A stretch of 64,000 bases of DNA from a virus. Below are positions 1-64,000 of this stretch, piece after piece; positions within the stretch are counted from its first letter, which is position 1, and the number at the start of each line of letters is the position of its first letter. The DNA lies in the IMG/VR virus record IMGVR_UViG_3300042691_021691, positions 1-64,000 of that record, one strand, 5' to 3'. A model generated the notes under the pieces. It was not told the origin of the DNA, did no database searches, and saw nothing but the letters and a program-made list of their open reading frames with translations. A program made the translations under genes and the position numbers.

Positions 1-271
1 ATATTGTGGCTAATGGGGTTCCAGAGTAGCTATTCCCTAGATAGACGTTGTTTCTGTCTAGTGTGGCGAGGACGGTGCCGGAACTGGAATTACCCGCATA
101 TAGTCTATTATTTGATATCGTATAGAGCGGGGTACCAGATAAACTTAAATTTTTATATACTCTTTTATTATCAACGGTGGTAAGCATAGGGGTGCCTGAG
201 TAGCTGTTTCCCTTATACACATAGGAGGGATCGTATAACGCCTCTCCTAAAATATCTTTAAATGTTATCAT
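1..271 (-). CDS. Partial repeat protein, probable tail/appendage protein
   Basis: The frame opens at the ATG at 271 and runs off the left edge, so only about 90 N-terminal residues are visible. From residue 19 it is built of units of 19-20 residues with the core Y-x-G-N-S-Y-S-G-T-P-L-A-T (starts near residues 19, 39, 58 and 77). Short beta-type repeats of this kind are common in phage fibres and adornments, but I do not recognise the family. The ATG overlaps the TGA of the upstream PP-loop gene (ATGA), so the two are probably translated together. Confidence 0.75.
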   Translation of the reverse strand, partial: MITFKDILGEALYDPSYVYKGNSYSGTPMLTTVDNKRVYKNLSLSGTPLYTISNNRLYAGNSSSGTVLATLDRNNVYLGNSYSGTPLATI

Positions 272-972
272 TGATTAAAATGGGCAAGGAGTTGTTCTCT
301 GGCTAGGCAACGAGGGCACTGTCCACAAGATTTTAATAGGTTATTTAATACGGCACTGGTCTGTAACGCCACGCTATTAGTACATGAAAATGTTAATTCT
401 ACAAGTTCTTTGCCGAGATAGAGTCCGTAATTAAACTTAGTATCCGTGGCACTTTCTGGAAGAAGGGCAAAGCGGCAATACGTAGTGTGTTGGAGTGCGG
501 GGTCAAGATAGTCTTGCATACGCTCCCACGCCGCCGCAATATCCTCACCAAACTGCACCATCTTTGTTATAGCAGAGATATCTGTATTTGGTAATAGCTG
601 GGTTAAATCGTCATGTGCTGCGCCAATTACCATTTTCTTTATTCTACGAGTCTGTGCTGATTGTTGTACCAAACTAATAACTGCTGGTCCACGCGCCCAA
701 CAATTTTTCCAATCTGCTTGAAACGTGGTATAAGTAAACGGACGAATTTGTGATAATAGTGGATATAAGGCATCGCAGGCTCCTTTTTCTCCAATCATTC
801 TAAAGTCGGAGAGTCGGTCGGAAAGTATACCCCAATAGTCTGCGTAAATGGGATTTTGAGTATTTTCTAATAACCATTTTAATGCGTAAGTTGAGTCGAT
901 TCCACCTCCCCATGATACTAAAATAGGTTCGGTTGGATCCAATAAATCTATATTAATATGCGGAAGTGACAT
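268..972 (-). CDS. QueC-like PP-loop ATPase (7-cyano-7-deazaguanine synthase family)
   Basis: This 234-residue protein has the PP-loop motif SWGGGIDST near residue 18 and a C-terminal Cys cluster (SCTNS about 30 residues before CGQCPRC). That is the zinc-site layout of QueC, which makes preQ0 from carboxy-deazaguanine. In phages, QueC relatives can serve deazaguanine modification of DNA or tRNA. I started it at the ATG at 972, just before the PP-loop; a longer open frame upstream runs across the divergent promoter and is unlikely. QueD, QueE, FolE or a DNA transglycosylase are not visible in this window, so the pathway is unproven. Another AMP-forming ligase of the PP-loop group is possible. 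Confidence 0.7.
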   Translation of the reverse strand: MSLPHINIDLLDPTEPILVSWGGGIDSTYALKWLLENTQNPIYADYWGILSDRLSDFRMIGEKGACDALYPLLSQIRPFTYTTFQADWKNCWARGPAVISLVQQSAQTRRIKKMVIGAAHDDLTQLLPNTDISAITKMVQFGEDIAAAWERMQDYLDPALQHTTYCRFALLPESATDTKFNYGLYLGKELVELTFSCTNSVALQTSAVLNNLLKSCGQCPRCLAREQLLAHFNQ

Positions 973-980
973 AGTACCCC

Positions 981-1009
981 TTGACAAAGTAACGGTTGTA
1001 AGATATATA
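981..1009 (+). promoter_or_regulatory. Sigma-70-type promoter for the oxygenase gene
   Basis: TTGACA is followed by 17 nt and TATATA. The predicted start lies about 30 nt before the ATG at 1046. The same region read on the minus strand contains TATTTATA (1015 to 1008) upstream of the PP-loop gene, so it may be a divergent control region. Confidence 0.75.
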
Positions 1010-1045
1010 TAAATATGGATAATTACATTTAAAGAGGATACTTTT

Positions 1046-1789
1046 ATGGCGGCTCCCGTGGTTACGTTAAATAAAGATAAAATCTTGGTAGTAGATAACA
1101 TTCTATCAAACGAAGAAGCAGTAGTATTGGCACTGGCGGCACAAAATCGTCCTACACAACCAAGTGATCCGGACCTATATCTGTGGAGTGAGTTGTATTC
1201 TATGGAGCGTGGGAACGCCTTACCGTTTACACACGAAGCACGAAATGTAATGGAGCAGGTGCAATTTCGTATAATGCAGTTGATGGAAAGTGAATTGGGG
1301 TTACCGCGATTTAAAATGCAATATAGTGGAATTGCCATTTCAAGTAAGGGTTTCAATTATCATGCCGATGCGGTGTGGCCTGCCGATGAAGACAAGCGAT
1401 TTATGGGAACGCCAACGGAAGCCCAAGGCGACTATTCAACGTTTATTGATAGGTCAAACGACGAATGGGTTCCAAATTACGTGCCAGCGCGATTTTATAC
1501 ATCGGTATTATATTTAAATGCAGATTTTCAAGGTGGACATACTATTTTCCCACAACACAACATTGATGTAACGCCACGACAAGGCAGATTTGTTGCGTTT
1601 CCGTGCGGCAGAGAACATATTCACGGTGTTCGTCCAAGCAGAGGATATCGATTTGCATTTAATACGTGGTATGAAAAGGTATTCACCTATCAAGATCAAA
1701 AGGCACACGAGAGCACTAAAAATCTAGAAAACGTGTTTGAAGTGGTCAACGAAATTCAAAACAGTGCATTGACTGTAACCGTAGTATAA
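1046..1789 (+). CDS. 2-oxoglutarate/Fe(II)-dependent oxygenase (prolyl-4-hydroxylase-like)
   Basis: The 247-residue protein shows the double-stranded beta-helix signature: an HxD pair (NYHADAVWP, about residue 107), a strand GGHTIFP, the distal His (REHIHGV) and the 2-oxoglutarate-binding Arg in SRGYRFAFNTW. These enzymes hydroxylate protein, nucleic-acid or small-molecule substrates using O2 and 2-oxoglutarate, and are common in large aquatic phages. AAAGAGG upstream supports the start at 1046. The substrate cannot be read from the sequence. Confidence 0.85.
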   Translation: MAAPVVTLNKDKILVVDNILSNEEAVVLALAAQNRPTQPSDPDLYLWSELYSMERGNALPFTHEARNVMEQVQFRIMQLMESELGLPRFKMQYSGIAISSKGFNYHADAVWPADEDKRFMGTPTEAQGDYSTFIDRSNDEWVPNYVPARFYTSVLYLNADFQGGHTIFPQHNIDVTPRQGRFVAFPCGREHIHGVRPSRGYRFAFNTWYEKVFTYQDQKAHESTKNLENVFEVVNEIQNSALTVTVV

Positions 1790-1834
1790 ATTGTGCAACG
1801 CAAAAATTTCTTTTATATATTAAATTCTATTTTT

Positions 1835-2008
1835 ATGAATTTCACGGCAATTTTGATATTGACTTTATTGGTAATATTGACTATAGTAGTTATTGTTGCC
1901 GTTCCATTATCACTGCTAATGTTTTATATAACAGAAACTATTTTATTGAAGTTTAAACAAAGGAGACAACAAGATGGAAGCATCAACATTTCTAACAGAC
2001 AAGCATAA
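1835..2008 (+). CDS. Small single-span membrane protein
   Basis: A 57-residue protein with one long hydrophobic segment (about residues 5-32) and a basic tail with KFKQRRQQ. The start is uncertain: a GTG at 1793 would add 14 residues, and neither start has a clear ribosome binding site. Its 3' end overlaps the next gene by 35 nt and contains that gene's Shine-Dalgarno sequence, which suggests coupling. Function unknown. Confidence 0.5.
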   Translation: MNFTAILILTLLVILTIVVIVAVPLSLLMFYITETILLKFKQRRQQDGSINISNRQA

Positions 2009-2234
2009 GAAAACCATTAAGCGTATTTTTAATATTATTTCTATTATTATTATCGTAATGGTAGCCGTTATGTTGGAGACTAAGATCTCTTCTATTATCT
2101 ATAAGAAGGAATCAGAAACGGCATCGTATCGGTGCCCTTCACTGTTTAGCATTACCCGATCTGCTCGCGATACGCTAATTGTTATGCGGGTGGAACCGGT
2201 CTGTAGAACCTACGTACTTGAAAATCTAAAGTAG
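1974..2234 (+). CDS. Small membrane-anchored protein
   Basis: An 86-residue protein with one transmembrane segment near residues 18-37 (IIIIVMVAVML) and a C-terminal part with Cys at about 54 and 76, which could lie in the periplasm. AAAGGAG is placed correctly before the ATG. No family recognised. It sits in a run of three very small genes behind the oxygenase. Confidence 0.65.
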   Translation: MEASTFLTDKHKKTIKRIFNIISIIIIVMVAVMLETKISSIIYKKESETASYRCPSLFSITRSARDTLIVMRVEPVCRTYVLENLK

Positions 2235-2242
2235 AGTATGTT

Positions 2243-2431
2243 ATGTCTGACATCCAAGTAGGTCTCGGTTCGTATGCATTGTGTCGCCCATCACAAATGA
2301 TCGTGCAAGTAATTTCGTCGCCATATAAAGTGGAAGATGAAATTGTAACGGATGTTAGGTTGGTATTTGATCCAATGACTACATTTACTACGAATGTTAA
2401 GGATTTGGAAGTAATACAAGAACTACAGTAG
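2243..2431 (+). CDS. Small hypothetical protein
   Basis: A 62-residue soluble protein beginning MSDIQVGLGSYALC, with a beta-rich look and no motif I recognise. GTAGAG upstream is a plausible ribosome binding site. It is the last gene before the promoter that drives the tRNA-Ser region. Confidence 0.6.
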   Translation: MSDIQVGLGSYALCRPSQMIVQVISSPYKVEDEIVTDVRLVFDPMTTFTTNVKDLEVIQELQ

Positions 2432-2434
2432 GAC

Positions 2435-2466
2435 TTGACATTTATTCACAATTGTGTATATTTATG
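2435..2466 (+). promoter_or_regulatory. Promoter TTGACA-N16-TATATTTATG
   Basis: A consensus -35 box, a 16-nt spacer and TATATT followed by TATG. The predicted transcript begins near 2468, directly at a TACCCG/CGGGTA hairpin (2468-2486), and leads into the structured stretch before the DUF1289 gene and tRNA-Ser. Confidence 0.75.
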
Positions 2467-2485
2467 ATACCCGTTGGGAGCGGGT

Positions 2486-2616
2486 AGATATCGTAGAGGT
2501 ATTATCGCGGTAGGACAAATTCTCGCGTTGCACGTTTACACGCCACATTGTGCTAAAATTTGTAAACGGATAGCTAGAAAACTTATGAGTGAGGGCATAA
2601 GGCAATAATAATATCT
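2486..2616 (+). ncRNA. Candidate structured RNA (end-to-end paired, 131 nt)
   Basis: There is no coding frame here. AGATAT (2486) and TATTAT (2500) can pair with the contiguous ATAATA-ATATCT at 2605-2616, closing the segment. Inside are CGTTTAC/GTAAACG (7 bp) and a CGCG/CGCG hairpin. It follows a strong promoter directly. AT-rich pairing by eye is weak evidence; covariation is needed. Confidence 0.4.
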
Positions 2617-2641
2617 CCGATGTCGCCTATTTATACACACT

Positions 2642-2803
2642 ATGAAAAATATAAAGTCGCCGTGTATAAAAATATGTAAATTAAAAAATAATTACTGCAC
2701 TGGATGTTTGCGAACGATTAATGAAATTGCAAACTGGAAAAATTACACACCAGAAGCCAGAGAAGTAATATTAAAACAATTAGAAAATAGGAAGGGTGGC
2801 TGA
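2642..2803 (+). CDS. DUF1289-like mini-protein
   Basis: A 53-residue protein with the DUF1289 pattern: SPCIKIC near the start, YCTGCLRTINEIANW in the middle and a C-terminal TPEAREVILKQL. Four Cys are probable metal ligands. DUF1289 proteins are small, mostly proteobacterial proteins of unknown role. The last 14 nt, including the TGA stop, lie inside the tRNA-Ser gene. There is no Shine-Dalgarno sequence; a TATTTATA box ends 6 nt before the ATG, so a leaderless message is possible. Confidence 0.75.
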   Translation: MKNIKSPCIKICKLKNNYCTGCLRTINEIANWKNYTPEAREVILKQLENRKGG

Positions 2804-2880
2804 GAGGCTCAAAGCAGCGGTTTGCTAAACCGCCGTACGGAATAAAATCTGTACCGAGGGTTCGAATCCCTCCCTTTCCG
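2790..2880 (+). tRNA. tRNA-Ser(GCT)
   Basis: Seven-pair acceptor stem (GGAAGGG with CCTTTCC, discriminator G), anticodon loop TTGCTAA, a long variable arm as expected for Ser, and T-loop TTCGAAT. CCA is not encoded. The 5' end overlaps the stop of the preceding gene. Confidence 0.93.
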
Positions 2881-2896
2881 CTTTGGAGGGATATAA

Positions 2897-3940
2897 ATGA
2901 AAGATAAAATATTAATACTATCTATGGCAGGATTAATGGATTTGCCAGAAGATACTAGACCACTACACGTGTATTTTGCATCACTAAAAGAATGCGTGGT
3001 GCCGCATTACGACACTAAAGTTATATTATATAATTCGTCGGTAACTAGTGAACATACTAACAGACTAGTTATTGAATATGGATTAGAAGATGTCGTAGAA
3101 GTAAAGCAACTGGAAGATATGGAGTTACCAGAGCGTTCATATGAATTTATGAAATCTGTGGACTACTGGGGCAACCGAATTGGACTAGTCATGAATATGA
3201 TGTTCGATTATGCAAAGAATCGTCATTTCTTTGGTGCACGATGGATATTCCAAACCGATACGGATATAGAATTTCTTCCAAATTTTTCTGAAGTATTAGC
3301 GGCAACCGAAAGTATGCGTATGATAAATCCTGCCTTGGTATTAACACAAGCAGGAGATGTATACGAATACAACATTGTAGTTGGTGAGAATGTAGGGCAT
3401 TTCAAAGCGCCTAGACGATTAGAATTATATAATCAAAACGATCCATTGGAACCGAACTGGCAATCATTTAAATTTACACCACAAAAAACTAATACGACTG
3501 GTCCTCTTTATGGACATTTTAATACTCAACAATTAAAAACTAGAAATGATTTCGTGGGATTGACCCAAGAAGCGGCGTTTAGAACTAATTTTAATTGGAT
3601 TCATGCGGTATCATTTATAAAAATACATAACGCAACGGGGTTTGAAATTAAAAATTACGCAACGTCAGAATTGGAAGCGCAATTTCCCGATCAAGTATGG
3701 CAGTTAGAAAATAAAAATTTTGGAATAGGTATAAATAAGGATAAGGGAAGTTTAGTGGTATATGAATTGCACTCGGGAATACATAATTTAATTCAAATAC
3801 AATTAGCAGGCGCACATTCTATGATGAATCATATTAATGGTGGCTGGACAAATGATCACTACAATCCTAGAGCATTAAGCTGTTTAAGTAGTAAATATCC
3901 ACAATATCAACATATTTGGTCACAAGACTATAAGGAGTAA
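2897..3940 (+). CDS. Putative glycosyltransferase (GT-A-like)
   Basis: A 347-residue protein. The N-terminal third resembles a nucleotide-binding fold, and a DxD-type motif occurs in WIFQTDTDIEF (about residue 121), the usual metal/sugar-nucleotide site of GT-A enzymes. GGAGG upstream gives a clear start. It is one of several sugar-transfer genes in this window (24716, 32254, perhaps 19648), which suggests surface- or DNA-sugar modification. The family was assigned by motif only. Confidence 0.55.
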   Translation: MKDKILILSMAGLMDLPEDTRPLHVYFASLKECVVPHYDTKVILYNSSVTSEHTNRLVIEYGLEDVVEVKQLEDMELPERSYEFMKSVDYWGNRIGLVMNMMFDYAKNRHFFGARWIFQTDTDIEFLPNFSEVLAATESMRMINPALVLTQAGDVYEYNIVVGENVGHFKAPRRLELYNQNDPLEPNWQSFKFTPQKTNTTGPLYGHFNTQQLKTRNDFVGLTQEAAFRTNFNWIHAVSFIKIHNATGFEIKNYATSELEAQFPDQVWQLENKNFGIGINKDKGSLVVYELHSGIHNLIQIQLAGAHSMMNHINGGWTNDHYNPRALSCLSSKYPQYQHIWSQDYKE

Positions 3941-3945
3941 TTTAT

Positions 3946-4116
3946 ATGCATGGTTGCGAAGTAAAGTTAGTAAATAAGACGGGAGAACATAATTTCGTTC
4001 TACCAAACGGCAAGTCCGTAAGTTTGACACAGGAAGGAATTGAATTATTTAATTCAAATTTAAATGGAAAGCAAATATACGCCCTTACCGAACAAGCAAT
4101 TAGACAGTTGGATTGA
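3946..4116 (+). CDS. Small hypothetical protein
   Basis: A 56-residue protein beginning MHGCEVKLVNKTGEHNF with a strong AAGGAG 7 nt upstream. It looks like a small beta-rich domain followed by a helix. It sits 5 nt after the glycosyltransferase-like gene and is probably co-transcribed with it. No family recognised. Confidence 0.7.
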   Translation: MHGCEVKLVNKTGEHNFVLPNGKSVSLTQEGIELFNSNLNGKQIYALTEQAIRQLD

Positions 4117-4122
4117 TAGGGG

Positions 4123-4151
4123 TTGACAGGTAGAACTCATCGAGTTATACT
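4123..4151 (+). promoter_or_regulatory. Promoter TTGACA-N17-TATACT for tRNA-Leu
   Basis: Consensus -35 box with a 17-nt spacer and TATACT. The predicted start is near 4158, about 15 nt upstream of tRNA-Leu(TAA). Confidence 0.75.
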
Positions 4152-4172
4152 ACATTCATACGATGGGTTTGC

Positions 4173-4256
4173 GCTTCTGTGGTGGAATCGGTATACACAG
4201 CAGACTTAAAATCTGCCGCCTTCACCGGCTTGCGAGTTCGAGTCTCGCCGGAAGCA
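4173..4256 (+). tRNA. tRNA-Leu(TAA)
   Basis: Acceptor GCTTCTG pairs with CGGAAGC; anticodon stem GCAGA/TCTGC with loop CTTAAAA; long variable arm; T-loop TTCGAGT; discriminator A. No encoded CCA. Confidence 0.93.
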
Positions 4257-4271
4257 TATAAACGAGGTTAT

Positions 4272-4865
4272 ATGGTTAAGTTAATTGCTCAAGATGACGA
4301 TAGAGAAGAGTTAATTGCCAATCATTGTGGATTGATTAGACCACCACAACGGCAAGGAACAAATGTAGTAGATGCCCGAGATACGCTGGGAAATGCCATC
4401 GAAATTAAGTCGGGCACTACAAAAACCGCTATCAATATTTTGAACTTAAATCTAAACATTATTAAAAAATACAGAACATATTATTGGTTGATGGGGCAGG
4501 GCGATTATACGTTAGGTCCTTATAATAATAAAGTATATGTATTAACAGAACTATGGGCTGCTCACCCTTCAAATTTGGAATGGTTTTTTTCTAAACACGA
4601 GAACTGGCTAACTGATAGATTAAGTTTGTTAGATGAATTAAATGCTGCTGCAAATCTACATCCACACAAACAAAAGTTGCTAGACTCTATTAAGACCTCA
4701 ATGGTATCTAAAGGTCCTAGTATGAATATGAATAAAATTCGCAATTCAGGATATCAATTAGATCATACCAATAGCAGTGTCGCAACAGAACAGCTTACGG
4801 AATTTATAAAAAATAATCCAATTGGAATTTCGGTAAATAATACAAAAACGCACAACTGGTGGTAA
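4272..4865 (+). CDS. Hypothetical protein with possible PD-(D/E)xK nuclease motif
   Basis: A 197-residue protein begun at the ATG at 4272, because the upstream open frame runs through tRNA-Leu. Near residue 36 it has DARDTLGNAIEIKSG, which fits the D-x(n)-E-x-K core of PD-(D/E)xK nucleases. The remainder is helical with no recognised domain. The start follows ACGAGG. The nuclease idea is an inference from one motif. Confidence 0.55.
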   Translation: MVKLIAQDDDREELIANHCGLIRPPQRQGTNVVDARDTLGNAIEIKSGTTKTAINILNLNLNIIKKYRTYYWLMGQGDYTLGPYNNKVYVLTELWAAHPSNLEWFFSKHENWLTDRLSLLDELNAAANLHPHKQKLLDSIKTSMVSKGPSMNMNKIRNSGYQLDHTNSSVATEQLTEFIKNNPIGISVNNTKTHNWW

Positions 4866-4870
4866 TACTT

Positions 4871-5059
4871 ATGGCAAAGGCAAAAGAATTGAACGAATCA
4901 TATCGGGTAAGTTATACGGCGCGAGATCGCAAGACCAATGATGATATTATCAATTTGGAAATGAATTGGGAAAATCGCGACCTTGAAGATGTTAAGAAAA
5001 ATCTAAATACGTGGCTAACTGCTATCGGTGTGCCCCTTGACGTAGTAGACAAGAAGTAG
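4871..5059 (+). CDS. Small hypothetical protein
   Basis: A 62-residue charged protein (MAKAKELNESYRVSYTARD...). I used the ATG at 4871 rather than an in-frame GTG at 4859. It reads as a beta strand pair followed by a helix (LEDVKKNLNTWLTAIG). The -35 box of the next promoter lies within its last codons. No family recognised. Confidence 0.6.
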   Translation: MAKAKELNESYRVSYTARDRKTNDDIINLEMNWENRDLEDVKKNLNTWLTAIGVPLDVVDKK

Positions 5060-5065
5060 TATAAT
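5037..5065 (+). promoter_or_regulatory. Promoter TTGACG-N17-TATAAT for a four-tRNA operon
   Basis: The best -10 box in the window (TATAAT), 17 nt from TTGACG. The transcript would start near 5071 with a perfect 7-bp hairpin GTGTTGG/CCAACAC (5070-5090) ahead of tRNA-Lys. Confidence 0.85.
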
Positions 5066-5095
5066 ACAAGTGTTGGTGTGACGCCAACACAATCT

Positions 5096-5167
5096 GGACC
5101 GCAAGCATTAATGGTGATGCAGGAGGCTTTTAACCTTCAGAACAGGGATCGTTACCCTGGCGGTCCA
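5096..5167 (+). tRNA. tRNA-Lys(TTT)
   Basis: Acceptor GGACCGC/GCGGTCC, anticodon loop CTTTTAA, T-stem CAGGG/CCCTG with the unusual T-loop ATCGTTA (A in place of the first T of TTC). Discriminator A. Confidence 0.85.
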
Positions 5168-5171
5168 CTCT

Positions 5172-5245
5172 GCCCCGGTAGCTAAATGGTGACAGCACTC
5201 GTCTTATAAGCGAGCGATATGTGGGTTCAAGTCCCACCCGGCGCA
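5172..5245 (+). tRNA. tRNA-Ile(TAT)
   Basis: Acceptor GCCCCGG/CCGGCGC has one C-C mismatch at the third pair. Anticodon loop CTTATAA reads AUA codons; T-arm GTGGG-TTCAAGT-CCCAC; discriminator A. Confidence 0.85.
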
Positions 5246-5321
5246 CTTTGACCACAGTAGTAATGATATCTTACTCGTAATCTGGGGACGGTGTGTTAAA
5301 AGTCGTGAGACACACCAACTT
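5246..5321 (+). other. Non-coding spacer with hairpin between tRNA genes
   Basis: No gene is visible. GGTGTGT and ACACACC near 5290-5317 can form a 7-bp hairpin with a 13-nt loop. It might be a processing signal or a decayed tRNA; it does not fold as a cloverleaf by eye. Confidence 0.35.
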
Positions 5322-5395
5322 GGTCCTTTAGCTCAGTCGGTTAGAGCAGCGAACTCATAATTCGAAGTGCGGGGGTTCAAGTCCCTCAAGGACCA
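5322..5395 (+). tRNA. tRNA with CAT anticodon (Met, or Ile2)
   Basis: Acceptor GGTCCTT/AAGGACC, anticodon loop CTCATAA, T-loop TTCAAGT. The acceptor and D-arm look more like tRNA-Ile2 (lysidine-modified CAU) than an elongator Met, but a tRNA-Ile(TAT) next to it would already read AUA, so identity is open. Confidence 0.88.
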
Positions 5396-5398
5396 TAT

Positions 5399-5470
5399 GC
5401 ACGTGTCATATAACGGCTATTATCCTAGCCTTCCAAGCTAGAGACGCGGGTTCGACTCCCGCCACGTGCT
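5399..5470 (+). tRNA. tRNA-Gly(TCC)
   Basis: Acceptor GCACGTG/CACGTGC, anticodon stem CTAGC/GCTAG with loop CTTCCAA, T-arm GCGGG-TTCGACT-CCCGC, discriminator T. Confidence 0.9.
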
Positions 5471-5485
5471 TATTCAGGAGAACAT

Positions 5486-5917
5486 ATGAAAGTATATAAG
5501 AAAATACGAAACTTTACTAAAGCAGAGTTGGAAGAAGAAGTAGGAGAATATTTTCAAAATGCACAAACATTTAAAAAATTTCCTAATCTAGCAAACACTC
5601 CTGAAGAGTTAGTTCGGTTAATAAAAGACGCAGAAGTAGCAGTATTAACAAAAAAGCAATTGATGTCACTTGATAATTCTGACGTAGGCGATGTTCTTAA
5701 ATCAGATGATCCGTATAAACAAGCGACACAGATAGCGAAAGAAAATGAAAGAAATATTAATAAAATTTTTAAGGGTATAATTAATAATTCTACATTTCCT
5801 ATGCCGATAGTAATAAATAAATCAGGTAATTTATATTTAATGGCGGGAAATACAAGACTATGTGCGTTTGCTGCATTAAATATGACAATACCTGTAAAAA
5901 TAATAATTAGTAGTTAA
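5486..5917 (+). CDS. ParB/sulfiredoxin-like domain protein
   Basis: A 143-residue protein whose C-terminal half carries the ParB-N signature: MPIVINKSGNLYLMAGNTRLCAFAALNMTIPVKII (the GNTRL box at about 122). In phages, such domains appear as stand-alone nucleases or NTPases of unclear role. AGGAG lies 8 nt before the ATG. It follows the tRNA operon and may be read through from it. Confidence 0.7.
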   Translation: MKVYKKIRNFTKAELEEEVGEYFQNAQTFKKFPNLANTPEELVRLIKDAEVAVLTKKQLMSLDNSDVGDVLKSDDPYKQATQIAKENERNINKIFKGIINNSTFPMPIVINKSGNLYLMAGNTRLCAFAALNMTIPVKIIISS

Positions 5918-5928
5918 CTTATATATTT

Positions 5929-6465
5929 ATGCCTAATGTCTTTTTAATATCCGATACACATTTTGGTCACGCAAACATTTGTAAGTTTTTGCGAACCGAT
6001 GGTACAAAATTACGACATTGGGATGACGTAGATGAGATGGACAAAGCTCTTATCAACAATTGGAATAATGTTGTAGGAGTAAATGATAAAGTATACCATT
6101 TAGGTGACGTATTTATTAATCGTAAACATCGATTTATATTAAATCATTTGAATGGAAAAAAGGTCTTGATTAAGGGCAATCACGATATCTTTGATTTAGA
6201 GAATTACACTCCATTTTTTAAAGACATCAGAGCATATCACAAATTAGATAAATGTATCTTAAGTCATATTCCGATTCATCCACGGCAACTTGGGCGGTTC
6301 AAGGGTAACATTCACGGACACTTACATGAACACATCGTATCAGACAGTCAGGGAAAGCCAGATCCAAGATACATGACAGTTTGTGTTGAACATATCAACT
6401 ACACCCCGATAGAACTCTCAGTTGCTCTGCGTCATTTTGATCAAGTAGAAATTAACGAAATGTAG
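5929..6465 (+). CDS. Calcineurin-like metallophosphoesterase
   Basis: A 178-residue enzyme with all metallophosphoesterase boxes: SDTHFGHANI (residue 8), HLGDVFI, KGNHDIF, SHIPIHP and NIHGHLHEH. Single-domain phage enzymes of this type often act as phosphodiesterases or nucleotide phosphatases. The start ATG is fused to a TATATTTATG box and has no Shine-Dalgarno sequence, so expression may depend on readthrough or a leaderless start. A strong hairpin follows at 6491. Confidence 0.85.
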   Translation: MPNVFLISDTHFGHANICKFLRTDGTKLRHWDDVDEMDKALINNWNNVVGVNDKVYHLGDVFINRKHRFILNHLNGKKVLIKGNHDIFDLENYTPFFKDIRAYHKLDKCILSHIPIHPRQLGRFKGNIHGHLHEHIVSDSQGKPDPRYMTVCVEHINYTPIELSVALRHFDQVEINEM

Positions 6466-6475
6466 TAAAATTTAA

Positions 6476-6483
6476 TATTTATA
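6476..6483 (+). promoter_or_regulatory. TATTTATA box before lysis block (putative late promoter)
   Basis: TATTTATA without a TTGACA box, 12 nt after the phosphoesterase stop and 62 nt before the first lysis-block gene. It matches the boxes found before structural genes. Confidence 0.45.
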
Positions 6484-6490
6484 GTTGTAT

Positions 6491-6540
6491 ATAAAGGTTT
6501 ATGTAACGGTAATACTGTTATGTAAACCTTTATTGTTTTG
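6491..6540 (+). terminator. 20-bp hairpin with U-rich tail (terminator/attenuator)
   Basis: ATAAAGGTTTA pairs with TAAACCTTTAT, and the helix continues inward through TGTAAC/GTTATG to a 3-nt loop, about 20 bp with a few G-U pairs. TGTTTTGT follows. It ends 5 nt before the next small gene, so it could end upstream transcripts or attenuate the lysis block. Confidence 0.65.
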
Positions 6541-6544
6541 TACT

Positions 6545-6661
6545 ATGTTTTATTTCGATGCGTTTCTTGGATGTATGGTCGGTACTTTAATATGTTTTGC
6601 GTTCTTACCTGTTATTGTATGGTTCTGGGGAAAGGTTTTTCATAACATTAACCGAGAATGA
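6545..6661 (+). CDS. Very small membrane protein
   Basis: A 38-residue peptide (MFYFDAFLGCMVGTLICF...) with one hydrophobic span of about 25 residues and a short tail. It overlaps the next gene by ATGA. Position and topology suggest a holin-like or lysis-timing peptide, by inference. No ribosome binding site is visible. Confidence 0.5.
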   Translation: MFYFDAFLGCMVGTLICFAFLPVIVWFWGKVFHNINRE

Positions 6662-7155
6662 ATATGGCAAAGGATAGCGGACTAGATCCGAAAATGCAGT
6701 TAAAAAAGACACAAATTGAGGCATCTATTGAATTAAAGCGTCAAGAATTATTGGCGGATTTGGAGTTAAAGAAAACAGAAACAGATTTAAAGCGATTAGA
6801 AGGAAATTCTACTGCAAAGGAAGTAGCAAGCAAAGTTATTGGTAAAACGGCAGTACCTTGGATTGTTCTTTTAGTAATTGTGGGCGTAGTAGCTAGCGCA
6901 TTTCTCCCGTCCTCATCACTACCCGCAGTAATAGGATTAGTATCAACGGCAGTAATGGCAATGATTAGTATGTTGGCAGGGATTACAGGCACGACAGAAA
7001 AGGAAGAAAAGCCTGAAATTGAAATTATCAAGAGTCTTATTAAGCAGCTGGATGAAACTCGCGAAGCAATGAACGTAGAAATTGATGGTGATAATGTATT
7101 GGTATCAAAGGGAGACACTACAATGAAAACCTCTAATAAGAAAAGAGGTAGATAA
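6658..7155 (+). CDS. Membrane protein, holin candidate
   Basis: A 165-residue protein: a charged N-terminal coiled coil (residues 10-55), two hydrophobic spans (about 70-90 and 95-115) and a charged C-terminal region ending KKRGR. Two-span proteins with charged tails next to endolysin genes are typical of phage holins, but I recognise no family. Translation is coupled to the upstream peptide. Confidence 0.6.
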   Translation: MNMAKDSGLDPKMQLKKTQIEASIELKRQELLADLELKKTETDLKRLEGNSTAKEVASKVIGKTAVPWIVLLVIVGVVASAFLPSSSLPAVIGLVSTAVMAMISMLAGITGTTEKEEKPEIEIIKSLIKQLDETREAMNVEIDGDNVLVSKGDTTMKTSNKKRGR

Positions 7156-7157
7156 TA

Positions 7158-7544
7158 ATGTTTATACCAAATAAAACCTTTAATGCAATAAAAGTAAGTA
7201 TTTTATCAACTATTATGATATTGCTTTTAGTTATTGCAGCAGAATCCGTTTTATATATTCGCCTTTCACAAAATACTAATAAAAAAATAGAAACACTGAG
7301 CGCACAACTGGATTCTGTATCAAATCAAACAAACACATTTAAGGTGACATCATCTAATAAACACAAAATTGTAGACAACCAAATAACCGATGCGGTCACA
7401 TCAATTGCAGAAATATCCACTGGAATTGACGCAATCAATACACAGATAGCAAATAACAAAAGAATGATTGATATTTTAGTTGATAACCAATGTGATGTTC
7501 GACCTTATTATCTAGATAAGCGACTAGCAGAATTTTGCAAATAA
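7158..7544 (+). CDS. Single-span membrane protein with periplasmic coiled coil (inner spanin candidate)
   Basis: A 128-residue protein with one N-terminal transmembrane segment (residues 13-33) and a long polar helix with heptad character to about residue 115, ending in two Cys (NQCDVRP and EFCK). This is the layout of an Rz-type inner spanin, although spanins are too divergent to assign by sequence. It lies among the lysis genes with tight spacing. Confidence 0.5.
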   Translation: MFIPNKTFNAIKVSILSTIMILLLVIAAESVLYIRLSQNTNKKIETLSAQLDSVSNQTNTFKVTSSNKHKIVDNQITDAVTSIAEISTGIDAINTQIANNKRMIDILVDNQCDVRPYYLDKRLAEFCK

Positions 7545-7560
7545 TATAACGGAGATAGTC

Positions 7561-7887
7561 ATGTCTGACGAAGTTACAAATTCTAAAAGTCAACTTGTAG
7601 AAAAAATTGTTTTTGGTGCCGTACCTATTCTTTTATCGTGTATAGGTTATTTGCTGGTGGCACTCAATGATATGGAAAACAAAATTACGGTTCTTGAAAG
7701 TAAAGTTGCGGTAGTAGTATCGGCGGAAAATAAACCAATTCCTCCCGACGGTACGACGATAGCAATGGAACAAATTCGCGCCCAAGCAACAGAAGCTCGT
7801 GCTGAACTTAAACTGGAAGCGGCAATGGCTCGCGCCGAACTTGATAAGCGAATAACGGTTTTGGAAGATAAAACAAACCGACGATAG
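7561..7887 (+). CDS. Single-span membrane protein with coiled coil
   Basis: A 108-residue protein with a hydrophobic segment at about residues 17-36 and Ala/Glu/Arg-rich helices after residue 60 containing repeated MARAELDKRI-type stretches. GGAGATAGTC precedes the ATG. It is a second spanin- or holin-accessory candidate; no family recognised. Confidence 0.6.
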   Translation: MSDEVTNSKSQLVEKIVFGAVPILLSCIGYLLVALNDMENKITVLESKVAVVVSAENKPIPPDGTTIAMEQIRAQATEARAELKLEAAMARAELDKRITVLEDKTNRR

Positions 7888-7896
7888 GAGTAATAT

Positions 7897-8223
7897 ATGG
7901 CTAAGACTGTAGATTTAACAAAGTTACCAGAAGCAAACACTATGGTATCAAAGTTTACGCAAATTTTTAAAGATAATAATGACTGGAATGAAAAAACTAT
8001 TATTGGATTTATGTCATTTACAGTTATGGTTATTGTTGCTGCAATTGATTTAATCACGGGATTGGAAGGAAAAAATTTAGAAATTAAAGATTATATTTAT
8101 AATTCATTTGTGATGTTAACCCTTGGATCATTTGGTATTGCTGGATTAGAGAAATTTTCACCGGTCGCAAAAGCTAAAGCAGAAGCACAATTAAATAATT
8201 CATATGAAGAAATTGTAGAATGA
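7897..8223 (+). CDS. Two-span membrane protein, holin candidate
   Basis: A 108-residue protein with spans at about residues 36-56 and 68-88 and polar ends. Its ATGA overlap with the nuclease gene links it to the lysis block. Size and topology fit class II holins; this is inference. Confidence 0.6.
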   Translation: MAKTVDLTKLPEANTMVSKFTQIFKDNNDWNEKTIIGFMSFTVMVIVAAIDLITGLEGKNLEIKDYIYNSFVMLTLGSFGIAGLEKFSPVAKAKAEAQLNNSYEEIVE

Positions 8224-8834
8224 TGCGGTGGGTTTGGTTATTACTCATTGCAACATCTCTACCCGCACAAGATACGGTGCGAGTAAAACATGCAAATTAT
8301 CAATCTGTATTTTCTAGATCATTGCGATATCCAATTTTAGTAGAATGGTCAACAACTCGGCGGGAGTTACAATGTTCTATACCCGCAAGACGAACTGATA
8401 AATTTTTACCAGACCCATATCTGCAAAAAGATAGTGATATAAACAATGATTATATTAGGTCTGGATTTGATAGAGGGCATATTTCTCCTGCAGGAGATTC
8501 AAGATGTAATCAACGCGATATGGATGAAAGTTTTTATTATACCAATATGGCTCCGCAGTATCCAGGACTAAATCGCGGTCAATGGAAAAATTTAGAAGAG
8601 TGGACTCGTATATTAGCTGTAGAAAATGATTCGCTGAATATTATGGCGGGATGTATTGGTGAGGCAGGAAGAATTAATCGTGTTGCTATACCAACGCATT
8701 GCTGGAAAGTAATTAAAGTAAAAAATGAAGTTCATGCATATGTGTTTCCAAATGTACCACAGAGAACTGCGACATTACAGCAGCATAAGGTTTCGTTAGA
8801 TAGCATAAGAATATTAACTAAATTGAAACTCTAA
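8220..8834 (+). CDS. Exported DNA/RNA non-specific endonuclease (NUC1/EndA family)
   Basis: A 204-residue protein with an N-terminal signal peptide (MMRWVWLLLIATSLPAQ) and the beta-beta-alpha-metal motif FDRGHISPAGD (catalytic His near residue 83) followed by the Asn-bearing NMAPQYPGLNRGQWKNLE. The family cuts DNA and RNA using Mg. Export plus the lysis-block location suggests it acts in the periplasm or on released nucleic acid at lysis, or against incoming DNA. The start at 8220 overlaps the upstream stop. Confidence 0.88.
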   Translation: MMRWVWLLLIATSLPAQDTVRVKHANYQSVFSRSLRYPILVEWSTTRRELQCSIPARRTDKFLPDPYLQKDSDINNDYIRSGFDRGHISPAGDSRCNQRDMDESFYYTNMAPQYPGLNRGQWKNLEEWTRILAVENDSLNIMAGCIGEAGRINRVAIPTHCWKVIKVKNEVHAYVFPNVPQRTATLQQHKVSLDSIRILTKLKL

Positions 8835-8846
8835 CGGAGAATTGTT

Positions 8847-9443
8847 ATGGCGTTTACTAGAGAACAAATAGAAGCGGCAGTAAAAGCCAAAGGTTATGCG
8901 TGGTTTGAAGGGGCGAAAGATTTTGATGTGAATATTGTGGGAGTCAGAAATATGATTCCAGGAAAAAAAGTTACAAATTTATTTGACGACTGGATCACCG
9001 TTTCATATAAAGAAAACGGAGCTTGGAAATTTCATATATGGGCTTGTACCACAGACCCAGGAAATAAAGCAGTAAAAGAATTTCATAATCCGAATGGCGT
9101 AGCCAGATTGATACCCAATCAATATAGAGGATCTCATATGATTGGATTGCATCAAGGAAAATATGAAGCATTGAGACAACAAAAACCTGTCAAGGTTTGG
9201 AGAGATAAAAATAAAGATAGTGTATTCGATGAAACTTCCATCGACGAAGGAATTTTTGGTATAAACATCCATAGATCAAACCCAACAACAGAATCTCAAT
9301 TTGTAGAAAATTGGAGTGAAGGATGTCAGGTATTTAAGCGAGTAAAAGATTTTAATTTATTTATGGAAATTTGTAACAAAGCAAAGGTTATACACGGAAA
9401 CAGTTTTACCTATACGTTGATTACCTCTGGAGATATAAAATAA
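8847..9443 (+). CDS. YkuD/L,D-transpeptidase-like cell-wall protein
   Basis: A 198-residue protein with a catalytic-type motif GINIHRSNPTTES...WSEGCQVF: His about 140 and Cys about 158, the HG...SxGC layout of YkuD-type L,D-transpeptidases. Phage relatives occur beside endolysins and may cut or edit peptidoglycan peptides. GGAG lies 8 nt upstream of the ATG, and it ends 1 nt before the GH19 gene. Substrate uncertain. Confidence 0.65.
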   Translation: MAFTREQIEAAVKAKGYAWFEGAKDFDVNIVGVRNMIPGKKVTNLFDDWITVSYKENGAWKFHIWACTTDPGNKAVKEFHNPNGVARLIPNQYRGSHMIGLHQGKYEALRQQKPVKVWRDKNKDSVFDETSIDEGIFGINIHRSNPTTESQFVENWSEGCQVFKRVKDFNLFMEICNKAKVIHGNSFTYTLITSGDIK

Positions 9444-9444
9444 T

Positions 9445-10044
9445 ATGAATATAGATAAATTAAAAGGGCATGTTCCTGATGCCGTATTAGCACAAATTCC
9501 AGAGGTTATGGAAAAATTTCAAATTAATACGCCATTGAGATTATGTCATTTCTTAGCGCAATGTGCCCATGAATCTGGAAACTTCAAGGCAGTTAATGAA
9601 AATTTAAATTATGGTCCAGTGGCATTGATGAGCACTTTTAAGAAATATTTTCCAGATTTACCAAAGGCGGAAGCATACGCAAGAAAGCCGGAAAAAATTG
9701 CAAATCTTGTATACGGTGCTCGTATGGGCAATGGACCCGAAGCAAGTGGTGACGGATGGAAATTTCGTGGAAGAGGGTTTATTCAATTAACGGGCAAAGT
9801 TAATTATGAATCATTTGACAAGGTAGTCTCGGAAAATTTAATAGAAACCCCAGATTTAGTTGCAACTAAATATCCGTTATTATCTGCTGCTTGGTTTTGG
9901 AATTCCAGATCATTAAATACTTTAGCCGATAAAGGTGCAACCGACGCCGATATAACTGCCATAACTAAAAAAGTAAATGGTGGCACTCACGGATTAGATG
10001 ATAGAATTGCTAAATTTAAAAAATTTCACAGTGTAATGAAATAA
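9445..10044 (+). CDS. GH19 chitinase-like endolysin
   Basis: A 199-residue single-domain enzyme with glycoside hydrolase family 19 marks: the catalytic-Glu region CHFLAQCAHESGNFKAVNENLNY (Glu about residue 42), the GDGWKFRGRGFIQLTG loop and a C-terminal KKVNGG. Phage GH19 enzymes are muramidases that break the cell wall at lysis. It is the last gene of the lysis block. Confidence 0.92.
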   Translation: MNIDKLKGHVPDAVLAQIPEVMEKFQINTPLRLCHFLAQCAHESGNFKAVNENLNYGPVALMSTFKKYFPDLPKAEAYARKPEKIANLVYGARMGNGPEASGDGWKFRGRGFIQLTGKVNYESFDKVVSENLIETPDLVATKYPLLSAAWFWNSRSLNTLADKGATDADITAITKKVNGGTHGLDDRIAKFKKFHSVMK

Positions 10045-10059
10045 AAACTATTGTTTTAT

Positions 10060-10078
10060 TTAATTATTAGATAATTAA
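10060..10078 (+). repeat. AT-rich perfect inverted repeat
   Basis: TTAATTAT and ATAATTAA separated by TAG, just after the endolysin stop and after a T-rich run. It could be a weak terminator or a protein-binding palindrome. Confidence 0.4.
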
Positions 10079-10090
10079 TTATATACATAC

Positions 10091-10119
10091 TTGACAAAGG
10101 TAATCCGGTCTATTACATT
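10091..10119 (+). promoter_or_regulatory. Promoter TTGACA-N17-TACATT of the main tRNA island
   Basis: Consensus -35 box with exact 17-nt spacing to TACATTTATC. The start falls near 10126, 9 nt before tRNA-Ala. Confidence 0.8.
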
Positions 10120-10134
10120 TATCTTATGTAGCTT

Positions 10135-10205
10135 GGGTCGGTAAGCTAACGGGAAACTGGGGCCTTTGCAAGGCTCACTTGTGGGTTCGATTCCCACCCG
10201 ATCCA
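10135..10205 (+). tRNA. tRNA-Ala(TGC)
   Basis: Acceptor GGGTCGG/CCGATCC, anticodon stem GGGCC/GGCTC with loop TTTGCAA, T-arm GTGGG-TTCGATT-CCCAC, discriminator A. The D-arm is weak. Confidence 0.85.
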
Positions 10206-10212
10206 TAAATAT

Positions 10213-10284
10213 GTTAGTTGTCAGCCACGGAATCTGGTGGTTAAACCGTAAAAGTAAAAGACCGTGCGGTTCGACTGACATAAT
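10213..10284 (+). ncRNA. tRNA-sized three-arm RNA candidate
   Basis: TGTCAG (10219) pairs with CTGACA (10275), extended by outer pairs. A CCAC/GTGG arm with an 8-nt loop looks like a D-arm, and AACCG/CGGTT forms a second arm with an 18-nt loop. There is no T-arm and no normal anticodon arm, so it is not an ordinary tRNA. It lies 8 nt after tRNA-Ala. Confidence 0.4.
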
Positions 10285-10289
10285 CCTCT

Positions 10290-10386
10290 GTAGTTGAGCC
10301 ATATAAGGCACGGGCACACGAAAGTGAGCAGCTCCACCTGTATGGCGGTCGGGGCGAGTAAGGGCCTTTACTCTTATGGCAACTAT
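10290..10386 (+). ncRNA. Candidate structured RNA (97 nt, end-to-end paired)
   Basis: TAGTTG and CCATA (10291-10303) pair with TATGG and CAACTA (10375-10385). Just inside the 3' strand is GTAAGGGCCTTTAC (10358-10371), self-complementary if two G-U pairs are allowed. No coding frame. It sits between the tRNA-like element and tRNA-Val. Confidence 0.45.
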
Positions 10387-10418
10387 AACCGAACCCCATA
10401 ACGGAAAAGTTGCAATAC

Positions 10419-10492
10419 GGACGGTTAGCTCAGTTGGTTAGAGCAACGCTTTTACACAGCGAAGGTCGGGGGTTCGAATCCCTCACTGTCCA
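10419..10492 (+). tRNA. tRNA-Val(TAC)
   Basis: Acceptor GGACGGT/ACTGTCC, anticodon loop TTTACAC on a four-pair stem, T-arm GGGGG-TTCGAAT-CCCTC, discriminator A. Confidence 0.9.
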
Positions 10493-10516
10493 TACACTTA
10501 ACAAGGAGAAATAGTT

Positions 10517-10861
10517 ATGGCACATGGTAATGTTATTGTTGTAAATACTGTCACCGATGAAATTAAGTCAGTTCCCGTAGGATTCTCGTGGACCGTTTTG
10601 TTTTGGGGATGCTTTCCTGCACTATTTCGTCAAGATTGGAAAAATTTTGGAATTATGGCGGGAACTTTAATAATTTCTACGTTCTTGCTGGTAGCATTCA
10701 TTCCACTCGTAGTATTTGCATTTATTTATAATGATAAGATGTGTTTAAAGGATTTGCTCAATAATGGATGGAAGATTAAGGAATATACTGGAAGTAAAAA
10801 CTTAAATGTAGTTGGGCAATCTGTTGGATATAATCTTGATAAATTTATGTTGAATAAGTAA
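10517..10861 (+). CDS. Small membrane protein, DUF2628/HrgC-like
   Basis: A 114-residue protein with the sequence GFSWTVLFWGCFPALFRQDWKNF (residues 23-45), typical of DUF2628/HrgC-like membrane proteins, followed by a hydrophobic span at about 47-75. AAGGAG precedes the ATG. The function of the family is unknown. Its stop codon is inside the closing helix of the next structured RNA. Confidence 0.65.
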   Translation: MAHGNVIVVNTVTDEIKSVPVGFSWTVLFWGCFPALFRQDWKNFGIMAGTLIISTFLLVAFIPLVVFAFIYNDKMCLKDLLNNGWKIKEYTGSKNLNVVGQSVGYNLDKFMLNK

Positions 10862-11089
10862 TACGGCAGGACGAGTCTTACTCGGTTAGTGGTCGTATGG
10901 AAAGGCATCTGAAAACTGATAACGTATATGGGGTTCACCCTAGGACACAGCTAACAACTCTCCGAGTTGAGGATGAATAACGACGATGTATAGGGGTGGT
11001 CATGACCCAACGATTTTGGGGTGATACACAGATAGGAGTTGCAACTACCTATCACCTGATTGCAGGATAACACCTTTCCCGCTGTATTA
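10859..11089 (+). ncRNA. Structured RNA A (231 nt) with palindromic hairpin loop
   Basis: The ends pair over 9 bp (TAATACGGC with GCTGTATTA). Internal hairpins include CGAG/CTCG, CAACTC/GAGTTG around TCC, and GATAGG/CCTATC (11031-11053), whose loop holds the self-complementary octamer GTTGCAAC (11038-11045). No coding frame or Shine-Dalgarno sequence occurs in it. The 5' end overlaps the TAA of the upstream gene. Confidence 0.6.
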
Positions 11090-11105
11090 CTTAATATTAA
11101 AATAT

Positions 11106-11675
11106 ATGCCACATAATGTTTCACTCACAACACACAGATACGTTTATGTAGTTTCTGATTTGGTTATTCGCGATGGTAACGAGAATCTAATTCCGTGTGT
11201 ATGGTTTGGTATTGGATCCACACCACAGCGTAGTCTTGCGTGTCATATTTTATTAGAAAATGGTGCGATGTTAGTAGATATTCCACTTCATGCATTACGT
11301 TGGAAACAAACCGATATATCTGTAGCATTATCAGATGTTGTGGCGTGGGATTGTTATGGATGGGATGTGGAAATATATCAGCCAGAATATATAAGTGGAT
11401 TGTCATGTGAAATACTAGATGTTACGCATAAAAAAATTGAAGGGGTTGGAACTTTATGGTTTGCAATCGATTTTATAAATAATGGGTTTAGTGATGCCCC
11501 GCAGCAGCATAAACATTTATGGATAGTTGCACGAAATGATGGAGCCTTAATGTTACTACCGCAGGATAGATTATTAATTCACGAGTCAAGTTTTACAGAA
11601 GTAAACGGCATTCCAAAAATCAAGAGACAAGATAATGTTTGGATTGCCGAAATGATTGATAATGTTATTAAATGA
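11106..11675 (+). CDS. Hypothetical protein
   Basis: A 189-residue soluble protein, aromatic and beta-rich, beginning MPHNVSLTTHRYVYVVSDL, with motifs VWFGIGSTPQRSLACHI and LWIVARNDGALMLLPQDRL. I do not recognise it. No Shine-Dalgarno sequence is seen before the ATG, which lies 16 nt after structured RNA A, so translation may be affected by that RNA. Confidence 0.6.
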   Translation: MPHNVSLTTHRYVYVVSDLVIRDGNENLIPCVWFGIGSTPQRSLACHILLENGAMLVDIPLHALRWKQTDISVALSDVVAWDCYGWDVEIYQPEYISGLSCEILDVTHKKIEGVGTLWFAIDFINNGFSDAPQQHKHLWIVARNDGALMLLPQDRLLIHESSFTEVNGIPKIKRQDNVWIAEMIDNVIK

Positions 11676-11693
11676 TAATTGTTAATGGTTTTT

Positions 11694-11775
11694 GCTCTTG
11701 TGGTGGAATGGTATACACGGCAGTCTCAAAAACTGCTTCCCATCGGGATTGTGAGTTCGAGTCTCACCGAGAGCA
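11694..11775 (+). tRNA. tRNA-Leu(CAA)
   Basis: Acceptor GCTCTTG/CGAGAGC, anticodon stem GCAGT/ACTGC with loop CTCAAAA, class II variable arm, T-arm GTGAG-TTCGAGT-CTCAC. Confidence 0.93.
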
Positions 11776-11797
11776 CTAATTTAGTTATGGAGAATTT

Positions 11798-12367
11798 ATG
11801 AAAAATTTTAGTCAAATAATTACAGAACATTTAAGCGACAAAGTACAAAATGGCTACGGTCCAGTTTATGATAGCATTTTAAAAAACTTACGACATAAGC
11901 CATTAAATATATTGGAAATTGGAATCGGTACCGTGATTCCAGATGCACCGTCAAATATGGCGTGGCAGGGTGGTAATTATAGACCTGGTGCTTCATTACG
12001 AGCATTCAAAGAATATTTTCCAAATGCTATGATTTATGGTGGGGATATTCAAGACGATTGTATGTTTGAAGAGCCAAGAATTAAAACATTTAAGTTTGAT
12101 TCTACTAATCTATCCCAGTGTAATGCTGCATTGATGGATATGACGTTTGATATTATTATTGACGATGGGTTGCACACAACACCGGCGCAATTAAAAACGT
12201 TTAGAAATTTGTGGCATAGAGTTAACGATGGTGGATTCTATTTTATGGAAGATGTTTGGTCACCATTGTATGAAGAATGGCAAACTGCATTTGGTGATAT
12301 TGATGCGGAAAAGTGGGATTATAAGAGTAACAGCGCAAAGTATACATTTATAGTATTTTCTAAGTAA
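11798..12367 (+). CDS. Class I SAM-dependent methyltransferase-like protein
   Basis: A 189-residue protein with motif I NILEIGIGT (residue 33), an acidic end of strand two (YGGDI) and FDIIIDDGLHTTPAQ followed by GGFYFMEDVW. This resembles methyltransferases found in sugar or polyketide clusters. It may be linked to the glycosyltransferases in the window. GGAG precedes the ATG; the TAA is followed 1 nt later by tRNA-Arg. Confidence 0.75.
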   Translation: MKNFSQIITEHLSDKVQNGYGPVYDSILKNLRHKPLNILEIGIGTVIPDAPSNMAWQGGNYRPGASLRAFKEYFPNAMIYGGDIQDDCMFEEPRIKTFKFDSTNLSQCNAALMDMTFDIIIDDGLHTTPAQLKTFRNLWHRVNDGGFYFMEDVWSPLYEEWQTAFGDIDAEKWDYKSNSAKYTFIVFSK

Positions 12368-12368
12368 T

Positions 12369-12439
12369 ACCTCGATGGTGTAATGGAAGCACTACAGTCT
12401 TCGGAACTGTATGTGAGGGTTCAAATCCTTCTCGGGGTA
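12369..12439 (+). tRNA. tRNA-Arg(TCG)
   Basis: Acceptor ACCTCGA/TCGGGGT, anticodon stem ACAGT/ACTGT with loop CTTCGGA, T-loop TTCAAAT, discriminator A. Confidence 0.88.
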
Positions 12440-12441
12440 CT

Positions 12442-12526
12442 TCTAAATTATAAGGGCGGAAAATTATCCGAGTCCACCCCGCCAGAAGTGTAATGTAGGA
12501 GACTCTCGGTCCTACTATAATTTAGA
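12442..12526 (+). ncRNA. Structured RNA H (85 nt) with predicted loop-loop contact
   Basis: A perfect 11-bp end helix (TCTAAATTATA at 12442 with TATAATTTAGA at 12516) encloses two hairpins, GGCGG/CCGCC and GTAGGA/TCCTAC. The first loop contains CCGAGTC and the second GACTCTCGG, so 5-bp loop-loop pairing is possible. It lies between tRNA-Arg and tRNA-Ser, 2-3 nt from each, and has no coding frame. Confidence 0.65.
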
Positions 12527-12529
12527 TAT

Positions 12530-12614
12530 GGACAGTTGGCAGAGTGGTCTATTGCAGCAGTCTTGAAAACTGCCGTGCCGCAAGGTACCGAGAGTTCGAA
12601 TCCCTCACTGTCCG
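12530..12614 (+). tRNA. tRNA-Ser(TGA)
   Basis: Acceptor GGACAGT/ACTGTCC, anticodon stem GCAGT/ACTGC with loop CTTGAAA, class II variable arm, discriminator G. Confidence 0.93.
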
Positions 12615-12618
12615 TTGT

Positions 12619-12691
12619 GCGTCGATAGCTCAATTGGTAGAGCACTGGTCTCCAAAACCAGCGGTTGGGGGTTCGACTCCCTCTCGGCGTG
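12619..12691 (+). tRNA. tRNA-Trp(CCA)
   Basis: Acceptor GCGTCGA/TCGGCGT, anticodon stem CTGGT/ACCAG with loop CTCCAAA, T-arm GGGGG-TTCGACT-CCCTC, discriminator G as usual for Trp. Confidence 0.93.
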
Positions 12692-12694
12692 TAG

Positions 12695-12774
12695 GCGCTT
12701 ATGGCGGAATTAGCAGACGCACCAGTCTTAGGAACTGGCGGGTAACCGTGGGGGTGCAAGTCCCTCTAAGCGCA
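12695..12774 (+). tRNA. tRNA-Leu(TAG)
   Basis: Acceptor GCGCTTA/TAAGCGC, anticodon stem CCAGT/ACTGG with loop CTTAGGA, class II variable arm, T-loop TGCAAGT (G in place of the second T). Confidence 0.93.
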
Positions 12775-12779
12775 TACTT

Positions 12780-12852
12780 GCGGGTGTAGCTCAGTTGGTA
12801 GAGCACTTCCTTGCCAAGGAAGATGTCACGGGTTCGACCCCCGTTACCCGCT
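12780..12852 (+). tRNA. tRNA-Gly(GCC)
   Basis: Acceptor GCGGGTG/TACCCGC, anticodon stem CTTCC/GGAAG with loop TTGCCAA, T-arm ACGGG-TTCGACC-CCCGT. Confidence 0.93.
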
Positions 12853-12865
12853 CTTTAATAAATTT

Positions 12866-13252
12866 ATGAATGATAAATCAATACAAAATATAAGAAGTAA
12901 TGCATTAACGTATGGGACCACGCCAAATGCTCCTGCCTCAATATATCCAGAAAATATAGATGAGTGGAAAGCTAATGTATCTCCTACATTTAAGCATTAT
13001 TTCAAAGAAAGATATGATGAAATAGTAAAGTTGTATGAACGGTTAGCAGAAGAATATGCAATAAATAAAATGTTATACGAATGCCAAATTTCGTTTCAAC
13101 CAAAAATTGGTGAAACTTATTATTTGTATAATACGCCAAGCAAAGGTGCATTCATTTCGCTAGTTTCTCCTGAGTCTGCTTTCTGGGGTGGTTTTGTAGG
13201 ATCGTTTAAATTGAATTCGCAGTATGCGTGGGAAAAGGTAACGTCACTGTAG
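12866..13252 (+). CDS. DUF2452-like conserved protein
   Basis: A 128-residue protein with the run FKHYFKERYDEIVKLYERLAEEY (residues 39-61) followed by ISFQPKIGETYYLYN and a C-terminal FVGSFKLNSQYAWEKV. This matches my recollection of DUF2452, a small family of unknown function. The last 10 nt, including TAG, are inside tRNA-Phe. No strong Shine-Dalgarno sequence. Confidence 0.65.
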   Translation: MNDKSIQNIRSNALTYGTTPNAPASIYPENIDEWKANVSPTFKHYFKERYDEIVKLYERLAEEYAINKMLYECQISFQPKIGETYYLYNTPSKGAFISLVSPESAFWGGFVGSFKLNSQYAWEKVTSL

Positions 13253-13315
13253 CTCAGTTGGTAGAGCGCCAGCCTGAAGAGCTGGGCGTCAGGGGTTCGA
13301 CTCCCTTCGGTGACA
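13243..13315 (+). tRNA. tRNA-Phe(GAA)
   Basis: Acceptor GTCACTG/CGGTGAC, anticodon stem CCAGC/GCTGG with loop CTGAAGA, T-arm AGGGG-TTCGACT-CCCTT. The 5' end overlaps the stop of the preceding gene. Confidence 0.93.
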
Positions 13316-13339
13316 TTTTATTTAAATATTGAGGTTATT

Positions 13340-13699
13340 ATGCGGTTTCTTACCAGAAAATTAGTTCAGCCAGGAGATTTAAACGCAGGTGGAACTTTGT
13401 TTGGAGGACGATGCTTAGCATGGATTGACGAAGAAGCGGCAATTTATGCAAGTATTGAAACTAGACATCGACGGGTAGTTACAAAAAGCATATCAGAAAT
13501 AAATTTTATTGCTCCTGCATTTCAAGGAGATATTGTTGAAATTGGAATTGGTTTAAAAACTATAGGTAAAACATCAATTACATTAGAAGTGCAGGTTAGA
13601 GACTTGACAACTCACAAAGTTATTGTTAATATCGATGAGATGGTGTTTGTTTGTATAGATGAAGACGGAAGGCCTGTTAAACATTCATTAAGCAAATGA
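13340..13699 (+). CDS. Hotdog-fold acyl-CoA thioesterase (YciA-like)
   Basis: A 119-residue protein starting at the ATG at 13340 (GAGG upstream; an upstream in-frame extension would enter tRNA-Phe). The hotdog helix and catalytic Asp are in NAGGTLFGGRCLAWIDEEAAIYAS (residues 15-38), followed by strands INFIAPAFQGDIVEIGIG and TSITLEVQVRD. These hexameric enzymes hydrolyse acyl-CoA esters. This would be a host-metabolism gene; it may shift lipid or acyl-CoA pools during infection. Confidence 0.85.
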   Translation: MRFLTRKLVQPGDLNAGGTLFGGRCLAWIDEEAAIYASIETRHRRVVTKSISEINFIAPAFQGDIVEIGIGLKTIGKTSITLEVQVRDLTTHKVIVNIDEMVFVCIDEDGRPVKHSLSK

Positions 13700-13700
13700 T

Positions 13701-13835
13701 ATGGAAATTTATCTTATATACGGATTAATTGTGGCATTTTGTGTGTTTATTGCAATTCAATGGACAAGAGGTATTGTTTATATGGATAGTAATCATTCTG
13801 ACTATAAAGGCGAAGATTTTTTAGGTGATATATGA
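13701..13835 (+). CDS. Small single-span membrane protein
   Basis: A 44-residue peptide (MEIYLIYGLIVAFCVFIAIQW...) with one hydrophobic span and an acidic soluble tail. It begins 1 nt after the thioesterase stop and is probably translated with it. Function unknown. Confidence 0.55.
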   Translation: MEIYLIYGLIVAFCVFIAIQWTRGIVYMDSNHSDYKGEDFLGDI

Positions 13836-13843
13836 ACGTTCGT

Positions 13844-14001
13844 GAATTTATCGCACATCCCTGATGTGTTTGCCCGTATTGTCCTCTGTAACGTGCTATA
13901 GGTTTCGACCTAGTTACATGGTAACGGGGTAGGCATTGTCCGGACATGACCTACCACGACCAGACCTGTCGGATTGAAGATGTGCGCGGAATGCAAAATT
14001 C
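13844..14001 (+). ncRNA. Structured RNA C (158 nt) with palindromic 9-nt loop
   Basis: Ends pair through GAATTT/AAATTC and CGCACATC/GATGTGCG. A hairpin GGTAGG-CAT / ATG-A-CCTACC (13928-13955) has a 9-nt loop made of T plus the self-complementary GTCCGGAC. The 5' CACATC can instead pair with GATGTG three bases downstream, so two folds compete. It begins 8 nt after a stop codon and ends 15 nt before tRNA-Asn. Confidence 0.6.
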
Positions 14002-14016
14002 ATCTATGGTCAATAT

Positions 14017-14089
14017 TCCCAGATAGCTCAGTCGGTAGAGCAGGTGACTGTTAATCACCGGGTCGGGGGTTCGAGTCCCTCTCTGGGAG
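14017..14089 (+). tRNA. tRNA-Asn(GTT)
   Basis: Acceptor TCCCAGA/TCTGGGA, anticodon stem GGTGA/TCACC with loop CTGTTAA, T-arm GGGGG-TTCGAGT-CCCTC, discriminator G. Confidence 0.93.
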
Positions 14090-14110
14090 CTTATTTAATA
14101 CAGAGGTAAT

Positions 14111-14386
14111 ATGAAACATATTTTATATGCAAAACCAAAAACATTAACAGAAACAGAAGAACATATTATAGTAAAGAGAAAATGGTGGGCGGTTATTCTA
14201 TTAGTAATTGGTGGAATAATGCTAGCAGCCAAGTTACCAGTTCCTTTATTTATTCCGTATATCTTCTTTTTCTTTGGTCATGGTGGAATGCTACATAGTT
14301 TTTGGAATAAACATGACTATCCAATGGTTATTGTAAATCTGATTTGGTTGTTGATTGACATTATAGGCACAATTAGGTGGTTTTAA
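14111..14386 (+). CDS. Small multi-span membrane protein
   Basis: A 91-residue protein with three probable spans (about 24-44, 45-57, 70-90) and a central FFFFGHGGMLHSFWNKHDYP loop with two His. No family recognised with certainty; it recalls small Mpo1/DUF962-like membrane proteins. GAGG precedes the ATG. It overlaps the next gene by one base (TAATG). Confidence 0.6.
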   Translation: MKHILYAKPKTLTETEEHIIVKRKWWAVILLVIGGIMLAAKLPVPLFIPYIFFFFGHGGMLHSFWNKHDYPMVIVNLIWLLIDIIGTIRWF

Positions 14387-14769
14387 TGATAGAGATTACC
14401 AAATTAATATTAGATACCGCACAGGGAATATTTAATGCTATACAAGGAAAGAAAAGTCAAAGAAAAAATGAGATATCTTCTTTCTTTTTGGCAATTTCAA
14501 GAGAACTTGATATCGTAGTCGAAAAGCTTAAAAATGGAGAAGTTCCACATGGATCTTGCGCTACCATTCAGCATTTTGCTACGGAGTTTCCTACTAAATT
14601 AGAAGGTGTATTAGATAAGGTAAAAGCACATAAATATGGAAGTGCATTGCATCAAGCACACAATGTAGAAATGTTACACATAACGGTTAAAGAGAATCCA
14701 GCATGCTTGGCGGATTTAGAAAAGGCATCAGGATTATTTCGTGGGGCTGGATTAACAGTACTGTTATAA
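14386..14769 (+). CDS. Hypothetical helical protein
   Basis: A 127-residue soluble helical protein (MIEITKLILDTAQGIFNAIQGKK...). The ATG at 14386 shares its first base with the previous TAA, so translational coupling is likely. No motif recognised. Confidence 0.65.
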   Translation: MIEITKLILDTAQGIFNAIQGKKSQRKNEISSFFLAISRELDIVVEKLKNGEVPHGSCATIQHFATEFPTKLEGVLDKVKAHKYGSALHQAHNVEMLHITVKENPACLADLEKASGLFRGAGLTVLL

Positions 14770-14781
14770 GGTATGAATTAT

Positions 14782-15309
14782 ATGACTTGGAATATTGACA
14801 GACTAAAACGTGCTGGGTTTTTACTTACCGAGAGCAATATTTCAAATGCTCAAGAGATAGAAGAGTTTTTAAGCAACTGTGAAAGCACTGTCGCAACGGA
14901 AGATAAATTACATACGATAACTGAAAAGTTTTCGATAGCAGAATTACAACCACAAATTAGTAAGATGCATCGGTCAGATTACCTGTTTACTAGCATAATA
15001 CAAAATATGTATGCAACGGTATCTGCACTTCCGTGTGTTTATGTTCAACGCGATATCGTGCCAACTAAATTAAGAAATTTTAAAGCAATTCTACATTTGG
15101 ATCGGTATATCAATGACTCATACGATGAAGCGACGGTGAAAGGAACTATAGAACTTTTATCGGAATATTTAGGTTATGAATTAAAATTATTTATTGGTCA
15201 CGAATGTGTTTTAAATAAAACTCCAATATATATAGATTCTCCACTGATACCTACTGTCGGTGAAGATAACATTATTACGTTTAGTTTTACGTATTCTACA
15301 CCAGTATAA
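14782..15309 (+). CDS. Hypothetical protein
   Basis: A 175-residue protein (MTWNIDRLKRAGFLLTES...) with no family I recognise. The ATG at 14773 is an alternative, but AAGG is better placed for 14782. The C-terminal half is beta-rich (TVGEDNIITFSFTYSTPV). tRNA-Asp follows the stop by 2 nt. Confidence 0.6.
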   Translation: MTWNIDRLKRAGFLLTESNISNAQEIEEFLSNCESTVATEDKLHTITEKFSIAELQPQISKMHRSDYLFTSIIQNMYATVSALPCVYVQRDIVPTKLRNFKAILHLDRYINDSYDEATVKGTIELLSEYLGYELKLFIGHECVLNKTPIYIDSPLIPTVGEDNIITFSFTYSTPV

Positions 15310-15311
15310 AT

Positions 15312-15385
15312 GGGGTGGTGGCGCAATTGGTTAGCGCACCGGACTGTCACTCCGGAGGTTGCGGGTTCGATCCCCGTCCATCCCG
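15312..15385 (+). tRNA. tRNA-Asp(GTC)
   Basis: Acceptor GGGGTGG/CCATCCC, anticodon stem CCGGA/TCCGG with loop CTGTCAC, T-arm GCGGG-TTCGATC-CCCGT, discriminator G. Confidence 0.93.
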
Positions 15386-15410
15386 TAGTTAATTGAGTCA
15401 GGAATTAGTT

Positions 15411-15842
15411 ATGATGAGAGAATGTGGAAACTGTACAAAATGTTGCGAAGGTTGGCTAGTTGCAAATATTTTTGAACATAAAATATATAAAGACAATCCT
15501 TGCCCTTATATTGATAGTGATAACTGTAAGTGTTCTATTTATAATAAAAAGCCATTACTATGTTCCGATTTTAAATGTGCTTGGTTAAAAGAAGAACATG
15601 TATTTCCATTATGGATGAAACCAAATTTAATAAATCAAATTATTAAAAAGCATGTAACAAATGAATATATTTATTATGAGATAGTAGAAGCAGGATCAAC
15701 CATAGATACCGAAATATTAAATTGGTTTATGGAACAAGCAGCTAAGGGAAGGATGAATATAAAATATAGTATAAACGGATTACCACATTACGTTGGTGAT
15801 AGTTATTTTTGCAAATCCAGACCTATGATTGGCAATAGCTAA
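15411..15842 (+). CDS. YkgJ-like Cys-rich metal-binding protein
   Basis: A 143-residue protein with the Cys pattern CGNCTKCC near the N-terminus, then CPYIDSDNCKCSIYNKKPLLCSDFKC, typical of the YkgJ/UPF0153 family thought to bind Zn or an Fe-S cluster. I used the ATG at 15411 because CAGGA precedes it; a TTG at 15393 is also open. Biological role unknown. Confidence 0.75.
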   Translation: MMRECGNCTKCCEGWLVANIFEHKIYKDNPCPYIDSDNCKCSIYNKKPLLCSDFKCAWLKEEHVFPLWMKPNLINQIIKKHVTNEYIYYEIVEAGSTIDTEILNWFMEQAAKGRMNIKYSINGLPHYVGDSYFCKSRPMIGNS

Positions 15843-15845
15843 TTC

Positions 15846-15919
15846 GGCAGAGTAGCTCAGTTGGTAAGAGCGCATGACTCATAATCATGAGGTCGAGGGT
15901 TCAACTCCCTCCTTTGCTA
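15846..15919 (+). tRNA. tRNA-Met(CAT), elongator-like
   Basis: Acceptor GGCAGAG/CTTTGCT with G-U pairs, anticodon stem CATGA/TCATG with loop CTCATAA, T-arm GAGGG-TTCAACT-CCCTC. The first acceptor pair is formed, unlike the initiator at 19559. Confidence 0.88.
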
Positions 15920-15939
15920 TAATTTAAACAGGGAGTGTA

Positions 15940-16506
15940 ATGCACAATTTAATAGTAATTGGACATCCGGACAAAAATAGCTTTTGTTATAATGGAATAT
16001 TTAAAACCATTATCGAAGAATTGAAGCGTAACAACGAAGAAATTGAAATAATTGATTTATATAAAGATGATTTGTCAATTAAGAAGAAAGAGGTTATCAA
16101 GCATTATCAAGAACTTGTAACGTGGTCGGATAGAATTTATATCATCTCACCTGTGTGGTGGTTTAGATGTACCCCGTTAATGGAAGAGTTTTTTGATGTG
16201 GTATTTACTCCAAAATTTGCATATGAGTTTAAACCTCTCATTCCAAAATACGGATATCCTAAGCCATTGCTATCAGATAAAAAAGTTAGAACTTATCTAA
16301 CGCACGGTGCACCTGCTTTACCTGTATACTTATTATATTTTAATGCGGTGAAACTTCGATTGTCTCTTGGTGTATATTCATTTGTATTTGGGTGGTTTAA
16401 AGCTAAAACTAGACAATTTTGGAGCGTACCGTTCGTTGACAATTCGACAAGAATGCGTTATCTTACAAAAGTTAAACAGGACATTAATAAAGATTTGAAG
16501 TTATGA
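15940..16506 (+). CDS. Flavodoxin-fold NAD(P)H oxidoreductase
   Basis: A 188-residue protein with an FMN-type start (LIVIGHPDKNSFCYNGIF), a WSDRIYIISPVWWFRCTPLMEEFFDVVF stretch (about residues 67-94) and LSDKKVRTYLTHGAP, as in NQO/KefF-type quinone reductases that bind FMN or FAD. GGGAG precedes the ATG. It overlaps the next gene by 4 nt. A likely redox accessory gene of the phage. Confidence 0.8.
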   Translation: MHNLIVIGHPDKNSFCYNGIFKTIIEELKRNNEEIEIIDLYKDDLSIKKKEVIKHYQELVTWSDRIYIISPVWWFRCTPLMEEFFDVVFTPKFAYEFKPLIPKYGYPKPLLSDKKVRTYLTHGAPALPVYLLYFNAVKLRLSLGVYSFVFGWFKAKTRQFWSVPFVDNSTRMRYLTKVKQDINKDLKL

Positions 16507-16907
16507 AAGATAAAGTTGGTGTAATTGCAGGAAACTTTGATGTTATACATCCTGGGTATATGAAGATGTTTGCAGAATGTAAAGCAAACTGTGATATCTT
16601 TGAAGTATTTTTACACGAAGATCCCAGTATTGGACGACCAGAAAAAATAAAACCCATTCTTTCTGTAGAAGAGCGAATGGAAATACTATACGGTATTAGG
16701 TATATTGATAGCGTAGTTCCATATAAGACTGAACAAGATTTATATAAACTACTAAAAGTTTCTGGAATACATATACGGTTTTTAGGCGATGATTATCTTA
16801 ACAAACCGTTTACAGGTGATGATTTAGGTATTCCTATATATTGGATTAAGCGTGATCATGGATGGTCAACTACAAAGTTTAAAAATTTAATTGCACAATC
16901 AGTATAA
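16503..16907 (+). CDS. Cytidylyltransferase-like nucleotidyltransferase
   Basis: A 134-residue protein with GNFDVIHPGYMKMF near residue 9, the position of the HxGH motif (the second His is Tyr here), ILSVEERMEIL, and WSTTKFKNLI near the C-terminus, equivalent to the ISTT signature. Glycerol-3-phosphate or ethanolamine-phosphate cytidylyltransferases share this size. The His-to-Tyr change could alter or weaken catalysis. Confidence 0.75.
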   Translation: MKDKVGVIAGNFDVIHPGYMKMFAECKANCDIFEVFLHEDPSIGRPEKIKPILSVEERMEILYGIRYIDSVVPYKTEQDLYKLLKVSGIHIRFLGDDYLNKPFTGDDLGIPIYWIKRDHGWSTTKFKNLIAQSV

Positions 16908-16912
16908 AATAC

Positions 16913-16997
16913 GGGAGTGCCGCAAAGTTGGAGGTTTGCACCGGACTGTAAATCCGTTGGTTCATAGCCCTAGTAGGTTCGAATCCTTCCACTACCA
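16913..16997 (+). tRNA. tRNA-Tyr(GTA)
   Basis: Acceptor GGGAGTG/CACTACC with one mismatch, anticodon loop CTGTAAA, long variable arm as in bacterial Tyr tRNAs, T-loop TTCGAAT. Confidence 0.88.
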
Positions 16998-17000
16998 TTT

Positions 17001-17073
17001 GCACCCATAGCTCAACTGGCAGAGCATTCGCCTCTTAAGCGACAGGTTGTAGGATCGTCCCCTACTGGGTGCA
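17001..17073 (+). tRNA. tRNA-Lys(CTT)
   Basis: Acceptor GCACCCA/TGGGTGC, anticodon loop CTCTTAA, T-stem GTAGG/CCTAC with the non-standard T-loop ATCGTCC, a change shared with the other Lys tRNA at 5096. Confidence 0.88.
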
Positions 17074-17076
17074 TCT

Positions 17077-17151
17077 AGTCTCTTAGCTCAGTCTGGTTAG
17101 AGCGTCCGTCTGATACACGGAAGGTCCGGGGTTCAACTCCCTGAGGGACTA
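17077..17151 (+). tRNA. tRNA-Ile(GAT)
   Basis: Acceptor AGTCTCT/AGGGACT, anticodon stem TCCGT/ACGGA with loop CTGATAC, T-loop TTCAACT, discriminator A. Confidence 0.9.
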
Positions 17152-17171
17152 TATAATTATTAGGAGAATAT

Positions 17172-17279
17172 ATGGCAGAAGTATTGACAAAGTGTAAAGA
17201 CTGTGGTAATATACAAAAGGGTGCTGCACCGCCTTGCGATAGATGTCAAGGAATGAGATTAGAGATGTTTAAAAAGTAG
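17172..17279 (+). CDS. Small zinc-ribbon peptide
   Basis: A 35-residue peptide with two CxxC knuckles (TKCKDCGN and PPCDRCQG). AGGAG lies 8 nt upstream of the ATG. It sits alone between tRNA-Ile and tRNA-Pro. Likely binds Zn; partner or nucleic-acid target unknown. Confidence 0.7.
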   Translation: MAEVLTKCKDCGNIQKGAAPPCDRCQGMRLEMFKK

Positions 17280-17286
17280 TATTTTT

Positions 17287-17361
17287 CGGAGAATAGCTCA
17301 GTCCGGCTAGAGCACTCGCTTTGGGAGCGAGGGGTCGCAGGTTCGAATCCTGTTTCTCCGA
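17287..17361 (+). tRNA. tRNA-Pro(TGG)
   Basis: Acceptor CGGAGAA/TTCTCCG, anticodon stem CTCGC/GCGAG with loop TTTGGGA, T-loop TTCGAAT, discriminator A. Confidence 0.93.
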
Positions 17362-17368
17362 CTTATAT

Positions 17369-17443
17369 ACCCTCGTAGCTCAGTTGGATTAGAGCAACAG
17401 CCTTCTAAGCTGTGGGTCAGAGGTTCGAATCCTCTCGGGGGTG
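17369..17443 (+). tRNA. tRNA-Arg(TCT)
   Basis: Acceptor ACCCTCG/CGGGGGT, anticodon stem ACAGC/GCTGT with loop CTTCTAA, T-arm AGAGG-TTCGAAT-CCTCT, discriminator G. Confidence 0.92.
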
Positions 17444-17455
17444 CTAAGTTTTTTC

Positions 17456-17530
17456 GGATGGGTGGCAGAGAGGTCCAATGCAAGAGTCTGCAAAACTCTA
17501 AAGCCGCCGGTTCGAATCCGGCCTCATCCT
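17456..17530 (+). tRNA. tRNA-Cys(GCA)
   Basis: Acceptor GGATGGG/CTCATCC, anticodon stem AGAGT/ACTCT with loop CTGCAAA, T-arm GCCGG-TTCGAAT-CCGGC, discriminator T (U73) as expected for Cys. Confidence 0.93.
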
Positions 17531-17553
17531 TTATTATTAGCTAGGAGATATTT

Positions 17554-17739
17554 ATGTGGGTGTTAAAATTAAATGAAACGGCACAGGGATATTTTGACGA
17601 TGTAACTGAGGCTAAGGTTCATGCAGAAAAGATGTTTGGAATGTTGGAATTTAATACTATGGTGGGAGATAAATATAGTGCATTAATTCCAAATAGAGGG
17701 AATACAACGGTTACAATTGAATTTGAAGAAGATTGCTAG
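17554..17739 (+). CDS. Small hypothetical protein
   Basis: A 61-residue protein (MWVLKLNETAQGYFDDVTEA...) with a beta-alpha-beta look and an acidic C-terminus. AGGAG upstream. The stop codon TAG lies at bases 3-5 of tRNA-Thr, so gene and tRNA share 5 nt. Function unknown. Confidence 0.7.
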   Translation: MWVLKLNETAQGYFDDVTEAKVHAEKMFGMLEFNTMVGDKYSALIPNRGNTTVTIEFEEDC

Positions 17740-17807
17740 CATAGCTCAGTTGGTAGAGCAGCTGATTTGTAATCAGCAGGTCGTCGGTTCAAACCCGTCT
17801 GCTAGCT
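17735..17807 (+). tRNA. tRNA-Thr(TGT)
   Basis: Acceptor GCTAGCA/TGCTAGC, anticodon stem GCTGA/TCAGC with loop TTTGTAA, T-loop TTCAAAC. Confidence 0.93.
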
Positions 17808-17812
17808 CTAGT

Positions 17813-17887
17813 GGTGGTCGTAGCTCAATCGGTTAGAGCATCGGATTGTGGTTCCGAGGGTTGCGAGTTCGATTCTCGTCGATCACC
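17813..17887 (+). tRNA. tRNA-His(GTG)
   Basis: Acceptor GTGGTCG/CGATCAC plus an encoded extra G at the -1 position opposite C73, the tRNA-His identity pair. Anticodon stem TCGGA/TCCGA with loop TTGTGGT. Confidence 0.92.
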
Positions 17888-17921
17888 CCAGTGAAATTAT
17901 TTAAACTAAAAAGAGGTTATT

Positions 17922-18176
17922 ATGTTATCTAATATTAGTCCAAACGACAAGCTTAAATTAGAAAACGCATTGAAGGATTATAGCGTTTCTCTTACACGAG
18001 TAGAGGCGGAACGAGATCTTCAAAAGAATATTAAAAATGATATTTGCGAAGAATTGCAATTAAATAAAAAGGTGTTTGTGAAGTTGGCAAACACATATCA
18101 TAAACAAAACTTTTCGGAAGAAGTGCAGTTGCATGAGGAATTCGAAAATCTTTATGAATCCGTAACCACCTCTTGA
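17922..18176 (+). CDS. Small coiled-coil protein
   Basis: An 84-residue, strongly helical charged protein (MLSNISPNDKLKLENALKDY...). GAGG precedes the ATG. The -35 box of the next promoter overlaps its last codons. No family recognised. Confidence 0.65.
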   Translation: MLSNISPNDKLKLENALKDYSVSLTRVEAERDLQKNIKNDICEELQLNKKVFVKLANTYHKQNFSEEVQLHEEFENLYESVTTS

Positions 18177-18205
18177 CAGTTTAATAACTTCAGATTATAT
18201 TTATA
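18173..18205 (+). promoter_or_regulatory. Promoter TTGACA-N17-TATATTTATA
   Basis: A perfect -35 box and exact spacing. The predicted start (about 18208) coincides with the first base of the closing helix of structured RNA D, which supports that RNA as a primary transcript. Confidence 0.8.
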
Positions 18206-18206
18206 A

Positions 18207-18338
18207 AATTGCGATAAGTTCTAGTCATTCCATATCGTCTATAGCGAGTTGCTGGGATGGCGTTTGAAGAACAACAAAGGATGCATACGCAGGTTGAAAT
18301 ACCATAAGAGCGGATTTGCCCGAACCGCTATCGCAATT
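18207..18338 (+). ncRNA. Structured RNA D (132 nt), directly behind a promoter
   Basis: A perfect 10-bp end helix (AATTGCGATA at 18207 with TATCGCAATT at 18329). Inside, GCGG/CCGC forms a hairpin near the 3' end, and a 6-nt palindrome ATGCAT lies in the middle. It has no coding frame and ends 4 nt before tRNA-Glu. Confidence 0.6.
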
Positions 18339-18342
18339 ATAT

Positions 18343-18414
18343 GCCGCTTTCGTCTATCGGTTAGGACATAGCCCTTTCAAGGCTAGAAGGCGAGTTCGAT
18401 TCTCGCAAGCGGTA
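18343..18414 (+). tRNA. tRNA-Glu(TTC)
   Basis: Acceptor GCCGCTT/AAGCGGT, anticodon stem TAGCC/GGCTA with loop CTTTCAA, T-loop TTCGATT, discriminator A. Confidence 0.92.
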
Positions 18415-18577
18415 CTATGGGTAAGGCTTCACATACGGTGAAAATGAATTTGGATGCAAGATAACAGACAAACTCCTTGTGAGACATTCGACGGAATGAG
18501 TGCTGCAACTTGCTAGAACCATTAGTAATTAGTAACGCTGAAGTGTCTGCCCACCATCATATTGATAGGAGTATGCA
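18415..18577 (+). other. Non-coding stretch with possible RNA structure
   Basis: No convincing gene. TGGG and CTTCA near the 5' end can pair with TGAAG and CCCA near the 3' end around an internal loop; local hairpins TTCAC/GTGAA and CATTC-GACG-GAATG compete with this. The ribosome binding site of the next peptide lies at the end. Confidence 0.35.
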
Positions 18578-18670
18578 ATGCCACATCCAAAAAAGTGCGG
18601 AAAGGGTCGGCGTAAAGTTGGCTCAAAGAAGCGCAGAAATCGTTGGAAAAATAGAAAGCGTAATCATTAA
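18578..18670 (+). CDS. 30-residue highly basic peptide
   Basis: MPHPKKCGKGRRKVGSKKRR followed by NRWKNRKRNH: about half the residues are Lys, Arg or His, with one Cys. ATAGGAG lies 8 nt upstream of the ATG. The composition suggests RNA or DNA binding; its place among tRNAs and structured RNAs makes RNA a natural target, by inference. A longer open frame across this region in another phase is not used. Confidence 0.65.
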   Translation: MPHPKKCGKGRRKVGSKKRRNRWKNRKRNH

Positions 18671-18846
18671 TCCCGTCTGCTTCATAGAGGCTGCTGACGT
18701 TAAACAACGAACTCTATCGTTAGTCTATCGGCGCGTGGATAGAAGCTTGGCAACGTGTCGGATGTTGCAAAAGGATAGAGGGAGCGGGTCTAGACCGTGC
18801 GACATCCTTGGGTATCTGGAAAATACCTCAATTGTCTCCCTTCTAC
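18671..18846 (+). ncRNA. Candidate structured RNA F with GTCTAGAC palindrome
   Basis: Hairpin ATAGAG/CTCTAT (with CGTT/AACG inside) is followed by GGATGTTGC (18760) pairing with GCGACATCC (18799). The loop between them holds GGTCTAGACC (18787-18796), including the octamer GTCTAGAC. GGTAT/ATACC forms a last hairpin. No end-to-end closing helix was found, so the boundaries are uncertain. Confidence 0.5.
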
Positions 18847-18917
18847 TGCCCTCTCGTATAAAGGCAATACAGCTGACTTTGGATCAGCGAATCGTGGTTC
18901 GATTCCATGGAGGGCAA
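18847..18917 (+). tRNA. tRNA-Gln(TTG)
   Basis: Acceptor TGCCCTC/GAGGGCA, anticodon stem GCTGA/TCAGC with loop CTTTGGA, T-loop TTCGATT. Confidence 0.9.
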
Positions 18918-18953
18918 CTGCAGTAATCATTTAAAATTCAAAAGAGGTATACA

Positions 18954-19115
18954 ATGTTTAAATTTTTAGCAATTCTATCGTTAGCAACCGTTACCGCATG
19001 CACAACCACAGACAAGCCTGATACTGTTCAAGGTGGTGGCGGTGGAGTTACCGATACCACCAGCGGTGGAGATAAGGCAGTAATCAAGGCAGATTCAACC
19101 GTTAAGATGCACTAA
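18954..19115 (+). CDS. Small lipoprotein
   Basis: A 53-residue precursor MFKFLAILSLATVTAC with a lipobox (VTAC) and Cys at residue 16, then a Gly/Thr/Asp-rich mature part. AGAGG precedes the ATG. Short lipoproteins of this size serve as outer spanins or superinfection-exclusion factors in phages; the distance from the lysis block leaves either possible. Confidence 0.75.
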   Translation: MFKFLAILSLATVTACTTTDKPDTVQGGGGGVTDTTSGGDKAVIKADSTVKMH

Positions 19116-19147
19116 AATTTATGTGGTTGTGCTTGCAACCACATCTT

Positions 19148-19218
19148 GCGGTTCTAGTGTAATAGATAGCACATCTGGTTTCCAACTAGAAAGTCCGGTG
19201 CAACTCCGAGGAACCGCT
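19148..19218 (+). tRNA. tRNA-Gly(TCC), second copy
   Basis: Perfect acceptor GCGGTTC/GAACCGC, anticodon stem TCTGG/CTAGA with loop TTTCCAA. The T-arm is weak (TCCGG/CCGAG around TGCAACT), so charging efficiency is uncertain. It differs clearly from the Gly(TCC) at 5399. Confidence 0.8.
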
Positions 19219-19230
19219 CTTAGTTATTTG

Positions 19231-19555
19231 ATAATATGCAGAAGATGATACGTGACTGAATGCCTCGTTCTTCGGGGGCACGGTATTTCCTAGAGCGCAC
19301 TGTTAGGGAAGTCTAAGTAGGGTTGTGGAATTATAAGTCAGGAAGGAATCATGGGAGGTGTAGCGCCATGAGGAGCGCCAACTGGTCGGTAGCTTACATT
19401 CGCGAGAAGACGGCTGGTATGTGGGTAAATTCCCACCTTGGGTCCAAGTGACAACTATACGAGTAGCTACCGTATAGCCAAGTGGATGAATAATAAAACT
19501 ACAACGGAAAGGTATGGGATTCGCATTCCCATCGTATCATCTTCTCATATTGTAT
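19231..19555 (+). ncRNA. Structured RNA B (325 nt) with 21-bp closing helix
   Basis: The first 22 nt (19231-19252) pair with 19533-19555 through 21 bp with one bulged C at 19239 and one G-U pair. Inside are TGCCTC/GGGGCA, GCGC/GCGC, GTGGG/CCCAC, ATGGGA/TCCCAT, and CTATACG/CGTATAG (19455-19477), whose 9-nt loop is A plus the palindrome GTAGCTAC. CGGTAGCT at 19387 can pair with AGCTACCG at 19465, giving a possible pseudoknot. No gene, intron core or RNase P consensus was recognised. It ends 3 nt before the initiator tRNA. Confidence 0.65.
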
Positions 19556-19558
19556 TGC

Positions 19559-19630
19559 CGCAGGGTAGAGCAACGGTAGCTCGCTTGGCTCATAACCAAG
19601 AGGTAGTGGGTTCGACTCCCACCTCTGCCA
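19559..19630 (+). tRNA. Initiator tRNA-fMet(CAT)
   Basis: Acceptor CGCAGGG/CTCTGCC with an unpaired C1-C72, the initiator hallmark. The first part matches typical bacterial initiators (CGCAGGGTAGAGCAACGGTA). Anticodon stem CTTGG/CCAAG with loop CTCATAA; T-arm GTGGG-TTCGACT-CCCAC. Confidence 0.92.
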
Positions 19631-19647
19631 TTAAATAAGGAGTATAA

Positions 19648-20292
19648 ATGGTATCAATCAAAGTTTATATTAGTGGAAACGAATTTTCCAGTCCATGGGT
19701 ATCCAATTGGACTGGAACTTTATCTTTAATATCTAATCTGCCGCCAAATCAATTAAAATTTAATTATAAATTTATCAATGAAAAAGATAAATTTTTGGAA
19801 ACTAATCTGGCAATTGCACAAGACGCAGAAGAATTACAAAGTCTTGATTGGTTGGTATTTTTAAGTAATGAAATTTTGTGGCCTGCTGATAGTTTTCTGC
19901 GACTAATAAAAAATGGTTCGTATGATGCTATCAGCGGATGGCATTTAAATGAAAGTAATACTACTGATATAATCGAGCGATTGGATACGACATTACTACA
20001 TAGAAATAATGCTATTAATTATATGTCGCCCGATGAGATTGTTAAGAAACCGCTACCGTTTAAAGTGGAATATACAAACATGAATTTCTTTGCGGTAAAA
20101 GCAAATACGTTTTCTCAACTTACTCAACCATATTTTAAACAAGTTATTTTAGAAGAAACTACCTCAATTTCTAATAATAGTGTAATAGTTCCTTGGTATT
20201 ATTCATTTTGCAATAGATTGAATGCGATTGGAAAGGAAATATTTGTAGATCCTATGATTAGAGTTTCCAAGATTTCTAGATCATTACTATAG
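19648..20292 (+). CDS. Possible glycosyltransferase-like protein
   Basis: A 214-residue protein with SLDWLVFLSNEILWPADSFLRLI (about 70-92) and YDAISGWHLNES, which resembles the middle of GT-A glycosyltransferases where the acidic metal motif sits (here SNE rather than DxD). AAGGAG precedes the ATG. The missing DxD makes this tentative. Confidence 0.45.
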   Translation: MVSIKVYISGNEFSSPWVSNWTGTLSLISNLPPNQLKFNYKFINEKDKFLETNLAIAQDAEELQSLDWLVFLSNEILWPADSFLRLIKNGSYDAISGWHLNESNTTDIIERLDTTLLHRNNAINYMSPDEIVKKPLPFKVEYTNMNFFAVKANTFSQLTQPYFKQVILEETTSISNNSVIVPWYYSFCNRLNAIGKEIFVDPMIRVSKISRSLL

Positions 20293-20310
20293 ACTTTTGA
20301 ATAGTGCCAT

Positions 20311-20320
20311 TATATTTATT
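20311..20320 (+). promoter_or_regulatory. TATATTTATT box
   Basis: A near match to the late-type TATTTATA box 56 nt before the next gene and directly ahead of the 20329 hairpin. No TTGACA box. Confidence 0.4.
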
Positions 20321-20328
20321 AGTGTATT

Positions 20329-20372
20329 CCAAACGGTTATGTTGAACGTAACAATAACCGTTTGGAGTTTTT
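20329..20372 (+). terminator. Hairpin with U-tract overlapping a ribosome binding site
   Basis: A perfect 12-bp stem (CCAAACGGTTAT with ATAACCGTTTGG), a 13-nt loop and AGTTTTTATT behind it. The 3' arm runs into GGAG, which serves the ATG at 20376. It can therefore end transcription or mask the ribosome binding site. Confidence 0.65.
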
Positions 20373-20375
20373 ATT

Positions 20376-20570
20376 ATGGAGACAAAATGTAAAAGATTTT
20401 GCTCGGATAAAATTTGTGCAATGTTATTTGGATTGGGATTTTTAACTGGTCATTGTATAACCGGGCATGGACATGTTTCTATGTATTGCGTAGTTATTGG
20501 TATGATATCGATTGGCGCGTTTTACCTATCTACAAAAATAACGGAAAAATTGTTTCTTAAGCGGTTTTAA
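20376..20570 (+). CDS. Small membrane protein with N-terminal Cys
   Basis: A 64-residue protein (METKCKRFCSDKICAMLF...) with three Cys before two hydrophobic spans (about 12-30 and 34-52). GGAG lies 8 nt upstream within the hairpin described at 20329. Function unknown. Confidence 0.65.
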   Translation: METKCKRFCSDKICAMLFGLGFLTGHCITGHGHVSMYCVVIGMISIGAFYLSTKITEKLFLKRF

Positions 20571-20597
20571 AAACATTTTTCAGTAGATAATAATCAT

Positions 20598-20927
20598 ATG
20601 GATATAATATCATTTTTATCAAAAGAAGCACCATTAGCAGGCATGATTGCGGTTATTGGTGGTATTATATTAAAAATAATAGAAAAAAAGATAACCAATC
20701 CAACGGATGAAATTAATTCTAGTATTGCACTGAGAAAAGAATTGCGAGAGGAATTGGATTCAGTTATCGAACGCCTTAGTGAATTGCAAAATGAGGTTAA
20801 TGAATGGCGAGAAAAATACTACACACAGTTACAAATAACTTCAGAATTAAAAATAGAAATCGCTGTATTGAGAGAAAAATTGGAAGGTAAACTAATGGAT
20901 ATGGAAAATGGCTGCGAGCAACAGTAA
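20598..20927 (+). CDS. Membrane-anchored coiled-coil protein
   Basis: A 109-residue protein: one span at about residues 12-28, then a long coiled coil (residues 40-105). The layout is similar to the spanin-like proteins near 7158. No clear Shine-Dalgarno sequence. It overlaps the next gene by 20 nt. Confidence 0.6.
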   Translation: MDIISFLSKEAPLAGMIAVIGGIILKIIEKKITNPTDEINSSIALRKELREELDSVIERLSELQNEVNEWREKYYTQLQITSELKIEIAVLREKLEGKLMDMENGCEQQ

Positions 20928-21234
20928 TACTGTGTATTCCATAACCGTTATAGATTTACGGTGCGATGACGTATTGGGATTCAGAAGAACGCCGGGAATT
21001 TTTACTAAATTAGAAGATGCGGTATTCGCCGTAAAGAATAATTTAAATGATTTGTCTGACGATAGCACATATCAATATGCAGTGATAGAAAAAACCGAAC
21101 TTAATGTTATACGTCCAAATTTAGAAAGTAAATCTATGCAATGGTGGTTTAGATTTAACTCGTCGTCGGGCGAATTTGTAGAAACAAGAAAGCCAATGAT
21201 ATTTTTACAGCAAACTGGATTCGGTATAGGATAA
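20908..21234 (+). CDS. Hypothetical protein
   Basis: A 108-residue mixed alpha/beta protein (MAASNSNTVYSITVIDLRCDDVLGF...) with no recognised family. It runs convergently into the carbamoyltransferase gene, overlapping its last 30 nt. Confidence 0.6.
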   Translation: MAASNSNTVYSITVIDLRCDDVLGFRRTPGIFTKLEDAVFAVKNNLNDLSDDSTYQYAVIEKTELNVIRPNLESKSMQWWFRFNSSSGEFVETRKPMIFLQQTGFGIG

Positions 21235-22776
21235 TTTAGAGAAGAAAAATCCGTCTACATACATTCCATTGATTGGTAGAGTTTCGTATAATTTAAACGC
21301 ATCTGTATATGTAGATACTAAAGGTTGTCCCTGTATGTTGAACGAAGTGTTCACCAATACAGGGATTTTATTTTTCTGTTCTAAAATAGTTAGAACTTTG
21401 TATAGAAACGGATTTTGCTCTTCTGTTATGGTTTGCACCCGTGCTGTGTCGTCCAAGTGAAGTATCCCTCGTAACATTTCTTTATATTCACTTCGTATTG
21501 TTGGGGAAAAATTCATAGTCGGACAGGGAACATCCCAGTCAAAATACCGATGTAAATCTTGCAGCCGAATTAGTGGAGCTACCGGTCTGAACCATTCTCT
21601 AAATTTTATTTCGAAGTTTATCTTATCTTTTATATTTAAATTTGTAGCTAAGGATATAAAGCTGCGATTGCCAAGTGCTCTGGGACCATGCTCAGATCGC
21701 CCTTGAAAAATTCCAACTACGCAATCATCCATTGTTAATATTTCTGCAAGATCTTCTTCTGAAATAGTTTTACCATTGTATTTTTTAACATACATGGGTA
21801 ACATATATTCGTCATATGCGTTTGCCCCCATATATCTAAGATCGATTGGCGATTTAGGTTTGATGTGCGATAACATCATACCCGATGAAATTCCGCAGTC
21901 AGATGGATTTGGTGCGATATACACGGGTAAGTTGTATTTATTTTTTATTTTGGTGTTTAGTGTTATATTTAATGCACACCCACCCGTAAGACATATTGGT
22001 AATTTATGTTCTAGAATGTGAGGCTCGGCATATTTAAAAAATAAATCTTCGAATACATGTTGATTCGTTGCACTTAAATTTCTAAAATATTGCGAATCGG
22101 TCATTCCTAGTAATTTATTTCCAAATGTTCTTTTGTGATGTACATACCATTCTTCATTAGGTTTATTTACATAGGTATATAAATTTGTAATTTCTGGAAT
22201 CATATCTTCTTGCACAGTTCCTAGTGAAGAATATGCCATTAGTTTACCGGGCAACCCCATAAAATCTAAATACTCACCGAGATTATTAGGATTAGAATTT
22301 ACTTCTGGTGTATATACTCCTATATAGAAATACATACCCAAATTTATTTCATATGTGGTGTAGATTAGTCTTACACCAGACGATCTATCGGCTAAATAAA
22401 TATTGAAATATCCATCATCGCCACCGCCATCATATGAAATTATAAGAGCAGTCTCAAACGGAGATTGATAAAATGTACCAGACGCATGTGAATAATGATG
22501 TTCTATAATTTTTAAATTTTTATATTTAAAATACTTATCAATTTGAAATGCATTTATTGCATTCTTTGTGGTCAATAGCGTATCATATTCGGTGAATTTA
22601 TACTTTGATTCAATATAATTTACTATAGTTTTTAAATCTCGCTCTGGGTTTATATGCAGAGAATAATTTTTTATTCCAAACAGTCTTTCCAATTCAATTA
22701 TCTCTAATATTTCGTTATTTAATTCTAATGTTATACTGGCGTTGTGACTTTCGTGTATAGAAATATTAGGCAACAT
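21205..22776 (-). CDS. Carbamoyltransferase (NodU/TobZ family)
   Basis: A 523-residue enzyme, near full length. The N-terminal Kae1-like ATPase domain has ISIHESHNAS, EHHYSHASGTFYQS and ISYDGGGDDG; the middle has LTGGCALN; and the C-terminal carbamoyl-transfer region has GRSEHGPRALGNRS and REWFRPVAP. The family transfers carbamoyl from carbamoyl phosphate to hydroxyl groups of sugars or antibiotics. In a phage the acceptor could be a surface sugar or a modified base; the window does not decide. It is one of only three minus-strand genes here. Confidence 0.92.
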   Translation of the reverse strand: MLPNISIHESHNASITLELNNEILEIIELERLFGIKNYSLHINPERDLKTIVNYIESKYKFTEYDTLLTTKNAINAFQIDKYFKYKNLKIIEHHYSHASGTFYQSPFETALIISYDGGGDDGYFNIYLADRSSGVRLIYTTYEINLGMYFYIGVYTPEVNSNPNNLGEYLDFMGLPGKLMAYSSLGTVQEDMIPEITNLYTYVNKPNEEWYVHHKRTFGNKLLGMTDSQYFRNLSATNQHVFEDLFFKYAEPHILEHKLPICLTGGCALNITLNTKIKNKYNLPVYIAPNPSDCGISSGMMLSHIKPKSPIDLRYMGANAYDEYMLPMYVKKYNGKTISEEDLAEILTMDDCVVGIFQGRSEHGPRALGNRSFISLATNLNIKDKINFEIKFREWFRPVAPLIRLQDLHRYFDWDVPCPTMNFSPTIRSEYKEMLRGILHLDDTARVQTITEEQNPFLYKVLTILEQKNKIPVLVNTSFNIQGQPLVSTYTDAFKLYETLPINGMYVDGFFFSKLSYTESSLL

Positions 22777-22807
22777 AATAGACCTTGCGTTTTGTAAGAT
22801 ATGATGG

Positions 22808-22817
22808 TATATTTATA
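22808..22817 (+). promoter_or_regulatory. TATATTTATA box (putative late promoter)
   Basis: Lies 26 nt before the gene at 22843. A weak -35 (TTGCGT) is 17 nt upstream. On the other strand it reads TATAAATA ahead of the carbamoyltransferase, so direction is ambiguous. Confidence 0.5.
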
Positions 22818-22842
22818 AGTAATCTATCACAAGGTGGGAATA

Positions 22843-23271
22843 ATGGATCTTATGAGTTTTCTTGCAGGAATAGTTATAATAGAATCTTTAATTTTAATTA
22901 CTATTTTACTGGTAATTTTAAAAATTTTATATGATATTTCTTTTATAAAGGGTGCATTTGTATCCAGCGTAACAGAAAAACTGCATAAACTTGAGCAGAT
23001 TGGCTTGGCTACAATGAAAGCATGTGAGACATTCGTAGACGCACTAGAAAATGCAATGCAAGGATCTCCAGAAAATATGCCACAAGTTTTTAGGACTGCC
23101 GATGGTAAGCATACAGCAACTTCTATCGAAGAATTTATAAAGAAATTGGAATCGGATCCCGAATATCAGAATTTGGCGGATACAATCAAGAATGATTTAG
23201 AAAACGCCATAAATACAGATGATGACGATGATGATGACGATGAATTTGATGTGGATGGGAAAAAATTCTAA
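22843..23271 (+). CDS. Membrane-anchored acidic protein
   Basis: A 142-residue protein begun at the ATG at 22843 (AAGGTGG upstream). One N-terminal span (residues 3-28), a helical middle and an Asp-rich C-terminus (eight consecutive Asp from a GAT/GAC repeat), ending DVDGKKF. Function unknown. Confidence 0.65.
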   Translation: MDLMSFLAGIVIIESLILITILLVILKILYDISFIKGAFVSSVTEKLHKLEQIGLATMKACETFVDALENAMQGSPENMPQVFRTADGKHTATSIEEFIKKLESDPEYQNLADTIKNDLENAINTDDDDDDDDEFDVDGKKF

Positions 23272-23411
23272 AAAACTAACATAACAAATTCGATTGTTAT
23301 ACTTATAAGTTAGACTAGTCTATATGTTACTAAAAAATACATTATGCCCCATTACACATATGGGGTACAGGCTCGCTTATACTTTTGTATAACTCTTATA
23401 AAAGAAAAAGT
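23272..23411 (+). other. Intergenic stretch with hairpin
   Basis: About 140 nt without a gene. CCCCAT/ATGGGG (around 23346-23364) can form a 6-bp hairpin; otherwise only AT-rich sequence is visible. Confidence 0.35.
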
Positions 23412-23762
23412 ATGCAAAAAGAAAAAGAAAAGCTAGAGCATTTTAAAAATAAAACAGCACCAGGATGGAGTTCTTTACTAGATATCGTAAATAATATATT
23501 AGATATCTTTCCTGAAAGTGTATCTATTAAATCAATAGATAAAAAACATGGTATGCTAAGTATACAATTTAATTTACTTAGCGATCCCCACTTGACATAT
23601 TTACTAAATTCGCTATCTTACAAGATAGAACGGGATTCGGCACGTATTTGCAAAGTATGTGGTTCCCGTGGTATGCGTAGAAAATTATTAAATAATGACG
23701 TATACTGTTTTTCATGCTGGCTGGATGTCAGCAACAATAATATCTCGCAGGAGAGTACATAG
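23412..23762 (+). CDS. Zinc-finger protein
   Basis: A 116-residue protein taken from the ATG at 23412; the frame is open further upstream without a better start. The C-terminal part has two CxxC pairs (CKVCGSRGMRR and CFSCWLD), a treble-clef or ribbon type. GTG of the next gene overlaps its stop (TAGTG). Confidence 0.6.
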   Translation: MQKEKEKLEHFKNKTAPGWSSLLDIVNNILDIFPESVSIKSIDKKHGMLSIQFNLLSDPHLTYLLNSLSYKIERDSARICKVCGSRGMRRKLLNNDVYCFSCWLDVSNNNISQEST

Positions 23763-24037
23763 TGTTTTGGACAAACGAAGATTTGAATGAAGTAGGAACG
23801 GTAGTAACCGAAGTTTTTGGTAAGCAAGGAAATATGGAAGTTAATTCGGTTTATTCTAATATTGTTATTTGGAATAAGACGTATGGGAAGCTTTGGTATG
23901 GCGATGTAGCTACACTAGAAGATCTTAAGGATAAGTGTGTGGCTTTGGCATCGAAGCTCTCAAAGGAAATTTGTGTATCGCATATGGATACAGATAATTT
24001 CTTTAATATGCCAAAGTATGTATTCTCTCAGATTTAA
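23762..24037 (+). CDS. Hypothetical protein (GTG start)
   Basis: A 91-residue mixed protein (MFWTNEDLNEVGTVVTEVFG...). GTG is supported by AGGAG about 8 nt upstream and by coupling to the zinc-finger gene. No family recognised. Confidence 0.6.
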   Translation: MFWTNEDLNEVGTVVTEVFGKQGNMEVNSVYSNIVIWNKTYGKLWYGDVATLEDLKDKCVALASKLSKEICVSHMDTDNFFNMPKYVFSQI

Positions 24038-24046
24038 AGCTACCCC

Positions 24047-24081
24047 TTGACAAAAAATATTTGTCGCATTAGCTTTAAAAT
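24047..24081 (+). promoter_or_regulatory. Promoter of the 24145 gene
   Basis: TTGACA with TAGCTT at 17-nt spacing, overlapping TAAAAT slightly downstream. The -10 is poor, which fits a regulated promoter. Confidence 0.5.
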
Positions 24082-24097
24082 GTAGTAAAAAATATAC

Positions 24098-24114
24098 GTT
24101 AACACAAGGTTAAC
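24098..24114 (+). promoter_or_regulatory. Paired GTTAAC operator-like sites
   Basis: Two copies of the palindrome GTTAAC start 11 bp apart, about one helix turn, between promoter and gene. This is a typical arrangement for a dimeric regulator, possibly the adjacent winged-helix protein itself. Confidence 0.5.
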
Positions 24115-24144
24115 AAAAACAAACTATTAAATAGTGAGGAAGTT

Positions 24145-24423
24145 ATGTCAACTCGTATCAGCCGCAGCAATCGCGAAACTATGGTTCGCAAGGTAACAAA
24201 TTATGTTCGTAATCTCGCCAGCCGTCGTAGCTCTGGCGTAGTCACCGCAGATGACGTTCAGGCGTATCTCACCCGTCAGGGAATCAGCGCCCGTCAGATT
24301 CGCACCCGCCTTTCGTTTGTAAACTCAGTTCTCCGTGCACCTATGTTTGAGAGCACAGGAACAGTTTACTCCACCCGCCCAGAGGCAAAGGGTCGTGCAA
24401 TCTCTGCCTGGACGCTTGCGTAA
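24145..24423 (+). CDS. Small basic winged-helix-like DNA-binding protein
   Basis: A 92-residue Arg-rich protein. VVTADDVQAYLTRQGISARQIRTRLSFVNSVLR (37-69) resembles the helices of a winged helix, and FESTGTVYSTRPEAKGRAISAWTLA the wing. Its codons are clearly more GC-rich (CGC, CTC, GCC, CGT) than its neighbours, which suggests high expression or recent acquisition. It has its own promoter and terminator. AGGAAG precedes the ATG. Confidence 0.65.
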   Translation: MSTRISRSNRETMVRKVTNYVRNLASRRSSGVVTADDVQAYLTRQGISARQIRTRLSFVNSVLRAPMFESTGTVYSTRPEAKGRAISAWTLA

Positions 24424-24450
24424 TTAAAATCGAAGGCTCCAGAAATAGTT

Positions 24451-24486
24451 ACGGGAAAGGGTGTTAGCTCTTTCCCGTTTCTATTT
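24451..24486 (+). terminator. Rho-independent terminator
   Basis: ACGGGAAAG pairs with CTTTCCCGT over 9 bp with a 10-nt loop, followed by TTCTATTTATT. It ends the single-gene unit at 24145. Confidence 0.85.
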
Positions 24487-24512
24487 ATTAGTAACTTAAA
24501 CTGGAGATACTT

Positions 24513-24707
24513 TTGAAACCATACACTCACAGTTTGTATAAGTATATATACGCAATTTTTTTGGGTATTAGTATACTTGGTTTGATATTTTCAATAATAG
24601 ATGTTAATTTTTATGCATGTATTATGTCATGCTTTGCAACAATAGGTTTTTTTGAATTGACAAAAATATATATAAGTTTAGAGAAGTTTGTAAATGATGA
24701 ACAATGA
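24513..24707 (+). CDS. Small two-span membrane protein (TTG start)
   Basis: A 64-residue protein with spans near residues 10-28 and 33-50. The TTG at 24513 is supported by GGAG 7 nt upstream. It overlaps the upstream end of the glycosyltransferase fusion frame (ATGA). Function unknown. Confidence 0.55.
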   Translation: MKPYTHSLYKYIYAIFLGISILGLIFSIIDVNFYACIMSCFATIGFFELTKIYISLEKFVNDEQ

Positions 24708-24715
24708 GGATATTT

Positions 24716-26413
24716 ATGAAGCCACGGTTACACATGTTAGGTTTAGCGCACACCGTAACAACAGATGAATTTAGTCATTGCGCCTTTACAGGAAAAGTAA
24801 AGAAATTTTCTCCAATGATGAGATATGCCGGATATGAAGTTTTTCATTATGGCGTAGAAGGTGCCGATTCGGGAGCTAATGAAAATATAGATGTATTGTC
24901 TAGAGAAGAATGGGATCATATGCGAAGTAAACTTCTCTTGGAATTGCATCCAGATAAGCCTGTGCACGATAGATCAAAATACATAGGTGATTTGGCAAAC
25001 GTAGGGAATGATATATATAAGACGTTCAATGAGAGATTAAAATATCTTTTGCGTAAAAATGTAGAACGGAATGATATTATTTGTCTTCCATTTGGATTTG
25101 CCCATCAAGATGCTTTAGCAGGATTACCGTATGGAATAAAGGTAGAAACCGGAATTGGTTATCCTGGATCATACGAACAGTTTAGAGTATTTGAAAGTTA
25201 TGCTTGGTATCATTATGAAATTGGAAGAAGCCAGACCAGTGGAAATGATTATTGGTCCGTAATTCCAAATTATTTTATTGCAGATGACTGGAAGTTAAAT
25301 GAAACTCCATCTAGGTATGTTGCATATTTCGGCAGATTGGAGCCTATTAAGGGCTTAGATATAGTGCATGAAGTGGCAAGACATAGACCAGATTTGACGT
25401 TCATTTTATGTGGACAGGGCGACCCCACCCCATACTTAACCCTTCCCAATGTAATATATCAGCCACCCATTCATGGTACGGCTCGCTCCGATTTCCTTGG
25501 TAACGCTTTGGCGGTATTAATGCCGACTAGATATGTAGAACCATTTGGGGGCGTAACCGTAGAAGCGCAACTGTGTGGAACTCCTGTATTGGGATCTTCG
25601 TGGGGAAGTTTCACGGAAACGATTGAACATGGAGTTACTGGATACCGTTGTAAGGTATTGGGTGATTTCTTGGCAGGATTAGAGGCAATTGAAAATGGTG
25701 CGTTAGATAGAAAAACTATCTGCGAATATGCAAGAGCTAAATATGACTATAAAGCCATAGCACCTCAATACGATGCAATGTTTACTCAGCTACAACATCT
25801 GCAAGGAAATGGATGGTATACTGTAGAGTCTCCGCAGAAAATTTTTGAAATTAAAAAGGCAGTAGACTATTCCAAAGAAACTCCAAAAAGTGAATGGGCT
25901 AACAAACAATTAAATTATTGGAAATCGTTTAAAGATGGGACGTTAAAGCAAGATTTTAGCTCCACCCTTTTACTAGGAAATCTAGTTAAGATTTTTGATA
26001 GACAATTTAAAGAAGACGAATCCGTAGTTGATATCGGAGGGGGTCCATTTAGTATATTAGCACACACTAATGCAAAACATAGATTTGTAGTAGACCCTAC
26101 ATATTATGGAAGTGAAGTAGATCAAGAGTATGAATCAATTGGAATTCAATACATCCCGCAGATATATGAATCGTTTAATTATAAATTTAATGTGGGTGTG
26201 ATTGTAAATTCATTATCTTCATTTGAGTCAATTGAATCGGTATTATCACACGCAATAGCGTTTTGTGATGAAGTATTGATAGCAGATCTCATTGACATTG
26301 AGTTATACAATAATTTATGTAAGTTTATTGATTCGATTACAGATAAGACCGTAGAAATATTAGAAGATAAGCCATTTAATAATAAAAAATTAGTTGCATA
26401 TAGAATCAAGTAA
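24716..26413 (+). CDS. Glycosyltransferase (GT4-like) fused to a methyltransferase-like domain
   Basis: A 565-residue protein. Residues 195-345 form the donor half of a GT-B enzyme: YVAYFGRLEPIKGLDIV, FILCGQGDP, then PTRYVEPFGGVTVEAQLCGTPVLGS with the EPFG-type nucleotide-sugar motif. Residues 380-565 are a second domain with DIGGGPFSIL (about 438), a SAM-binding motif I. I chose the ATG at 24716 (GAGG upstream) rather than 24704. A sugar may be transferred and then methylated, or a partner domain acts in surface modification. Confidence 0.8.
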   Translation: MKPRLHMLGLAHTVTTDEFSHCAFTGKVKKFSPMMRYAGYEVFHYGVEGADSGANENIDVLSREEWDHMRSKLLLELHPDKPVHDRSKYIGDLANVGNDIYKTFNERLKYLLRKNVERNDIICLPFGFAHQDALAGLPYGIKVETGIGYPGSYEQFRVFESYAWYHYEIGRSQTSGNDYWSVIPNYFIADDWKLNETPSRYVAYFGRLEPIKGLDIVHEVARHRPDLTFILCGQGDPTPYLTLPNVIYQPPIHGTARSDFLGNALAVLMPTRYVEPFGGVTVEAQLCGTPVLGSSWGSFTETIEHGVTGYRCKVLGDFLAGLEAIENGALDRKTICEYARAKYDYKAIAPQYDAMFTQLQHLQGNGWYTVESPQKIFEIKKAVDYSKETPKSEWANKQLNYWKSFKDGTLKQDFSSTLLLGNLVKIFDRQFKEDESVVDIGGGPFSILAHTNAKHRFVVDPTYYGSEVDQEYESIGIQYIPQIYESFNYKFNVGVIVNSLSSFESIESVLSHAIAFCDEVLIADLIDIELYNNLCKFIDSITDKTVEILEDKPFNNKKLVAYRIK

Positions 26414-26417
26414 CGTA

Positions 26418-26450
26418 TTGACAATGTATTTAATATAGCATATATTTATA
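26418..26450 (+). promoter_or_regulatory. Promoter TTGACA-N17-TATATTTATA for the tmRNA unit
   Basis: Perfect -35 box and spacing. It would transcribe the 79-residue membrane protein gene and the tmRNA as one unit. Confidence 0.8.
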
Positions 26451-26466
26451 CATATAAGGGGGTTAT

Positions 26467-26706
26467 ATGCCAGAGAAAGAGTTCAAGCGAGTAGTTGATG
26501 TTAGATTATCACCATCTTCAGTATTTATACTTGTACAAATTTTATTGGTACATTATAAACTAACTGGAATTTTTGTTTCTAGCTGGATGTGGGCATTAGC
26601 CCCCTTATTGTTAGTATGTTGCTTAGGTTTACTTGGATTAATTTACAATTTGATTATTAATTTTGTATATTATTTAAATAAACCATTTAATAAGCTTAAA
26701 CGATAA
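26467..26706 (+). CDS. Small two-span membrane protein
   Basis: A 79-residue protein with spans at about residues 18-34 and 40-66 and basic ends. Its TAA is followed by one base and then the 5' end of tmRNA, so processing of tmRNA must cut at the very end of this message. Function unknown. Confidence 0.65.
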   Translation: MPEKEFKRVVDVRLSPSSVFILVQILLVHYKLTGIFVSSWMWALAPLLLVCCLGLLGLIYNLIINFVYYLNKPFNKLKR

Positions 26707-26707
26707 C

Positions 26708-27043
26708 GGGCCTGACATGGTTTCGACGGGGTGTAGAAGATTAAACTTTGTATCTCGTTTGGTAAGACGAGTAAAACAGACCAAAATATTTAACTGGCAA
26801 TAATCAATTAGCCCTCGCTGCGTAAGCAGCTTGACAAATTAGTCCAACCCACGTAAGATTAATTTGTTCATTAACGTGGTATAGTCTTAGGGAGGGACCG
26901 TAGCTAAGATGATACACAACAGTCCTATGCCAATCTTACGTTTGTTAGTTGTCGAGAGATTGGCGAAGCAATACAACTGACTATATACATAAACATTTAA
27001 TACGAAGCTATCTCGGACGTGGGTTCGAATCCCACCAGGTCCA
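26708..27043 (+). ncRNA. ssrA: tmRNA
   Basis: One-piece tmRNA of 336 nt. The tRNA-like part is GGGCCTG at the 5' end pairing with CAGGTCC at the 3' end, with TGGTTTCGACGGGG near the start and T-arm GTGGG-TTCGAAT-CCCAC. The tag frame at 26796-26825 reads GNNQLALAA then TAA; with the charged Ala the tag is AGNNQLALAA, ending in the degradation signal ALAA. The stop codon lies in a GTAA loop of a GCTGC/GCAGC hairpin. No CCA is encoded. It rescues stalled ribosomes with SmpB; no smpB gene is visible here, so the host protein is presumably used. Confidence 0.95.
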
Positions 27044-27067
27044 CTTAAATTTGAGGTTACATATAAA

Positions 27068-27343
27068 ATGTTACAGCTAAAGTTGAATAAAAAAGTTGCG
27101 ATGGAAACGGAATCGGAAACTGAATCAATTTCTTTTGTGGAAGATCCTGGTGTAAAGTCTCACGAGTCTACTAACATTAAAGGAAGACATTATGTAAACC
27201 TTCCTAGGGTTGTGACTGATAACGCACCTTCTATTCTGGAGTATATCGACAATGAAATTTCAATTCTTAACAAAAAAATTTCATTGCTTGAAACAGAGCG
27301 CGATTGCGTTACTAGACTACTTGAGGTCGTTTCAAGATCGTAG
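27068..27343 (+). CDS. Hypothetical protein with C-terminal coiled coil
   Basis: A 91-residue protein with an acidic N-terminus (METESETES) and a C-terminal helix DNEISILNKKISLLETERDCVTRLLEVV. GAGG lies upstream. It is the first gene after tmRNA and may share its transcript. No family recognised. Confidence 0.6.
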   Translation: MLQLKLNKKVAMETESETESISFVEDPGVKSHESTNIKGRHYVNLPRVVTDNAPSILEYIDNEISILNKKISLLETERDCVTRLLEVVSRS

Positions 27344-27422
27344 AAATAATAAGCAAATTTTTATATTAAAATATAATACTTTGCGAGCAAATATAATAAA
27401 TAATACTAATTTTAGTAGAGTT

Positions 27423-27575
27423 ATGAAACAAGTTTATCGCATTCGTATTGACAAACTGCGACAATTTTGTTATGATACAAATATCAATTCACCAGAAACA
27501 CGAAGTATGATTGGCTCGTTAGAACAACTTGTAACACAGAGGTTTTATGCTTTCCAAAAAAGCAAATCGAACTAA
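27423..27575 (+). CDS. Small basic hypothetical protein
   Basis: A 50-residue protein (MKQVYRIRIDKLRQFCYD...). An earlier start at 27252 would overlap the preceding gene by 90 nt, so I used 27423. It overlaps the next gene by 29 nt. Function unknown. Confidence 0.45.
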   Translation: MKQVYRIRIDKLRQFCYDTNINSPETRSMIGSLEQLVTQRFYAFQKSKSN

Positions 27576-27951
27576 AAATTACAAACAACCTACCGAATAT
27601 CATACTTTGTATTGCTGTGAGTGTGAGCAATATGAGTTTACTGTTAGAGTTGATGTCGTAAAAGTTACTTGTGGAATGTGCGTTCAAAAAATTGTAGCAC
27701 CTCCTGAAAACTATTCTAAGCAGAATAGCCCCACAGCAGGATTTCCACGAGGGTGGCACTTTAAGAAGAGATTTGAAGCTCCGAATGGAGATGTGTATTC
27801 ATTTGGAAAATTGGTGGGTGATGTTGTGGAAGATTCCATCGTGGAAGAATCAACAGAATCAAAAATCAAACAAGAAAAATCTTCTAAAAAAACTAAGACT
27901 GGTTCCAAGAGGAAATCACCACTTAAGCGTAAGAGAACGTTAAAATCATAA
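27547..27951 (+). CDS. Zinc-ribbon protein with Lys-rich tail
   Basis: A 134-residue protein: CCECEQYEF and CGMCVQK form a four-Cys zinc ribbon (about 23-45), then PRGWHFKKRFEAPNGDVYSFGK, and the last 30 residues are almost all Lys/Arg/Ser/Thr (ending RKSPLKRKRTLKS). A nucleic-acid-binding role is likely. AGAGG precedes the ATG. Confidence 0.7.
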   Translation: MLSKKANRTKNYKQPTEYHTLYCCECEQYEFTVRVDVVKVTCGMCVQKIVAPPENYSKQNSPTAGFPRGWHFKKRFEAPNGDVYSFGKLVGDVVEDSIVEESTESKIKQEKSSKKTKTGSKRKSPLKRKRTLKS

Positions 27952-27971
27952 TGTTCTTCTGAGGGTATTCG

Positions 27972-28277
27972 ATGATTATTTTTCCAAACAAACCCGCACC
28001 AGTAATTAAACACTTTTTAGATCAAAATAAATCATTGGTTTACAAATATATTGTTAAAAAAATTAAACATGCGATTACTAATGATCTAGAAAGCGTAGAA
28101 GTATTTAAACACTATAATAAAATTGAATCTATCAAAGATTCCGAATTTGAAAAAATGCTAGGGAATGCGATTGTAGAATTCTGCAAGGTTGAAGATTACG
28201 AACACGCAGCAGTTAGTCAAAAACTACTTGACAAACTAAAAATTAAAAAACTGATAGATGATAGCAAGAGTAATTAG
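27972..28277 (+). CDS. Hypothetical helical protein
   Basis: A 101-residue charged helical protein (MIIFPNKPAPVIKHFLDQNKSL...). GAGGG lies 8 nt upstream. It is packed between the zinc-ribbon and HNH genes with 3 nt to the latter. No family recognised. Confidence 0.65.
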   Translation: MIIFPNKPAPVIKHFLDQNKSLVYKYIVKKIKHAITNDLESVEVFKHYNKIESIKDSEFEKMLGNAIVEFCKVEDYEHAAVSQKLLDKLKIKKLIDDSKSN

Positions 28278-28280
28278 CAT

Positions 28281-28808
28281 ATGGGAGCAGAAACTAAAAA
28301 ATGCATAGTATTGAATTCTACATACGAACCTCTTACGATAGTTACCGTTAAGAGAGCTATTTCTTTAATAGTTCAAGGAAAAGCAATACTAGTCGAAGAA
28401 TATAAAAATGTAAAAGTTAGAAGCAGTAATCAATCTTTTTCTGCACCTCTGACAATTGCATTGAAATATTATATTAATAGCAGATTGGTATTTAAACGAC
28501 CGGCTCCGTTGAATAACAGAAATCTGAGCGTGAGAGACAATAATACATGTCAGTATTGTGGCAGAACTAAGTCACAATTAACCGCAAAAGAAAAGATGAC
28601 ACGAGATCATATTATCCCGAAAGATAAAGGCGGGATAGATGATTGGTTAAATGTTGCACTATCATGTGATACATGTAATAATAAAAAGGGCAACAAATAT
28701 ATGAGTGAAAAAAATATGAAATTGCTAAAAGAACCCACGGTCCCAACGGTATTTGAATTGTGGGCTAGACAAGCAAAAATATCTCCAACCAGTATACTAC
28801 AAGACTAA
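28281..28808 (+). CDS. HNH endonuclease
   Basis: A 175-residue protein with the HNH core CQYCGRTKS...TRDHIIPKDKGG..DWLNVALSCDTCNNKKG (about 89-141): two zinc CxxC pairs, the catalytic DH and the Asn. The N-terminal 85 residues resemble those of IscB-unrelated phage and bacterial HNH proteins (NSTYEPLTIVTVKRAI). It may be a homing or packaging-associated nuclease; it is not inserted in a gene here. Confidence 0.88.
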   Translation: MGAETKKCIVLNSTYEPLTIVTVKRAISLIVQGKAILVEEYKNVKVRSSNQSFSAPLTIALKYYINSRLVFKRPAPLNNRNLSVRDNNTCQYCGRTKSQLTAKEKMTRDHIIPKDKGGIDDWLNVALSCDTCNNKKGNKYMSEKNMKLLKEPTVPTVFELWARQAKISPTSILQD

Positions 28809-28817
28809 GGAGCAGTT

Positions 28818-29441
28818 ATGGATGAAATGGTTATTAAAGTAGAACAAAGTTATAATAAATTTATGCAGTTAATTGAAGCAGATCCGCGCTCAGAACTACT
28901 GAAGAAGATGTATGAAAATTTCTCGGATCAGCTATCGATTGCTCCTGCATCGTCTAAGTATCATTATCATAATGCATTTCCAGGAGGCTATCTCTGTCAC
29001 GTAGTTCACGTAGCCGAGATTGCCGTGAAGTTAACTAAAGTGTATAGTGAAATGGATGGTAACGTAGACTATACTAAAGAAGAATTGGTATTTGCCGCGC
29101 TACATCATGATCTTGGCAAGCTAGGAACAGAAGATACTCCATATTACTTGGATCAAGATTCTGATTGGCATCGTAAGCGTGGAGAAATGTATAAGCACAA
29201 TGATGCTATTCAGTATATGAAAGTGACGGATAGGGCACTATATACTCTACAAAAATATAATATTCCAGTAACAGAAAAGGAATTTATTGCTATCAAGCTT
29301 TCCGATGGATTGTATGATGACAGTAATAAATCATATTTAGTAAATCATTCGGTGTTTCCTATGAAAACAAATCTGCCATATATTATTCATTGGGCGGATC
29401 ATATGGCTACATCGGCGGAAAGAGATTCTGCAAGATTTTAA
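28818..29441 (+). CDS. HD-domain phosphohydrolase
   Basis: A 207-residue protein with metal ligands in FPGGYLCHVVHVAEIAVKL (His about 60) and the HD pair in FAALHHDLGKLGT (about 92). These enzymes hydrolyse nucleotides or phosphodiesters. AGGAG precedes the ATG. It could trim nucleotide pools or signals during infection; the substrate is unknown. Confidence 0.85.
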   Translation: MDEMVIKVEQSYNKFMQLIEADPRSELLKKMYENFSDQLSIAPASSKYHYHNAFPGGYLCHVVHVAEIAVKLTKVYSEMDGNVDYTKEELVFAALHHDLGKLGTEDTPYYLDQDSDWHRKRGEMYKHNDAIQYMKVTDRALYTLQKYNIPVTEKEFIAIKLSDGLYDDSNKSYLVNHSVFPMKTNLPYIIHWADHMATSAERDSARF

Positions 29442-29456
29442 TGGTTATGTAATATT

Positions 29457-29535
29457 TATTTATAGTCTCGCACCAACAATGGTGGAGACAACCAGGTATG
29501 CTCACTAATGAGATACCATTTCTTAGGAGTCTTAT
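29457..29535 (+). promoter_or_regulatory. TATTTATA box and two-hairpin leader of the Hsp20 gene
   Basis: TATTTATA at 29457 is followed by GTCTC-CACC / GGTG-GAGAC and GGTAT-CTCA / TGAG-ATACC hairpins, then TAGGAG before the ATG. The ribosome binding site itself is outside both stems, so a simple RNA thermometer is not evident. Confidence 0.5.
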
Positions 29536-30027
29536 ATGACTAAAAATTCTTTATTGGTACGTCCGAGAAGTTGGGTGGGATCGGTTTTTAATGAACGTGA
29601 TTCGTTTGTTAATTCATTTGATCAAATTTTCGATGAAATGCTTAAGACACAGTTCCCAGAAGCATTTACCGAAATTGGCGCAAATCCAATTGGTAGAGCA
29701 GCGTATCCAAAGGTTAATGTAGTAGCAAAAGAAAATTCATTGGTTATTGAGGCGGAGCTAGCAGGACTGAAAAAGGAAGAAATTGATCTAGATGTTAAGG
29801 ATACGATTCTAACAATTTCAGGAAAAGCTACTTCCACCGAAGCGGCAGAAAATACGGTTTATGTAATTAGAGAATTAAAGCGATCTGGTTTTAGTCGTGC
29901 ATTTGTGCTTGGTAAACAATTTGATACTTCTAAAATTAGTGCAACATTTGAAAACGGGTTACTGACAATTGAAATTCCAAGATTTATTAAGGAAGACAGT
30001 AACCCACAAAAGGTTACGATTAAGTAA
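29536..30027 (+). CDS. Small heat-shock protein (Hsp20/alpha-crystallin)
   Basis: A 163-residue protein whose alpha-crystallin domain covers about residues 55-150: YPKVNVVAKENSLVIEAELAGLKKEEIDLDVKD, TLTISGK, and the conserved A-x-x-x-n-G-L-L (ATFENGLLTIEIP). Phage Hsp20 proteins are known in marine T4-like phages and probably help folding or assembly of virion proteins. A clean Shine-Dalgarno sequence TAGGAG is present. Confidence 0.93.
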   Translation: MTKNSLLVRPRSWVGSVFNERDSFVNSFDQIFDEMLKTQFPEAFTEIGANPIGRAAYPKVNVVAKENSLVIEAELAGLKKEEIDLDVKDTILTISGKATSTEAAENTVYVIRELKRSGFSRAFVLGKQFDTSKISATFENGLLTIEIPRFIKEDSNPQKVTIK

Positions 30028-30057
30028 AAACCTTAAATAACTAGGAGGGCTAACGTA

Positions 30058-30117
30058 ATGATTCGTAGTTTTAAATCAGCAGTAGTTAATCACAAAAACT
30101 ATAACCGATATAACTAG
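30058..30117 (+). CDS. Leader peptide (19 residues)
   Basis: MIRSFKSAVVNHKNYNRYN with a very strong TAGGAGG upstream. The TAG stop overlaps the second Shine-Dalgarno-like sequence. GGGCTAA at its ribosome binding site is complementary to TTAGCCC at 30141-30147, so it can be masked by downstream RNA. It is probably a regulatory leader ORF. Confidence 0.45.
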   Translation: MIRSFKSAVVNHKNYNRYN

Positions 30118-30139
30118 GAGGTGATCCACATCGGTTATA
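30100..30139 (+). promoter_or_regulatory. Hairpin exposing a 13-nt anti-16S (super Shine-Dalgarno) sequence
   Basis: A perfect 10-bp stem (TATAACCGAT with ATCGGTTATA) presents a 20-nt loop with AGGAGGTGATCCA (30116-30128), fully complementary to the 3' end of typical bacterial 16S rRNA. No start codon follows at normal distance; the next ATG is at 30160. Confidence 0.65.
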
Positions 30140-30170
30140 TTTAGCCCAAAACGTTAACCATGGAGATACT

Positions 30171-30213
30171 AACGGGGTCATTGAGAACCACTCTTTGACC
30201 CCGTTCATTCATT
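30171..30213 (+). terminator. Terminator-like hairpin before the 30229 gene
   Basis: AACGGGGTCA and TGACCCCGTT pair over 10 bp with a 15-nt loop, followed by CATTCATTT. It ends 16 nt before the next start codon and completes a leader ORF / hairpin / terminator series, as in attenuators. Confidence 0.7.
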
Positions 30214-30228
30214 TGAATAGAGAAAATT

Positions 30229-31284
30229 ATGATAACACTACATAGATTGATAGTATTTACGGCATTTTGTATAGCAGCGGCAGCAGCATATTTTTCAGTT
30301 ACAGGAATAGGAAAATTATTTGCAGGTGCAGCTATGTCGGCAATGGTTATGGCAAGTGCGTTAGAATTAGGAAAGCTGGTATCGGTTTCATTCTTATATC
30401 GATATTGGAAAATTATACCTCGTGCATTAAAAACTTATATGACTGCTGGCAGTATAGTTTTAATAGCTATAACATCCGCTGGTATATATGGATATCTTTC
30501 ATCTGCGTATGCTACAGTTGCCGCTACGCCATTAAAAATGAACGCAGATATACAAATTTTAGATGCACAGGCAAAAACTTTAGATGAAGAAATTCAAAGA
30601 AAGACAAATAGATTAGATCAAATTATTTCTCTTCGTGGACAGCAAGAATCTAGAATTGATAATTTGATTGCAAAAAGTACAACTGGTTCTAATACTACAA
30701 TTAGAACGGCGCAAAATTCATTGCGAGAATTAGATAGAACAGCATCGGCGTTACAACAAGAAATAAACAAAACATCCGCTCAACGTGATAGCCTACGGGC
30801 AAAAAGTCTAACAACAGGTGTTGAAATTAATACTAATTCCGACATAGGAACTTTTATGTATATTGCAAATGCAATAGGAGTTCCATTAGATACTGTAGTT
30901 AAATGGTTTATATTAGTTATTGTCTTGGTGTTTGATCCTTTGTCTATTAGCTTAGTATTAGCATATAATTTTCTAAAAATGCAAGAAACTAAAAGTGTGG
31001 AATCCAAGCCTATAGAAGATGAAAAGGAATTGCCGTTGTATACACCGGAGCCAATAGCAGAAAAAATAGAATTGGTGGAAGCAGAAGAACTTACACCAGA
31101 CATACCTGCTGTATTAGATTTGCCAACCGAAGAAGTAATTAATAAAATTGATTATAATCAAATATATAATGATCCAATGCCATATTATATGAATTCAAAA
31201 TATGATTGGAACAAAGATCAACGATGGGAAACCGACCCATCTGCTATAGCATTCAAAAGATATTTAGATAACAAAACCATATAA
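30229..31284 (+). CDS. Multi-span membrane protein with coiled coil
   Basis: A 351-residue protein: three N-terminal spans (about 5-25, 30-50, 70-95), a long coiled coil (105-200) with repeated Gln/Arg/Asp heptads, a fourth span (223-245) and an acidic C-terminal tail. The layout recalls DUF4407-like membrane proteins. It follows an elaborate leader, which implies tightly set expression. Function unknown. Confidence 0.7.
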   Translation: MITLHRLIVFTAFCIAAAAAYFSVTGIGKLFAGAAMSAMVMASALELGKLVSVSFLYRYWKIIPRALKTYMTAGSIVLIAITSAGIYGYLSSAYATVAATPLKMNADIQILDAQAKTLDEEIQRKTNRLDQIISLRGQQESRIDNLIAKSTTGSNTTIRTAQNSLRELDRTASALQQEINKTSAQRDSLRAKSLTTGVEINTNSDIGTFMYIANAIGVPLDTVVKWFILVIVLVFDPLSISLVLAYNFLKMQETKSVESKPIEDEKELPLYTPEPIAEKIELVEAEELTPDIPAVLDLPTEEVINKIDYNQIYNDPMPYYMNSKYDWNKDQRWETDPSAIAFKRYLDNKTI

Positions 31285-31288
31285 GCCC

Positions 31289-31344
31289 TTGACAAATACT
31301 AAATTATATAGTATATTTTAGTATATTCTAATTCTTAGTATACT
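31289..31344 (+). promoter_or_regulatory. Promoter with three TAGTATA direct repeats
   Basis: TTGACA-N17-TATATT, with TAGTATATT at 31309 and 31319 and TAGTATACT at 31336. The first repeat covers the -10 box, so a repressor binding these repeats could block the promoter. Confidence 0.6.
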
Positions 31345-31360
31345 CTAGCTCAAGGATTTT

Positions 31361-32257
31361 ATGTCGCATCAAGTTGGTTACTGCTGTATTAATCTAACTC
31401 TACAAGATACTCGTAAAATTACAACTAATCGTGGCATGATTCAACGAACGTTCCTTGAGCGAGGCGTTAATTATGCATCAGAGCTTGCATTACAAAATGC
31501 GCGTGACTTAGTAGAAATTATTAAATGGAATGCAGAAAATAATATTAAAGTATTCCGACTATCATCCAATCTATTCCCTTGGAATTCTAAATATAAGCTA
31601 TCAGACTTGCCCGACTACGATGCTATCTGTCAACATCTTCTAGCAGCGGGTAATCTTGCGCGTAATACGGGACAGAGAATTACTGCACATCCTGATCATT
31701 TTGTTAAGCTAGGTTCTACTAAGCCAGACGTAGTAGATAATGCCATTCATGATCTCGAACACCATTCAGAAGTATTTGATCTTATGGGACTATCTGCTAC
31801 GCATTATAATTGCCTTAACATTCACGTGGGTATGAATTTCGCAACTGATACAGTTACTCGTTGGTTGCATGCATTTGATCGTCTATCCGATAACTGCAAA
31901 AAGAGACTAGTTGTAGAAAATGATGACAAAGCTTCGGCGTTTTCTGTTCAACAACTCTATGATAATATTTACAAGAATATTCGTATTCCAATTACATTTG
32001 ATTATTTCCATCATCAATTTCATTCTGATGGGATTACCACAAAAGATGCGGCAGTATTGTCGGCGTTTACGTGGGATGTTCGACCGCTGTTTCACTATAG
32101 TGAATCAAAAAATCTGAATGAAAACGTATCTGGTAACCCACGAGCACACGCAGACTATGTGTTTAGTAAGATTGATGATTTTGATCTTAATATCGATGTA
32201 GATTTGGAAGCAAAAGCAAAAGAACTCGCACTATTAAAATACCGGAATCTATCATGA
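31361..32257 (+). CDS. uvsE: UV-damage endonuclease (UvdE/UvsE family)
   Basis: A 298-residue TIM-barrel enzyme close to full family length: VGYCCINLTL at the start, FRLSSNLFPW, ITAHPDHFVKLGS, NIHVGMN, LVVENDDKA, FDYFHHQFH. His and Glu of these motifs bind the metal ions. It nicks 5' of UV photoproducts and other lesions, starting repair. AAGGA precedes the ATG and it has its own promoter; it overlaps the next gene by ATGA. Confidence 0.92.
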   Translation: MSHQVGYCCINLTLQDTRKITTNRGMIQRTFLERGVNYASELALQNARDLVEIIKWNAENNIKVFRLSSNLFPWNSKYKLSDLPDYDAICQHLLAAGNLARNTGQRITAHPDHFVKLGSTKPDVVDNAIHDLEHHSEVFDLMGLSATHYNCLNIHVGMNFATDTVTRWLHAFDRLSDNCKKRLVVENDDKASAFSVQQLYDNIYKNIRIPITFDYFHHQFHSDGITTKDAAVLSAFTWDVRPLFHYSESKNLNENVSGNPRAHADYVFSKIDDFDLNIDVDLEAKAKELALLKYRNLS

Positions 32258-32886
32258 TTAGTTTTGCTATAACCACTCACAATGAAGGTGAGTATATTCA
32301 ACAATTATTAAATCAGCTTATAACCCATACTAAAGTAACAGATAGCGAAATTGTTATTTTGGATGATTTTTCTGATGATGAACGAACGAATGACATATTG
32401 AATTGGGCACAACTCCAACCCAAAGTCACAGTAGAAAAGAGAAGTTTAAATAATAATTTTGCAGAACAAAAAAATTATTTAAATTCTCTTTGCAAAGGAG
32501 ACTACATCTTTCAAATTGATGCGGATGAAATGCTACATCCGCATCTATTGTCGCATATAGATGCTATAATTAAATCAAATGCGGAAGTAGATTTGTTTAT
32601 GGTTCCTAGAGTAAATATGGTCGAAGGATTAACGCCATCTGATATAGAACGATGGGGATGGGTTGTTAATGAAAATAATTGGGTTATGTGGCCTGATTAT
32701 CAAACTAGAATTTATAAAAATACTCTATCAATCAAGTGGGAAAGTGCAGTTCATGAAAGAATTTCTGGATATGATGTGGTGGCGAAATTACCTGCCGCAG
32801 AAGAATGGTCAATTTATCATATAAAAGATATTGATAGGCAGCGTAAACAAAATGATTATTACGAAACAATTCAACGGAAAATGTAA
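32254..32886 (+). CDS. Family 2 glycosyltransferase (GT-A)
   Basis: A 210-residue enzyme: FAITTHNEGEYIQQLL at the N-terminus, EIVILDDFSDDERT, the DxD motif in YIFQIDADEML (about 88), and a downstream DIERWGWVVNENNWVMWPDYQTRIYKN stretch. Inverting GT2 enzymes use nucleotide sugars. Translationally coupled to the UV endonuclease gene. Confidence 0.85.
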   Translation: MISFAITTHNEGEYIQQLLNQLITHTKVTDSEIVILDDFSDDERTNDILNWAQLQPKVTVEKRSLNNNFAEQKNYLNSLCKGDYIFQIDADEMLHPHLLSHIDAIIKSNAEVDLFMVPRVNMVEGLTPSDIERWGWVVNENNWVMWPDYQTRIYKNTLSIKWESAVHERISGYDVVAKLPAAEEWSIYHIKDIDRQRKQNDYYETIQRKM

Positions 32887-32888
32887 GT

Positions 32889-33923
32889 ATGTATGAATGC
32901 CTAACATATGATGATATAAATCTAGTTCCCGCCTATAGTGAGATCGAAAGCCGTCAAAATATTGATCTTACGACACAATTAACTACTAATTATAGTTTAA
33001 TGGTTCCGCTCATCGCAAGTCCTATGGATACGGTATGTGATGTTGATATGGCTATTGCAATGGCTGAAATGGGTGGTGTAGGATGTATTCATCGATTTAT
33101 GTCCATTGAAGAGCAAGCGGAGCAAATACGGGATGTAAAATTTTCTATACGCGACAGCATCTATTATGAAAGATGGAACGGTATGGAAATTCCCTATATG
33201 GCTGCGGTTGGAGCCAATGGTGATTATTTAGAACGGGCACAAGAGTTGACAAATAAAGGTGCAAATGTTATATTAATTGATGTGGCACACGGACATCACA
33301 AATTTGTCAAAGATGCTATTGAAAATTTAAAGAACAAGCTACCATCACACGTTGATATTATTGCTGGGAATGTAGCTACTGCTCAAGCTGCAATGGATTT
33401 AGAGGATTGGGGAGCTAATGCAATTCGAGTGGGTATAGGCGGCGGATCATTATGCACAACCAGAATTAAAACTGGATTCGGTGTTCCTAATATTACATCA
33501 CTAGAACAATCTTCTAATTCGACATCGGTTCCAATTATTGCATGTGGTGGAATTCGTTCAAGTGGAGACATTGCGAAAGCACTGGCTGTTGGGGCAAGCT
33601 CTGTAATTCTAGGTTCTTTATTAGCAGGAACAAAGGAAGCGCCTGGGGCAATTATTGAGAAGTCTACTGGTTTATATAAGCGTTATCGTGGGGCAGCTTC
33701 TTTGGAAACCAAGACAGTGCATGGTCAAGTGCAACGTAACGTGGAAGGGGAATCCACCGTAGTTCCGTTCAAAGGTGGGGCAAAATTTGTTATAGAAGGG
33801 TTATTGGATGGGCTTAGGTCGGCACTGTCATATGCAGGAGCACAAAGCTTATCTAAATTTAATCCTGAATATGTCAGAGTAACAAATGCAGGAATAACAG
33901 AAGGAAGACCGCATTTGTTATAA
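32889..33923 (+). CDS. IMP dehydrogenase / GMP reductase family enzyme
   Basis: A 344-residue barrel without CBS domains. The catalytic Cys loop is GIGGGSLCTTRIKTGFGVP (Cys about 185), the phosphate site is IIACGGIRSSGDIAKALAVGAS, and the C-terminus EGESTVVPFKGG...LLDGLRSALSYAGA is closer to GMP reductases than to IMPDH. It would change guanine nucleotide supply in the infected cell. Which of the two reactions it catalyses is not certain. Confidence 0.88.
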   Translation: MYECLTYDDINLVPAYSEIESRQNIDLTTQLTTNYSLMVPLIASPMDTVCDVDMAIAMAEMGGVGCIHRFMSIEEQAEQIRDVKFSIRDSIYYERWNGMEIPYMAAVGANGDYLERAQELTNKGANVILIDVAHGHHKFVKDAIENLKNKLPSHVDIIAGNVATAQAAMDLEDWGANAIRVGIGGGSLCTTRIKTGFGVPNITSLEQSSNSTSVPIIACGGIRSSGDIAKALAVGASSVILGSLLAGTKEAPGAIIEKSTGLYKRYRGAASLETKTVHGQVQRNVEGESTVVPFKGGAKFVIEGLLDGLRSALSYAGAQSLSKFNPEYVRVTNAGITEGRPHLL

Positions 33924-33940
33924 CTTAATATGGAGATTAT

Positions 33941-34474
33941 ATGCTAATCAAAAAAACAATTATTTTAGTTTTTGTGGTGATCGCATTAATAACTACTAAT
34001 CGTGTAGAAGCTTGGTTCCATATTCCTACACAAGCTATAAAATCACAACCAACTGAATTGGAAAGATTTTTATCTCATATGGCATGGCGTGAGAGTAAAA
34101 ATACATCTAGAATTGTCAACCAATTTGGTATGATGGGTAAATACCAGTTCAGCCCATCAACTGTTAGAGGATTAGGATTCAACGTTTCTCAGTCACAATT
34201 CTTACGGGACAGCGATTTACAAGATTCCGTTATGGTTGCATATATGCGATCAAATAAGAAAGATTTGATAAAAATTATCAATCGATATGACGGACGAGTA
34301 CACAAAGGCGTAAAGATCACCGAGGCAGGAATGCTCGCCGCTGCACATTTGGGAGGAAGCAATAGTGTTGTAGCATGGTTTAATGATGATAGCTATTCTG
34401 GGAGAGCAGACGCAAATGGTACCAGTATTAGAAATTATATGTCAGAATTTAGTAAATATAAATTGGAGTTATAA
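33941..34474 (+). CDS. Exported lytic transglycosylase-like protein
   Basis: A 177-residue protein with a signal sequence (residues 1-24) and an SLT-like domain: LSHMAWRESKNTSRIVN with a candidate catalytic Glu (about 53), FGMMGKYQFSPSTVRGLGF, and AGMLAAAHLGG. It could open peptidoglycan during entry or virion assembly. GGAG precedes the ATG. Confidence 0.75.
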   Translation: MLIKKTIILVFVVIALITTNRVEAWFHIPTQAIKSQPTELERFLSHMAWRESKNTSRIVNQFGMMGKYQFSPSTVRGLGFNVSQSQFLRDSDLQDSVMVAYMRSNKKDLIKIINRYDGRVHKGVKITEAGMLAAAHLGGSNSVVAWFNDDSYSGRADANGTSIRNYMSEFSKYKLEL

Positions 34475-34759
34475 ATGTTGCAAATGATAATTACAGTATT
34501 AATTGGAGTATATGTAGCGGGTAGTGTGTATATTATATGGAATCTGTTGAAGAAAACAGAAACTCAAGAGTTAGCTTTGATGTCTATGTATGCACAAATT
34601 TCTACCGTTTTATATACAATGAAAGTGTTAGATGAACGGCAAATGTTTGAATCCGATGATGAAGTTGGAACCGTATACGCCCAAGTATCAAATACTGTAA
34701 AGAGCTTACAAATAATCTTGGGAGAAAATATTGATGGAATTGAAACAACAGAGGAATAA
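34475..34759 (+). CDS. Small membrane-anchored protein
   Basis: A 94-residue protein with one N-terminal span (residues 3-24) and an acidic helical tail. The ATG directly follows the previous TAA. Its end overlaps the sigma-factor gene by 26 nt. Function unknown. Confidence 0.65.
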   Translation: MLQMIITVLIGVYVAGSVYIIWNLLKKTETQELALMSMYAQISTVLYTMKVLDERQMFESDDEVGTVYAQVSNTVKSLQIILGENIDGIETTEE

Positions 34760-35480
34760 ATTAGGAAGAGTATACTTTACAGATGAAACGGAAAACGCGA
34801 TTGTAAAATACAATGAATCTAACGATCTCGACGAACGCGAAGAGATTTTTAGAGAATATATTCATGCGCCATTGGATAAAATGGCAGAAAACATAATTAA
34901 TAGATTTAAATTTCCTTATATGGATGGTACATTTGAGGAAATTAAGTCACAAGTAGTTGCATACTTAGTTATGAATTTACACAAATATACCGCCGACAAA
35001 GGAAAGGCGTTTTCGTATTTTTCAATTGTAGCAAAAAATTATTTAATATTAAACAATAATAATTTTTACAAAGAAGAAAAGCGAGTTATCTATTTAACGG
35101 ATAAAGAAGATGATACGCATTCAATAGAAGAATTACTAGTGGTGGATACGCATCAGACCGAAATACGAAATGATTTACGAGACTTTTTAGAGTTATCTAT
35201 TCAATTTTGGAATTTTAACATCCCAAGATTATTTAAAAAGAAGCGAGATGTAGAAATCGCATTTGCTGTAGTAAGATTAATGGAAAGAATAGATAGAATA
35301 GAGAATTTCAACAAAAAAGCTCTATACTTAATGATCCGAGAGATGACCGATTATAAAACCTCTCACATTACAAAGGTCATCAATAAAATGAAAGGGATTA
35401 TATTTAGACAACTAAATGAGTTTAGGCAAACTGGACACGTTTCAGATCCCTCCAACTATTTTGTATATAAAAACAAATAA
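34734..35480 (+). CDS. gp55-like late transcription sigma factor
   Basis: A 248-residue protein with the layout of T4 gp55 relatives: DEREEIFREYIHAPLDKMAENIINRFKFPY (a region-2-like helix), then HKYTADKGKAFSYFSIVAKNYLILNNN, which matches the conserved tract of phage late sigma factors and sigma region 2. gp55 directs host RNA polymerase to short late -10 boxes. I used the ATG at 34734 (GGGAG upstream). The recurring TATTTATA boxes are its likely targets. Confidence 0.8.
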   Translation: MELKQQRNKLGRVYFTDETENAIVKYNESNDLDEREEIFREYIHAPLDKMAENIINRFKFPYMDGTFEEIKSQVVAYLVMNLHKYTADKGKAFSYFSIVAKNYLILNNNNFYKEEKRVIYLTDKEDDTHSIEELLVVDTHQTEIRNDLRDFLELSIQFWNFNIPRLFKKKRDVEIAFAVVRLMERIDRIENFNKKALYLMIREMTDYKTSHITKVINKMKGIIFRQLNEFRQTGHVSDPSNYFVYKNK

Positions 35481-35484
35481 ATCT

Positions 35485-35494
35485 TATATTTATA
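35485..35494 (+). promoter_or_regulatory. TATATTTATA box before the tail block (putative late promoter)
   Basis: Lies 25 nt before the ATG at 35519 with no TTGACA upstream. It is part of CTTATA-TTTA-TATAAG, a perfect inverted repeat. Confidence 0.6.
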
Positions 35495-35518
35495 TAAGAT
35501 ACACTCTTACAAAATATT

Positions 35519-35902
35519 ATGTTTAATACAGAACTATTCCAGGGAAAGACGCTATCTGATGTGTTTGCGGACATCTATAAAAACACAGACGCCAAGCGCA
35601 GTCAAATAACTACATTTATTACCAAACTGGTGACCTTAATTAGGACACCAGAGGATGCCACTATCATAGGTCCAGTTATAAAAGAATTTTTAGACGTATC
35701 TGTGAAAAATGATGAGCATATCGTGCGTCTAGCACAGATTGTACAGAGACTTGAATTGGTAACTGCTAAAGGGTCATCTACCGGCGATTTATTGAGCGAT
35801 GAAGAAAAACTTCAATTGCTGGCAAATATAAATGAAGAGGTAGAAGCAGTACATAGACAAGTTTTAGAAGATGAAATTACCAATTTAAAAAGTAATATTT
35901 AA
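35519..35902 (+). CDS. Hypothetical helical protein of the tail block
   Basis: A 127-residue soluble helical protein (MFNTELFQGKTLSDVFADIYK...). It is the first gene after a late-type box and sits directly before the hub gene, so a baseplate or assembly role is likely. No family recognised by name. Confidence 0.65.
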   Translation: MFNTELFQGKTLSDVFADIYKNTDAKRSQITTFITKLVTLIRTPEDATIIGPVIKEFLDVSVKNDEHIVRLAQIVQRLELVTAKGSSTGDLLSDEEKLQLLANINEEVEAVHRQVLEDEITNLKSNI

Positions 35903-35904
35903 TT

Positions 35905-38118
35905 ATGGTAAGAAATCCGAATCGAAGTAGCGTATTTGGCAGTGAACACATAGCCGATGGCATGTCCGGAATGTCAACGACAACTAACTCTCCGAAGTTT
36001 TATGAGGGTATAGTCGTTGATATTATTTTGAACGAAAGCAGAGATGGCGAAGACGGATATGGCGCAAACGGATTTAATATAGGGGCAGCTAAAATTCGCC
36101 CATTGAATAATCCATTAGCGAACACGGCAGATTCGGATGATAAGTTAAATTGGATAGAACCACTGGAAATGCGATTCGCAGATTATCCAGTTATTGGTGA
36201 AATGGTATTGGTGTATGTCATTGCAGAAACTCCATTTTATACTAGACCACTGCCCATAGGCAAAAAGCCAACAGAAAACGCTTTTCTAAATACCCATACA
36301 GTTTTAAAAAATTCATACGCAACTAATTCCCCCGACGCTCCGCCAAAGCCAACAGGCCAACATAAATTTGGTCAGTATTTTAAGCCACTAAAAAACGCCC
36401 ATTTCTTGCGACCATTCGAGGGCGATGTAATATTACAAGGTAGATTTGGTAATACTATAAGATTTGGTTCTAGTCAAATTGGACCGGATTCTTTAGGACT
36501 AAATCCTAACATATTAATTCGCGTAGGAGAGCCACCAAACAAACCAAAAGTTAAGGGTGTAGATAACCCACACGGTTTGATTTACGAAGATGTTAATTTA
36601 GATGCATCATCGTTATATTTAGTTTCTGATCAGAGAATTCCACTTGAACCAGCCACCAAAACAGGAACATCTCACTTACGCTCCGCAAACGAAGCAAAAG
36701 GTCAACTATTTGCCGGAAGTCAAATTTTATTAAATTCCGATAGAATTATAATAAACTCCAAACGATTTCAAACATTTTTATTTTCTGCGGAAGGCATACA
36801 CGGGAATGCATTAAAAGATATAACATTTGATACGGATCAAAATTTTAAAGTTAGTACAAATATTGATACCAAATTTTTAATTGGAAAAAATCTTTCTATT
36901 AATGCTAGAGAAGATGCGTTTATTACCATTGGCAGAAATACAGTATTAACATCTAAAACTAGATTGGCATTACACGCCAATAAAATTTTTGTTGGAAGCA
37001 AAGAAGACGATAAGGAACCTATAGTGGGTGGCACATCGCTTTCTAAATTTTTAGCACGATTGATTATGGCACTGGTAAACACTAGCCTACCAGAACCACC
37101 AGCTGCATTTACAGTTGGACCTAATCAACAACTTCACGTAATCGGCACAAAATTAGCGCCAGGTGTAGTATCATCACTATTGAAACTATATACCGAGTTA
37201 GTAAAGCCTAATTCCGGTCAAGATTCTCCGAAACCCTTTGCGGGTGCTCCATTTAATAGTAAAGATAATTTCGTTTCATTGGATAATGCGGATCCTGAAA
37301 TAGATGCAGTACAACAACCGCTAACCGCCGAAGAACGTCAGTCGCTAGAAGTATATAAAGCAGAAATTGACAATCAGATTGCACTAACGTCTCCAAATGA
37401 TCCTGGTATAGAAACTGCTCGTGAGGAAGCAAGCTTTGTTCAAGAACAACTTGATACAAATGAACCTGCCGCAGATCCAGCGCCATCGGAACCAATATCA
37501 ACGGATATTGAAGGAATTTGCAAGAGAATCGTAGAAGAAGCCAAAAAGGATATTGGATTGCGAGAACTTTCACTTCCAGATACGGTAAATACAAATCCAC
37601 CAATAAGAAAACCATTTAATAGTAATAGACACCCGGACATTGATGCGATGCACAGAGCATGTGGATTAGATAACGCGACACAGTTCAATACGACTGGAAC
37701 AGGATACCATTGGTGTGCATCGGCGGTATCTAAATGGTGGAGAGCAGCAGGAGCACAAGTTCCTCCGTTTGGAATAACAACTCCACAAGGAAGAAAAATT
37801 GCAGGTGGTCCTGCGTCATGTCAATTCTGGTATGATTGGGCTAGAGCATTTGGATATCTAAGTGATGTACCTGTTGTTGGTGCGGCAATTTTGTATTATG
37901 GAAAAGGCAAATATCATCATATTGGCATAGTTTCCTCCGTATCCCCACTTCGCACTATCGAGGGAAATACATCCGATCCTTCGGGGGGATTTAATAGAAA
38001 TGGAGTTACGTGTGCCGAGAAGTCCCCGAGAGGTGGAAGAAGCGTTGTATACGTACTGCCAGTACAAGGTAATAAAATTACTCCATGCGCATTAAAACAA
38101 TTAGGAAGAACTCAATAA
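35905..38118 (+). CDS. gp5-like baseplate hub/spike protein with C-terminal CHAP-type domain
   Basis: A 737-residue protein. The N-terminal part (30-130) is OB-fold-like (GIVVDIILNESRDGEDGYGANGFNIGAAKIRPL). The middle (140-340) holds repeated beta strands (DVILQGRFGNTIRFGSSQIGP; ILLNSDRIIINSK), like gp5 spikes. The C-terminal 165 residues form an NlpC/P60-CHAP-like peptidase with WCASAVSKWW (Cys about 603) and HHIGIVS (His about 670). T4 gp5 instead carries a lysozyme domain. It is likely to pierce and digest the cell wall at infection. Confidence 0.8.
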   Translation: MVRNPNRSSVFGSEHIADGMSGMSTTTNSPKFYEGIVVDIILNESRDGEDGYGANGFNIGAAKIRPLNNPLANTADSDDKLNWIEPLEMRFADYPVIGEMVLVYVIAETPFYTRPLPIGKKPTENAFLNTHTVLKNSYATNSPDAPPKPTGQHKFGQYFKPLKNAHFLRPFEGDVILQGRFGNTIRFGSSQIGPDSLGLNPNILIRVGEPPNKPKVKGVDNPHGLIYEDVNLDASSLYLVSDQRIPLEPATKTGTSHLRSANEAKGQLFAGSQILLNSDRIIINSKRFQTFLFSAEGIHGNALKDITFDTDQNFKVSTNIDTKFLIGKNLSINAREDAFITIGRNTVLTSKTRLALHANKIFVGSKEDDKEPIVGGTSLSKFLARLIMALVNTSLPEPPAAFTVGPNQQLHVIGTKLAPGVVSSLLKLYTELVKPNSGQDSPKPFAGAPFNSKDNFVSLDNADPEIDAVQQPLTAEERQSLEVYKAEIDNQIALTSPNDPGIETAREEASFVQEQLDTNEPAADPAPSEPISTDIEGICKRIVEEAKKDIGLRELSLPDTVNTNPPIRKPFNSNRHPDIDAMHRACGLDNATQFNTTGTGYHWCASAVSKWWRAAGAQVPPFGITTPQGRKIAGGPASCQFWYDWARAFGYLSDVPVVGAAILYYGKGKYHHIGIVSSVSPLRTIEGNTSDPSGGFNRNGVTCAEKSPRGGRSVVYVLPVQGNKITPCALKQLGRTQ

Positions 38119-38127
38119 TTATATAAT

Positions 38128-38652
38128 ATGACCAATCCATTTTCACTACCGCCATTGCCAGTAGCTAAGGGAATCTTAGGTAAAATACAAATGGCATTGA
38201 CTATCAAAACAATGATAGAAGATAAAAAGAAATCAGCGGAAGCTATTAAAAATGCTGCCGTTGCAATGGCTTTGCAAAAAGCCAATGAGATTAAGGATAA
38301 AAAAATACAAGAACTGCGGGAAAAGGGAGAAGTAGCAGTATCAGATAAAACCAAAGCTATACAAGAAAGAAAGCAACAAGCAACAAATTCCGTGACTTCT
38401 GCTAAAAATTTTTCCCAGCGGATGGCTGATGTTGATAAGAATCCAAAAATACAGCAATTGCGAAGAGAAGAAGCGGAGTTGGGTGCTAGACTCACAGCAT
38501 TAAATGCTGACATTTTAAGTGACCCAAATCCACAAAGCAAAGCTACAAAATTGGTTGAATACAGAACGTTATTAAGTAAAAAGGTTAATATTACAAGAGA
38601 AATACTTTCCGAAAGAAGTCGATTGTTAAATGAAATTAGGCAAGGTCTTTAA
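38128..38652 (+). CDS. Coiled-coil tail-block protein
   Basis: A 174-residue, almost wholly helical protein, rich in Lys/Glu/Ala/Gln (heptads from about residue 25 to 170), with a Pro/Leu N-terminus (MTNPFSLPPLPVAKG). It could be a tail chaperone or baseplate linker. It lies between hub and wedge genes. No family recognised. Confidence 0.65.
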   Translation: MTNPFSLPPLPVAKGILGKIQMALTIKTMIEDKKKSAEAIKNAAVAMALQKANEIKDKKIQELREKGEVAVSDKTKAIQERKQQATNSVTSAKNFSQRMADVDKNPKIQQLRREEAELGARLTALNADILSDPNPQSKATKLVEYRTLLSKKVNITREILSERSRLLNEIRQGL

Positions 38653-38670
38653 ATATACAAGGAGATATGT

Positions 38671-39006
38671 ATGGATAAGAAACTATTAAAGGCATATATA
38701 AGAACTATAGTAGAAGAAGAAGTTGAGCGCATTTTACCAAAAATGATAAAGGAACAAATAGAATCGGTAGTAGATACCAACGCAAATACCAAAATGGTAT
38801 CGGAATCCACCACTAAAAAAGCACCGATTTCCAAGCAAGATTTGGCATCATTGTTGGGAATAACTCGCGATGGTGATACTTTGCGGGCAACGACCTCTGG
38901 GGTAAAGCAAGCCCATAATCTACCATCTAATGTACCAGATTATATAGAAAGCGCAATCACCAGAGATTATTCTGCTTTAATGAAAGCAATGAATAAGAAA
39001 AATTAA
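38671..39006 (+). CDS. Hypothetical tail-block protein
   Basis: A 111-residue protein with an N-terminal helix (KAYIRTIVEEEVERILPKMIKEQIESVV) and a C-terminal region around LPSNVPDYIESAITRDYSALMKAM. AAGGAG is upstream, and it stands 3 nt before the gp25-like gene. No family recognised. Confidence 0.65.
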   Translation: MDKKLLKAYIRTIVEEEVERILPKMIKEQIESVVDTNANTKMVSESTTKKAPISKQDLASLLGITRDGDTLRATTSGVKQAHNLPSNVPDYIESAITRDYSALMKAMNKKN

Positions 39007-39009
39007 TAT

Positions 39010-39429
39010 ATGCTAAAGCGCAGAAGAAATTTTGGTATAGGAGTTACTCTGCCATTTAGGCGGGGTAATTCTGGCTATTTTGAATCCTCAACGGAAATAC
39101 TTCCACAAATCAAATCAAATTTTAAAAATTTGATTATGACACGAATTGGGGAGCGGTTAGGCCAACCAGAATTTGGATGTAGAATTTGGGAATATATATT
39201 TGAACAATGGAATCCTGATACCGTTAGAGGTGTTAGGGATTCTGTTATTGATGCTGTAGATAGATGGATGCCATTTTTGGAGCTACTACAAATTGATATA
39301 CAAAGTGGCAATGATAACAAAGCAATTGATAATCATACTATAAATCTTTATGTTAGATATAGAATAAGAGAAAACGCAGATTTAGAGGATGAAATCGTTA
39401 TTCCTGTATCTAATTTTAATGTGGAGTAA
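39010..39429 (+). CDS. gp25-like baseplate wedge protein
   Basis: A 139-residue protein (T4 gp25 is 132) with the family features: GIGVTLPF at the start, IKSNFKNLIMTRIGERLGQPEFGCRIWEYIFEQWNPDT (gp25/lysozyme-like fold) and a C-terminal beta part VRYRIRENADLEDEIVIPV. It is a conserved sheath-initiation component of contractile baseplates. The next gene starts 4 nt later. Confidence 0.92.
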   Translation: MLKRRRNFGIGVTLPFRRGNSGYFESSTEILPQIKSNFKNLIMTRIGERLGQPEFGCRIWEYIFEQWNPDTVRGVRDSVIDAVDRWMPFLELLQIDIQSGNDNKAIDNHTINLYVRYRIRENADLEDEIVIPVSNFNVE

Positions 39430-39433
39430 ATAA

Positions 39434-41362
39434 ATGGCAATAACCAATCCTATCCGACGAGATTATAGCCCAAATGTAAAGGATATAAATTATCTAAATA
39501 AAACATTTCCTGAGTTTCGTCAGAGTTTAATAGATTTCGTTAGATCATATTATCCAGATTCATATCAGGATTTTAATGAATCTTCGCCTGGTATGATTTT
39601 CATAGAAATGGCATCATACGTAGGCGATGTATTAAGTTTTTACATAGATAATCAATTTAAAGAAAATTTATTATTACATGCCGATGAACAGAAAAATATT
39701 ATAAATATCGCACAAGGATTGGGGTATAAGCCAAAACTATCGGCGGCGTCTTCAGTAGATGCGTATATATATCAAGTTGTGCCTGCGCTAGGATTGGTGG
39801 ATAACTATGAACCAGACCCGTCGTATTATTTGAAAATTGGAGCCAATTCTTCATTTAGAAGTGATACTAATCCAAGTGTAATTTTTAGATCTTCTGAAGA
39901 TGTAGATTTTTCCGATCCAATTGATAGAGATATAACTATTAAAACGACAACAGGAACTATTCCGACTACATATCTAGTTAGAAAAAAAGTAAAATTAATA
40001 TCCGGTGAAGTCAAGGTAACCAATGTAACATTTGGAAGTCCGCAAAAATTTTCAAAAATTGTTCTTCCTGAAAATAATGTCATTTCTATATTAAACGTAT
40101 TTGATTCCGATGGGTTTACTTGGAACGAAGTAGATTATCTAGCACAAGACGTATTATTAGATGAAAGAGAAGTGTCTGGAAATACAGAAGACGGAATTCC
40201 TCCATCAAAGTTATTTAATTATGTCAGATCGCCTAGAAGATTTATCAGTAGAATCAATGATAGATTAGAAATGGAAATGATGTTTGGTTCAGGAACGGAT
40301 AACGTGGCAAATGAAATAGTTACTCTGGATTCCAGACAAATAGCAACCGATACGTATGAGCAGAAGATTGCAAATACCGCATTAAATCCAATTAATTTCT
40401 TAAGCACAGAAACATACGGACTTGCGCCTGCAAACACGCAAATAACCGTAGAATATTTGGTCGGTGGCGGAATTAAAACTAACGTTCCATCTAGAAGCAT
40501 TACGAAAATTGAAAGTATAAATATATTAAATTCAATACAAGATTATCCAACAAACGAACTACGAGCGATTTTTGATGCTGTTGTAGACTCGGTGGCAATC
40601 ATAAACGATGAACCTGCTACTGGTGGTGGTGATGGCGAAACTATAGAAGAAATTAGACAAAACGCATTGGCATTTTTCGCCGCTCAAAATAGAGTAATGA
40701 CGGCTGATGATTATGTGGTAAGAACATACGCACTTCCAGCTAAATTTGGAAAAGTTGCTAAGGCATTTGCTATTAGAGACGAACAAATAAATGCTGTAAT
40801 AACCGCCGAGCAAACCAATACCAGAACAGAAAGAACTTTCGTAAGCGATCCGGCGGCACCAAATGCAATAAATTTATATGTATTGGGATACAATAAAGAT
40901 GGGAAGCTTACAGTATTAAATTCATTGGTAAAGAAGAATTTAGCTAAATACTTAGAATCGTACAGAATGCTAACAGATGAAGTTAATATTTTGGATGCGT
41001 TCGTAGTTAATATCGGAGTTAATTTCGATGTTATAGTGTATAAAAACTATAATATGAATGATGTTTTAGGAAGATGTATAGATGCAATTGTAAATTTCTT
41101 TGATATTGATAAGTGGAAAATACAACAACCAATTATATTAGCAGATTTGCGAAATACTATAGGATCCGTTGAAGGAGTACAATCGGTAATATCAGTAGAC
41201 ATTACAAACAAGTATCAATTCAAAGATGGCAGTGATTACCAAAATTACAGATATCCAATCGATGAAGCTATAGTAAATGATGTTGTATATCCGTCATTGG
41301 ATCCTTGCATTTTTGAAATTAGATACCCAGAAACCGATATAGTAGGGAGAGCAAGACAATGA
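39434..41362 (+). CDS. gp6-like baseplate wedge protein
   Basis: A 642-residue protein (T4 gp6 is 660). It has the N-terminal INYLNKTFPEFRQSLIDFVRSYYPDSYQDFNESSPGMIFIEMASYVGDVLSFYIDNQ block of gp6/baseplate-J relatives and a middle ADDYVVRTYALPAKFGKVAKAFA block. It builds the ring that joins baseplate wedges. It overlaps the next gene by ATGA. Confidence 0.92.
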   Translation: MAITNPIRRDYSPNVKDINYLNKTFPEFRQSLIDFVRSYYPDSYQDFNESSPGMIFIEMASYVGDVLSFYIDNQFKENLLLHADEQKNIINIAQGLGYKPKLSAASSVDAYIYQVVPALGLVDNYEPDPSYYLKIGANSSFRSDTNPSVIFRSSEDVDFSDPIDRDITIKTTTGTIPTTYLVRKKVKLISGEVKVTNVTFGSPQKFSKIVLPENNVISILNVFDSDGFTWNEVDYLAQDVLLDEREVSGNTEDGIPPSKLFNYVRSPRRFISRINDRLEMEMMFGSGTDNVANEIVTLDSRQIATDTYEQKIANTALNPINFLSTETYGLAPANTQITVEYLVGGGIKTNVPSRSITKIESINILNSIQDYPTNELRAIFDAVVDSVAIINDEPATGGGDGETIEEIRQNALAFFAAQNRVMTADDYVVRTYALPAKFGKVAKAFAIRDEQINAVITAEQTNTRTERTFVSDPAAPNAINLYVLGYNKDGKLTVLNSLVKKNLAKYLESYRMLTDEVNILDAFVVNIGVNFDVIVYKNYNMNDVLGRCIDAIVNFFDIDKWKIQQPIILADLRNTIGSVEGVQSVISVDITNKYQFKDGSDYQNYRYPIDEAIVNDVVYPSLDPCIFEIRYPETDIVGRARQ

Positions 41363-42360
41363 TAATAACACTAACTGCTTCGGCAGACGCCAGTATATAT
41401 CAAAGATTCCCTACATTAAACACAGGGTATGATGAGATATTAGAAATAGGAAAATTAAAAAAGCAAGGAGATGATGATACGGTTTATTCTGGAAGTAGTA
41501 CTGTAGTATCATTGATAAACTTTGATGTAAGTGATCATGCAAATTGGGCACCTACTGCTAGTATCTATTTAAATTTAAAAATTGCTAGCGCATCTTCATT
41601 GAATAAAAATCAAAGTGTTGTGGCATATTTAATGTCAAGTTCATGGGAAGAAGGGAGTGGATATTATCTACAACAGCCATATAATAAAGAAGATGGGGCT
41701 ACTTGGACCAGTGTAAACGGATTATACTCAAGTAGTGTCTCTGCCAGTTATACCATTTCAACCTATCCAATCCAAGATATAAAATTTGATATTACATCTT
41801 TAGTAAATTATGGAATATATTCTGCTAGCTGGAATGGATTGGCGATCACCCTCCCAAGTGCATCGTTGGTAGATGGGAATAATAGTTCTAATATAAAAGT
41901 ATTTTCTTCTCAAACGCATACTATATATCAACCTACACTCACTGTGGAGTGGAACAATCAAACATATTCCACTGGGAGTTTGAAACCATTACCCACCGGA
42001 GATGTGGAAATATCATATAAAAATATAAAAGAACAATATGTATATGGTACAAAGCAAAATGTATATTTGGTAGTAAGAGACAAATATCCTTCCAAATCAT
42101 TCAATACCGTATTGCGGTATCAAAACAAATATTATTTACCAAAGACTTCATATTATAGAATAGTAGATATTGCCGCGAATACTCTAATTAATGATTTTAC
42201 TAGTGCGGCTACCGTAGATTGTTCCGATAATTCAAATTATATTTTGTTAGATACAACAAAATTGAGTAGAGGAAGATACTACAGATTAGAATTTAAAATA
42301 GTAAAATCCAATGGTGAAATTATATTTGTATCTCCTTTGGAAACATTCACGGTAAGATAA
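41359..42360 (+). CDS. DNRLRE-like beta-sandwich tail protein
   Basis: A 333-residue protein whose first 190 residues (LTASADASIYQRFPTLNTGYDEILEIGK ... LINFDVSD ... SSWEEGSGY) match the DNRLRE beta-sandwich pattern found in surface and carbohydrate-associated proteins. The remainder is beta-rich. Its place after gp6 suggests a baseplate periphery or wedge role. Confidence 0.7.
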   Translation: MIITLTASADASIYQRFPTLNTGYDEILEIGKLKKQGDDDTVYSGSSTVVSLINFDVSDHANWAPTASIYLNLKIASASSLNKNQSVVAYLMSSSWEEGSGYYLQQPYNKEDGATWTSVNGLYSSSVSASYTISTYPIQDIKFDITSLVNYGIYSASWNGLAITLPSASLVDGNNSSNIKVFSSQTHTIYQPTLTVEWNNQTYSTGSLKPLPTGDVEISYKNIKEQYVYGTKQNVYLVVRDKYPSKSFNTVLRYQNKYYLPKTSYYRIVDIAANTLINDFTSAATVDCSDNSNYILLDTTKLSRGRYYRLEFKIVKSNGEIIFVSPLETFTVR

Positions 42361-42361
42361 A

Positions 42362-42715
42362 ATGAATATAATTCAAATAGCTATTCCGCAAACTCGAATT
42401 GAAAGTACAAAGGAATCTCCCGATAAAGAATTAGTTACGGTAGATTTATTCAATAATGGATTAAATCAATTCGAGTCATTTGAATTAAATAAAGATTTAT
42501 TAAATCCTCCGATAATACCTATTTCTATAGAAACTACGGATCTAAAATTAGAAGATTCTATAAAGGTAGATTTAGATGCAAAAGTTGTAGTATTTTTAAC
42601 GGAAGATAACACTAGATATGAAAATGAGCAAGAATATTTTTTCCCTATATTTAGAGAAATTATAAATCCTGATATATCATATACTAGATTTGACACAACT
42701 TTTTCGGAATTATAA
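42362..42715 (+). CDS. Hypothetical baseplate-block protein
   Basis: A 117-residue acidic protein (MNIIQIAIPQTRIESTKESPDKE...). It is packed 1 nt after and 3 nt before its neighbours. No family recognised. Confidence 0.65.
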   Translation: MNIIQIAIPQTRIESTKESPDKELVTVDLFNNGLNQFESFELNKDLLNPPIIPISIETTDLKLEDSIKVDLDAKVVVFLTEDNTRYENEQEYFFPIFREIINPDISYTRFDTTFSEL

Positions 42716-42718
42716 TCT

Positions 42719-43552
42719 ATGGCTACTCAACAAAATTACACAGAACTATTACAGCCCAATACAATTAGATACACGGTATCTCGTGTAGCAACGATTCCAA
42801 CGGATGAATTGTTATTTGCAGTAGAGCCTGCTGATTTTGGGTTTACTAATAAGGATAATATAGAAATACATTTTTATTCCAGATTGACCAAAGATTTAGC
42901 GTTTTCTCAGCGGATAGACTTAGTAGATGATATCTTAGGAATACGAACTATAGATTATATAGACAGTAAATTTAGAAATTATATAACTTTTGATTTTAAT
43001 AAATACATTGAACTGTATCCGCTAAAAATATCACCGGGCGAATATGAAATTGTAATTAATATATTTAGCGATGAAATTGGAAGTTATAGCGATAAAAAAT
43101 TAATAATTAATGCAGTTTCTGATAGTAGAACCGAAGTCAATCTACGTTTCAAAGAACAAACAGAAACTAATATTCTGGAATTGAATGAATTTGTGGCGCC
43201 TGCGATAAGCAAGCCATATTTAGATGGAATTTTACAAAATATTTTTATAACTGCTGGAAGACAGTCAGATTCCACTATTGGCGTTACTATAGGAGATATT
43301 TTATCTCAACTGTCGGAATCCGGTGAAACTGTAGATTTGAATAGAACTAATCAGATAGGAAAACTTCAATCGGTACAGGCATTAATAGCAAACTTACTAG
43401 AAACGGTATATACTAGAATTAGAGAAATTTTGGTAAGTTATCCTAAGTTTCGTATCACAGAAGAGGAAGCCAAGCTAATTATAGAAAGAGTTTTCTTCGA
43501 AGAATTTAATAAAGTCAGAGACTCGTTGCGATCTGATATAATACTTACCTAG
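42719..43552 (+). CDS. Hypothetical baseplate-block protein
   Basis: A 277-residue protein: beta-rich first half (VEPADFGFTNKDNIEIHFYSRL) and helical second half (ITEEEAKLIIERVFFEEFNKVRDSL). It is part of the continuous baseplate operon. No family recognised. Confidence 0.65.
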   Translation: MATQQNYTELLQPNTIRYTVSRVATIPTDELLFAVEPADFGFTNKDNIEIHFYSRLTKDLAFSQRIDLVDDILGIRTIDYIDSKFRNYITFDFNKYIELYPLKISPGEYEIVINIFSDEIGSYSDKKLIINAVSDSRTEVNLRFKEQTETNILELNEFVAPAISKPYLDGILQNIFITAGRQSDSTIGVTIGDILSQLSESGETVDLNRTNQIGKLQSVQALIANLLETVYTRIREILVSYPKFRITEEEAKLIIERVFFEEFNKVRDSLRSDIILT

Positions 43553-43560
43553 GATTAGAT

Positions 43561-45273
43561 ATGATTAAAGTAAATAATTTGTTGCAAATCGACGAAGATT
43601 TGAGTTCACTATTAAAATTCGTATATTTGCGAGGTTCAAATACAGCACTTGGACAGGTGGGGTTTACAGCAAGAAACATACATACTAGAAGAATCAGAGC
43701 AAGTATAGCCGGAGATGCAGGAATTCAATTTATTCCTTCGACGTTTGAACTAGATCCTGGTCAAGTCAGAACTGTATTGCTAAATGTTGCTGACGTTGCG
43801 TTTTTAGAAACTCTTCCAGTAGGAACTACATCTGTAGATTTTAGAATTTCTGCATCCGAAATTCTACCACCGGTGGTGCTATTGCCAGAACCAAGAGTTC
43901 CTGGTCTTCCTCCTGCGCCTGCAATCGTATTAGGGTGCTTGGATCCGAGCGCAACAAATTACAATCCATCTGCTAATATGAGCGATGGTTCATGTCAATA
44001 TCCACCTATATTGCCTCCGTCGATTAGAGGATGCACAGATCCAAATTCAATAAATTATAATCCGTATGCAACTTTAAATGATGGTAGTTGTATAGCTAGA
44101 AGTCCTATTCCTGATATACCACCGCCACCGGTATATGGATGTATGGATCCTTCTGCATTGAACTATAATCCAACAGCTACCGTAAATACCGGATGCCAAT
44201 ATAAACAACGAGTTCGTGGGTGTACAAATCCAAGAGCAACAAATTATAATCCCAATGCGGAAATAGAAGATGGATCGTGTACGTTACCAGGACGTTGGGT
44301 TCTGGTGGAAACTGCACGACCATATTCCACTTCAACTACGGTAATTACACAAAAATCTCCTGAAAATAGACAAGAGGCATCTGCAGATAATAACTTTGTT
44401 GGTGGCTACTATTATACGGAATATGGATATATAGAAACTACTACATATGGAGCACAATATACATATCAATTAGAAGGTGATGCATCGGTGGCAGGACCAA
44501 GACCAACGGATCCTCCCAGAGAAGTAAATGTTATCAGAGGTGACATAACTGTCATCGCAAATAGATTTATACGTGGCGATGATCCCGTATTTGAGGTATG
44601 TAATAGAATTGGAGAAGTTACACAAACTAGGGATATAGGAAATGGATACGCCAATATATGTAGATTAATTCAACATGAATTCACTCCAGGAGGTTGTAGA
44701 GAATCTTGTGTGAATGAATTTGTTGGTGTATATGGATGTACAAATCCACGAGCAAGAAACTATAACCCATCGGCAACCATAGATGATAATTCATGCATAG
44801 TTATCGAAGCTCCAATATACGGTTGTACCGATCCATCGGCAATCAATTATAATAGTTCCGCAACGGTCAATGATAATAGTTGCACATACCAAGTGCGTGG
44901 ATGTACCGATCCAGCCGCTCTAAATTATAATCCATCGGCTACTATAAACGATGGTAGCTGCACGTATCAACGTATAACAACGACAGTTAGAGGATGCACA
45001 GATCCTGCAGCAACAAATTACAATCCATCCGCAACTCAAAATGATGGCAGCTGTAATTATATCACTCCTTCGATTTATGGTTGTATGGATCCATCAGCGA
45101 TAAATTATGATCCTAATGCAACTTCAAACCAAGGCGTAATTTGCTCTTATCCCACCGTAGGTGGTGGCGGCGGCGGTGGTGGAGGTGGTGGCTTTATTTA
45201 TACAGGGATTAATGGAGATGAGCGTACCAATGCATTTGGTGGTGGTACTGTAAATGAACAATTTATGATTTAA
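43561..45273 (+). CDS. Tail/baseplate protein with nine Cys-framed NYNP repeats
   Basis: A 570-residue protein. After about 120 residues without repeats, it has nine units of the form GCTDPxAxNYNPxATxxDGSC joined by Pro-rich linkers, plus an insert (about 245-390) without repeats, and a Gly run of about 13. Such repeats are seen in aquatic phage and bacterial surface proteins; Asp/Asn content suggests Ca binding and paired Cys suggest one disulfide per unit. It ends in three consecutive in-frame stop codons (TAA TGA TAG), after which the same frame resumes. Confidence 0.8.
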   Translation: MIKVNNLLQIDEDLSSLLKFVYLRGSNTALGQVGFTARNIHTRRIRASIAGDAGIQFIPSTFELDPGQVRTVLLNVADVAFLETLPVGTTSVDFRISASEILPPVVLLPEPRVPGLPPAPAIVLGCLDPSATNYNPSANMSDGSCQYPPILPPSIRGCTDPNSINYNPYATLNDGSCIARSPIPDIPPPPVYGCMDPSALNYNPTATVNTGCQYKQRVRGCTNPRATNYNPNAEIEDGSCTLPGRWVLVETARPYSTSTTVITQKSPENRQEASADNNFVGGYYYTEYGYIETTTYGAQYTYQLEGDASVAGPRPTDPPREVNVIRGDITVIANRFIRGDDPVFEVCNRIGEVTQTRDIGNGYANICRLIQHEFTPGGCRESCVNEFVGVYGCTNPRARNYNPSATIDDNSCIVIEAPIYGCTDPSAINYNSSATVNDNSCTYQVRGCTDPAALNYNPSATINDGSCTYQRITTTVRGCTDPAATNYNPSATQNDGSCNYITPSIYGCMDPSAINYDPNATSNQGVICSYPTVGGGGGGGGGGGFIYTGINGDERTNAFGGGTVNEQFMI

Positions 45274-45279
45274 TGATAG

Positions 45280-48200
45280 ATGATAATCGACGACGATATT
45301 AATAAATTTGTTGACGAACAAAGTGGCGGAGGCGGTGGATCTTCGTATGGCGGTGGTACAGTTGGTACCACCGTCGTATATGGTTGTACCGATCCAACGG
45401 CTTTTAATTATTCACCAGGCGCAAATGCGGATGATGGAAATTGTCAATATTATACACAAACGCCAATAGGACTTCCTCCTGCTCCAATTGTAGGCTGTAC
45501 AGATTCCAAAGCATACAATTATAATTCATCGGCTACTCAAGATGATGGAAGTTGTAAATATCCACCGGCTGTAATATTTGGATGTACGGATTCCACGGCA
45601 CAGAATTACAATCCAACCGCAACGCAAGATGACGGATCGTGCATAAGGTTTATAGGACTACCCCCTATAGATTTAACAAAAACTATAGGATGTAAAGATC
45701 CTACGGCATTAAATTACGATCCAAATGCATTTGTATCGGATGATCGATTATGCGAATATCCACAAATTGAACAAATAAGAGCAGGATGTACAGATCCAAG
45801 AGCAAAAAATTATAATCCATCTGCTATTGCAGATGATGGGTCATGCCTTTTTTACCCAGCAGGAGATGATAATCCATCGCACATCTATGGGTGTACAAAT
45901 GCCACGGCTGTAAATTATAATCCCGAGGCGACTCTAGATGATGGTAGTTGTACATTTGCAATTAGAGGATGTACCATATCATCGGCAATAAATTATAATC
46001 CATATGCTAGTATTGATGACGGTACATGTGTATTTGATGAGCAAGTATACGGATGTACCGATCCATCTGCAATTAATTATAATAGATTGGCGACGGTTGA
46101 TAATGGTATATGTAGATATTTAGAACCTGTTGTCGGATGTAAAAATCCAGAAGCATCAAATTATAATCCATCGGCGGCTATTCACGATGGTAATATGTGT
46201 GAATATCCCCCTCCGCCGTTGCCACCACCACAACAGCCTCCTGCATTTGCTGCTGTAAATTTGAATGCAAATATTCAAGTGGTGGACAATCTACCAGTTC
46301 AAGTTACATTTAATGTAGTTGATCCTTCTCCTGCCGGGATAATTACTATTGAAGTGGAACCAATCCAAATTGATGTATCTTCTGTTATACTTGGATTGAT
46401 TAACTCATACATAACCGATGCATATATTACATTTATAGATCCATTACGGTTCTATAAATTATTATTAAATTTTGGCGACGATGCACAAAATGTAATTGCA
46501 AACTATAGATTGAATCCTATAAGTGCAAACGAATTACAATTAAAATTAACAGCGCCAATTCCAGAAGAATATGGTGTTAATTCGAATGTATTCTTATCAA
46601 GAGAAGTAGCAAAAACATTTATAGATGAAATTAAAGTTGCACTAGCCGCACCAAAAGACAAAACGCCATATCTTAGACCATTAAATACTAAAATTAAAGT
46701 TCCTGGTAACTATAAAGAAATCGCACAAGCCACATTACAGACATTACAGCTTGACATAGGGGCAACCGGTAGAATTGAAAATGCAGCTTCATACGAGGAT
46801 AGCATTTTTAGAAAATGGTATTCATATGATTGGAATTCATCGGAATTAAATCAAGATTTTGCCGACTATAATAACTTCGTATTTTATGGTTCTGCGGAAT
46901 TGCGACTGAAGGCGTTCCGAGAAAAACTACGTCAGCTTGAATTGGAACAAAATAAAGTAGTACAAACAGTATACCAAATTACGACAGGATCGGCATATAC
47001 AGGATCAAATTCTCAAATAGCTGGACCTATTTCACTAGGTAGTTCTTATTCGGATGTGACGGTTGTTAGCGGTTCTCTTGCAACGTATAACACATTAGCT
47101 ACTGCTTCATTAGGAGCGGCACTAAATATAGAAAAAATAATTAGATCATTCGATCCATATGAACGGTATTTATTCTATTCTGATGGAACCACCCCATATT
47201 CCGCCAGCGCAGATTATGTAGCTGATGGATACGAATATTCTGCAAATGGTGCATGGCCTAAAAACCAAGCAAATCAATTATATAGTTATACTTCATCTGT
47301 TGCGACTGCGTGGTTCACTACACAATCATTAATAGCACAAAGATTTGATGAGTTCAATCAAAACTCATTGATGTATACCATCCCAAATCATATCTATTAT
47401 GATGATGATTCTCAATCATTTACTACATTTATTTTAACGGTAGGACATTTCTTCGATAATATTAAACCATATATCGATCAAATGACTACGAACGTTTATG
47501 ATAGAGGTTTTAATCCTGATGAGGGAATGTCAATCGATCTCATATGGGAAATCGCAGAAACGTTTGGAGTTAAATTACCAAATCCATACAGTGTATACAC
47601 ATTACAAGAATATATTTTACCGAGCGCAACAAGTTCTACGCAGATTCGTAATGTTTCTGCCGAGACATGGAAGAGATTCTTAAATAGTTTAATTTTCTTA
47701 TTAAAATCTAGAGGAACTAAAACTGCAATTAATTCGTTCTTAAGAATTTTAGGAATACATCCACAGGTAATATCAGTTAAAGAATCGGAAGTTAACACTA
47801 CTTCTTCGTTCTTTATTACAGAAGAGTTTAGCAATGGATTAGAATTTGATGGTGCAATTTCTTCTTATATAAAATTGCCAATGTCATCTTCATTACGAGA
47901 TGCAAAGACCATTCAAATAAGATATGCAACTAATATAGAGCAAAACGCAACGCTAGGAAATGCAGATACTAAATTTGCATTGAACATAAAAACATATCCG
48001 TCTGATAGTAGATACGGTAGACTTGAATTAATTAGCTCAAGTAATGTTATAGTATCTAGCAGTTATATGAAGATGTTCGATAATGAATTTATAGATGTTA
48101 TGCTGCGAAGATATCCGTCATATGTAGATATGACTGTTATAAAAAACGATGGTGAAGAAGTAATATATTCGTCATCCAACGTATCTTCTACAGGAAACAT

Positions 48201-51200
48201 TATTAATCTATGGACTTCTTCGCGAGATTTTTATGTAGGTGGATCGGGATCATTAAAACTGGCATCTAATTTTGATGGTATAATTGATGAAGTTAGAGTT
48301 TGGGGAGAATTAATAGAAGACGATACGTTCATACAACAAACGTTCGATCCAGGATCATACACGGGTAATACATATACATCCTCAATAAACGACTTATTCG
48401 TCCAGTTATCATTTAATAGAGAATATGATCTATCAACTAGATTCTTAGGAAACGAATCGCCATATTTTAACTTAAATGGTGTAAGTGATCCGTTAGATGT
48501 AATTGCTAGAACTAACATTGAACTAATTAATGCCGAAGGATTTACATCAACTTCTGCATATACCAGATTTAATAGAAAGGTAAGATTAAATATTCCAACA
48601 TTTGGAGGATCGTCATACACTACTTCTAAAGTAAAAGTGGCAGATGCTCCTGTATTTTCTCCCAGAGATTTGGATGCAAATAATGTTCCTGTTTTAAAGC
48701 GTAAGTCTAGTATCGTATCATTAAAAGATAAAGAATTGCGTCAAAGTACAAACATCGTAAGCATAACGATATCTCCTGCGGATTTCCAAAATCAAAATAT
48801 AGCTCGTGCGTTTGGTGGATTTAATGTAAATAATTTAATTGGAGATCCTGCAGAGATAGCTGCACCAGAATATAAAAAGTTAAAAGAACTGCAAAACATA
48901 TACAGTAAATATTTTTATAGCAAAGTTGATACAAATAGATTGATACGTATTTTTGAAACTGTATTAGATGGAATGACAGATTTTATTGATTTCTTAGTTC
49001 CGTTAAAATCAAAACTCCAAACAGGCATATTGATTGAGCCTAATATGCTTGAGAGAGTTAAGGTTTCAAATTATAAGAGAATTTCTGTAGATGGATCTCA
49101 AACTAGAAATTCTATAAATTCTGCTAATACTGCAAGTCTTTTCGTTGCAACGGATCACATCTATTCGTTAGAAAAAACTATAAATACATTAGAAACATCA
49201 TTCAATCCTGTATTAACATTTAATGAAAGTTCATCATACCAAGATTATTATATTAATTTAACCGGATCCGCAGTAACTCCTGCGTTCTTTGATGAGAAAT
49301 CAGTAACATCTAATTCTGTAGCTGACCGTTCATACTTGGTAAATACTTCAAGTATTAATGTCAAAGATACCACGGATATAACGTCATCAATGTATTCAGA
49401 TGGTAGAGATTTTATACTATTTGAAACTGGTGCGATATTTGATAATAGTATGTCGATGCCAGGAATAACATTTGATTATAATTCACCATCGGAATTTGCT
49501 ATAGAAGATGGCGGGGTATTCTTGCGAGATTTATTCACGACGGGATCGGTTATTAATACAAGCGATATAGTCAACACGCGAGTAGACTATGGAACCACAG
49601 CAAAGTCAGGATCTACAGATGTAACGCACCAAGTATTAGATTTAGTAAAGGATGGAGTTACATTAGATCAAAAGCTTTCATACATAATTGGTGGAAAGGA
49701 TTATTATGGTAACTATAATTCTGTAGGAGAACGTACCGAAAGTGAATCGATAGAAACTATTGGTATGCATAACCTAAGAAATATAGAAATTGCATCCGGA
49801 TCAATTCCTGGATCACACACTCCATACATAAGAAATTATATACAAAGAGAAAATATAATAGATATGAATACTAATAATATTCATAAATGGGGTATTGGAT
49901 TTGACGGGAATAGAATAAAATATGTTACAGATGGAACCGGGCAAGTATATCCATTTGCTATGGGTATTGCATTAGGAAATGATGCATCAGGAAATCCATT
50001 GGATAGAACAAATATAAAATATCTATATGAAATAGGACCTATTAGTGATTTTACTGACTTAGGAGTTACTACATATTTTTATAAGAGCGATGGATTATAT
50101 ACATTCCCAACAAGAATATATTCGATAATCGGCAGAAATACTTATAATTTCTTACCGGGCGCATATACAGATACTCGTATATTGAGTGGGTCATTTGCTG
50201 AATGGACATATGGAACTGCATATTCAGAAAATGATGTAGTGGTGCAAAATATTTCTTCCGTAACTGATATATCCGATCCAAATGTTTCTACATTAAAAAC
50301 TCTAAATACTAAAGTAATTAATCAAATAGAAACTGTTAGATTAGCCAAACAAGAACTCGCAGGTGCCAGCGACGAAAATAGATCTACTCTGACCAATGCA
50401 CTTAGAGATGCGGAACGAATACTAGACGTATATACCGAAGATTATAACAAGTTTAGAGATGATTTACGAGCGGCAGCTGCCGGAAATAAATATTTCTTTA
50501 GATTTAAGAGAAAGACATCGATTTCTCCATACTACTCATATATTCCTCCATTCATAGATAGACAGAATTGGGAGTTATTGGTATACACGCCTAATCTACA
50601 ACAAATTGCCAAGCGAGTGTTGCTAGATACAAATCAACTGGATATTTATAGTAGAGCATTTTCCGGACTGACAGTTACAGATCCATCTAAAACTGGAGAT
50701 ATCATCGGAAGAAATGAATTTATTCTGAGAGATGATATAGTATTTGGTCCAAATCAAACCCTTCAAGGTGTGTTTAATTTGGCAAAGGTAGCTGAGTTAT
50801 TAGCATTGAAGATGGAATCTTCGACAAATTATAGAATCAGATTATACAGAACAGCTACACAACGTGCAGATGACGCATCCAGAGCGTTTGGAGCAGAACC
50901 CACAGGAGATCATGGAGTATTATTCGACGGTATAGTAGAAAATACGAGTTATAATATTTTAAGTCCATCTGTTAGACTGGTAAATGGAGATGCTCCTGAA
51001 GAATCTGCTATATATTATAGTATAACTAACTTAGATGCCACACCAAAAGTATTTAAAATTAAGCTATATTTATATGTTTATGAGGGAGAAAAGCGAGTTC
51101 CTCTTGGGTATTTGCCTAGACATTATAAATTTACCAGAGATAACGCAACGGCAACTAAGAGAAGAAATTATATAGGATGTTTGCAGACTAAACAAACTAC

Positions 51201-51321
51201 AACTGACGGATTGGAGCCAATTGAAGTCAGTATTAGTTCAGGAACGGATATTACGGTATCTAACACCAGCCCAAATGATTCTATAGTATTAGGCGGTGGT
51301 GGAACATTAAATGTCACGTAA
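45280..51321 (+). CDS. Giant baseplate/tail protein (2013 residues) with nine NYNP repeats and LamG-like domain
   Basis: It starts with a Gly-rich segment and nine more GCTDPxAxNYNPxA units (residues 30-310), then a Pro-rich linker. About 850-1010 resembles a concanavalin/LamG sandwich (GLEFDGAISSYIKLPMSSSL ... DGIIDEVRVWGE). The rest is large beta/alpha tail-type sequence. It is in the same frame as the preceding gene, with only three stop codons and no Shine-Dalgarno sequence between them. Probably a peripheral baseplate or receptor-contact protein. Confidence 0.85.
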   Translation: MIIDDDINKFVDEQSGGGGGSSYGGGTVGTTVVYGCTDPTAFNYSPGANADDGNCQYYTQTPIGLPPAPIVGCTDSKAYNYNSSATQDDGSCKYPPAVIFGCTDSTAQNYNPTATQDDGSCIRFIGLPPIDLTKTIGCKDPTALNYDPNAFVSDDRLCEYPQIEQIRAGCTDPRAKNYNPSAIADDGSCLFYPAGDDNPSHIYGCTNATAVNYNPEATLDDGSCTFAIRGCTISSAINYNPYASIDDGTCVFDEQVYGCTDPSAINYNRLATVDNGICRYLEPVVGCKNPEASNYNPSAAIHDGNMCEYPPPPLPPPQQPPAFAAVNLNANIQVVDNLPVQVTFNVVDPSPAGIITIEVEPIQIDVSSVILGLINSYITDAYITFIDPLRFYKLLLNFGDDAQNVIANYRLNPISANELQLKLTAPIPEEYGVNSNVFLSREVAKTFIDEIKVALAAPKDKTPYLRPLNTKIKVPGNYKEIAQATLQTLQLDIGATGRIENAASYEDSIFRKWYSYDWNSSELNQDFADYNNFVFYGSAELRLKAFREKLRQLELEQNKVVQTVYQITTGSAYTGSNSQIAGPISLGSSYSDVTVVSGSLATYNTLATASLGAALNIEKIIRSFDPYERYLFYSDGTTPYSASADYVADGYEYSANGAWPKNQANQLYSYTSSVATAWFTTQSLIAQRFDEFNQNSLMYTIPNHIYYDDDSQSFTTFILTVGHFFDNIKPYIDQMTTNVYDRGFNPDEGMSIDLIWEIAETFGVKLPNPYSVYTLQEYILPSATSSTQIRNVSAETWKRFLNSLIFLLKSRGTKTAINSFLRILGIHPQVISVKESEVNTTSSFFITEEFSNGLEFDGAISSYIKLPMSSSLRDAKTIQIRYATNIEQNATLGNADTKFALNIKTYPSDSRYGRLELISSSNVIVSSSYMKMFDNEFIDVMLRRYPSYVDMTVIKNDGEEVIYSSSNVSSTGNIINLWTSSRDFYVGGSGSLKLASNFDGIIDEVRVWGELIEDDTFIQQTFDPGSYTGNTYTSSINDLFVQLSFNREYDLSTRFLGNESPYFNLNGVSDPLDVIARTNIELINAEGFTSTSAYTRFNRKVRLNIPTFGGSSYTTSKVKVADAPVFSPRDLDANNVPVLKRKSSIVSLKDKELRQSTNIVSITISPADFQNQNIARAFGGFNVNNLIGDPAEIAAPEYKKLKELQNIYSKYFYSKVDTNRLIRIFETVLDGMTDFIDFLVPLKSKLQTGILIEPNMLERVKVSNYKRISVDGSQTRNSINSANTASLFVATDHIYSLEKTINTLETSFNPVLTFNESSSYQDYYINLTGSAVTPAFFDEKSVTSNSVADRSYLVNTSSINVKDTTDITSSMYSDGRDFILFETGAIFDNSMSMPGITFDYNSPSEFAIEDGGVFLRDLFTTGSVINTSDIVNTRVDYGTTAKSGSTDVTHQVLDLVKDGVTLDQKLSYIIGGKDYYGNYNSVGERTESESIETIGMHNLRNIEIASGSIPGSHTPYIRNYIQRENIIDMNTNNIHKWGIGFDGNRIKYVTDGTGQVYPFAMGIALGNDASGNPLDRTNIKYLYEIGPISDFTDLGVTTYFYKSDGLYTFPTRIYSIIGRNTYNFLPGAYTDTRILSGSFAEWTYGTAYSENDVVVQNISSVTDISDPNVSTLKTLNTKVINQIETVRLAKQELAGASDENRSTLTNALRDAERILDVYTEDYNKFRDDLRAAAAGNKYFFRFKRKTSISPYYSYIPPFIDRQNWELLVYTPNLQQIAKRVLLDTNQLDIYSRAFSGLTVTDPSKTGDIIGRNEFILRDDIVFGPNQTLQGVFNLAKVAELLALKMESSTNYRIRLYRTATQRADDASRAFGAEPTGDHGVLFDGIVENTSYNILSPSVRLVNGDAPEESAIYYSITNLDATPKVFKIKLYLYVYEGEKRVPLGYLPRHYKFTRDNATATKRRNYIGCLQTKQTTTDGLEPIEVSISSGTDITVSNTSPNDSIVLGGGGTLNVT

Positions 51322-51345
51322 AATCAAAGAAAAACAATATTGTAT

Positions 51346-51355
51346 TATATTTATA
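51346..51355 (+). promoter_or_regulatory. TATATTTATA box (putative late promoter)
   Basis: Lies 25 nt before the ATG at 51380, preceded by TATTG and no TTGACA. Spacing to the gene matches that at 35485 and 62348. Confidence 0.6.
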
Positions 51356-51379
51356 GACATACATTTAGGAGCATAAATT

Positions 51380-52021
51380 ATGGGATATCTTGACAAATCG
51401 GCAATCACAGTAGATGCGGTTCTTACCAAAAAAGGTAGAGAATTATTGGCGAAGGGCAGACAGGGATTCAAAATCTCTCAGTTTGCAGTAGCAGATGATG
51501 AAGTAGATTATACGTTATACGACACGGCGCATCCGTTGGGAACCGCATATTACGGATCCATTATTGAAGGTATGCCATTATTGGAAGCAACTTCAGATGA
51601 AACGCAAGCATTGCGGTTTAAACTAGTAACACTTCCACGCGGAACCAAGGAAGTTCCGATCATTTCTCTTGGCTATTCTTCAATAACATTGACATATGGC
51701 GTCTCGGCGGCGGTTACAATTGTACCGTCTACGTCACAAGGATTCAATGGTCCTGGATTTGGATATACGGCAGTGTTGTATGACAGTTCGGCTGGAATTC
51801 TATCTGGCACTGGATTAACCACATCACCAACTACTCCGGTATTTATTGGAGAAGGTGTAACTAATAATGCAACCGTTGTGCGTGGTATTCAATTTACATT
51901 AGCGCCACGAGATGTGTCGGCACAAACCGAAACGCAATTAACAATTATTGGAAACCAAACCGGTGCTTCGGTTACTATTCCAATTACTATAAAACCACAA
52001 CCAGTAGCAACTCAAGGCTAA
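51380..52021 (+). CDS. Structural protein of the MGYLDKSAITVDAVLTKKGRELLAKG type
   Basis: A 213-residue protein. The N-terminal MGYLDKSAITVDAVLTKKGR segment is shared by proteins I associate with large aquatic myoviruses, usually called tail or virion proteins. The middle has Ig-like beta strands (SAAVTIVPSTSQGF; TETQLTIIGNQTGASVTIPITIK). TTAGGAG precedes the ATG, behind a late-type box, which suggests abundant synthesis. Confidence 0.7.
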   Translation: MGYLDKSAITVDAVLTKKGRELLAKGRQGFKISQFAVADDEVDYTLYDTAHPLGTAYYGSIIEGMPLLEATSDETQALRFKLVTLPRGTKEVPIISLGYSSITLTYGVSAAVTIVPSTSQGFNGPGFGYTAVLYDSSAGILSGTGLTTSPTTPVFIGEGVTNNATVVRGIQFTLAPRDVSAQTETQLTIIGNQTGASVTIPITIKPQPVATQG

Positions 52022-52039
52022 TTCAGAGGATAATAACAT

Positions 52040-53191
52040 ATGTCAATTTATAAGCAATTCGAAGATGATGATATAGTAGAAGCCAACGCGACAGTTATTA
52101 CCACTGGTATTTGGACAGGTGATACGGGTTCGCTTTCCGGTGACATCTATACATCAAGTGTTCAGGTAGGCAGAAGTGGTGAATATTATTATGATTGTTA
52201 TCAAGCAAGCCCTCTTGCATCTAGTTCTGTCGCAGAAGTACAATTTGCGGTAACGTATGGACACGTCAGTGGTGGTGGTGCTCCTACACTATTGGATAAT
52301 GATCTAGCAACTTTATCCACAAAGGCGATTTATAAGCAATATAAGAATTTATTGTTGGATACATCGGATGACTTATTTACCTTCTTGAATCACAATGCAC
52401 AACATATCTATGTAATTAATTTCCAACGTGCACGTTTGAGAGAAAAATTAGATCCAGGCAATTGGGCGTTAACATTATCAGGATCTAACGGATTATTTAC
52501 ATTTATTGACGATAGCGGACAGACGCTTGGTGATTTGGCTGCAAATAGTAAAGCAGGTAGAGTATTCAATGTAGTACAAGGATCATTAACGGGTCCATCT
52601 GGTAGCACAATCACTGCAATATCCGCCAGTGGACATGACGAGTTAAGCGGACAAGTTGGATTTGGATTGGTATATCCTGACCTAGGATTGATTATCTTGA
52701 ACCCAGATGCAATTTCACCGGTAGTAGGTTTTAATCCGTTCAAAGGAACAAATACAGGATCATATAGTTCATCTATACAAAACTTTAAATATACTGGATC
52801 ATACGTTCCGTTTGCACCGTTTACTGCATCGTTGGTTGCCGCATCTGGAAGTGTACATCAATATAATCACGAAGCATTAGTGCGTTCTATGCAAATTGCA
52901 ATGAGAGCAGGATATGATTTCCAAGCACGTTCGTCGGAAACTATTGCATCTACTCATTATTTCGTGAGATTGCGTAACAAAGAATTTAATTATTCAAACA
53001 ATCCAACATTCTATAATGCAAGCAATGGATCAATCATTTTAACGGATTTCTATAAGGATCCTAAAGTGTTTGTCACATCAATTGGATTATATAATACACA
53101 AAATGAATTGTTGGCAGTAGCTAAATTAAGTAGACCATTAGAAAAGAGCTTTGACAAAGAAGCACTCATTCGAGTAAGACTCGACTTCTAA
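52040..53191 (+). CDS. Virion protein, paralogue of the next gene
   Basis: A 383-residue beta-rich protein. Its C-terminus VTSIGLYNTQNELLAVAKLS is repeated almost exactly in the following protein (ITSIGLYNDEFQLLAVAKLS), so the two share a C-terminal module. GAGG lies upstream of the ATG. Probably a tail or capsid accessory protein. Confidence 0.7.
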   Translation: MSIYKQFEDDDIVEANATVITTGIWTGDTGSLSGDIYTSSVQVGRSGEYYYDCYQASPLASSSVAEVQFAVTYGHVSGGGAPTLLDNDLATLSTKAIYKQYKNLLLDTSDDLFTFLNHNAQHIYVINFQRARLREKLDPGNWALTLSGSNGLFTFIDDSGQTLGDLAANSKAGRVFNVVQGSLTGPSGSTITAISASGHDELSGQVGFGLVYPDLGLIILNPDAISPVVGFNPFKGTNTGSYSSSIQNFKYTGSYVPFAPFTASLVAASGSVHQYNHEALVRSMQIAMRAGYDFQARSSETIASTHYFVRLRNKEFNYSNNPTFYNASNGSIILTDFYKDPKVFVTSIGLYNTQNELLAVAKLSRPLEKSFDKEALIRVRLDF

Positions 53192-53206
53192 TACTAGGGG
53201 GTTACT

Positions 53207-54082
53207 GTGAGTACACACAAAGCAATAGGTAACAATGATTACAAAATTGAAACCTATGTTGCATATGCTTCACAAAGCTTTGTTATAACGTCTGGGTCCG
53301 ATGAAAATCCATCGGACCTAACGTTTAATGTAGCAACCGAACCTCCATATAATTGGCTAATTACGGGCAATCAAGGGACATTAAATATAGAATCACAGTT
53401 GTATTCAAATACGTTGTATAAATCCATATCACATCTATTTTATACCCAGGGAAACCAGGTGTTTTATAGTGGATCGGTGTCAGACGTTACGCAATACACC
53501 CCAACAGGTTCATTTTATGTATTAAGTGCAGCTTCTACCGTAGTGGGAGATGAAATTAAACCCTCCTCGGTATTAATTAAGTTGAATAATTCTGCGTCTT
53601 ATATAAGTGATACACCAACATCAACCCCACAATTAGGATTGCTAAAGGTTAGTGGATCGTCAAATGTTGTGGGGAATGTGTTCTATAAGCATGGAATATT
53701 TGTTTTAAAGGAAAATAGCTTACCAAATACAGTAAATTCGAACGGAATTAAACTGGAAGAAGATGATACGCTGACTGTAGAATTTCAATCAACTGGAACT
53801 ATTTATAAGCATAGGGTATCATGTGAAATTGAACCAAATGAATTTAATTTGGCATGGTTTAATCCAACAATTAGTGCATCATATGCAGCTTCGGGTTCTG
53901 TAGATGGTCAAGGTGAAAAAATATATAGTTTAATGGCTAGTGGTAGTTTAACCCCATACATAACATCTATAGGGTTATACAATGATGAATTTCAACTGCT
54001 GGCGGTTGCTAAATTATCTTCGCCTATTAAGCGGTCATTCTATACAAGACAAACATTTATAGTTCAGTTTGATACAAATTAA
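53207..54082 (+). CDS. Virion protein (GTG start), paralogue of the previous gene
   Basis: A 291-residue beta-rich protein with the SIGLYNDEFQLLAVAKLSSPIKRSF module at the end. The GTG start is supported by AGGGGGTT 5-6 nt upstream. The N-terminal parts of the two paralogues differ. Confidence 0.7.
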   Translation: MSTHKAIGNNDYKIETYVAYASQSFVITSGSDENPSDLTFNVATEPPYNWLITGNQGTLNIESQLYSNTLYKSISHLFYTQGNQVFYSGSVSDVTQYTPTGSFYVLSAASTVVGDEIKPSSVLIKLNNSASYISDTPTSTPQLGLLKVSGSSNVVGNVFYKHGIFVLKENSLPNTVNSNGIKLEEDDTLTVEFQSTGTIYKHRVSCEIEPNEFNLAWFNPTISASYAASGSVDGQGEKIYSLMASGSLTPYITSIGLYNDEFQLLAVAKLSSPIKRSFYTRQTFIVQFDTN

Positions 54083-54093
54083 CGGAGATTTTT

Positions 54094-54447
54094 ATGGGCC
54101 TAAAAGAAATATACGAAGCATCAACAAATTCTGTTGTTAAGGATGCACGAGACAAAGCCGCCACCCCAGCAGCCGATGCTGATGGTGTAAACTTTTATGA
54201 CAAAGATAGCACTTATCAAGACAACTTTAAGAAACGTGATTATTTAAATAAAGTTGTTACACAGGCAACAACAGATGATGCAACGAATGGAAAGTTTAAA
54301 TCAAAAGCTTTATTATTCTATGCAGATTTAGTTGGCGCAGCAGAAGAAGGCACTCAATTGTATAATCAACGCGACAGCAACACCTATTATACAGAAATAA
54401 ATAAAGCCACACGCGGAGTCACTCAGACATATACTCCAGCTACATAA
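54094..54447 (+). CDS. Hypothetical protein
   Basis: A 117-residue polar protein (MGLKEIYEASTNSVVKDARDKA...) with many Asp, Thr and Lys. CGGAG precedes the ATG. It is probably the last gene of the late unit beginning at 51380. No family recognised. Confidence 0.65.
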   Translation: MGLKEIYEASTNSVVKDARDKAATPAADADGVNFYDKDSTYQDNFKKRDYLNKVVTQATTDDATNGKFKSKALLFYADLVGAAEEGTQLYNQRDSNTYYTEINKATRGVTQTYTPAT

Positions 54448-54464
54448 TAATTTATAGAGGTTAT

Positions 54465-54827
54465 ATGAAACCACGTAGTGCAAAAAATAAAGGAAAACGG
54501 TTACAGAATGCAATACGAGATTTAATTTTAGAGCACTTTCCGCAGCTAGAACCAGACGATGTGGTCTCCACATTAATGGGAGATAGTGGAACAGATATTA
54601 AACTGTCTCCTCTAGCACGGAAAGTGTTTCCGTATTCAGCAGAATGTAAAAACCAAGAAAAGTTAAATATATGGTCAGCTTTAGAACAAGCCGAGAATAA
54701 TACAAAGGATAATACAGATCCCGTTGTGTTTTTTAAACGAAACAATACTAAAGTGTATGCAATTATAACGGCAGAACAGTTCTTTAAGCTGGTATCGCCA
54801 CCAAAAGATAATACAGACGAGACTTGA
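54465..54827 (+). CDS. Small PD-(D/E)xK nuclease (Holliday-junction-resolvase-like)
   Basis: A 120-residue protein with DSGTDIKLSPLARKVFPYSAECKNQEKLNIWSALEQA (about 43-79): Asp, then E-C-K, the D-x(n)-ExK catalytic core, followed by a Gln/Glu-bearing helix, as in archaeal-type resolvases and related phage nucleases. It sits next to primase and recombination genes. The assignment is by motif. Confidence 0.7.
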   Translation: MKPRSAKNKGKRLQNAIRDLILEHFPQLEPDDVVSTLMGDSGTDIKLSPLARKVFPYSAECKNQEKLNIWSALEQAENNTKDNTDPVVFFKRNNTKVYAIITAEQFFKLVSPPKDNTDET

Positions 54828-54852
54828 CATACATTTACCTAATGATTACATT
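54824..54852 (+). promoter_or_regulatory. Promoter TTGACA-N17-TACATT at the primase gene
   Basis: The -10 box ends 5 nt before the primase ATG, so transcripts from here would begin at or next to the start codon and be leaderless. Confidence 0.65.
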
Positions 54853-54857
54853 TAGGT

Positions 54858-55772
54858 ATGACTGATATTATCACTTTTCTATCCAAAAAATTAGGTAGAT
54901 ATAAGGCACATCCAAATAGTGAATATTATTTCACTTGTCCCTTTTGCCACCATTCTAAAGCTAAGTTTGCAGTAAACGTAGCTAAGGATAAGTGGCATTG
55001 TTGGCATTGTGGATCAAGTGGCAAAACAATTTTTAATTTGGTTAGAGTTCTAGATTTAAGCAAAAGTGAGATAGACGAGCTACGAGAACTACTTGGTAAT
55101 TCACCAAAATTAAAAATATACAAAGAAAACACGGATAAAGTCGAACTCAGATTACCGGCAGAATTTAAACCGCTATGGAAAGTTAATAATTCTATTGAAT
55201 ACAAGCATGCGCTGGCATATTTGAGGAATAGAAATATTAGTATGGTGGATATTATTCGTTACAGAATGGGATATTGTGAGACTGGAAATTTCGCTCACAG
55301 AATTATTATTCCTTCATATGATGCGGATAATAAACTTAATTATTTTGTAGCCAGATCGTATTTCGATGCAAATATGAAGTATAAAAACCCAACCGTCAGT
55401 AAGAATATAATTTGCTTTGAGAGTTTTATTAATTGGAATCTGCCTGTTGTCTTGTGTGAAGGTGTATTCGATGCAATTTCCGTGCGCCAGAACGCAATTC
55501 CATTGTTAGGTAAGCATTTGCCTAAAAAACTGGAGCTTGCGTTATTAAAAAATAAAGTAAAGACGGTGTATGTATGCTTGGATAAAGATGCAGAATCGGA
55601 AGCAATGAAACTAGAAAATAAACTAAAGCAATATGATATTAATGTATACAGAGTATCAATTGCTACGGGAGATGCGGGAGAGATTGGATTTACAAAGGTA
55701 TGGGAATTTATTAAGAATTCCAAATCTACTAGCTTTAAAGAATTGATAGAAAACAAATTATCTAATGTGTAG
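54858..55772 (+). CDS. DnaG-type primase
   Basis: A 304-residue protein. N-terminal zinc-binding domain: CPFCHHSKAKFAVNVAKDKWHCWHCGSSG (about 27-55). TOPRIM domain: VLCEGVFDAISV (catalytic Glu about 200) and VYVCLDKDAE (about 237). It makes RNA primers for phage replication. It is shorter than bacterial DnaG, lacking the helicase-binding domain, as in T4-like gp61-type primases. Confidence 0.9.
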   Translation: MTDIITFLSKKLGRYKAHPNSEYYFTCPFCHHSKAKFAVNVAKDKWHCWHCGSSGKTIFNLVRVLDLSKSEIDELRELLGNSPKLKIYKENTDKVELRLPAEFKPLWKVNNSIEYKHALAYLRNRNISMVDIIRYRMGYCETGNFAHRIIIPSYDADNKLNYFVARSYFDANMKYKNPTVSKNIICFESFINWNLPVVLCEGVFDAISVRQNAIPLLGKHLPKKLELALLKNKVKTVYVCLDKDAESEAMKLENKLKQYDINVYRVSIATGDAGEIGFTKVWEFIKNSKSTSFKELIENKLSNV

Positions 55773-55778
55773 GTTATT

Positions 55779-58700
55779 ATGAAAATTAAAGTTCCATTTA
55801 AAAAATTAGAACGTATTGCACACTTAGCAGATGTTCATATTAGATTATATAAGCGACACGATGAATATAAAGAATGTTTTGCTAAATTGTATGAACAAAT
55901 TAAAACCTCCGACTTAACATCGGGGGTAATTGTCGTAGCTGGTGATATAGTTCACGCAAAAACGGATATGTCTCCTGAAATGGTTGCCTTAGCATCTGAG
56001 TTTTTTAAATCATTGGCAGATATAGCACCCACGCTTGTAATCGCGGGGAATCATGATTTTAATATGGCTAATGCAAATAGATTGGATAGCTTATCACCAA
56101 TTATTGAACTAATAAATCACCCTAATTTACATTATCTGCGAGATAGTGGTATTTATAAAGTAGCGGATACAGACTTTGCGGTATTTTCTATAGTAGATGG
56201 CAAAGATAAATGGCCTGGTGTAAAAGATTGTACGGCAAAAAATAAGATCGCACTATATCATGGACCTGTATACGGAGCCAACACAGGTACTAATTTCACA
56301 GTAACGTCTAGACATGTAGAAGCACAAGCATTCGATGGGTTTGATGCGGTATTGTTAGGAGATATTCATACGTATCAGATACTACAGCAACGGGATATAA
56401 AAGAAAAGAAGCCTATCATAGTATATTCGTCGTCGTTAATTCAACAAAACCACGGAGAATTGTTAAATAATCATGGATGGTGTCTGTGGGAGGTTGCTAA
56501 TTTCGCCCATAAGTTTATAGAATTACCAAACGACTATGGATTTTACACCTTCGAATGTACAGACAACGCAAAACTGCCTGTTCTACCAATTAAAAATGTA
56601 AGACTACGTATTTTCACGGGCGATGTCGATAGTGTATCTGTCAAAAAATTAATTGCTGCATTCAAAAAGAATTATAATGTAGTTGAATTAACTACAAACA
56701 AGCATAGATATGATGGGATTATCAAGCCTAAAACTGCAAAGCATACCGAATTATTAGATGTAACGAACGTAAATATTCAAAATTCATTGATAACAGAATA
56801 TTTAAATAACGCTTCGGCAGATATAGATGATAAGATAGTTGAAGAAATTTTACAAATTAATTCAAATGCCAACAATCAATTGAAGCATGGCGACTATTCA
56901 CGTAGCATTCAATGGCGACCAATTGAATTTAATTTCTCAAATATGTTTTCATATGGAGAAAACAATAAGATTACATTTGATAATATGAAAGGTGTCTATG
57001 GAATATTTGCACCTAACGCCAGTGGCAAAAGTTCTATAATGGATGCGTTGATGTTTTGTCTATACGACAAGACTCCACGTGCATCTCGGGCAGGACACGT
57101 AATGAACAATAGAAAGAATACCTTCGACTGCCAGTTGACGTTGCAAATAAGCAATACGATATATGTTATCAAAAAAAGAGGAACTAGAAAGAAGGGAAAT
57201 GAAGTAAAAGTTGATGTAGAATTTTTACGACAAGAGCTAGATGGCACATTTGTAGCTCTAACAGGCCAAGAACGTAGAGATACCAACTCAATCATTCGTT
57301 CTTACATAGGAACGTATGAAGATTTTATTTTAACAACGTTTACAAATAATATGTCGGGTGCATTGTTTATAGATACTTCGCATTCCGAGCGCAAGGATTT
57401 GTTGTCTCAATTTATGGGACTCAATATTTTTGATAAATTGCATGAAATTGCCAACGAAGAAAGTAAGCAATTGGCTGCGATTATTAAAAAATTTAATAAG
57501 ACCGACATTTCTGATAAATTAGTCAGTGTGCAGAACGCAATTGAAAAATTACAGATGGAAGAAACCACAGTAATTAAAAAATTAGATTATATTAAATCTA
57601 TTTTATCGGATAGCGAAGTTACAAAAAGTTTATTGCTCCGAGATTTATTGCCATTAGCAAAAGATTTAGAAGATCCTGATCTACTAAACACAAAAAAGGC
57701 AAAATATGAAACACAAATTCAATCCAACTTAACAGAAACGGATGCATTAAAAGATAAGCTAGTTAAATTAATAGATTTAGAAAATAAACTGATACAGTCT
57801 ACGGAGGCGGTGGATTTTGACGAATTGCAGAAAACTATAGCAAGTATGCAAGCAATTCAAAATAAAATTACACAGCTACAGAATAAAAAGAAACAGTTGT
57901 CAGTTTCTATTATCGAAACGGAGCGATTGATTTCAAAGTTATCGGATATTAAGTATAATAAAGAATGCGATATTTGTATACAAAATAATATTACATTTAT
58001 CGATGAATTATCCGAGTCTAAGACAAAACTTGAAGATTTATCCGCACAAATTATGACTATTGATTTGGAAGTAGAAGCATTAGCTCCTAAAATTCAAAAT
58101 ATGGATGTTATGACAGATGCATTTAATGAATATACTACTAATTTAAATAAATTAACTAGAATAGATGCGGAAAAGACCAAAGTATCATCGTCTATAGACT
58201 CCTTAAATTCTTTTATACAATTGTTGTATAAAAATATTGAAGATGTCGATTTTATGATACAGGAATACAATAACAATTTGGATGCTATTTCGCACAATAA
58301 ACAAATAGAATCCAAATTGGTTATAGCAGAATATGATATTTCTTCAAATAAAAAGCAAATTGATAAGATACAATCAACTATATTGGATGTCTCATCGGAA
58401 TTAAAAGTTGCCAAGAATATAAAATCCACGATGTTAACCGAGATGTCTGAGATGGAGGAAACCGAGCGCAAATTTAATATTTACAAGCATTATTTACAAG
58501 CTACGGGTAGGGATGGCATTCCAAGAATGTTGTTATCTAAAGTGGTACCAACTATCCAGAACGAAATAAATACAATATTATCGCAGCTGGTTGGATTTAC
58601 TATTACCTTAGAGATGGAAGGTAAAAATATAAATGCATATTTAAATTACGATCACGAGCGAGTTTGGCCTTTGGAAAATTGTTCTGGAATGGAACGATTT

Positions 58701-58952
58701 ATTAGCGGAATTGCTATGAGAGTAGCTTTGCTAAATGCCTCCAATTTGCCAAAAAGTAACTTCTTGTTGATAGATGAAGGATTTGGTACCTTAGATTCTG
58801 ACCATTTATCTTCGATGCAGACACTTTTTAGCCTACTAAAGTCTCAATTTGAATTTATTTTGATAGTTAGCCATCTAGATACGGCTCGTGATATGGTAGA
58901 TAATTCTTTAGAAATTAGGCACAAAGATGGGTATAGTTACATAAACATTTAA
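55779..58952 (+). CDS. Single-chain Mre11-Rad50 (gp47-gp46 / SbcD-SbcC fusion)
   Basis: A 1057-residue protein. Residues 1-340 are the nuclease: [39 protein letters not shown]. From about 385 comes the SMC-type ATPase: [12 protein letters not shown] Walker A (about 410), two coiled-coil arms around the zinc hook CDIC (about 730), signature [11 protein letters not shown] (about 967) and [11 protein letters not shown] Walker B (about 996). The two subunits are separate genes in T4 and bacteria. It processes DNA ends for recombination-dependent replication. GTTATT and a weak AGG precede the ATG. Confidence 0.95.
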
Positions 58953-58960
58953 TATTTATA
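58953..58960 (+). promoter_or_regulatory. TATTTATA box before the fibre gene (putative late promoter)
   Basis: It begins at the stop of the Mre11-Rad50 gene and lies 31 nt before the fibre ATG. There is no TTGACA box. It would allow late expression of the fibre independent of the replication genes. Confidence 0.6.
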
Positions 58961-58990
58961 GGTTGCAGATATTTTGTAACCAGGAATACT

Positions 58991-61900
58991 ATGCCAAGAC
59001 AAAGAAAAGTATCTTTTAATCAAAAGTTAGTAACATATGACGTTTTAATTGAAGATACTTCCGAAAATTCACAGTATTTTAAAGTATCACAATTCCCAGA
59101 AGTGTTTACCGGCGGTAAGAATGGATTTCTAATCGCCGGTACACCATTTCTATTGCCAAATTCTAGCGTTTTGGTCGAAGTTGTAAATTCTGAAAATCAA
59201 ACAATATATCACCAGGCTATACAAAATTACACAGAAGGTGCCTCGAAATTAATATCATTCGAAGTATACAATGATACAAAGCCAGGATTATATAAAGTAA
59301 TTTTATTAGGGCAGGCTAGGTATTTTCTCAATGGAGCATCTATTCCTGATAATTGGAATAATAAGTATAATGTTCGATGGTCGCGTGACGTAATTATAGA
59401 ACCGCGCAGACGAAATACAGCCCCAATCAGATTTTTAAACCAACCTAGGTTAATTTTAGATGATGAACAGATCATTTATATTCCATCGTCATCATATACA
59501 GTTGTATCAGAACCAATCAATGCTAAATTATACCCTAGATATAAGTCGTCTCTGGTAGGCGGGTATAGTATTGAAGCGGTTAGCGGAAGTATTTTCTCAG
59601 GATCTATAACGGATTCCGCTACATTAGTTGGAGAAATAACAGCGTCAAACGCCACTAGCGGAGAAGTATATACTAAAGCTATAAATTTACAGTTAGATAA
59701 AATATTAAATTCTACACATGCTGAATGTACAAGTTCGCTTATACAATTTAAAGACTATCTAGAATATCTTGATATAAAATCGGGAAGTTATTCATATTTT
59801 TCTGCACAGGATGGTGTAACATATAATATAACTTCATCGGTCGTATTGCAATATCCGGTGTTAACTATAAATGATTCCGCACTGCTAGATACAGGATCAT
59901 ACGCTAAAATACGATTTGTTAATTTAGAAACTGCAACCGGCGAAATATACAAAACCAATCTTTCATACAAAATCGCAGGTACTACTGGGGAATTTATAAG
60001 TGTTGCAAGAACTCCCATTCAAGTTTCCGAACTATTTGTAACATCATCTACAATTGGCGATTATCATATTGGTAAATTTGTTAGCGGTGCATTGCGAGAT
60101 ACTAAAACACATTGGTATGCGGCACCGATTACCTCAAGTGGAAATATAACATATCCATATTCTGCATCGGGATTATATCTAACGGCATCAAACGTATATG
60201 GATTGGAATATGATGCGTCTGAATTATTCAATGGAGTATATCCTATCGTTCCACTGACTGGATCATATATACCTCCTTATGTGTTCGGTACAAAGGATGC
60301 GTTTACATTATTTGCTACTTCGCAATATACGTTACAATTCAACGCAGTATACTCTTTATACACCGGATCGACAAGACTCAGCGATACTAGTGGTCAATTA
60401 TACGTTTATCTGGCACCGACATCAGAATCTAGAATACTAGATACAAATCCTCTTGGGCAACTTATAGGTACCATAACACCGAACGATGGGACCGATAAGC
60501 AATATTTTGATGGCGTTTCATTTAATTTCAATCCGCAAGTAGTAGATTCGGGAAGCGTAACATTTAGATTTTTAGCTACCAGTGGATTCTGGAAGTTTTC
60601 AAACATTACATTAAAGCCTGCCGAAGAATTTGCGTTCAATCCGGACGAATCAATTATATTGATTCCAAATTTAGTGGATGGTAAGAGTTTAATTTATAAA
60701 GCAGAATTTTTTGATATAAATAACAATTCTACAAAGATTGAAGTATTATCTGAACCTGTATATTTCGCTGGACCTAGAAAATATTTGACATCGGCTACCG
60801 TAGGTGCTTCTTCATTAGATGGATTAACTGATGTTACATTAAGTTCACCAACGCCTGGTCAAATTCTAGCATATAATGGAAGTCAATGGATTAACGCTGC
60901 AAACAGTGGTGCAACGGGGATACAAGGGGCGACAGGTCCCACTGGAATAAGAGGAGCAACTGGAATACAAGGTCCCACAGGACCTCAAGGAACCACAGGA
61001 CCTACGGGCATTCAAGGTCCTACAGGTGCACAAGGTATACAAGGACTCACAGGAACTACAGGACCCACTGGTATTCAAGGAACTACCGGACCCACTGGTA
61101 TCCAAGGTCCAACGGGTATCCAAGGATTAACGGGCACTACAGGACCTACCGGTGTTCAAGGTACCACAGGACCCACCGGTATACAAGGACCTACTGGTAT
61201 TCAAGGATCTACTGGACCTCAAGGCACAACTGGTCCAACTGGTATTCAAGGTCCAACGGGTGCACAAGGTATCCAGGGAACACAAGGAACTACGGGACCT
61301 ACTGGATTACAAGGAACTACCGGACCTACCGGCATTCAAGGATTAACCGGTGCTACTGGACCACAAGGAATTACAGGCCCAACAGGCCCAAATATACCTG
61401 GGTTAGTATCGTCATCCACATTCTCATCCCCTTCCCAGGGAACAGTTAGAGCAGTAATAAATTCAACAACAACTGATGTAGATACCGGACTGCAAACAGG
61501 CGATAGTCCAACCTTCGCAGGATTAACAGTTGATACAAATACACTATATGTAGACGCGACAAACGACAGAGTGGGCATAGGAACCACCGTTCCAATTACA
61601 AAATTGGATATTAGAGGTGGTATACTTCGTACAAATACAAGAGTAGACGGTGGACAGAATTATCCTATGGGACATTATACTCCAGGAGAAACTGTATTTG
61701 AAATTGATTCAACGTGGAGTGAAGCGGAACTTCAGGAATACTTTAACTCCTCCGCAGTAACATGGGCAAATGATTCCACTTCACCAGGCGGATATGCAAT
61801 TTCTATAGCAGGCGCGGTAAATGTGGGAAATGGACCATACGGATCTGGATTTCCATACATTCCTGTAGATCAAGACGATGTATTTTATATGGAATGTTGG

Positions 61901-62338
61901 ATCAAAAACACATCAGGAACTAATACCCATTATATGGGATCTATTGATTATAATTCATCGTTTACAAGCTTGGGAGGTAATCCTGGTTCATTTGGATATT
62001 GGGTTATGAGTAATACAAATCCAGGAGCATCATGGACAAGAGTATCTGGATATATTGCAGGATTTGGTACTTCTACGGGACAATTCGTTGTGGGAACGAA
62101 ATATTGGACTCCACAAGCATTGTTTAATTACACAGGCGGAGGTACGTGTTATATTTCTGGATGGAAAGCTATAAATGTAACTGCCCGTGGTAATAGATAT
62201 TTTATAAGTGGTAGCGTTGGTGTGGGCACGACAAGTCCCTCATATACACTTGATGTGAATGGTACAACTAGATCTTCAATAATGAGAGCACCTACGGCAT
62301 TGGTGATTCCTGTAGGAACCAATATGTATGCTACGTAG
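58991..62338 (+). CDS. Collagen-like tail fibre protein
   Basis: A 1115-residue protein. Residues 1-600 are beta-rich domains; 605-635 has [25 protein letters not shown], a common fibre segment. About 639-800 is a collagen-like tract of Gly-x-y triplets, mostly [12 protein letters not shown]. Then come [19 protein letters not shown]-type motifs and a C-terminal head ([15 protein letters not shown]). Collagen-like tracts trimerise phage fibres. CAGGA precedes the ATG. Confidence 0.9.
60908..61392 (+). repeat. Collagen-coding tandem repeat
   Basis: About 160 nearly uninterrupted codons in Gly-x-y phase with units [12 protein letters not shown] and GPTGAQ. DNA repeats are imperfect at the third codon base, so length change by recombination is possible but codon drift is visible. 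Confidence 0.85.
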
Positions 62339-62347
62339 TAGTTTGGT

Positions 62348-62357
62348 TATATTTATA
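62348..62357 (+). promoter_or_regulatory. TATATTTATA box (putative late promoter)
   Basis: Lies 24 nt before the ATG at 62381 and 10 nt after the fibre stop. No TTGACA box. A short CACT/AGTG inverted repeat follows. Confidence 0.6.
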
Positions 62358-62380
62358 TACGAACACTTACAGTGAAATAT

Positions 62381-64000
62381 ATGAAATTTACTATATTAGA
62401 AGCCAACAATTCTTCAAATGATGATGCATTCAATAAAACTATATCAATTATGCAGATGATAGACAAGCATAATGAAATAGTTTCTGAGTTAGATGAAGAA
62501 TCAAAGAAAAATTGCACCATTAGTTATACCGATTCCCCAAAAGCTATGCGGAAAAAGTGCAAGCATGCCAGAAAAACTGGATATTTTCATATTCCATTGT
62601 ATATGACGTTGTTTCCAAAGCATACTGAACCATCAACCACTGATAATTCATCTGGCGAAACTGATAGTGGTTCCGCAGAAGGTGGAGATTCTGGTATGGC
62701 TACCGAAGAAATTATAACGGATGCAGAATCTAGTACTGAACGGGTTCGTAGATACTATAAGCGCCATCCTAAGAAAGTTAAGCAATACTTGCGTAAAACT
62801 GTAAAGGATAGAGCAGCTAGAAACCGTGATCGTAGAAAGGCTGTAAAGAAATATGGCAAATCCAAAATGAAAAACCACGATGTGCATCACCCAAATGGTG
62901 CCAAGAATGGTAACTGGAAGCTAGCTAGAAAGGATCATGGTAGAGATACCAAGGATATGCAGAAGCGCAAAGCACAAGCGTTGGCTAAGATGAAGCAGAA
63001 GGCGCCACGACCAGCCGCTGCTCCTAAAGAAAAGCCAACGCCAGTAAAGAAATTAACATTCACCGCGCACATTTTCAAAAATTTGTCTCTTACGTTCGAT
63101 GATGTTATCAAGATATTAGGCAGAGGGCTTGGAGAATTGCTAGGAATGGGATCAAAGATAACGGATAAGCTATCGCGTGAGACCGTTACTATGACTGTAA
63201 AAAATGGAAAGCTATTATTAATTAAAAATAAGAGTGATGTGGCAGATGTAGATAAGACAGGAGTATCTTCTAAGCAATATATCGATGCATTTGATGGTGA
63301 TAAGCATCTAAAAACATCTATTGCCCAGACATTAGTAGATTTGGAGAAGATGATTCGAGCGGAAGGGAACACCGACGCAATGAAATCGGTGTTTGACAAC
63401 GGGAAGAAGTTTATTTCATTCGATGTATATACTTCATCAGAAAATAATATAACTCCAAGCAATAAAAATTTTGTAGTATTTAAAGATGTGGTGTCATATA
63501 ACGAAGATTATAAAACTGATGCTACGTTAGAAAACGCCAGCAAGTTTATTATTAGTAATATGCTAAAGTATCAATACGCATTAGATCCAAATAAAGTTAA
63601 TAATATCTATTTTAGCGAAGAGCAAACATACAAATTAGAAGCACAAATAAAAAAATTGGCAGCTTCTATGGAAAAGTTGGCATCCGAATATGAATTGACA
63701 TCGGAAGATACACTTAGAGATTATTTAGTTCAAGTATGCAACGAATTACTGATCAAATTAGAAAATGAAAATGATCTAGAGTTCACAGAACAAGAAAAAA
63801 ATGATATCTTGTATCGATGGGTGGATAAAGAGGAGTTTGATTTAGATACTCTTGATGATAAGAAGAAGGATGCCATTAAAAAATATGAAAAGGATGCGTT
63901 AAAGCAAGATATAATCGATGGTATGTCAAATATACAATCGGTCATATTAAAGGGATCGGTATTATTATTGCAAAGAATAAACAATACACTGGTGGGCAGC
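62381..64000 (+). CDS. Large phage protein with basic HNH-like region (3' end cut by window)
   Basis: At least 540 residues; the frame is open to the right edge. Residues 115-190 are very basic (RVRRYYKRHPKKVKQYLRKT) with KNHDVHHPNGAKNGNWKLARKDHG, like an HNH remnant seen in DUF6267-type cyanophage proteins. The C-terminal visible half is helical and acidic. A DNA-linked structural role, such as packaging or head interior, is possible. No nuclease claim can be made from this motif alone. Confidence 0.65.
   Translation, partial: MKFTILEANNSSNDDAFNKTISIMQMIDKHNEIVSELDEESKKNCTISYTDSPKAMRKKCKHARKTGYFHIPLYMTLFPKHTEPSTTDNSSGETDSGSAEGGDSGMATEEIITDAESSTERVRRYYKRHPKKVKQYLRKTVKDRAARNRDRRKAVKKYGKSKMKNHDVHHPNGAKNGNWKLARKDHGRDTKDMQKRKAQALAKMKQKAPRPAAAPKEKPTPVKKLTFTAHIFKNLSLTFDDVIKILGRGLGELLGMGSKITDKLSRETVTMTVKNGKLLLIKNKSDVADVDKTGVSSKQYIDAFDGDKHLKTSIAQTLVDLEKMIRAEGNTDAMKSVFDNGKKFISFDVYTSSENNITPSNKNFVVFKDVVSYNEDYKTDATLENASKFIISNMLKYQYALDPNKVNNIYFSEEQTYKLEAQIKKLAASMEKLASEYELTSEDTLRDYLVQVCNELLIKLENENDLEFTEQEKNDILYRWVDKEEFDLDTLDDKKKDAIKKYEKDALKQDIIDGMSNIQSVILKGSVLLLQRINNTLVGS

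Follow-up and report, generated by a model that had tools for sequence, protein, structure and literature searches.

A helix-closed, G+C-rich stretch between two tRNA genes of a phage as a candidate orphan RNA

Besides tRNAs, the tRNA operons of phages carry further RNAs of unknown role, such as RNA C and RNA D of T4, two small RNAs that are transcribed from its tRNA region (PMC3014915). ROOL and GOLLD, which are phage and prophage RNAs of unknown function, are often found near tRNA islands (PMC12286853), and the cleavage site of theta (HDV-like) ribozymes often adjoins phage tRNAs (PMC10879173).

In this study, a stretch of 64,000 nt (the window) was analyzed, corresponding to positions 1-64000 of a 92,845-base IMG/VR phage contig. 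This contig carries 30 tRNA genes and one tmRNA gene, the latter at 26708, all of them on the + strand. Its baseplate wedge protein exhibits 37-40% identity with those of Microcystis phage Mel-JY01, an uncultured 484-kb phage and Flavobacterium phage immuto, and up to 58% identity with proteins of short IMG/VR contigs. Within the tRNA array we examined a candidate RNA of 323 nt (19231-19553), which starts 11 nt after tRNA-Gly and stops 5 nt before tRNA-Met and is thus located between tRNA genes, as expected of an RNA of the T4 RNA C/D kind. On balance, we consider it probable that this candidate is an orphan non-coding RNA gene of that kind, carried by a large tailed phage in its tRNA operon. 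The features of the locus are as follows.

19148..19219, + strand: tRNA-Gly (tcc), the 5' neighbour of the candidate RNA (ARAGORN; Rfam tRNA 45.1 bits)
19231..19252, + strand: 5' arm of the closing helix P1, with C19239 bulged (pair probabilities 0.86-1.0)
19253..19532, + strand: interior, non-coding, about 49% G+C (stops in six frames and no credible start; G+C; folding z +0.17)
19255..19284, + strand: local hairpin following P1 (pair probability 0.82-0.98)
19322..19328, + strand: 5' side of a long-range 7-bp helix, pairing with 19499-19505 (probability about 0.9)
19387..19394, + strand: CGGTAGCT, proposed pseudoknot arm, at chance level (shuffles of the interior)
19421..19436, + strand: hairpin GTGGGTAAATTCCCAC (probability 0.91-0.99)
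19465..19472, + strand: AGCTACCG, proposed pseudoknot arm, at chance level (shuffles of the interior)
19499..19505, + strand: 3' side of the long-range 7-bp helix, pairing with 19322-19328 (probability about 0.9)
19514..19532, + strand: 3' hairpin adjoining P1 (probability 0.77-0.97)
19533..19553, + strand: 3' arm of P1 (pair probabilities 0.86-1.0)
19559..19630, + strand: tRNA-Met (cat), initiator-like, with a C1xC72 mismatch and A11:U24 (ARAGORN)

The preliminary description had placed the RNA next to the initiator tRNA, and the tRNA-Met found 5 nt downstream is indeed initiator-like, given its C1xC72 mismatch and A11:U24 pair; its anticodon stem has two consecutive G-C pairs, not three. No consensus promoter was found close upstream of the candidate RNA on the + strand. 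A pattern search with the neighbouring protein (about 19648-20292) gave ten matches and no relatives, and no Pfam match of the neighbouring proteins suggested an RNA partner. Past that ORF, a long inverted repeat followed by T's (20320-20375) looks terminator-like by eye and is absent from the terminator-scan list. Elsewhere in the array, 18570-18662 may encode a highly basic peptide, about 30 residues long (MPHPKKCGKGRRKVGSKKRRNRWKNRKRNH, by eye), which is without a Pfam match and is flanked by two non-coding stretches.

The 21-bp closing helix that had been proposed was recovered by folding. Positions 19231-19238 and 19240-19252 pair with 19533-19545 and 19546-19553, which results in 21 bp interrupted by a single bulge, C19239, with pair probabilities of 0.86-1.0. 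End-to-end duplexes were surveyed in inter-tRNA gaps from the window and from other phage loci, 97 at first and 372 later, and the listings comprised the 45 best gaps by z and the best non-coding gap per family. Among the gaps so listed, the P1 duplex has the lowest energy (-42.1 kcal/mol), and with z values of -5.4 and -5.2 it ranks second and fourth in two lists of best gaps.

With regard to the interior, the picture is different. The whole candidate RNA folds more stably than its shuffles (z -2.6 to -3.0; the same comparison gave -3.1 for the phage tmRNA), whereas folding of the interior by itself shows no such advantage (z +0.17; equal stability in 171 of 300 shuffles), and the excess stability of the whole can thus be attributed to the closing helix. 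A z value near zero does not disprove structure, since six members of F1, an RNA family with real covariation that is presented below, range from 0.0 to -2.6. The proposed pseudoknot arms, CGGTAGCT and AGCTACCG, are complementary at 19387 and 19465, but a complementary 8-mer also occurs in 30.5% of interior shuffles. The 8-nt palindrome that was thought to compete with this pairing could not be distinguished from chance either, as an equal palindrome is present in 59% of the shuffles; only a 4-nt palindrome remains in a hairpin loop of the MFE structure.

The main rival explanation is that P1 is a processing stalk, an RNase III-type stem of 21 bp which parts two tRNA precursors and whose interior is discarded. 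The fact that the helix alone is non-random fits this explanation, as does its length. About 21 bp corresponds to two helical turns, the length preferred by RNase III. Nevertheless, 280 nt of high-G+C interior would be costly to discard, and most tRNA gaps of the array are short or contain genes; we therefore regard a stalk as possible but rather unlikely. More doubtful is a bolder proposal, namely that the candidate represents a new class of phage RNA of about 325 nt, clamped end to end, possibly self-associating via GTAGCTAC and serving as a scaffold or decoy in infection, as one of several unrelated helix-closed RNAs in the tRNA array of this phage.

Known RNA classes were searched with Rfam, including the RNase P, tmRNA and group I/II models, and the candidate RNA matched no family, either at the gathering score or at E<=10. 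This agrees with the preliminary reading of the sequence, which had seen no group I intron core and no RNase P consensus: neither group I nor group II introns matched the candidate RNA, and at E<=10 the contig had no match to the RNase P models RF00010 and RF00011, each of which was positive in 11 of 14 control genomes. The tmRNA model RF00023 was likewise without a match in the candidate RNA, and the general Rfam models detected no theta or HDV-like ribozyme in the element at E<=10. ROOL and GOLLD gave no Rfam match, and the element has 323 nt compared with their 600-800 nt. By eye, the 3' half resembled the conserved regions IV and V of RNase P RNA (GGTAAA..CCCACC and GATGAAT), but RNase P RNA is refuted at the sensitivity of RF00010 and RF00011, and the P4 strand that RNase P requires would, also judged by eye, be out of order. 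That resemblance, together with the frequent position of theta ribozyme cleavage sites beside phage tRNAs (PMC10879173), could be explained by a known class (RNase P RNA, group I/II intron, theta ribozyme, ROOL or GOLLD) that has diverged beyond the reach of Rfam. Given the empty RNase P searches with working controls, the absence of any family at E<=10 and the misordered P4 strand, we consider this improbable.

The candidate RNA is unlikely to be translated. All six frames are broken by stops, and the ATG-started frames that end inside it have 27 codons at most. An ORF of 66 codons (19438-19638) was rejected as not credible, as it reads through the tRNA. The interior has a G+C content of 0.489, compared with a median of 0.358 for coding windows, only 1.1% of which are equally rich; the phage overall has 36% G+C and its ordinary intergenic gaps 0.25-0.30. 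In an A+T-rich genome, such a high G+C content favours an RNA gene. Other tRNA-adjoining gaps of the window are also G+C-rich (10206/10215, 10860/10862, 12441, 13838, 18177 and 18665), and those at 10206, 10862, 12441 and 18177 are closed in part by helices. Folding z values of -2.0 to -2.7 were obtained for the non-coding gaps 10215-10400, 10860-11094, 12441-12528 and 18200-18342, and long end helices close the gaps at 12441 and 18200.

The core of P1 is an exact 13-nt inverted repeat, and the window contains no other whose arms lie <=450 nt apart. As 0.77 such repeats are expected anywhere in a shuffled window, this rarity is modest, and the weight lies on the length of the helix and on its placement at both ends of the gap from tRNA-Gly to tRNA-Met: when this gap was dinucleotide-shuffled 5000 times, an end-to-end duplex of equal strength arose once. 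An unconstrained intergenic stretch flanked by an inverted repeat through mere accident, which the expected number of repeats would permit, is accordingly hard to reconcile with both this shuffle result and the G+C content of the interior, and we consider it as improbable as a diverged known class.

No relatives of the candidate RNA were found. With blastn, it had no homolog in INPHARED (a 2.7-kb query of the tRNA array matched there over its tRNA-bearing parts, the matches listed being tRNA regions), no second copy on its own 92.8-kb contig and no homolog among 31 records from related and reference phages, where a single 19-nt match had an E value of 0.08. Exact patterns in IMG/VR either had no match or hit unrelated stretches, most of which look coding, and the GTDB pattern scan gave ten unrelated places, the best with an nhmmer E value of 0.085 across 49 nt. 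When nhmmer --max was run against phage loci, first 210 and later 296 of them, the only match (E 0.65-0.89) lay within an ORF. The kinship proposed with the RNA at 10859 is based on the decamer GGATGAATAA, which is indeed common to both, but an alignment of at least this quality was obtained with 811 of 3000 shuffles. As far as sequence comparison goes, the candidate RNA is an orphan in the databases and loci searched. Least probable of all is a small MITE-like mobile element, for which imperfect terminal inverted repeats of 21 bp enclosing a 280-bp non-coding core could be invoked, but which is present as one copy in the contig and in none of the 31 related or reference records, and whose arms, compared as DNA, show a single gap and a single mismatch, the latter being a U.G pair in the RNA.

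The reading of the candidate as an orphan RNA gene is favoured because it combines the helix, the position between two tRNAs, the absence of an ORF, the G+C bias and the lack of a known family. It is weakened by the absence of a homolog, and hence of covariation, in the databases and loci searched, by the lack of a consensus promoter of its own close upstream on the + strand, and by an interior that is no more stable than its shuffles. Helix closure, non-coding character, high G+C and distance from known classes thus stand, whereas the pseudoknot, the palindrome and a relationship to the RNA at 10859 do not rise above chance. The candidate RNA would share one transcript with tRNA-Gly and the initiator-like tRNA-Met, and it could be released by 3'-end maturation of tRNA-Gly and an RNase P cut at 19558/19559. 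The 21-bp helix would then clamp the termini, and may either shield them from exonucleases or be trimmed by RNase III. The stable RNA so produced would be about 325 nt long and would work like T4 RNA C and RNA D or like ROOL and GOLLD, whose functions are unknown. The phage appears to have several such RNAs, among which the candidate appears to have the strongest end clamp.

Comparable RNAs were identified in other phage tRNA arrays, where the sample for the gap comparison comprised 82 phage stretches with a common tRNA-Met pattern. The F1 family consists of RNAs of about 212 nt that mostly abut tRNAs in phage tRNA arrays, and its 5' end (UGAGUAAGRGRUACUCA) and 3' end (AAUCUCA..GUGGGG) are joined by a long-range helix. 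A pattern scan of IMG/VR returned 89 stretches, a few of which look coding, and 74 complete copies (loci L107-L304), mostly of 200-229 nt, were extracted. A tRNA lies <=30 nt away on at least one side in 59 of these 74 copies, and on both sides in 24. Examples are:

L107:14248-14456, - strand: copy of the F1 family
L294:1510-1718, - strand: copy of the F1 family

Changes on both sides were observed at 12 of 23 pairs (alignment A4, 27 representatives), and the covariation score of 0.515, compared with 0.166 in shuffles, was reached by none of 500. Given that F1 covaries strongly and mostly adjoins tRNAs, such RNAs of phage tRNA arrays are real. Rfam at gathering scores gave no match to F1 in the F1 loci scanned, and blastn found no F1 in INPHARED. 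One copy is present on a distant relative (G026), the baseplate protein of which shares 41% identity with that of the window. At E<=10 the F1 model R1 did not match the window; its best score on the whole contig was 12.2 bits at 35054-35116, within an ORF.

The freshwater-1 RNA (RF02979) was found within inter-tRNA gaps of two phage contigs (L177:8418-8479 and L236:7926-7988), and an end-to-end helix closes the gap that holds it in L177. Another conserved non-coding stretch that adjoins tRNAs (AATGGTTTTCCCCAYTCAACGGATGTCGACAATCC...) was observed at L204:110-652 (- strand), L172:4650-4962 and L190:10341-10704 (- strand), and Rfam gave no match to it in either L204 or L172. Finally, a helix-closed non-coding gap of 298 nt between tRNA-Thr and tRNA-Gly (L178:8232-8529) is conserved in four contigs (also L137, L151 and L183), and its L178 copy is likewise without an Rfam match.

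The candidate RNA resembles RNA C and RNA D of T4 in its location in a phage tRNA region, and is likened to them by location, not by sequence. Both T4 RNAs are shorter. ROOL and GOLLD are much larger, with one example of 659 nt and many above 800 nt, and theta ribozymes appear to differ in their minimal HDV-like fold and their cleavage at the tRNA 3' end, which were not seen in the candidate. Freshwater-1 likewise occupies phage inter-tRNA gaps, but its model has 62 nt and is without a match in the window. F1 has no sequence similarity to the candidate RNA, but both adjoin tRNAs and both are closed by an end-to-end helix. As F1 covaries, has no Rfam match and occurs in the same setting, the question raised by the candidate RNA is open to comparative testing.

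Follow-up and report, generated by a model that had tools for sequence, protein, structure and literature searches.

A putative phage RNA unit that presents the complement of the 16S rRNA tail in a hairpin loop beside the stop codon of a micro-ORF

A short leader in the genome of a large tailed phage appears to be a self-contained RNA unit, which would consist of a micro-ORF, a hairpin that docks the 30S ribosomal subunit without initiating translation, and a terminator. We give an even chance to the reading that this hairpin is a dock in cis, which would protect the RNA or tune the translation of the micro-ORF. Comparison across relatives backs the unit as such, its hairpin, the position of the micro-ORF stop, a wobble-constrained pairing to the 16S rRNA, the missing start codon, and the independence of the unit from its neighbours. 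The analysed stretch of 64 kb (hereafter the window) is part of an IMG/VR virus record of 92.8 kb. Its phage is placed among the large tailed phages by baseplate, primase and other genes and is remote from every named phage. The features of the leader and its surroundings are as follows.

29457-29464 (+): TATTTATA box, putative phage (late-type) promoter of the hsp20/micro-ORF transcript, followed by a GC hairpin
29536-30027 (+): gene for an Hsp20-like small heat shock protein (PF00011, E = 2e-20; phrog_432)
30043-30049 (+): AGGAGGG, ribosome site of the micro-ORF, a strong site kept in relatives
30058-30117 (+): micro-ORF of 19 codons, MIRSFKSAVVNHKNYNRYN, with its TAG stop in the hairpin loop
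30100-30109 (+): 5' arm of the hairpin, TATAACCGAT, formed by the last micro-ORF codons
30110-30129: hairpin loop of 20 nt
30116-30128 (+): AGGAGGTGATCCA, complement of the 16S 3' tail
30117-30126 (+): conserved core, GGAGGTGATC, kept in 50 distinct loci
30130-30139 (+): 3' arm of the hairpin, ATCGGTTATA
30141-30147 (+): TTAGCCC, which may tentatively pair with GGGCTAA (30047-30053) of the micro-ORF ribosome site
30162-30168 (+): GGAGATA, a further SD-like box, for which no start codon is conserved
30171-30205 (+): terminator-like GC hairpin of the unit
30229-31284: membrane-protein gene, the downstream neighbour of the leader in the window

An initial annotation had described a 13-nt complement to the 16S rRNA 3' end in the 20-nt loop of a perfect 10-bp hairpin, with a 19-codon ORF upstream, and both were found at these coordinates, the ORF with AGGAGGG just before it. 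A detail absent from that annotation is that the 13-mer begins within the TAG stop of the micro-ORF (30115-30117). The whole 201-nt stretch folded better than shuffled sequences (z = -3.2). Masking of the micro-ORF ribosome site by TTAGCCC, which had also been proposed, is possible as a pairing in the window and is suggestive across relatives, in which the long-range pairing between the ribosome site and an AACCT segment was slightly better for a locus' own segments than for swapped pairs (permutation p = 0.055). As for the terminator-like hairpin predicted downstream, the GC hairpin is present, but its U-tract in the window is poor and it was unlisted by a strict terminator scan. GGAGA or GGAG occurs at the place of the second SD-like box in most relatives. 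A model of RegB cleavage (GGAG) for these boxes gave no match anywhere, and none in the controls either.

Relatives of the locus, all of them metagenomic contigs, were fetched by the membrane protein and the Hsp20 protein without using the motif, and their flanks were then read. The scan for the 10-nt core tolerated up to 3 substitutions, and more degenerate versions would escape it. Since the loci were found by protein and the scan was tolerant, the motif was not selected for. The unit was present in 18/18 of the first relatives with that flank and in 124 of the 170 loci with a recognised membrane gene, 50 of which are distinct by that protein. Conservation among relatives with the same gene order, named in the initial annotation as a check on the 13-mer, was thus observed for its 10-nt core. 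The unit is missing from more distant relatives that possess hsp20, a terminator and the membrane gene, and it was therefore either acquired inside one uncultured clade or lost in lineages beyond it. Larger records that were scanned contained one strong copy per genome. No close sequence relatives of the locus were detected in named phages by blastn, and the unit was not found in the checked named phages with a distant homologue of the membrane protein.

The window has a single exact copy of the 13-mer, compared with 0.0009 copies expected under a dinucleotide model, and elsewhere in the window complementarity to the 16S tail extends over at most 9 contiguous bases, with at most 7 in the ribosome sites of genes. 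Chance occurrence was rejected on the basis of this expected count, the comparison with gene sites and the conservation in relatives. The 12-mer is found once in the phage's own 92.8-kb genome and its reverse complement not at all (0 copies). The genome thus lacks a complementary sequence, so the target is not phage-encoded, and a phage-internal pairing partner was rejected. For the site in the window, the duplex with the 16S tail has a predicted energy of -24.3 kcal/mol (-19 to -24.5 kcal/mol for the variants), compared with -3 to -11 kcal/mol predicted for the ordinary sites tested, among them those of the micro-ORF (-10.7) and hsp20 (-6.8). The pairing partner of the loop is a segment of the 16S rRNA that we take to be positions ~1530-1539 (E. 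coli numbering), and the boundary of helix 45 is presumed likewise.

The substitution pattern of the 10-mer (consensus GGRGGTGATY in relatives) is consistent with this partner. Mapping onto the membrane-protein tree yielded ~15 changes in total (A3>G nine times, C10>T four times, A8>G and T6>C once each), of which all except T6>C, that is 14/15, preserve pairing to the 16S tail GAUCACCUCC via G-U wobble. Transversions did not occur (0), and the five G and T9 remained unchanged. With transitions spread evenly over the ten sites, the chance of 14/15 pairing-preserving changes is by our own arithmetic near 5e-7, a figure that draws on the SD core, whose conservation may have other causes. Beyond the GGAGG core, 5/6 changes preserve pairing (~4% by chance, again by our arithmetic), and for this reason the extended part of the pairing is less certain than the core. 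The base following GATC varies freely among relatives, as expected if the single-stranded 16S tail ends there. Judged from these comparisons, pairing of the 10-mer to the 16S tail is well supported. The bare motif is uninformative without its context, because the 120 matches of a 14-mer in IMG/VR were near chance level by our estimate and showed no association with hairpins.

The stem of the hairpin changes among relatives in a manner that retains pairing. Its arms covary (ATAACCGAT/ATCGGTTAT, CGTAACTG/CAGTTACG, ACATAACTT/AAGTTATGT, TAACCAG/CTGGTTA, and others), and the compensatory changes include C-G to U-A (9 rows) and A-U to G-C (6 rows). In alignment A3, in which the rows of L212, L215 and L219 were shifted by the aligner, 88% of the cells pair, compared with 24-39% when the partner was slid, and both sides had changed in 17 cells versus 5.0 in shuffles. 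This alignment is the cleaner test of covariation, as A4 includes several minus-strand rows that match another hairpin. In the divergent loci L228, L229, L230 and L245 the SD itself is a possible partner of the 3' strand (GGTTACTTC). Such pairing would hide the site rather than expose it in a loop, and some members of the family may thus lack the accessible-loop form. Two further candidates were rejected at this point. Antisense pairing of the 3' arm to the 5' strand of 16S helix 45 conflicts with the joint C-G to U-A changes in the arms, which break the match, and a minus-strand mimic of the anti-SD conflicts with the ORF, the stop conservation and the terminators, all of which lie on the plus strand.

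The micro-ORFs of the relatives have a strong ribosome site and mostly 12-26 codons. In ~40 distinct recognised micro-ORFs the stop (TAA, TAG or TGA) is located 2-7 nt before GGAGG; the most divergent member of the family, L241, has no recognised stop-adjacent micro-ORF. The micro-ORF is Cys-rich in most lineages (MCxCxxCxC, with MCSC, MCCC or MCGC followed by CxC), and it has an unrelated sequence in the window, L233, L235, L238, L239 and L245. Small indels shift the frame of the window's micro-ORF relative to other lineages, and its end position is unchanged. The sequences of stem and micro-ORF are thus free to change and the stop position is fixed. The absence of a start codon at normal distance, noted in the initial annotation, was borne out among the relatives, as ATG, GTG or TTG was found 3-13 nt after GGAGG in 1 of 42 elements (a 43rd row was left out as a false hit).

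A terminator hairpin with a T-rich tail follows GGAGG at a distance of 31-70 nt in nearly all relatives examined and is weak in L241, where a divergent copy of the unit lies between an HD gene and hsp20. The hsp20 gene is the usual upstream neighbour of the unit and is not obligatory, being not adjacent in L212, L233 and L245. Most relatives viewed have the TATTTATA box ahead of hsp20; L212, which lacks hsp20 at this place, has it immediately before the micro-ORF. Further copies in the window lie at 2628, 6476, 18198, 22810, 26443, 26522, 35487, 51348, 58953 and 62350. On the coding strand, 11/19 TATTTATA boxes lie outside ORFs, a space that makes up 14% of the window, and the corresponding count for TATAAATA is 0/7. 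The box is probably a promoter element of this phage clade and is unlike the T4 late consensus. In the first lineage, a second conserved hairpin (ATATAACCGTTC...GGACGGTTATAT) lies just upstream of the hsp20 promoter box (L128:3171-3245, minus strand; likewise in L129, L135, L137, L159, L237 and L301), which has the same stem sequence as the hairpin of the unit and a loop without an SD. The window also contains a translation toolkit of 30 tRNA genes, including tRNA-Cys, and a tmRNA with the tag GNNQLALAA (2790-19630 and 26708-27046). An IMP dehydrogenase-like gene at 32889-33923 has its best relatives in an uncultured huge phage (~50% identity) and in Microcystis phage Mel-JY01 (40%).

We infer that 30S subunits bind the site in the cell, that termination on the micro-ORF feeds the dock, and what docking is for. 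The loop would offer the complement of the single-stranded 16S 3' tail, to which a 30S subunit could dock via 10-12 base pairs, and docking would be non-productive because no start codon is within reach. The micro-ORF would supply ribosomes that terminate a few nucleotides before the docking site. A ribosome at the stop would open the 5' arm and cover the site, with the 10-mer presumably in its mRNA entrance. A released 30S subunit would need to move by ~15-20 nt for its own tail to reach the site, and a new free 30S subunit could bind the loop directly. Held there without a start codon, the subunit would cover the segment before the terminator, and a cis-acting dock at the 3' terminus of the micro-ORF transcript (often an hsp20-micro-ORF transcript) would retain it on the RNA. 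A likely use would be protection of the RNA, or tuning of micro-ORF translation to the level of free 30S subunits, that is, a form of ribosome sensing. The sequence does not discriminate among protection, titration and sensing.

The main rival of the cis dock is titration in trans, in which an abundant short RNA would sequester free 30S subunits or block the anti-SD and thereby lower SD-dependent host translation during infection. We regard such a decoy as unlikely, even if several properties of the unit suit it: the complementarity to the full tail, the missing start codon, the presentation of the site by a hairpin, the discrete terminator and the extra GGAG boxes on either side of the site. 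In L212 the unit extends over 225 nt from the promoter-like TATTTATA box via a 5' hairpin to the terminator. The short RNA capturing 30S subunits that the initial annotation had suggested as one option was sustained in its core by this unit of ~225 nt together with the conserved wobble-type 16S complement and the lack of a start codon. However, a decoy would not need coupling to a translated micro-ORF and its stop, and the single copy per genome, the usual position of the unit behind hsp20 and the use of SD sites by the phage's own genes also argue against it.

A leader-peptide attenuator is improbable. Ribosomes on Cys codons, or another cue, would in this case control the downstream membrane gene through the hairpin and the terminator. 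Most relatives have many Cys codons in the micro-ORF, which is followed by the terminator and then usually by the membrane gene; leaders with Cys codons are known (PMC1262725), and a stop beside a functional site recalls rbfL (PMC13009471). The Cys codons are, however, missing in the window, L233, L239 and L245, antiterminator pairing was not seen in the folds inspected, and the site is not followed by a start codon. Moreover, the gene after the terminator lies on the opposite strand in L219 and is an extra, different gene in L237, and in both loci the terminator remains ~58-63 nt behind GGAGG. Since the terminator stays with the unit in loci that lack an adjacent hsp20 or have another gene behind it, the unit is probably no attenuator of the gene that follows, and the varied neighbours argue against a leader dedicated to the membrane gene as well as against a plain 3' UTR of hsp20. 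The translational attenuation leader considered in the initial annotation was not supported: the site is not followed by a conserved start codon, and the unit's own terminator persists with an opposite-strand or inserted gene. The genes inserted between this terminator and the membrane gene (L237:2189-2980; L219:2001-2897, minus strand) indicate that the spot behaves like an insertion site.

We also consider it rather improbable that the Cys-rich micropeptide is the product and that the hairpin with its SD-like loop merely aids its mRNA by a stable 3' end or by local recycling of 30S subunits. MCxCxxCxC is common to distant lineages, and synonymous changes are in mild excess (27% versus 20% in a shuffled null), but in several lineages, including the window, the peptide was replaced outright while the stop position and the 10-mer stayed. 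Finally, an ordinary start site of an overlooked ORF beginning with the ATG in the 3' arm, or a frameshift or bypass signal, is highly improbable, as the ATG found 14-16 nt after GGAGG in 23 rows (20 at 15 nt) is spaced far too long and is replaced by ATA in the window and ACG in a second lineage, and as the frame that is open past the site for a stretch in some relatives gives, by eye, unrelated lengths, on which grounds frameshifting and bypass were rejected.

Within the databases and open-access literature searched, this RNA family is undescribed, and its separate parts (a non-initiating SD, a leader ORF and a terminator) are known. Rfam contained no match at the gathering score for the locus (best E = 0.07, 19.7 bits versus a cut-off of 43), the stem-plus-motif pattern had no match among bacterial genome contigs, and no phage or bacterial RNA of a matching kind was found in the open-access literature. 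The unit may exemplify, with a probability that we place somewhat below even, an RNA class that seizes the 30S subunit via the entire single-stranded 16S tail and is fed by termination on a micro-ORF, a trap in infection that would hold or sense ribosomes in cis or tie them up in trans. If true, a phage clade would have kept a natural RNA that catches ribosomes by the tail with which they recognise mRNA, does not initiate translation and is linked to a stop codon. Phages would thereby have a new means of holding, counting or withholding ribosomes, or of using them for protection. At ~60 nt the part would be compact, and its binding to 30S lends itself to direct tests with ordinary E. coli subunits.

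Several known systems share individual properties with the phage unit. In cys operons, leader peptides with Cys codons act in ribosome-mediated transcription attenuation (PMC1262725). The phage unit resembles such attenuators in having several Cys codons in a short ORF that precedes a hairpin and in the order of leader ORF and intrinsic terminator; it differs in that the downstream gene is not conserved (L219, L237), no antiterminator was seen in the folds inspected, and the Cys codons are not universal. Translational attenuators of the ermC/cat type possess a sequestered SD with a start codon, whereas 41/42 phage elements are without a start at 3-13 nt. In the case of rbfL, the coding sequence and stop of the leader ORF overlap the rbf SD (PMC13009471), and a ribosome on a short ORF thus covers an SD-like site beside the stop as it would in the phage unit, which in contrast has no start codon or dependent gene after the site. 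Termination-reinitiation, for which post-termination movement and the role of the SD in coupling have been reviewed (PMC12548453), is similar in that an SD near a stop could retain the post-termination ribosome, but the phage unit has no reinitiation start within reach. The closest relative in working principle is STAB-SD, which PMC7509114, citing Agaisse and Lereclus 1996, describes as a non-initiating SD in the 5' UTR that stabilises mRNA. STAB-SD and the ribosome protection of the hbs mRNA in Bacillus subtilis share with the phage unit a strong SD that apparently recruits ribosomes and is not a start site, and the phage unit, like STAB-SD, has a 16S-complementary SD-like sequence without a usable start codon. 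STAB-SD lies near the 5' end of the transcript and shields it against 5' exonuclease, whereas the phage site, going by the predicted transcript ends, lies ~50 nt before the terminator, after the micro-ORF and usually after hsp20. It is further distinguished by its position directly behind a stop codon, within the loop of a hairpin, and by a complementarity that extends beyond the SD core to the whole single-stranded 16S tail.
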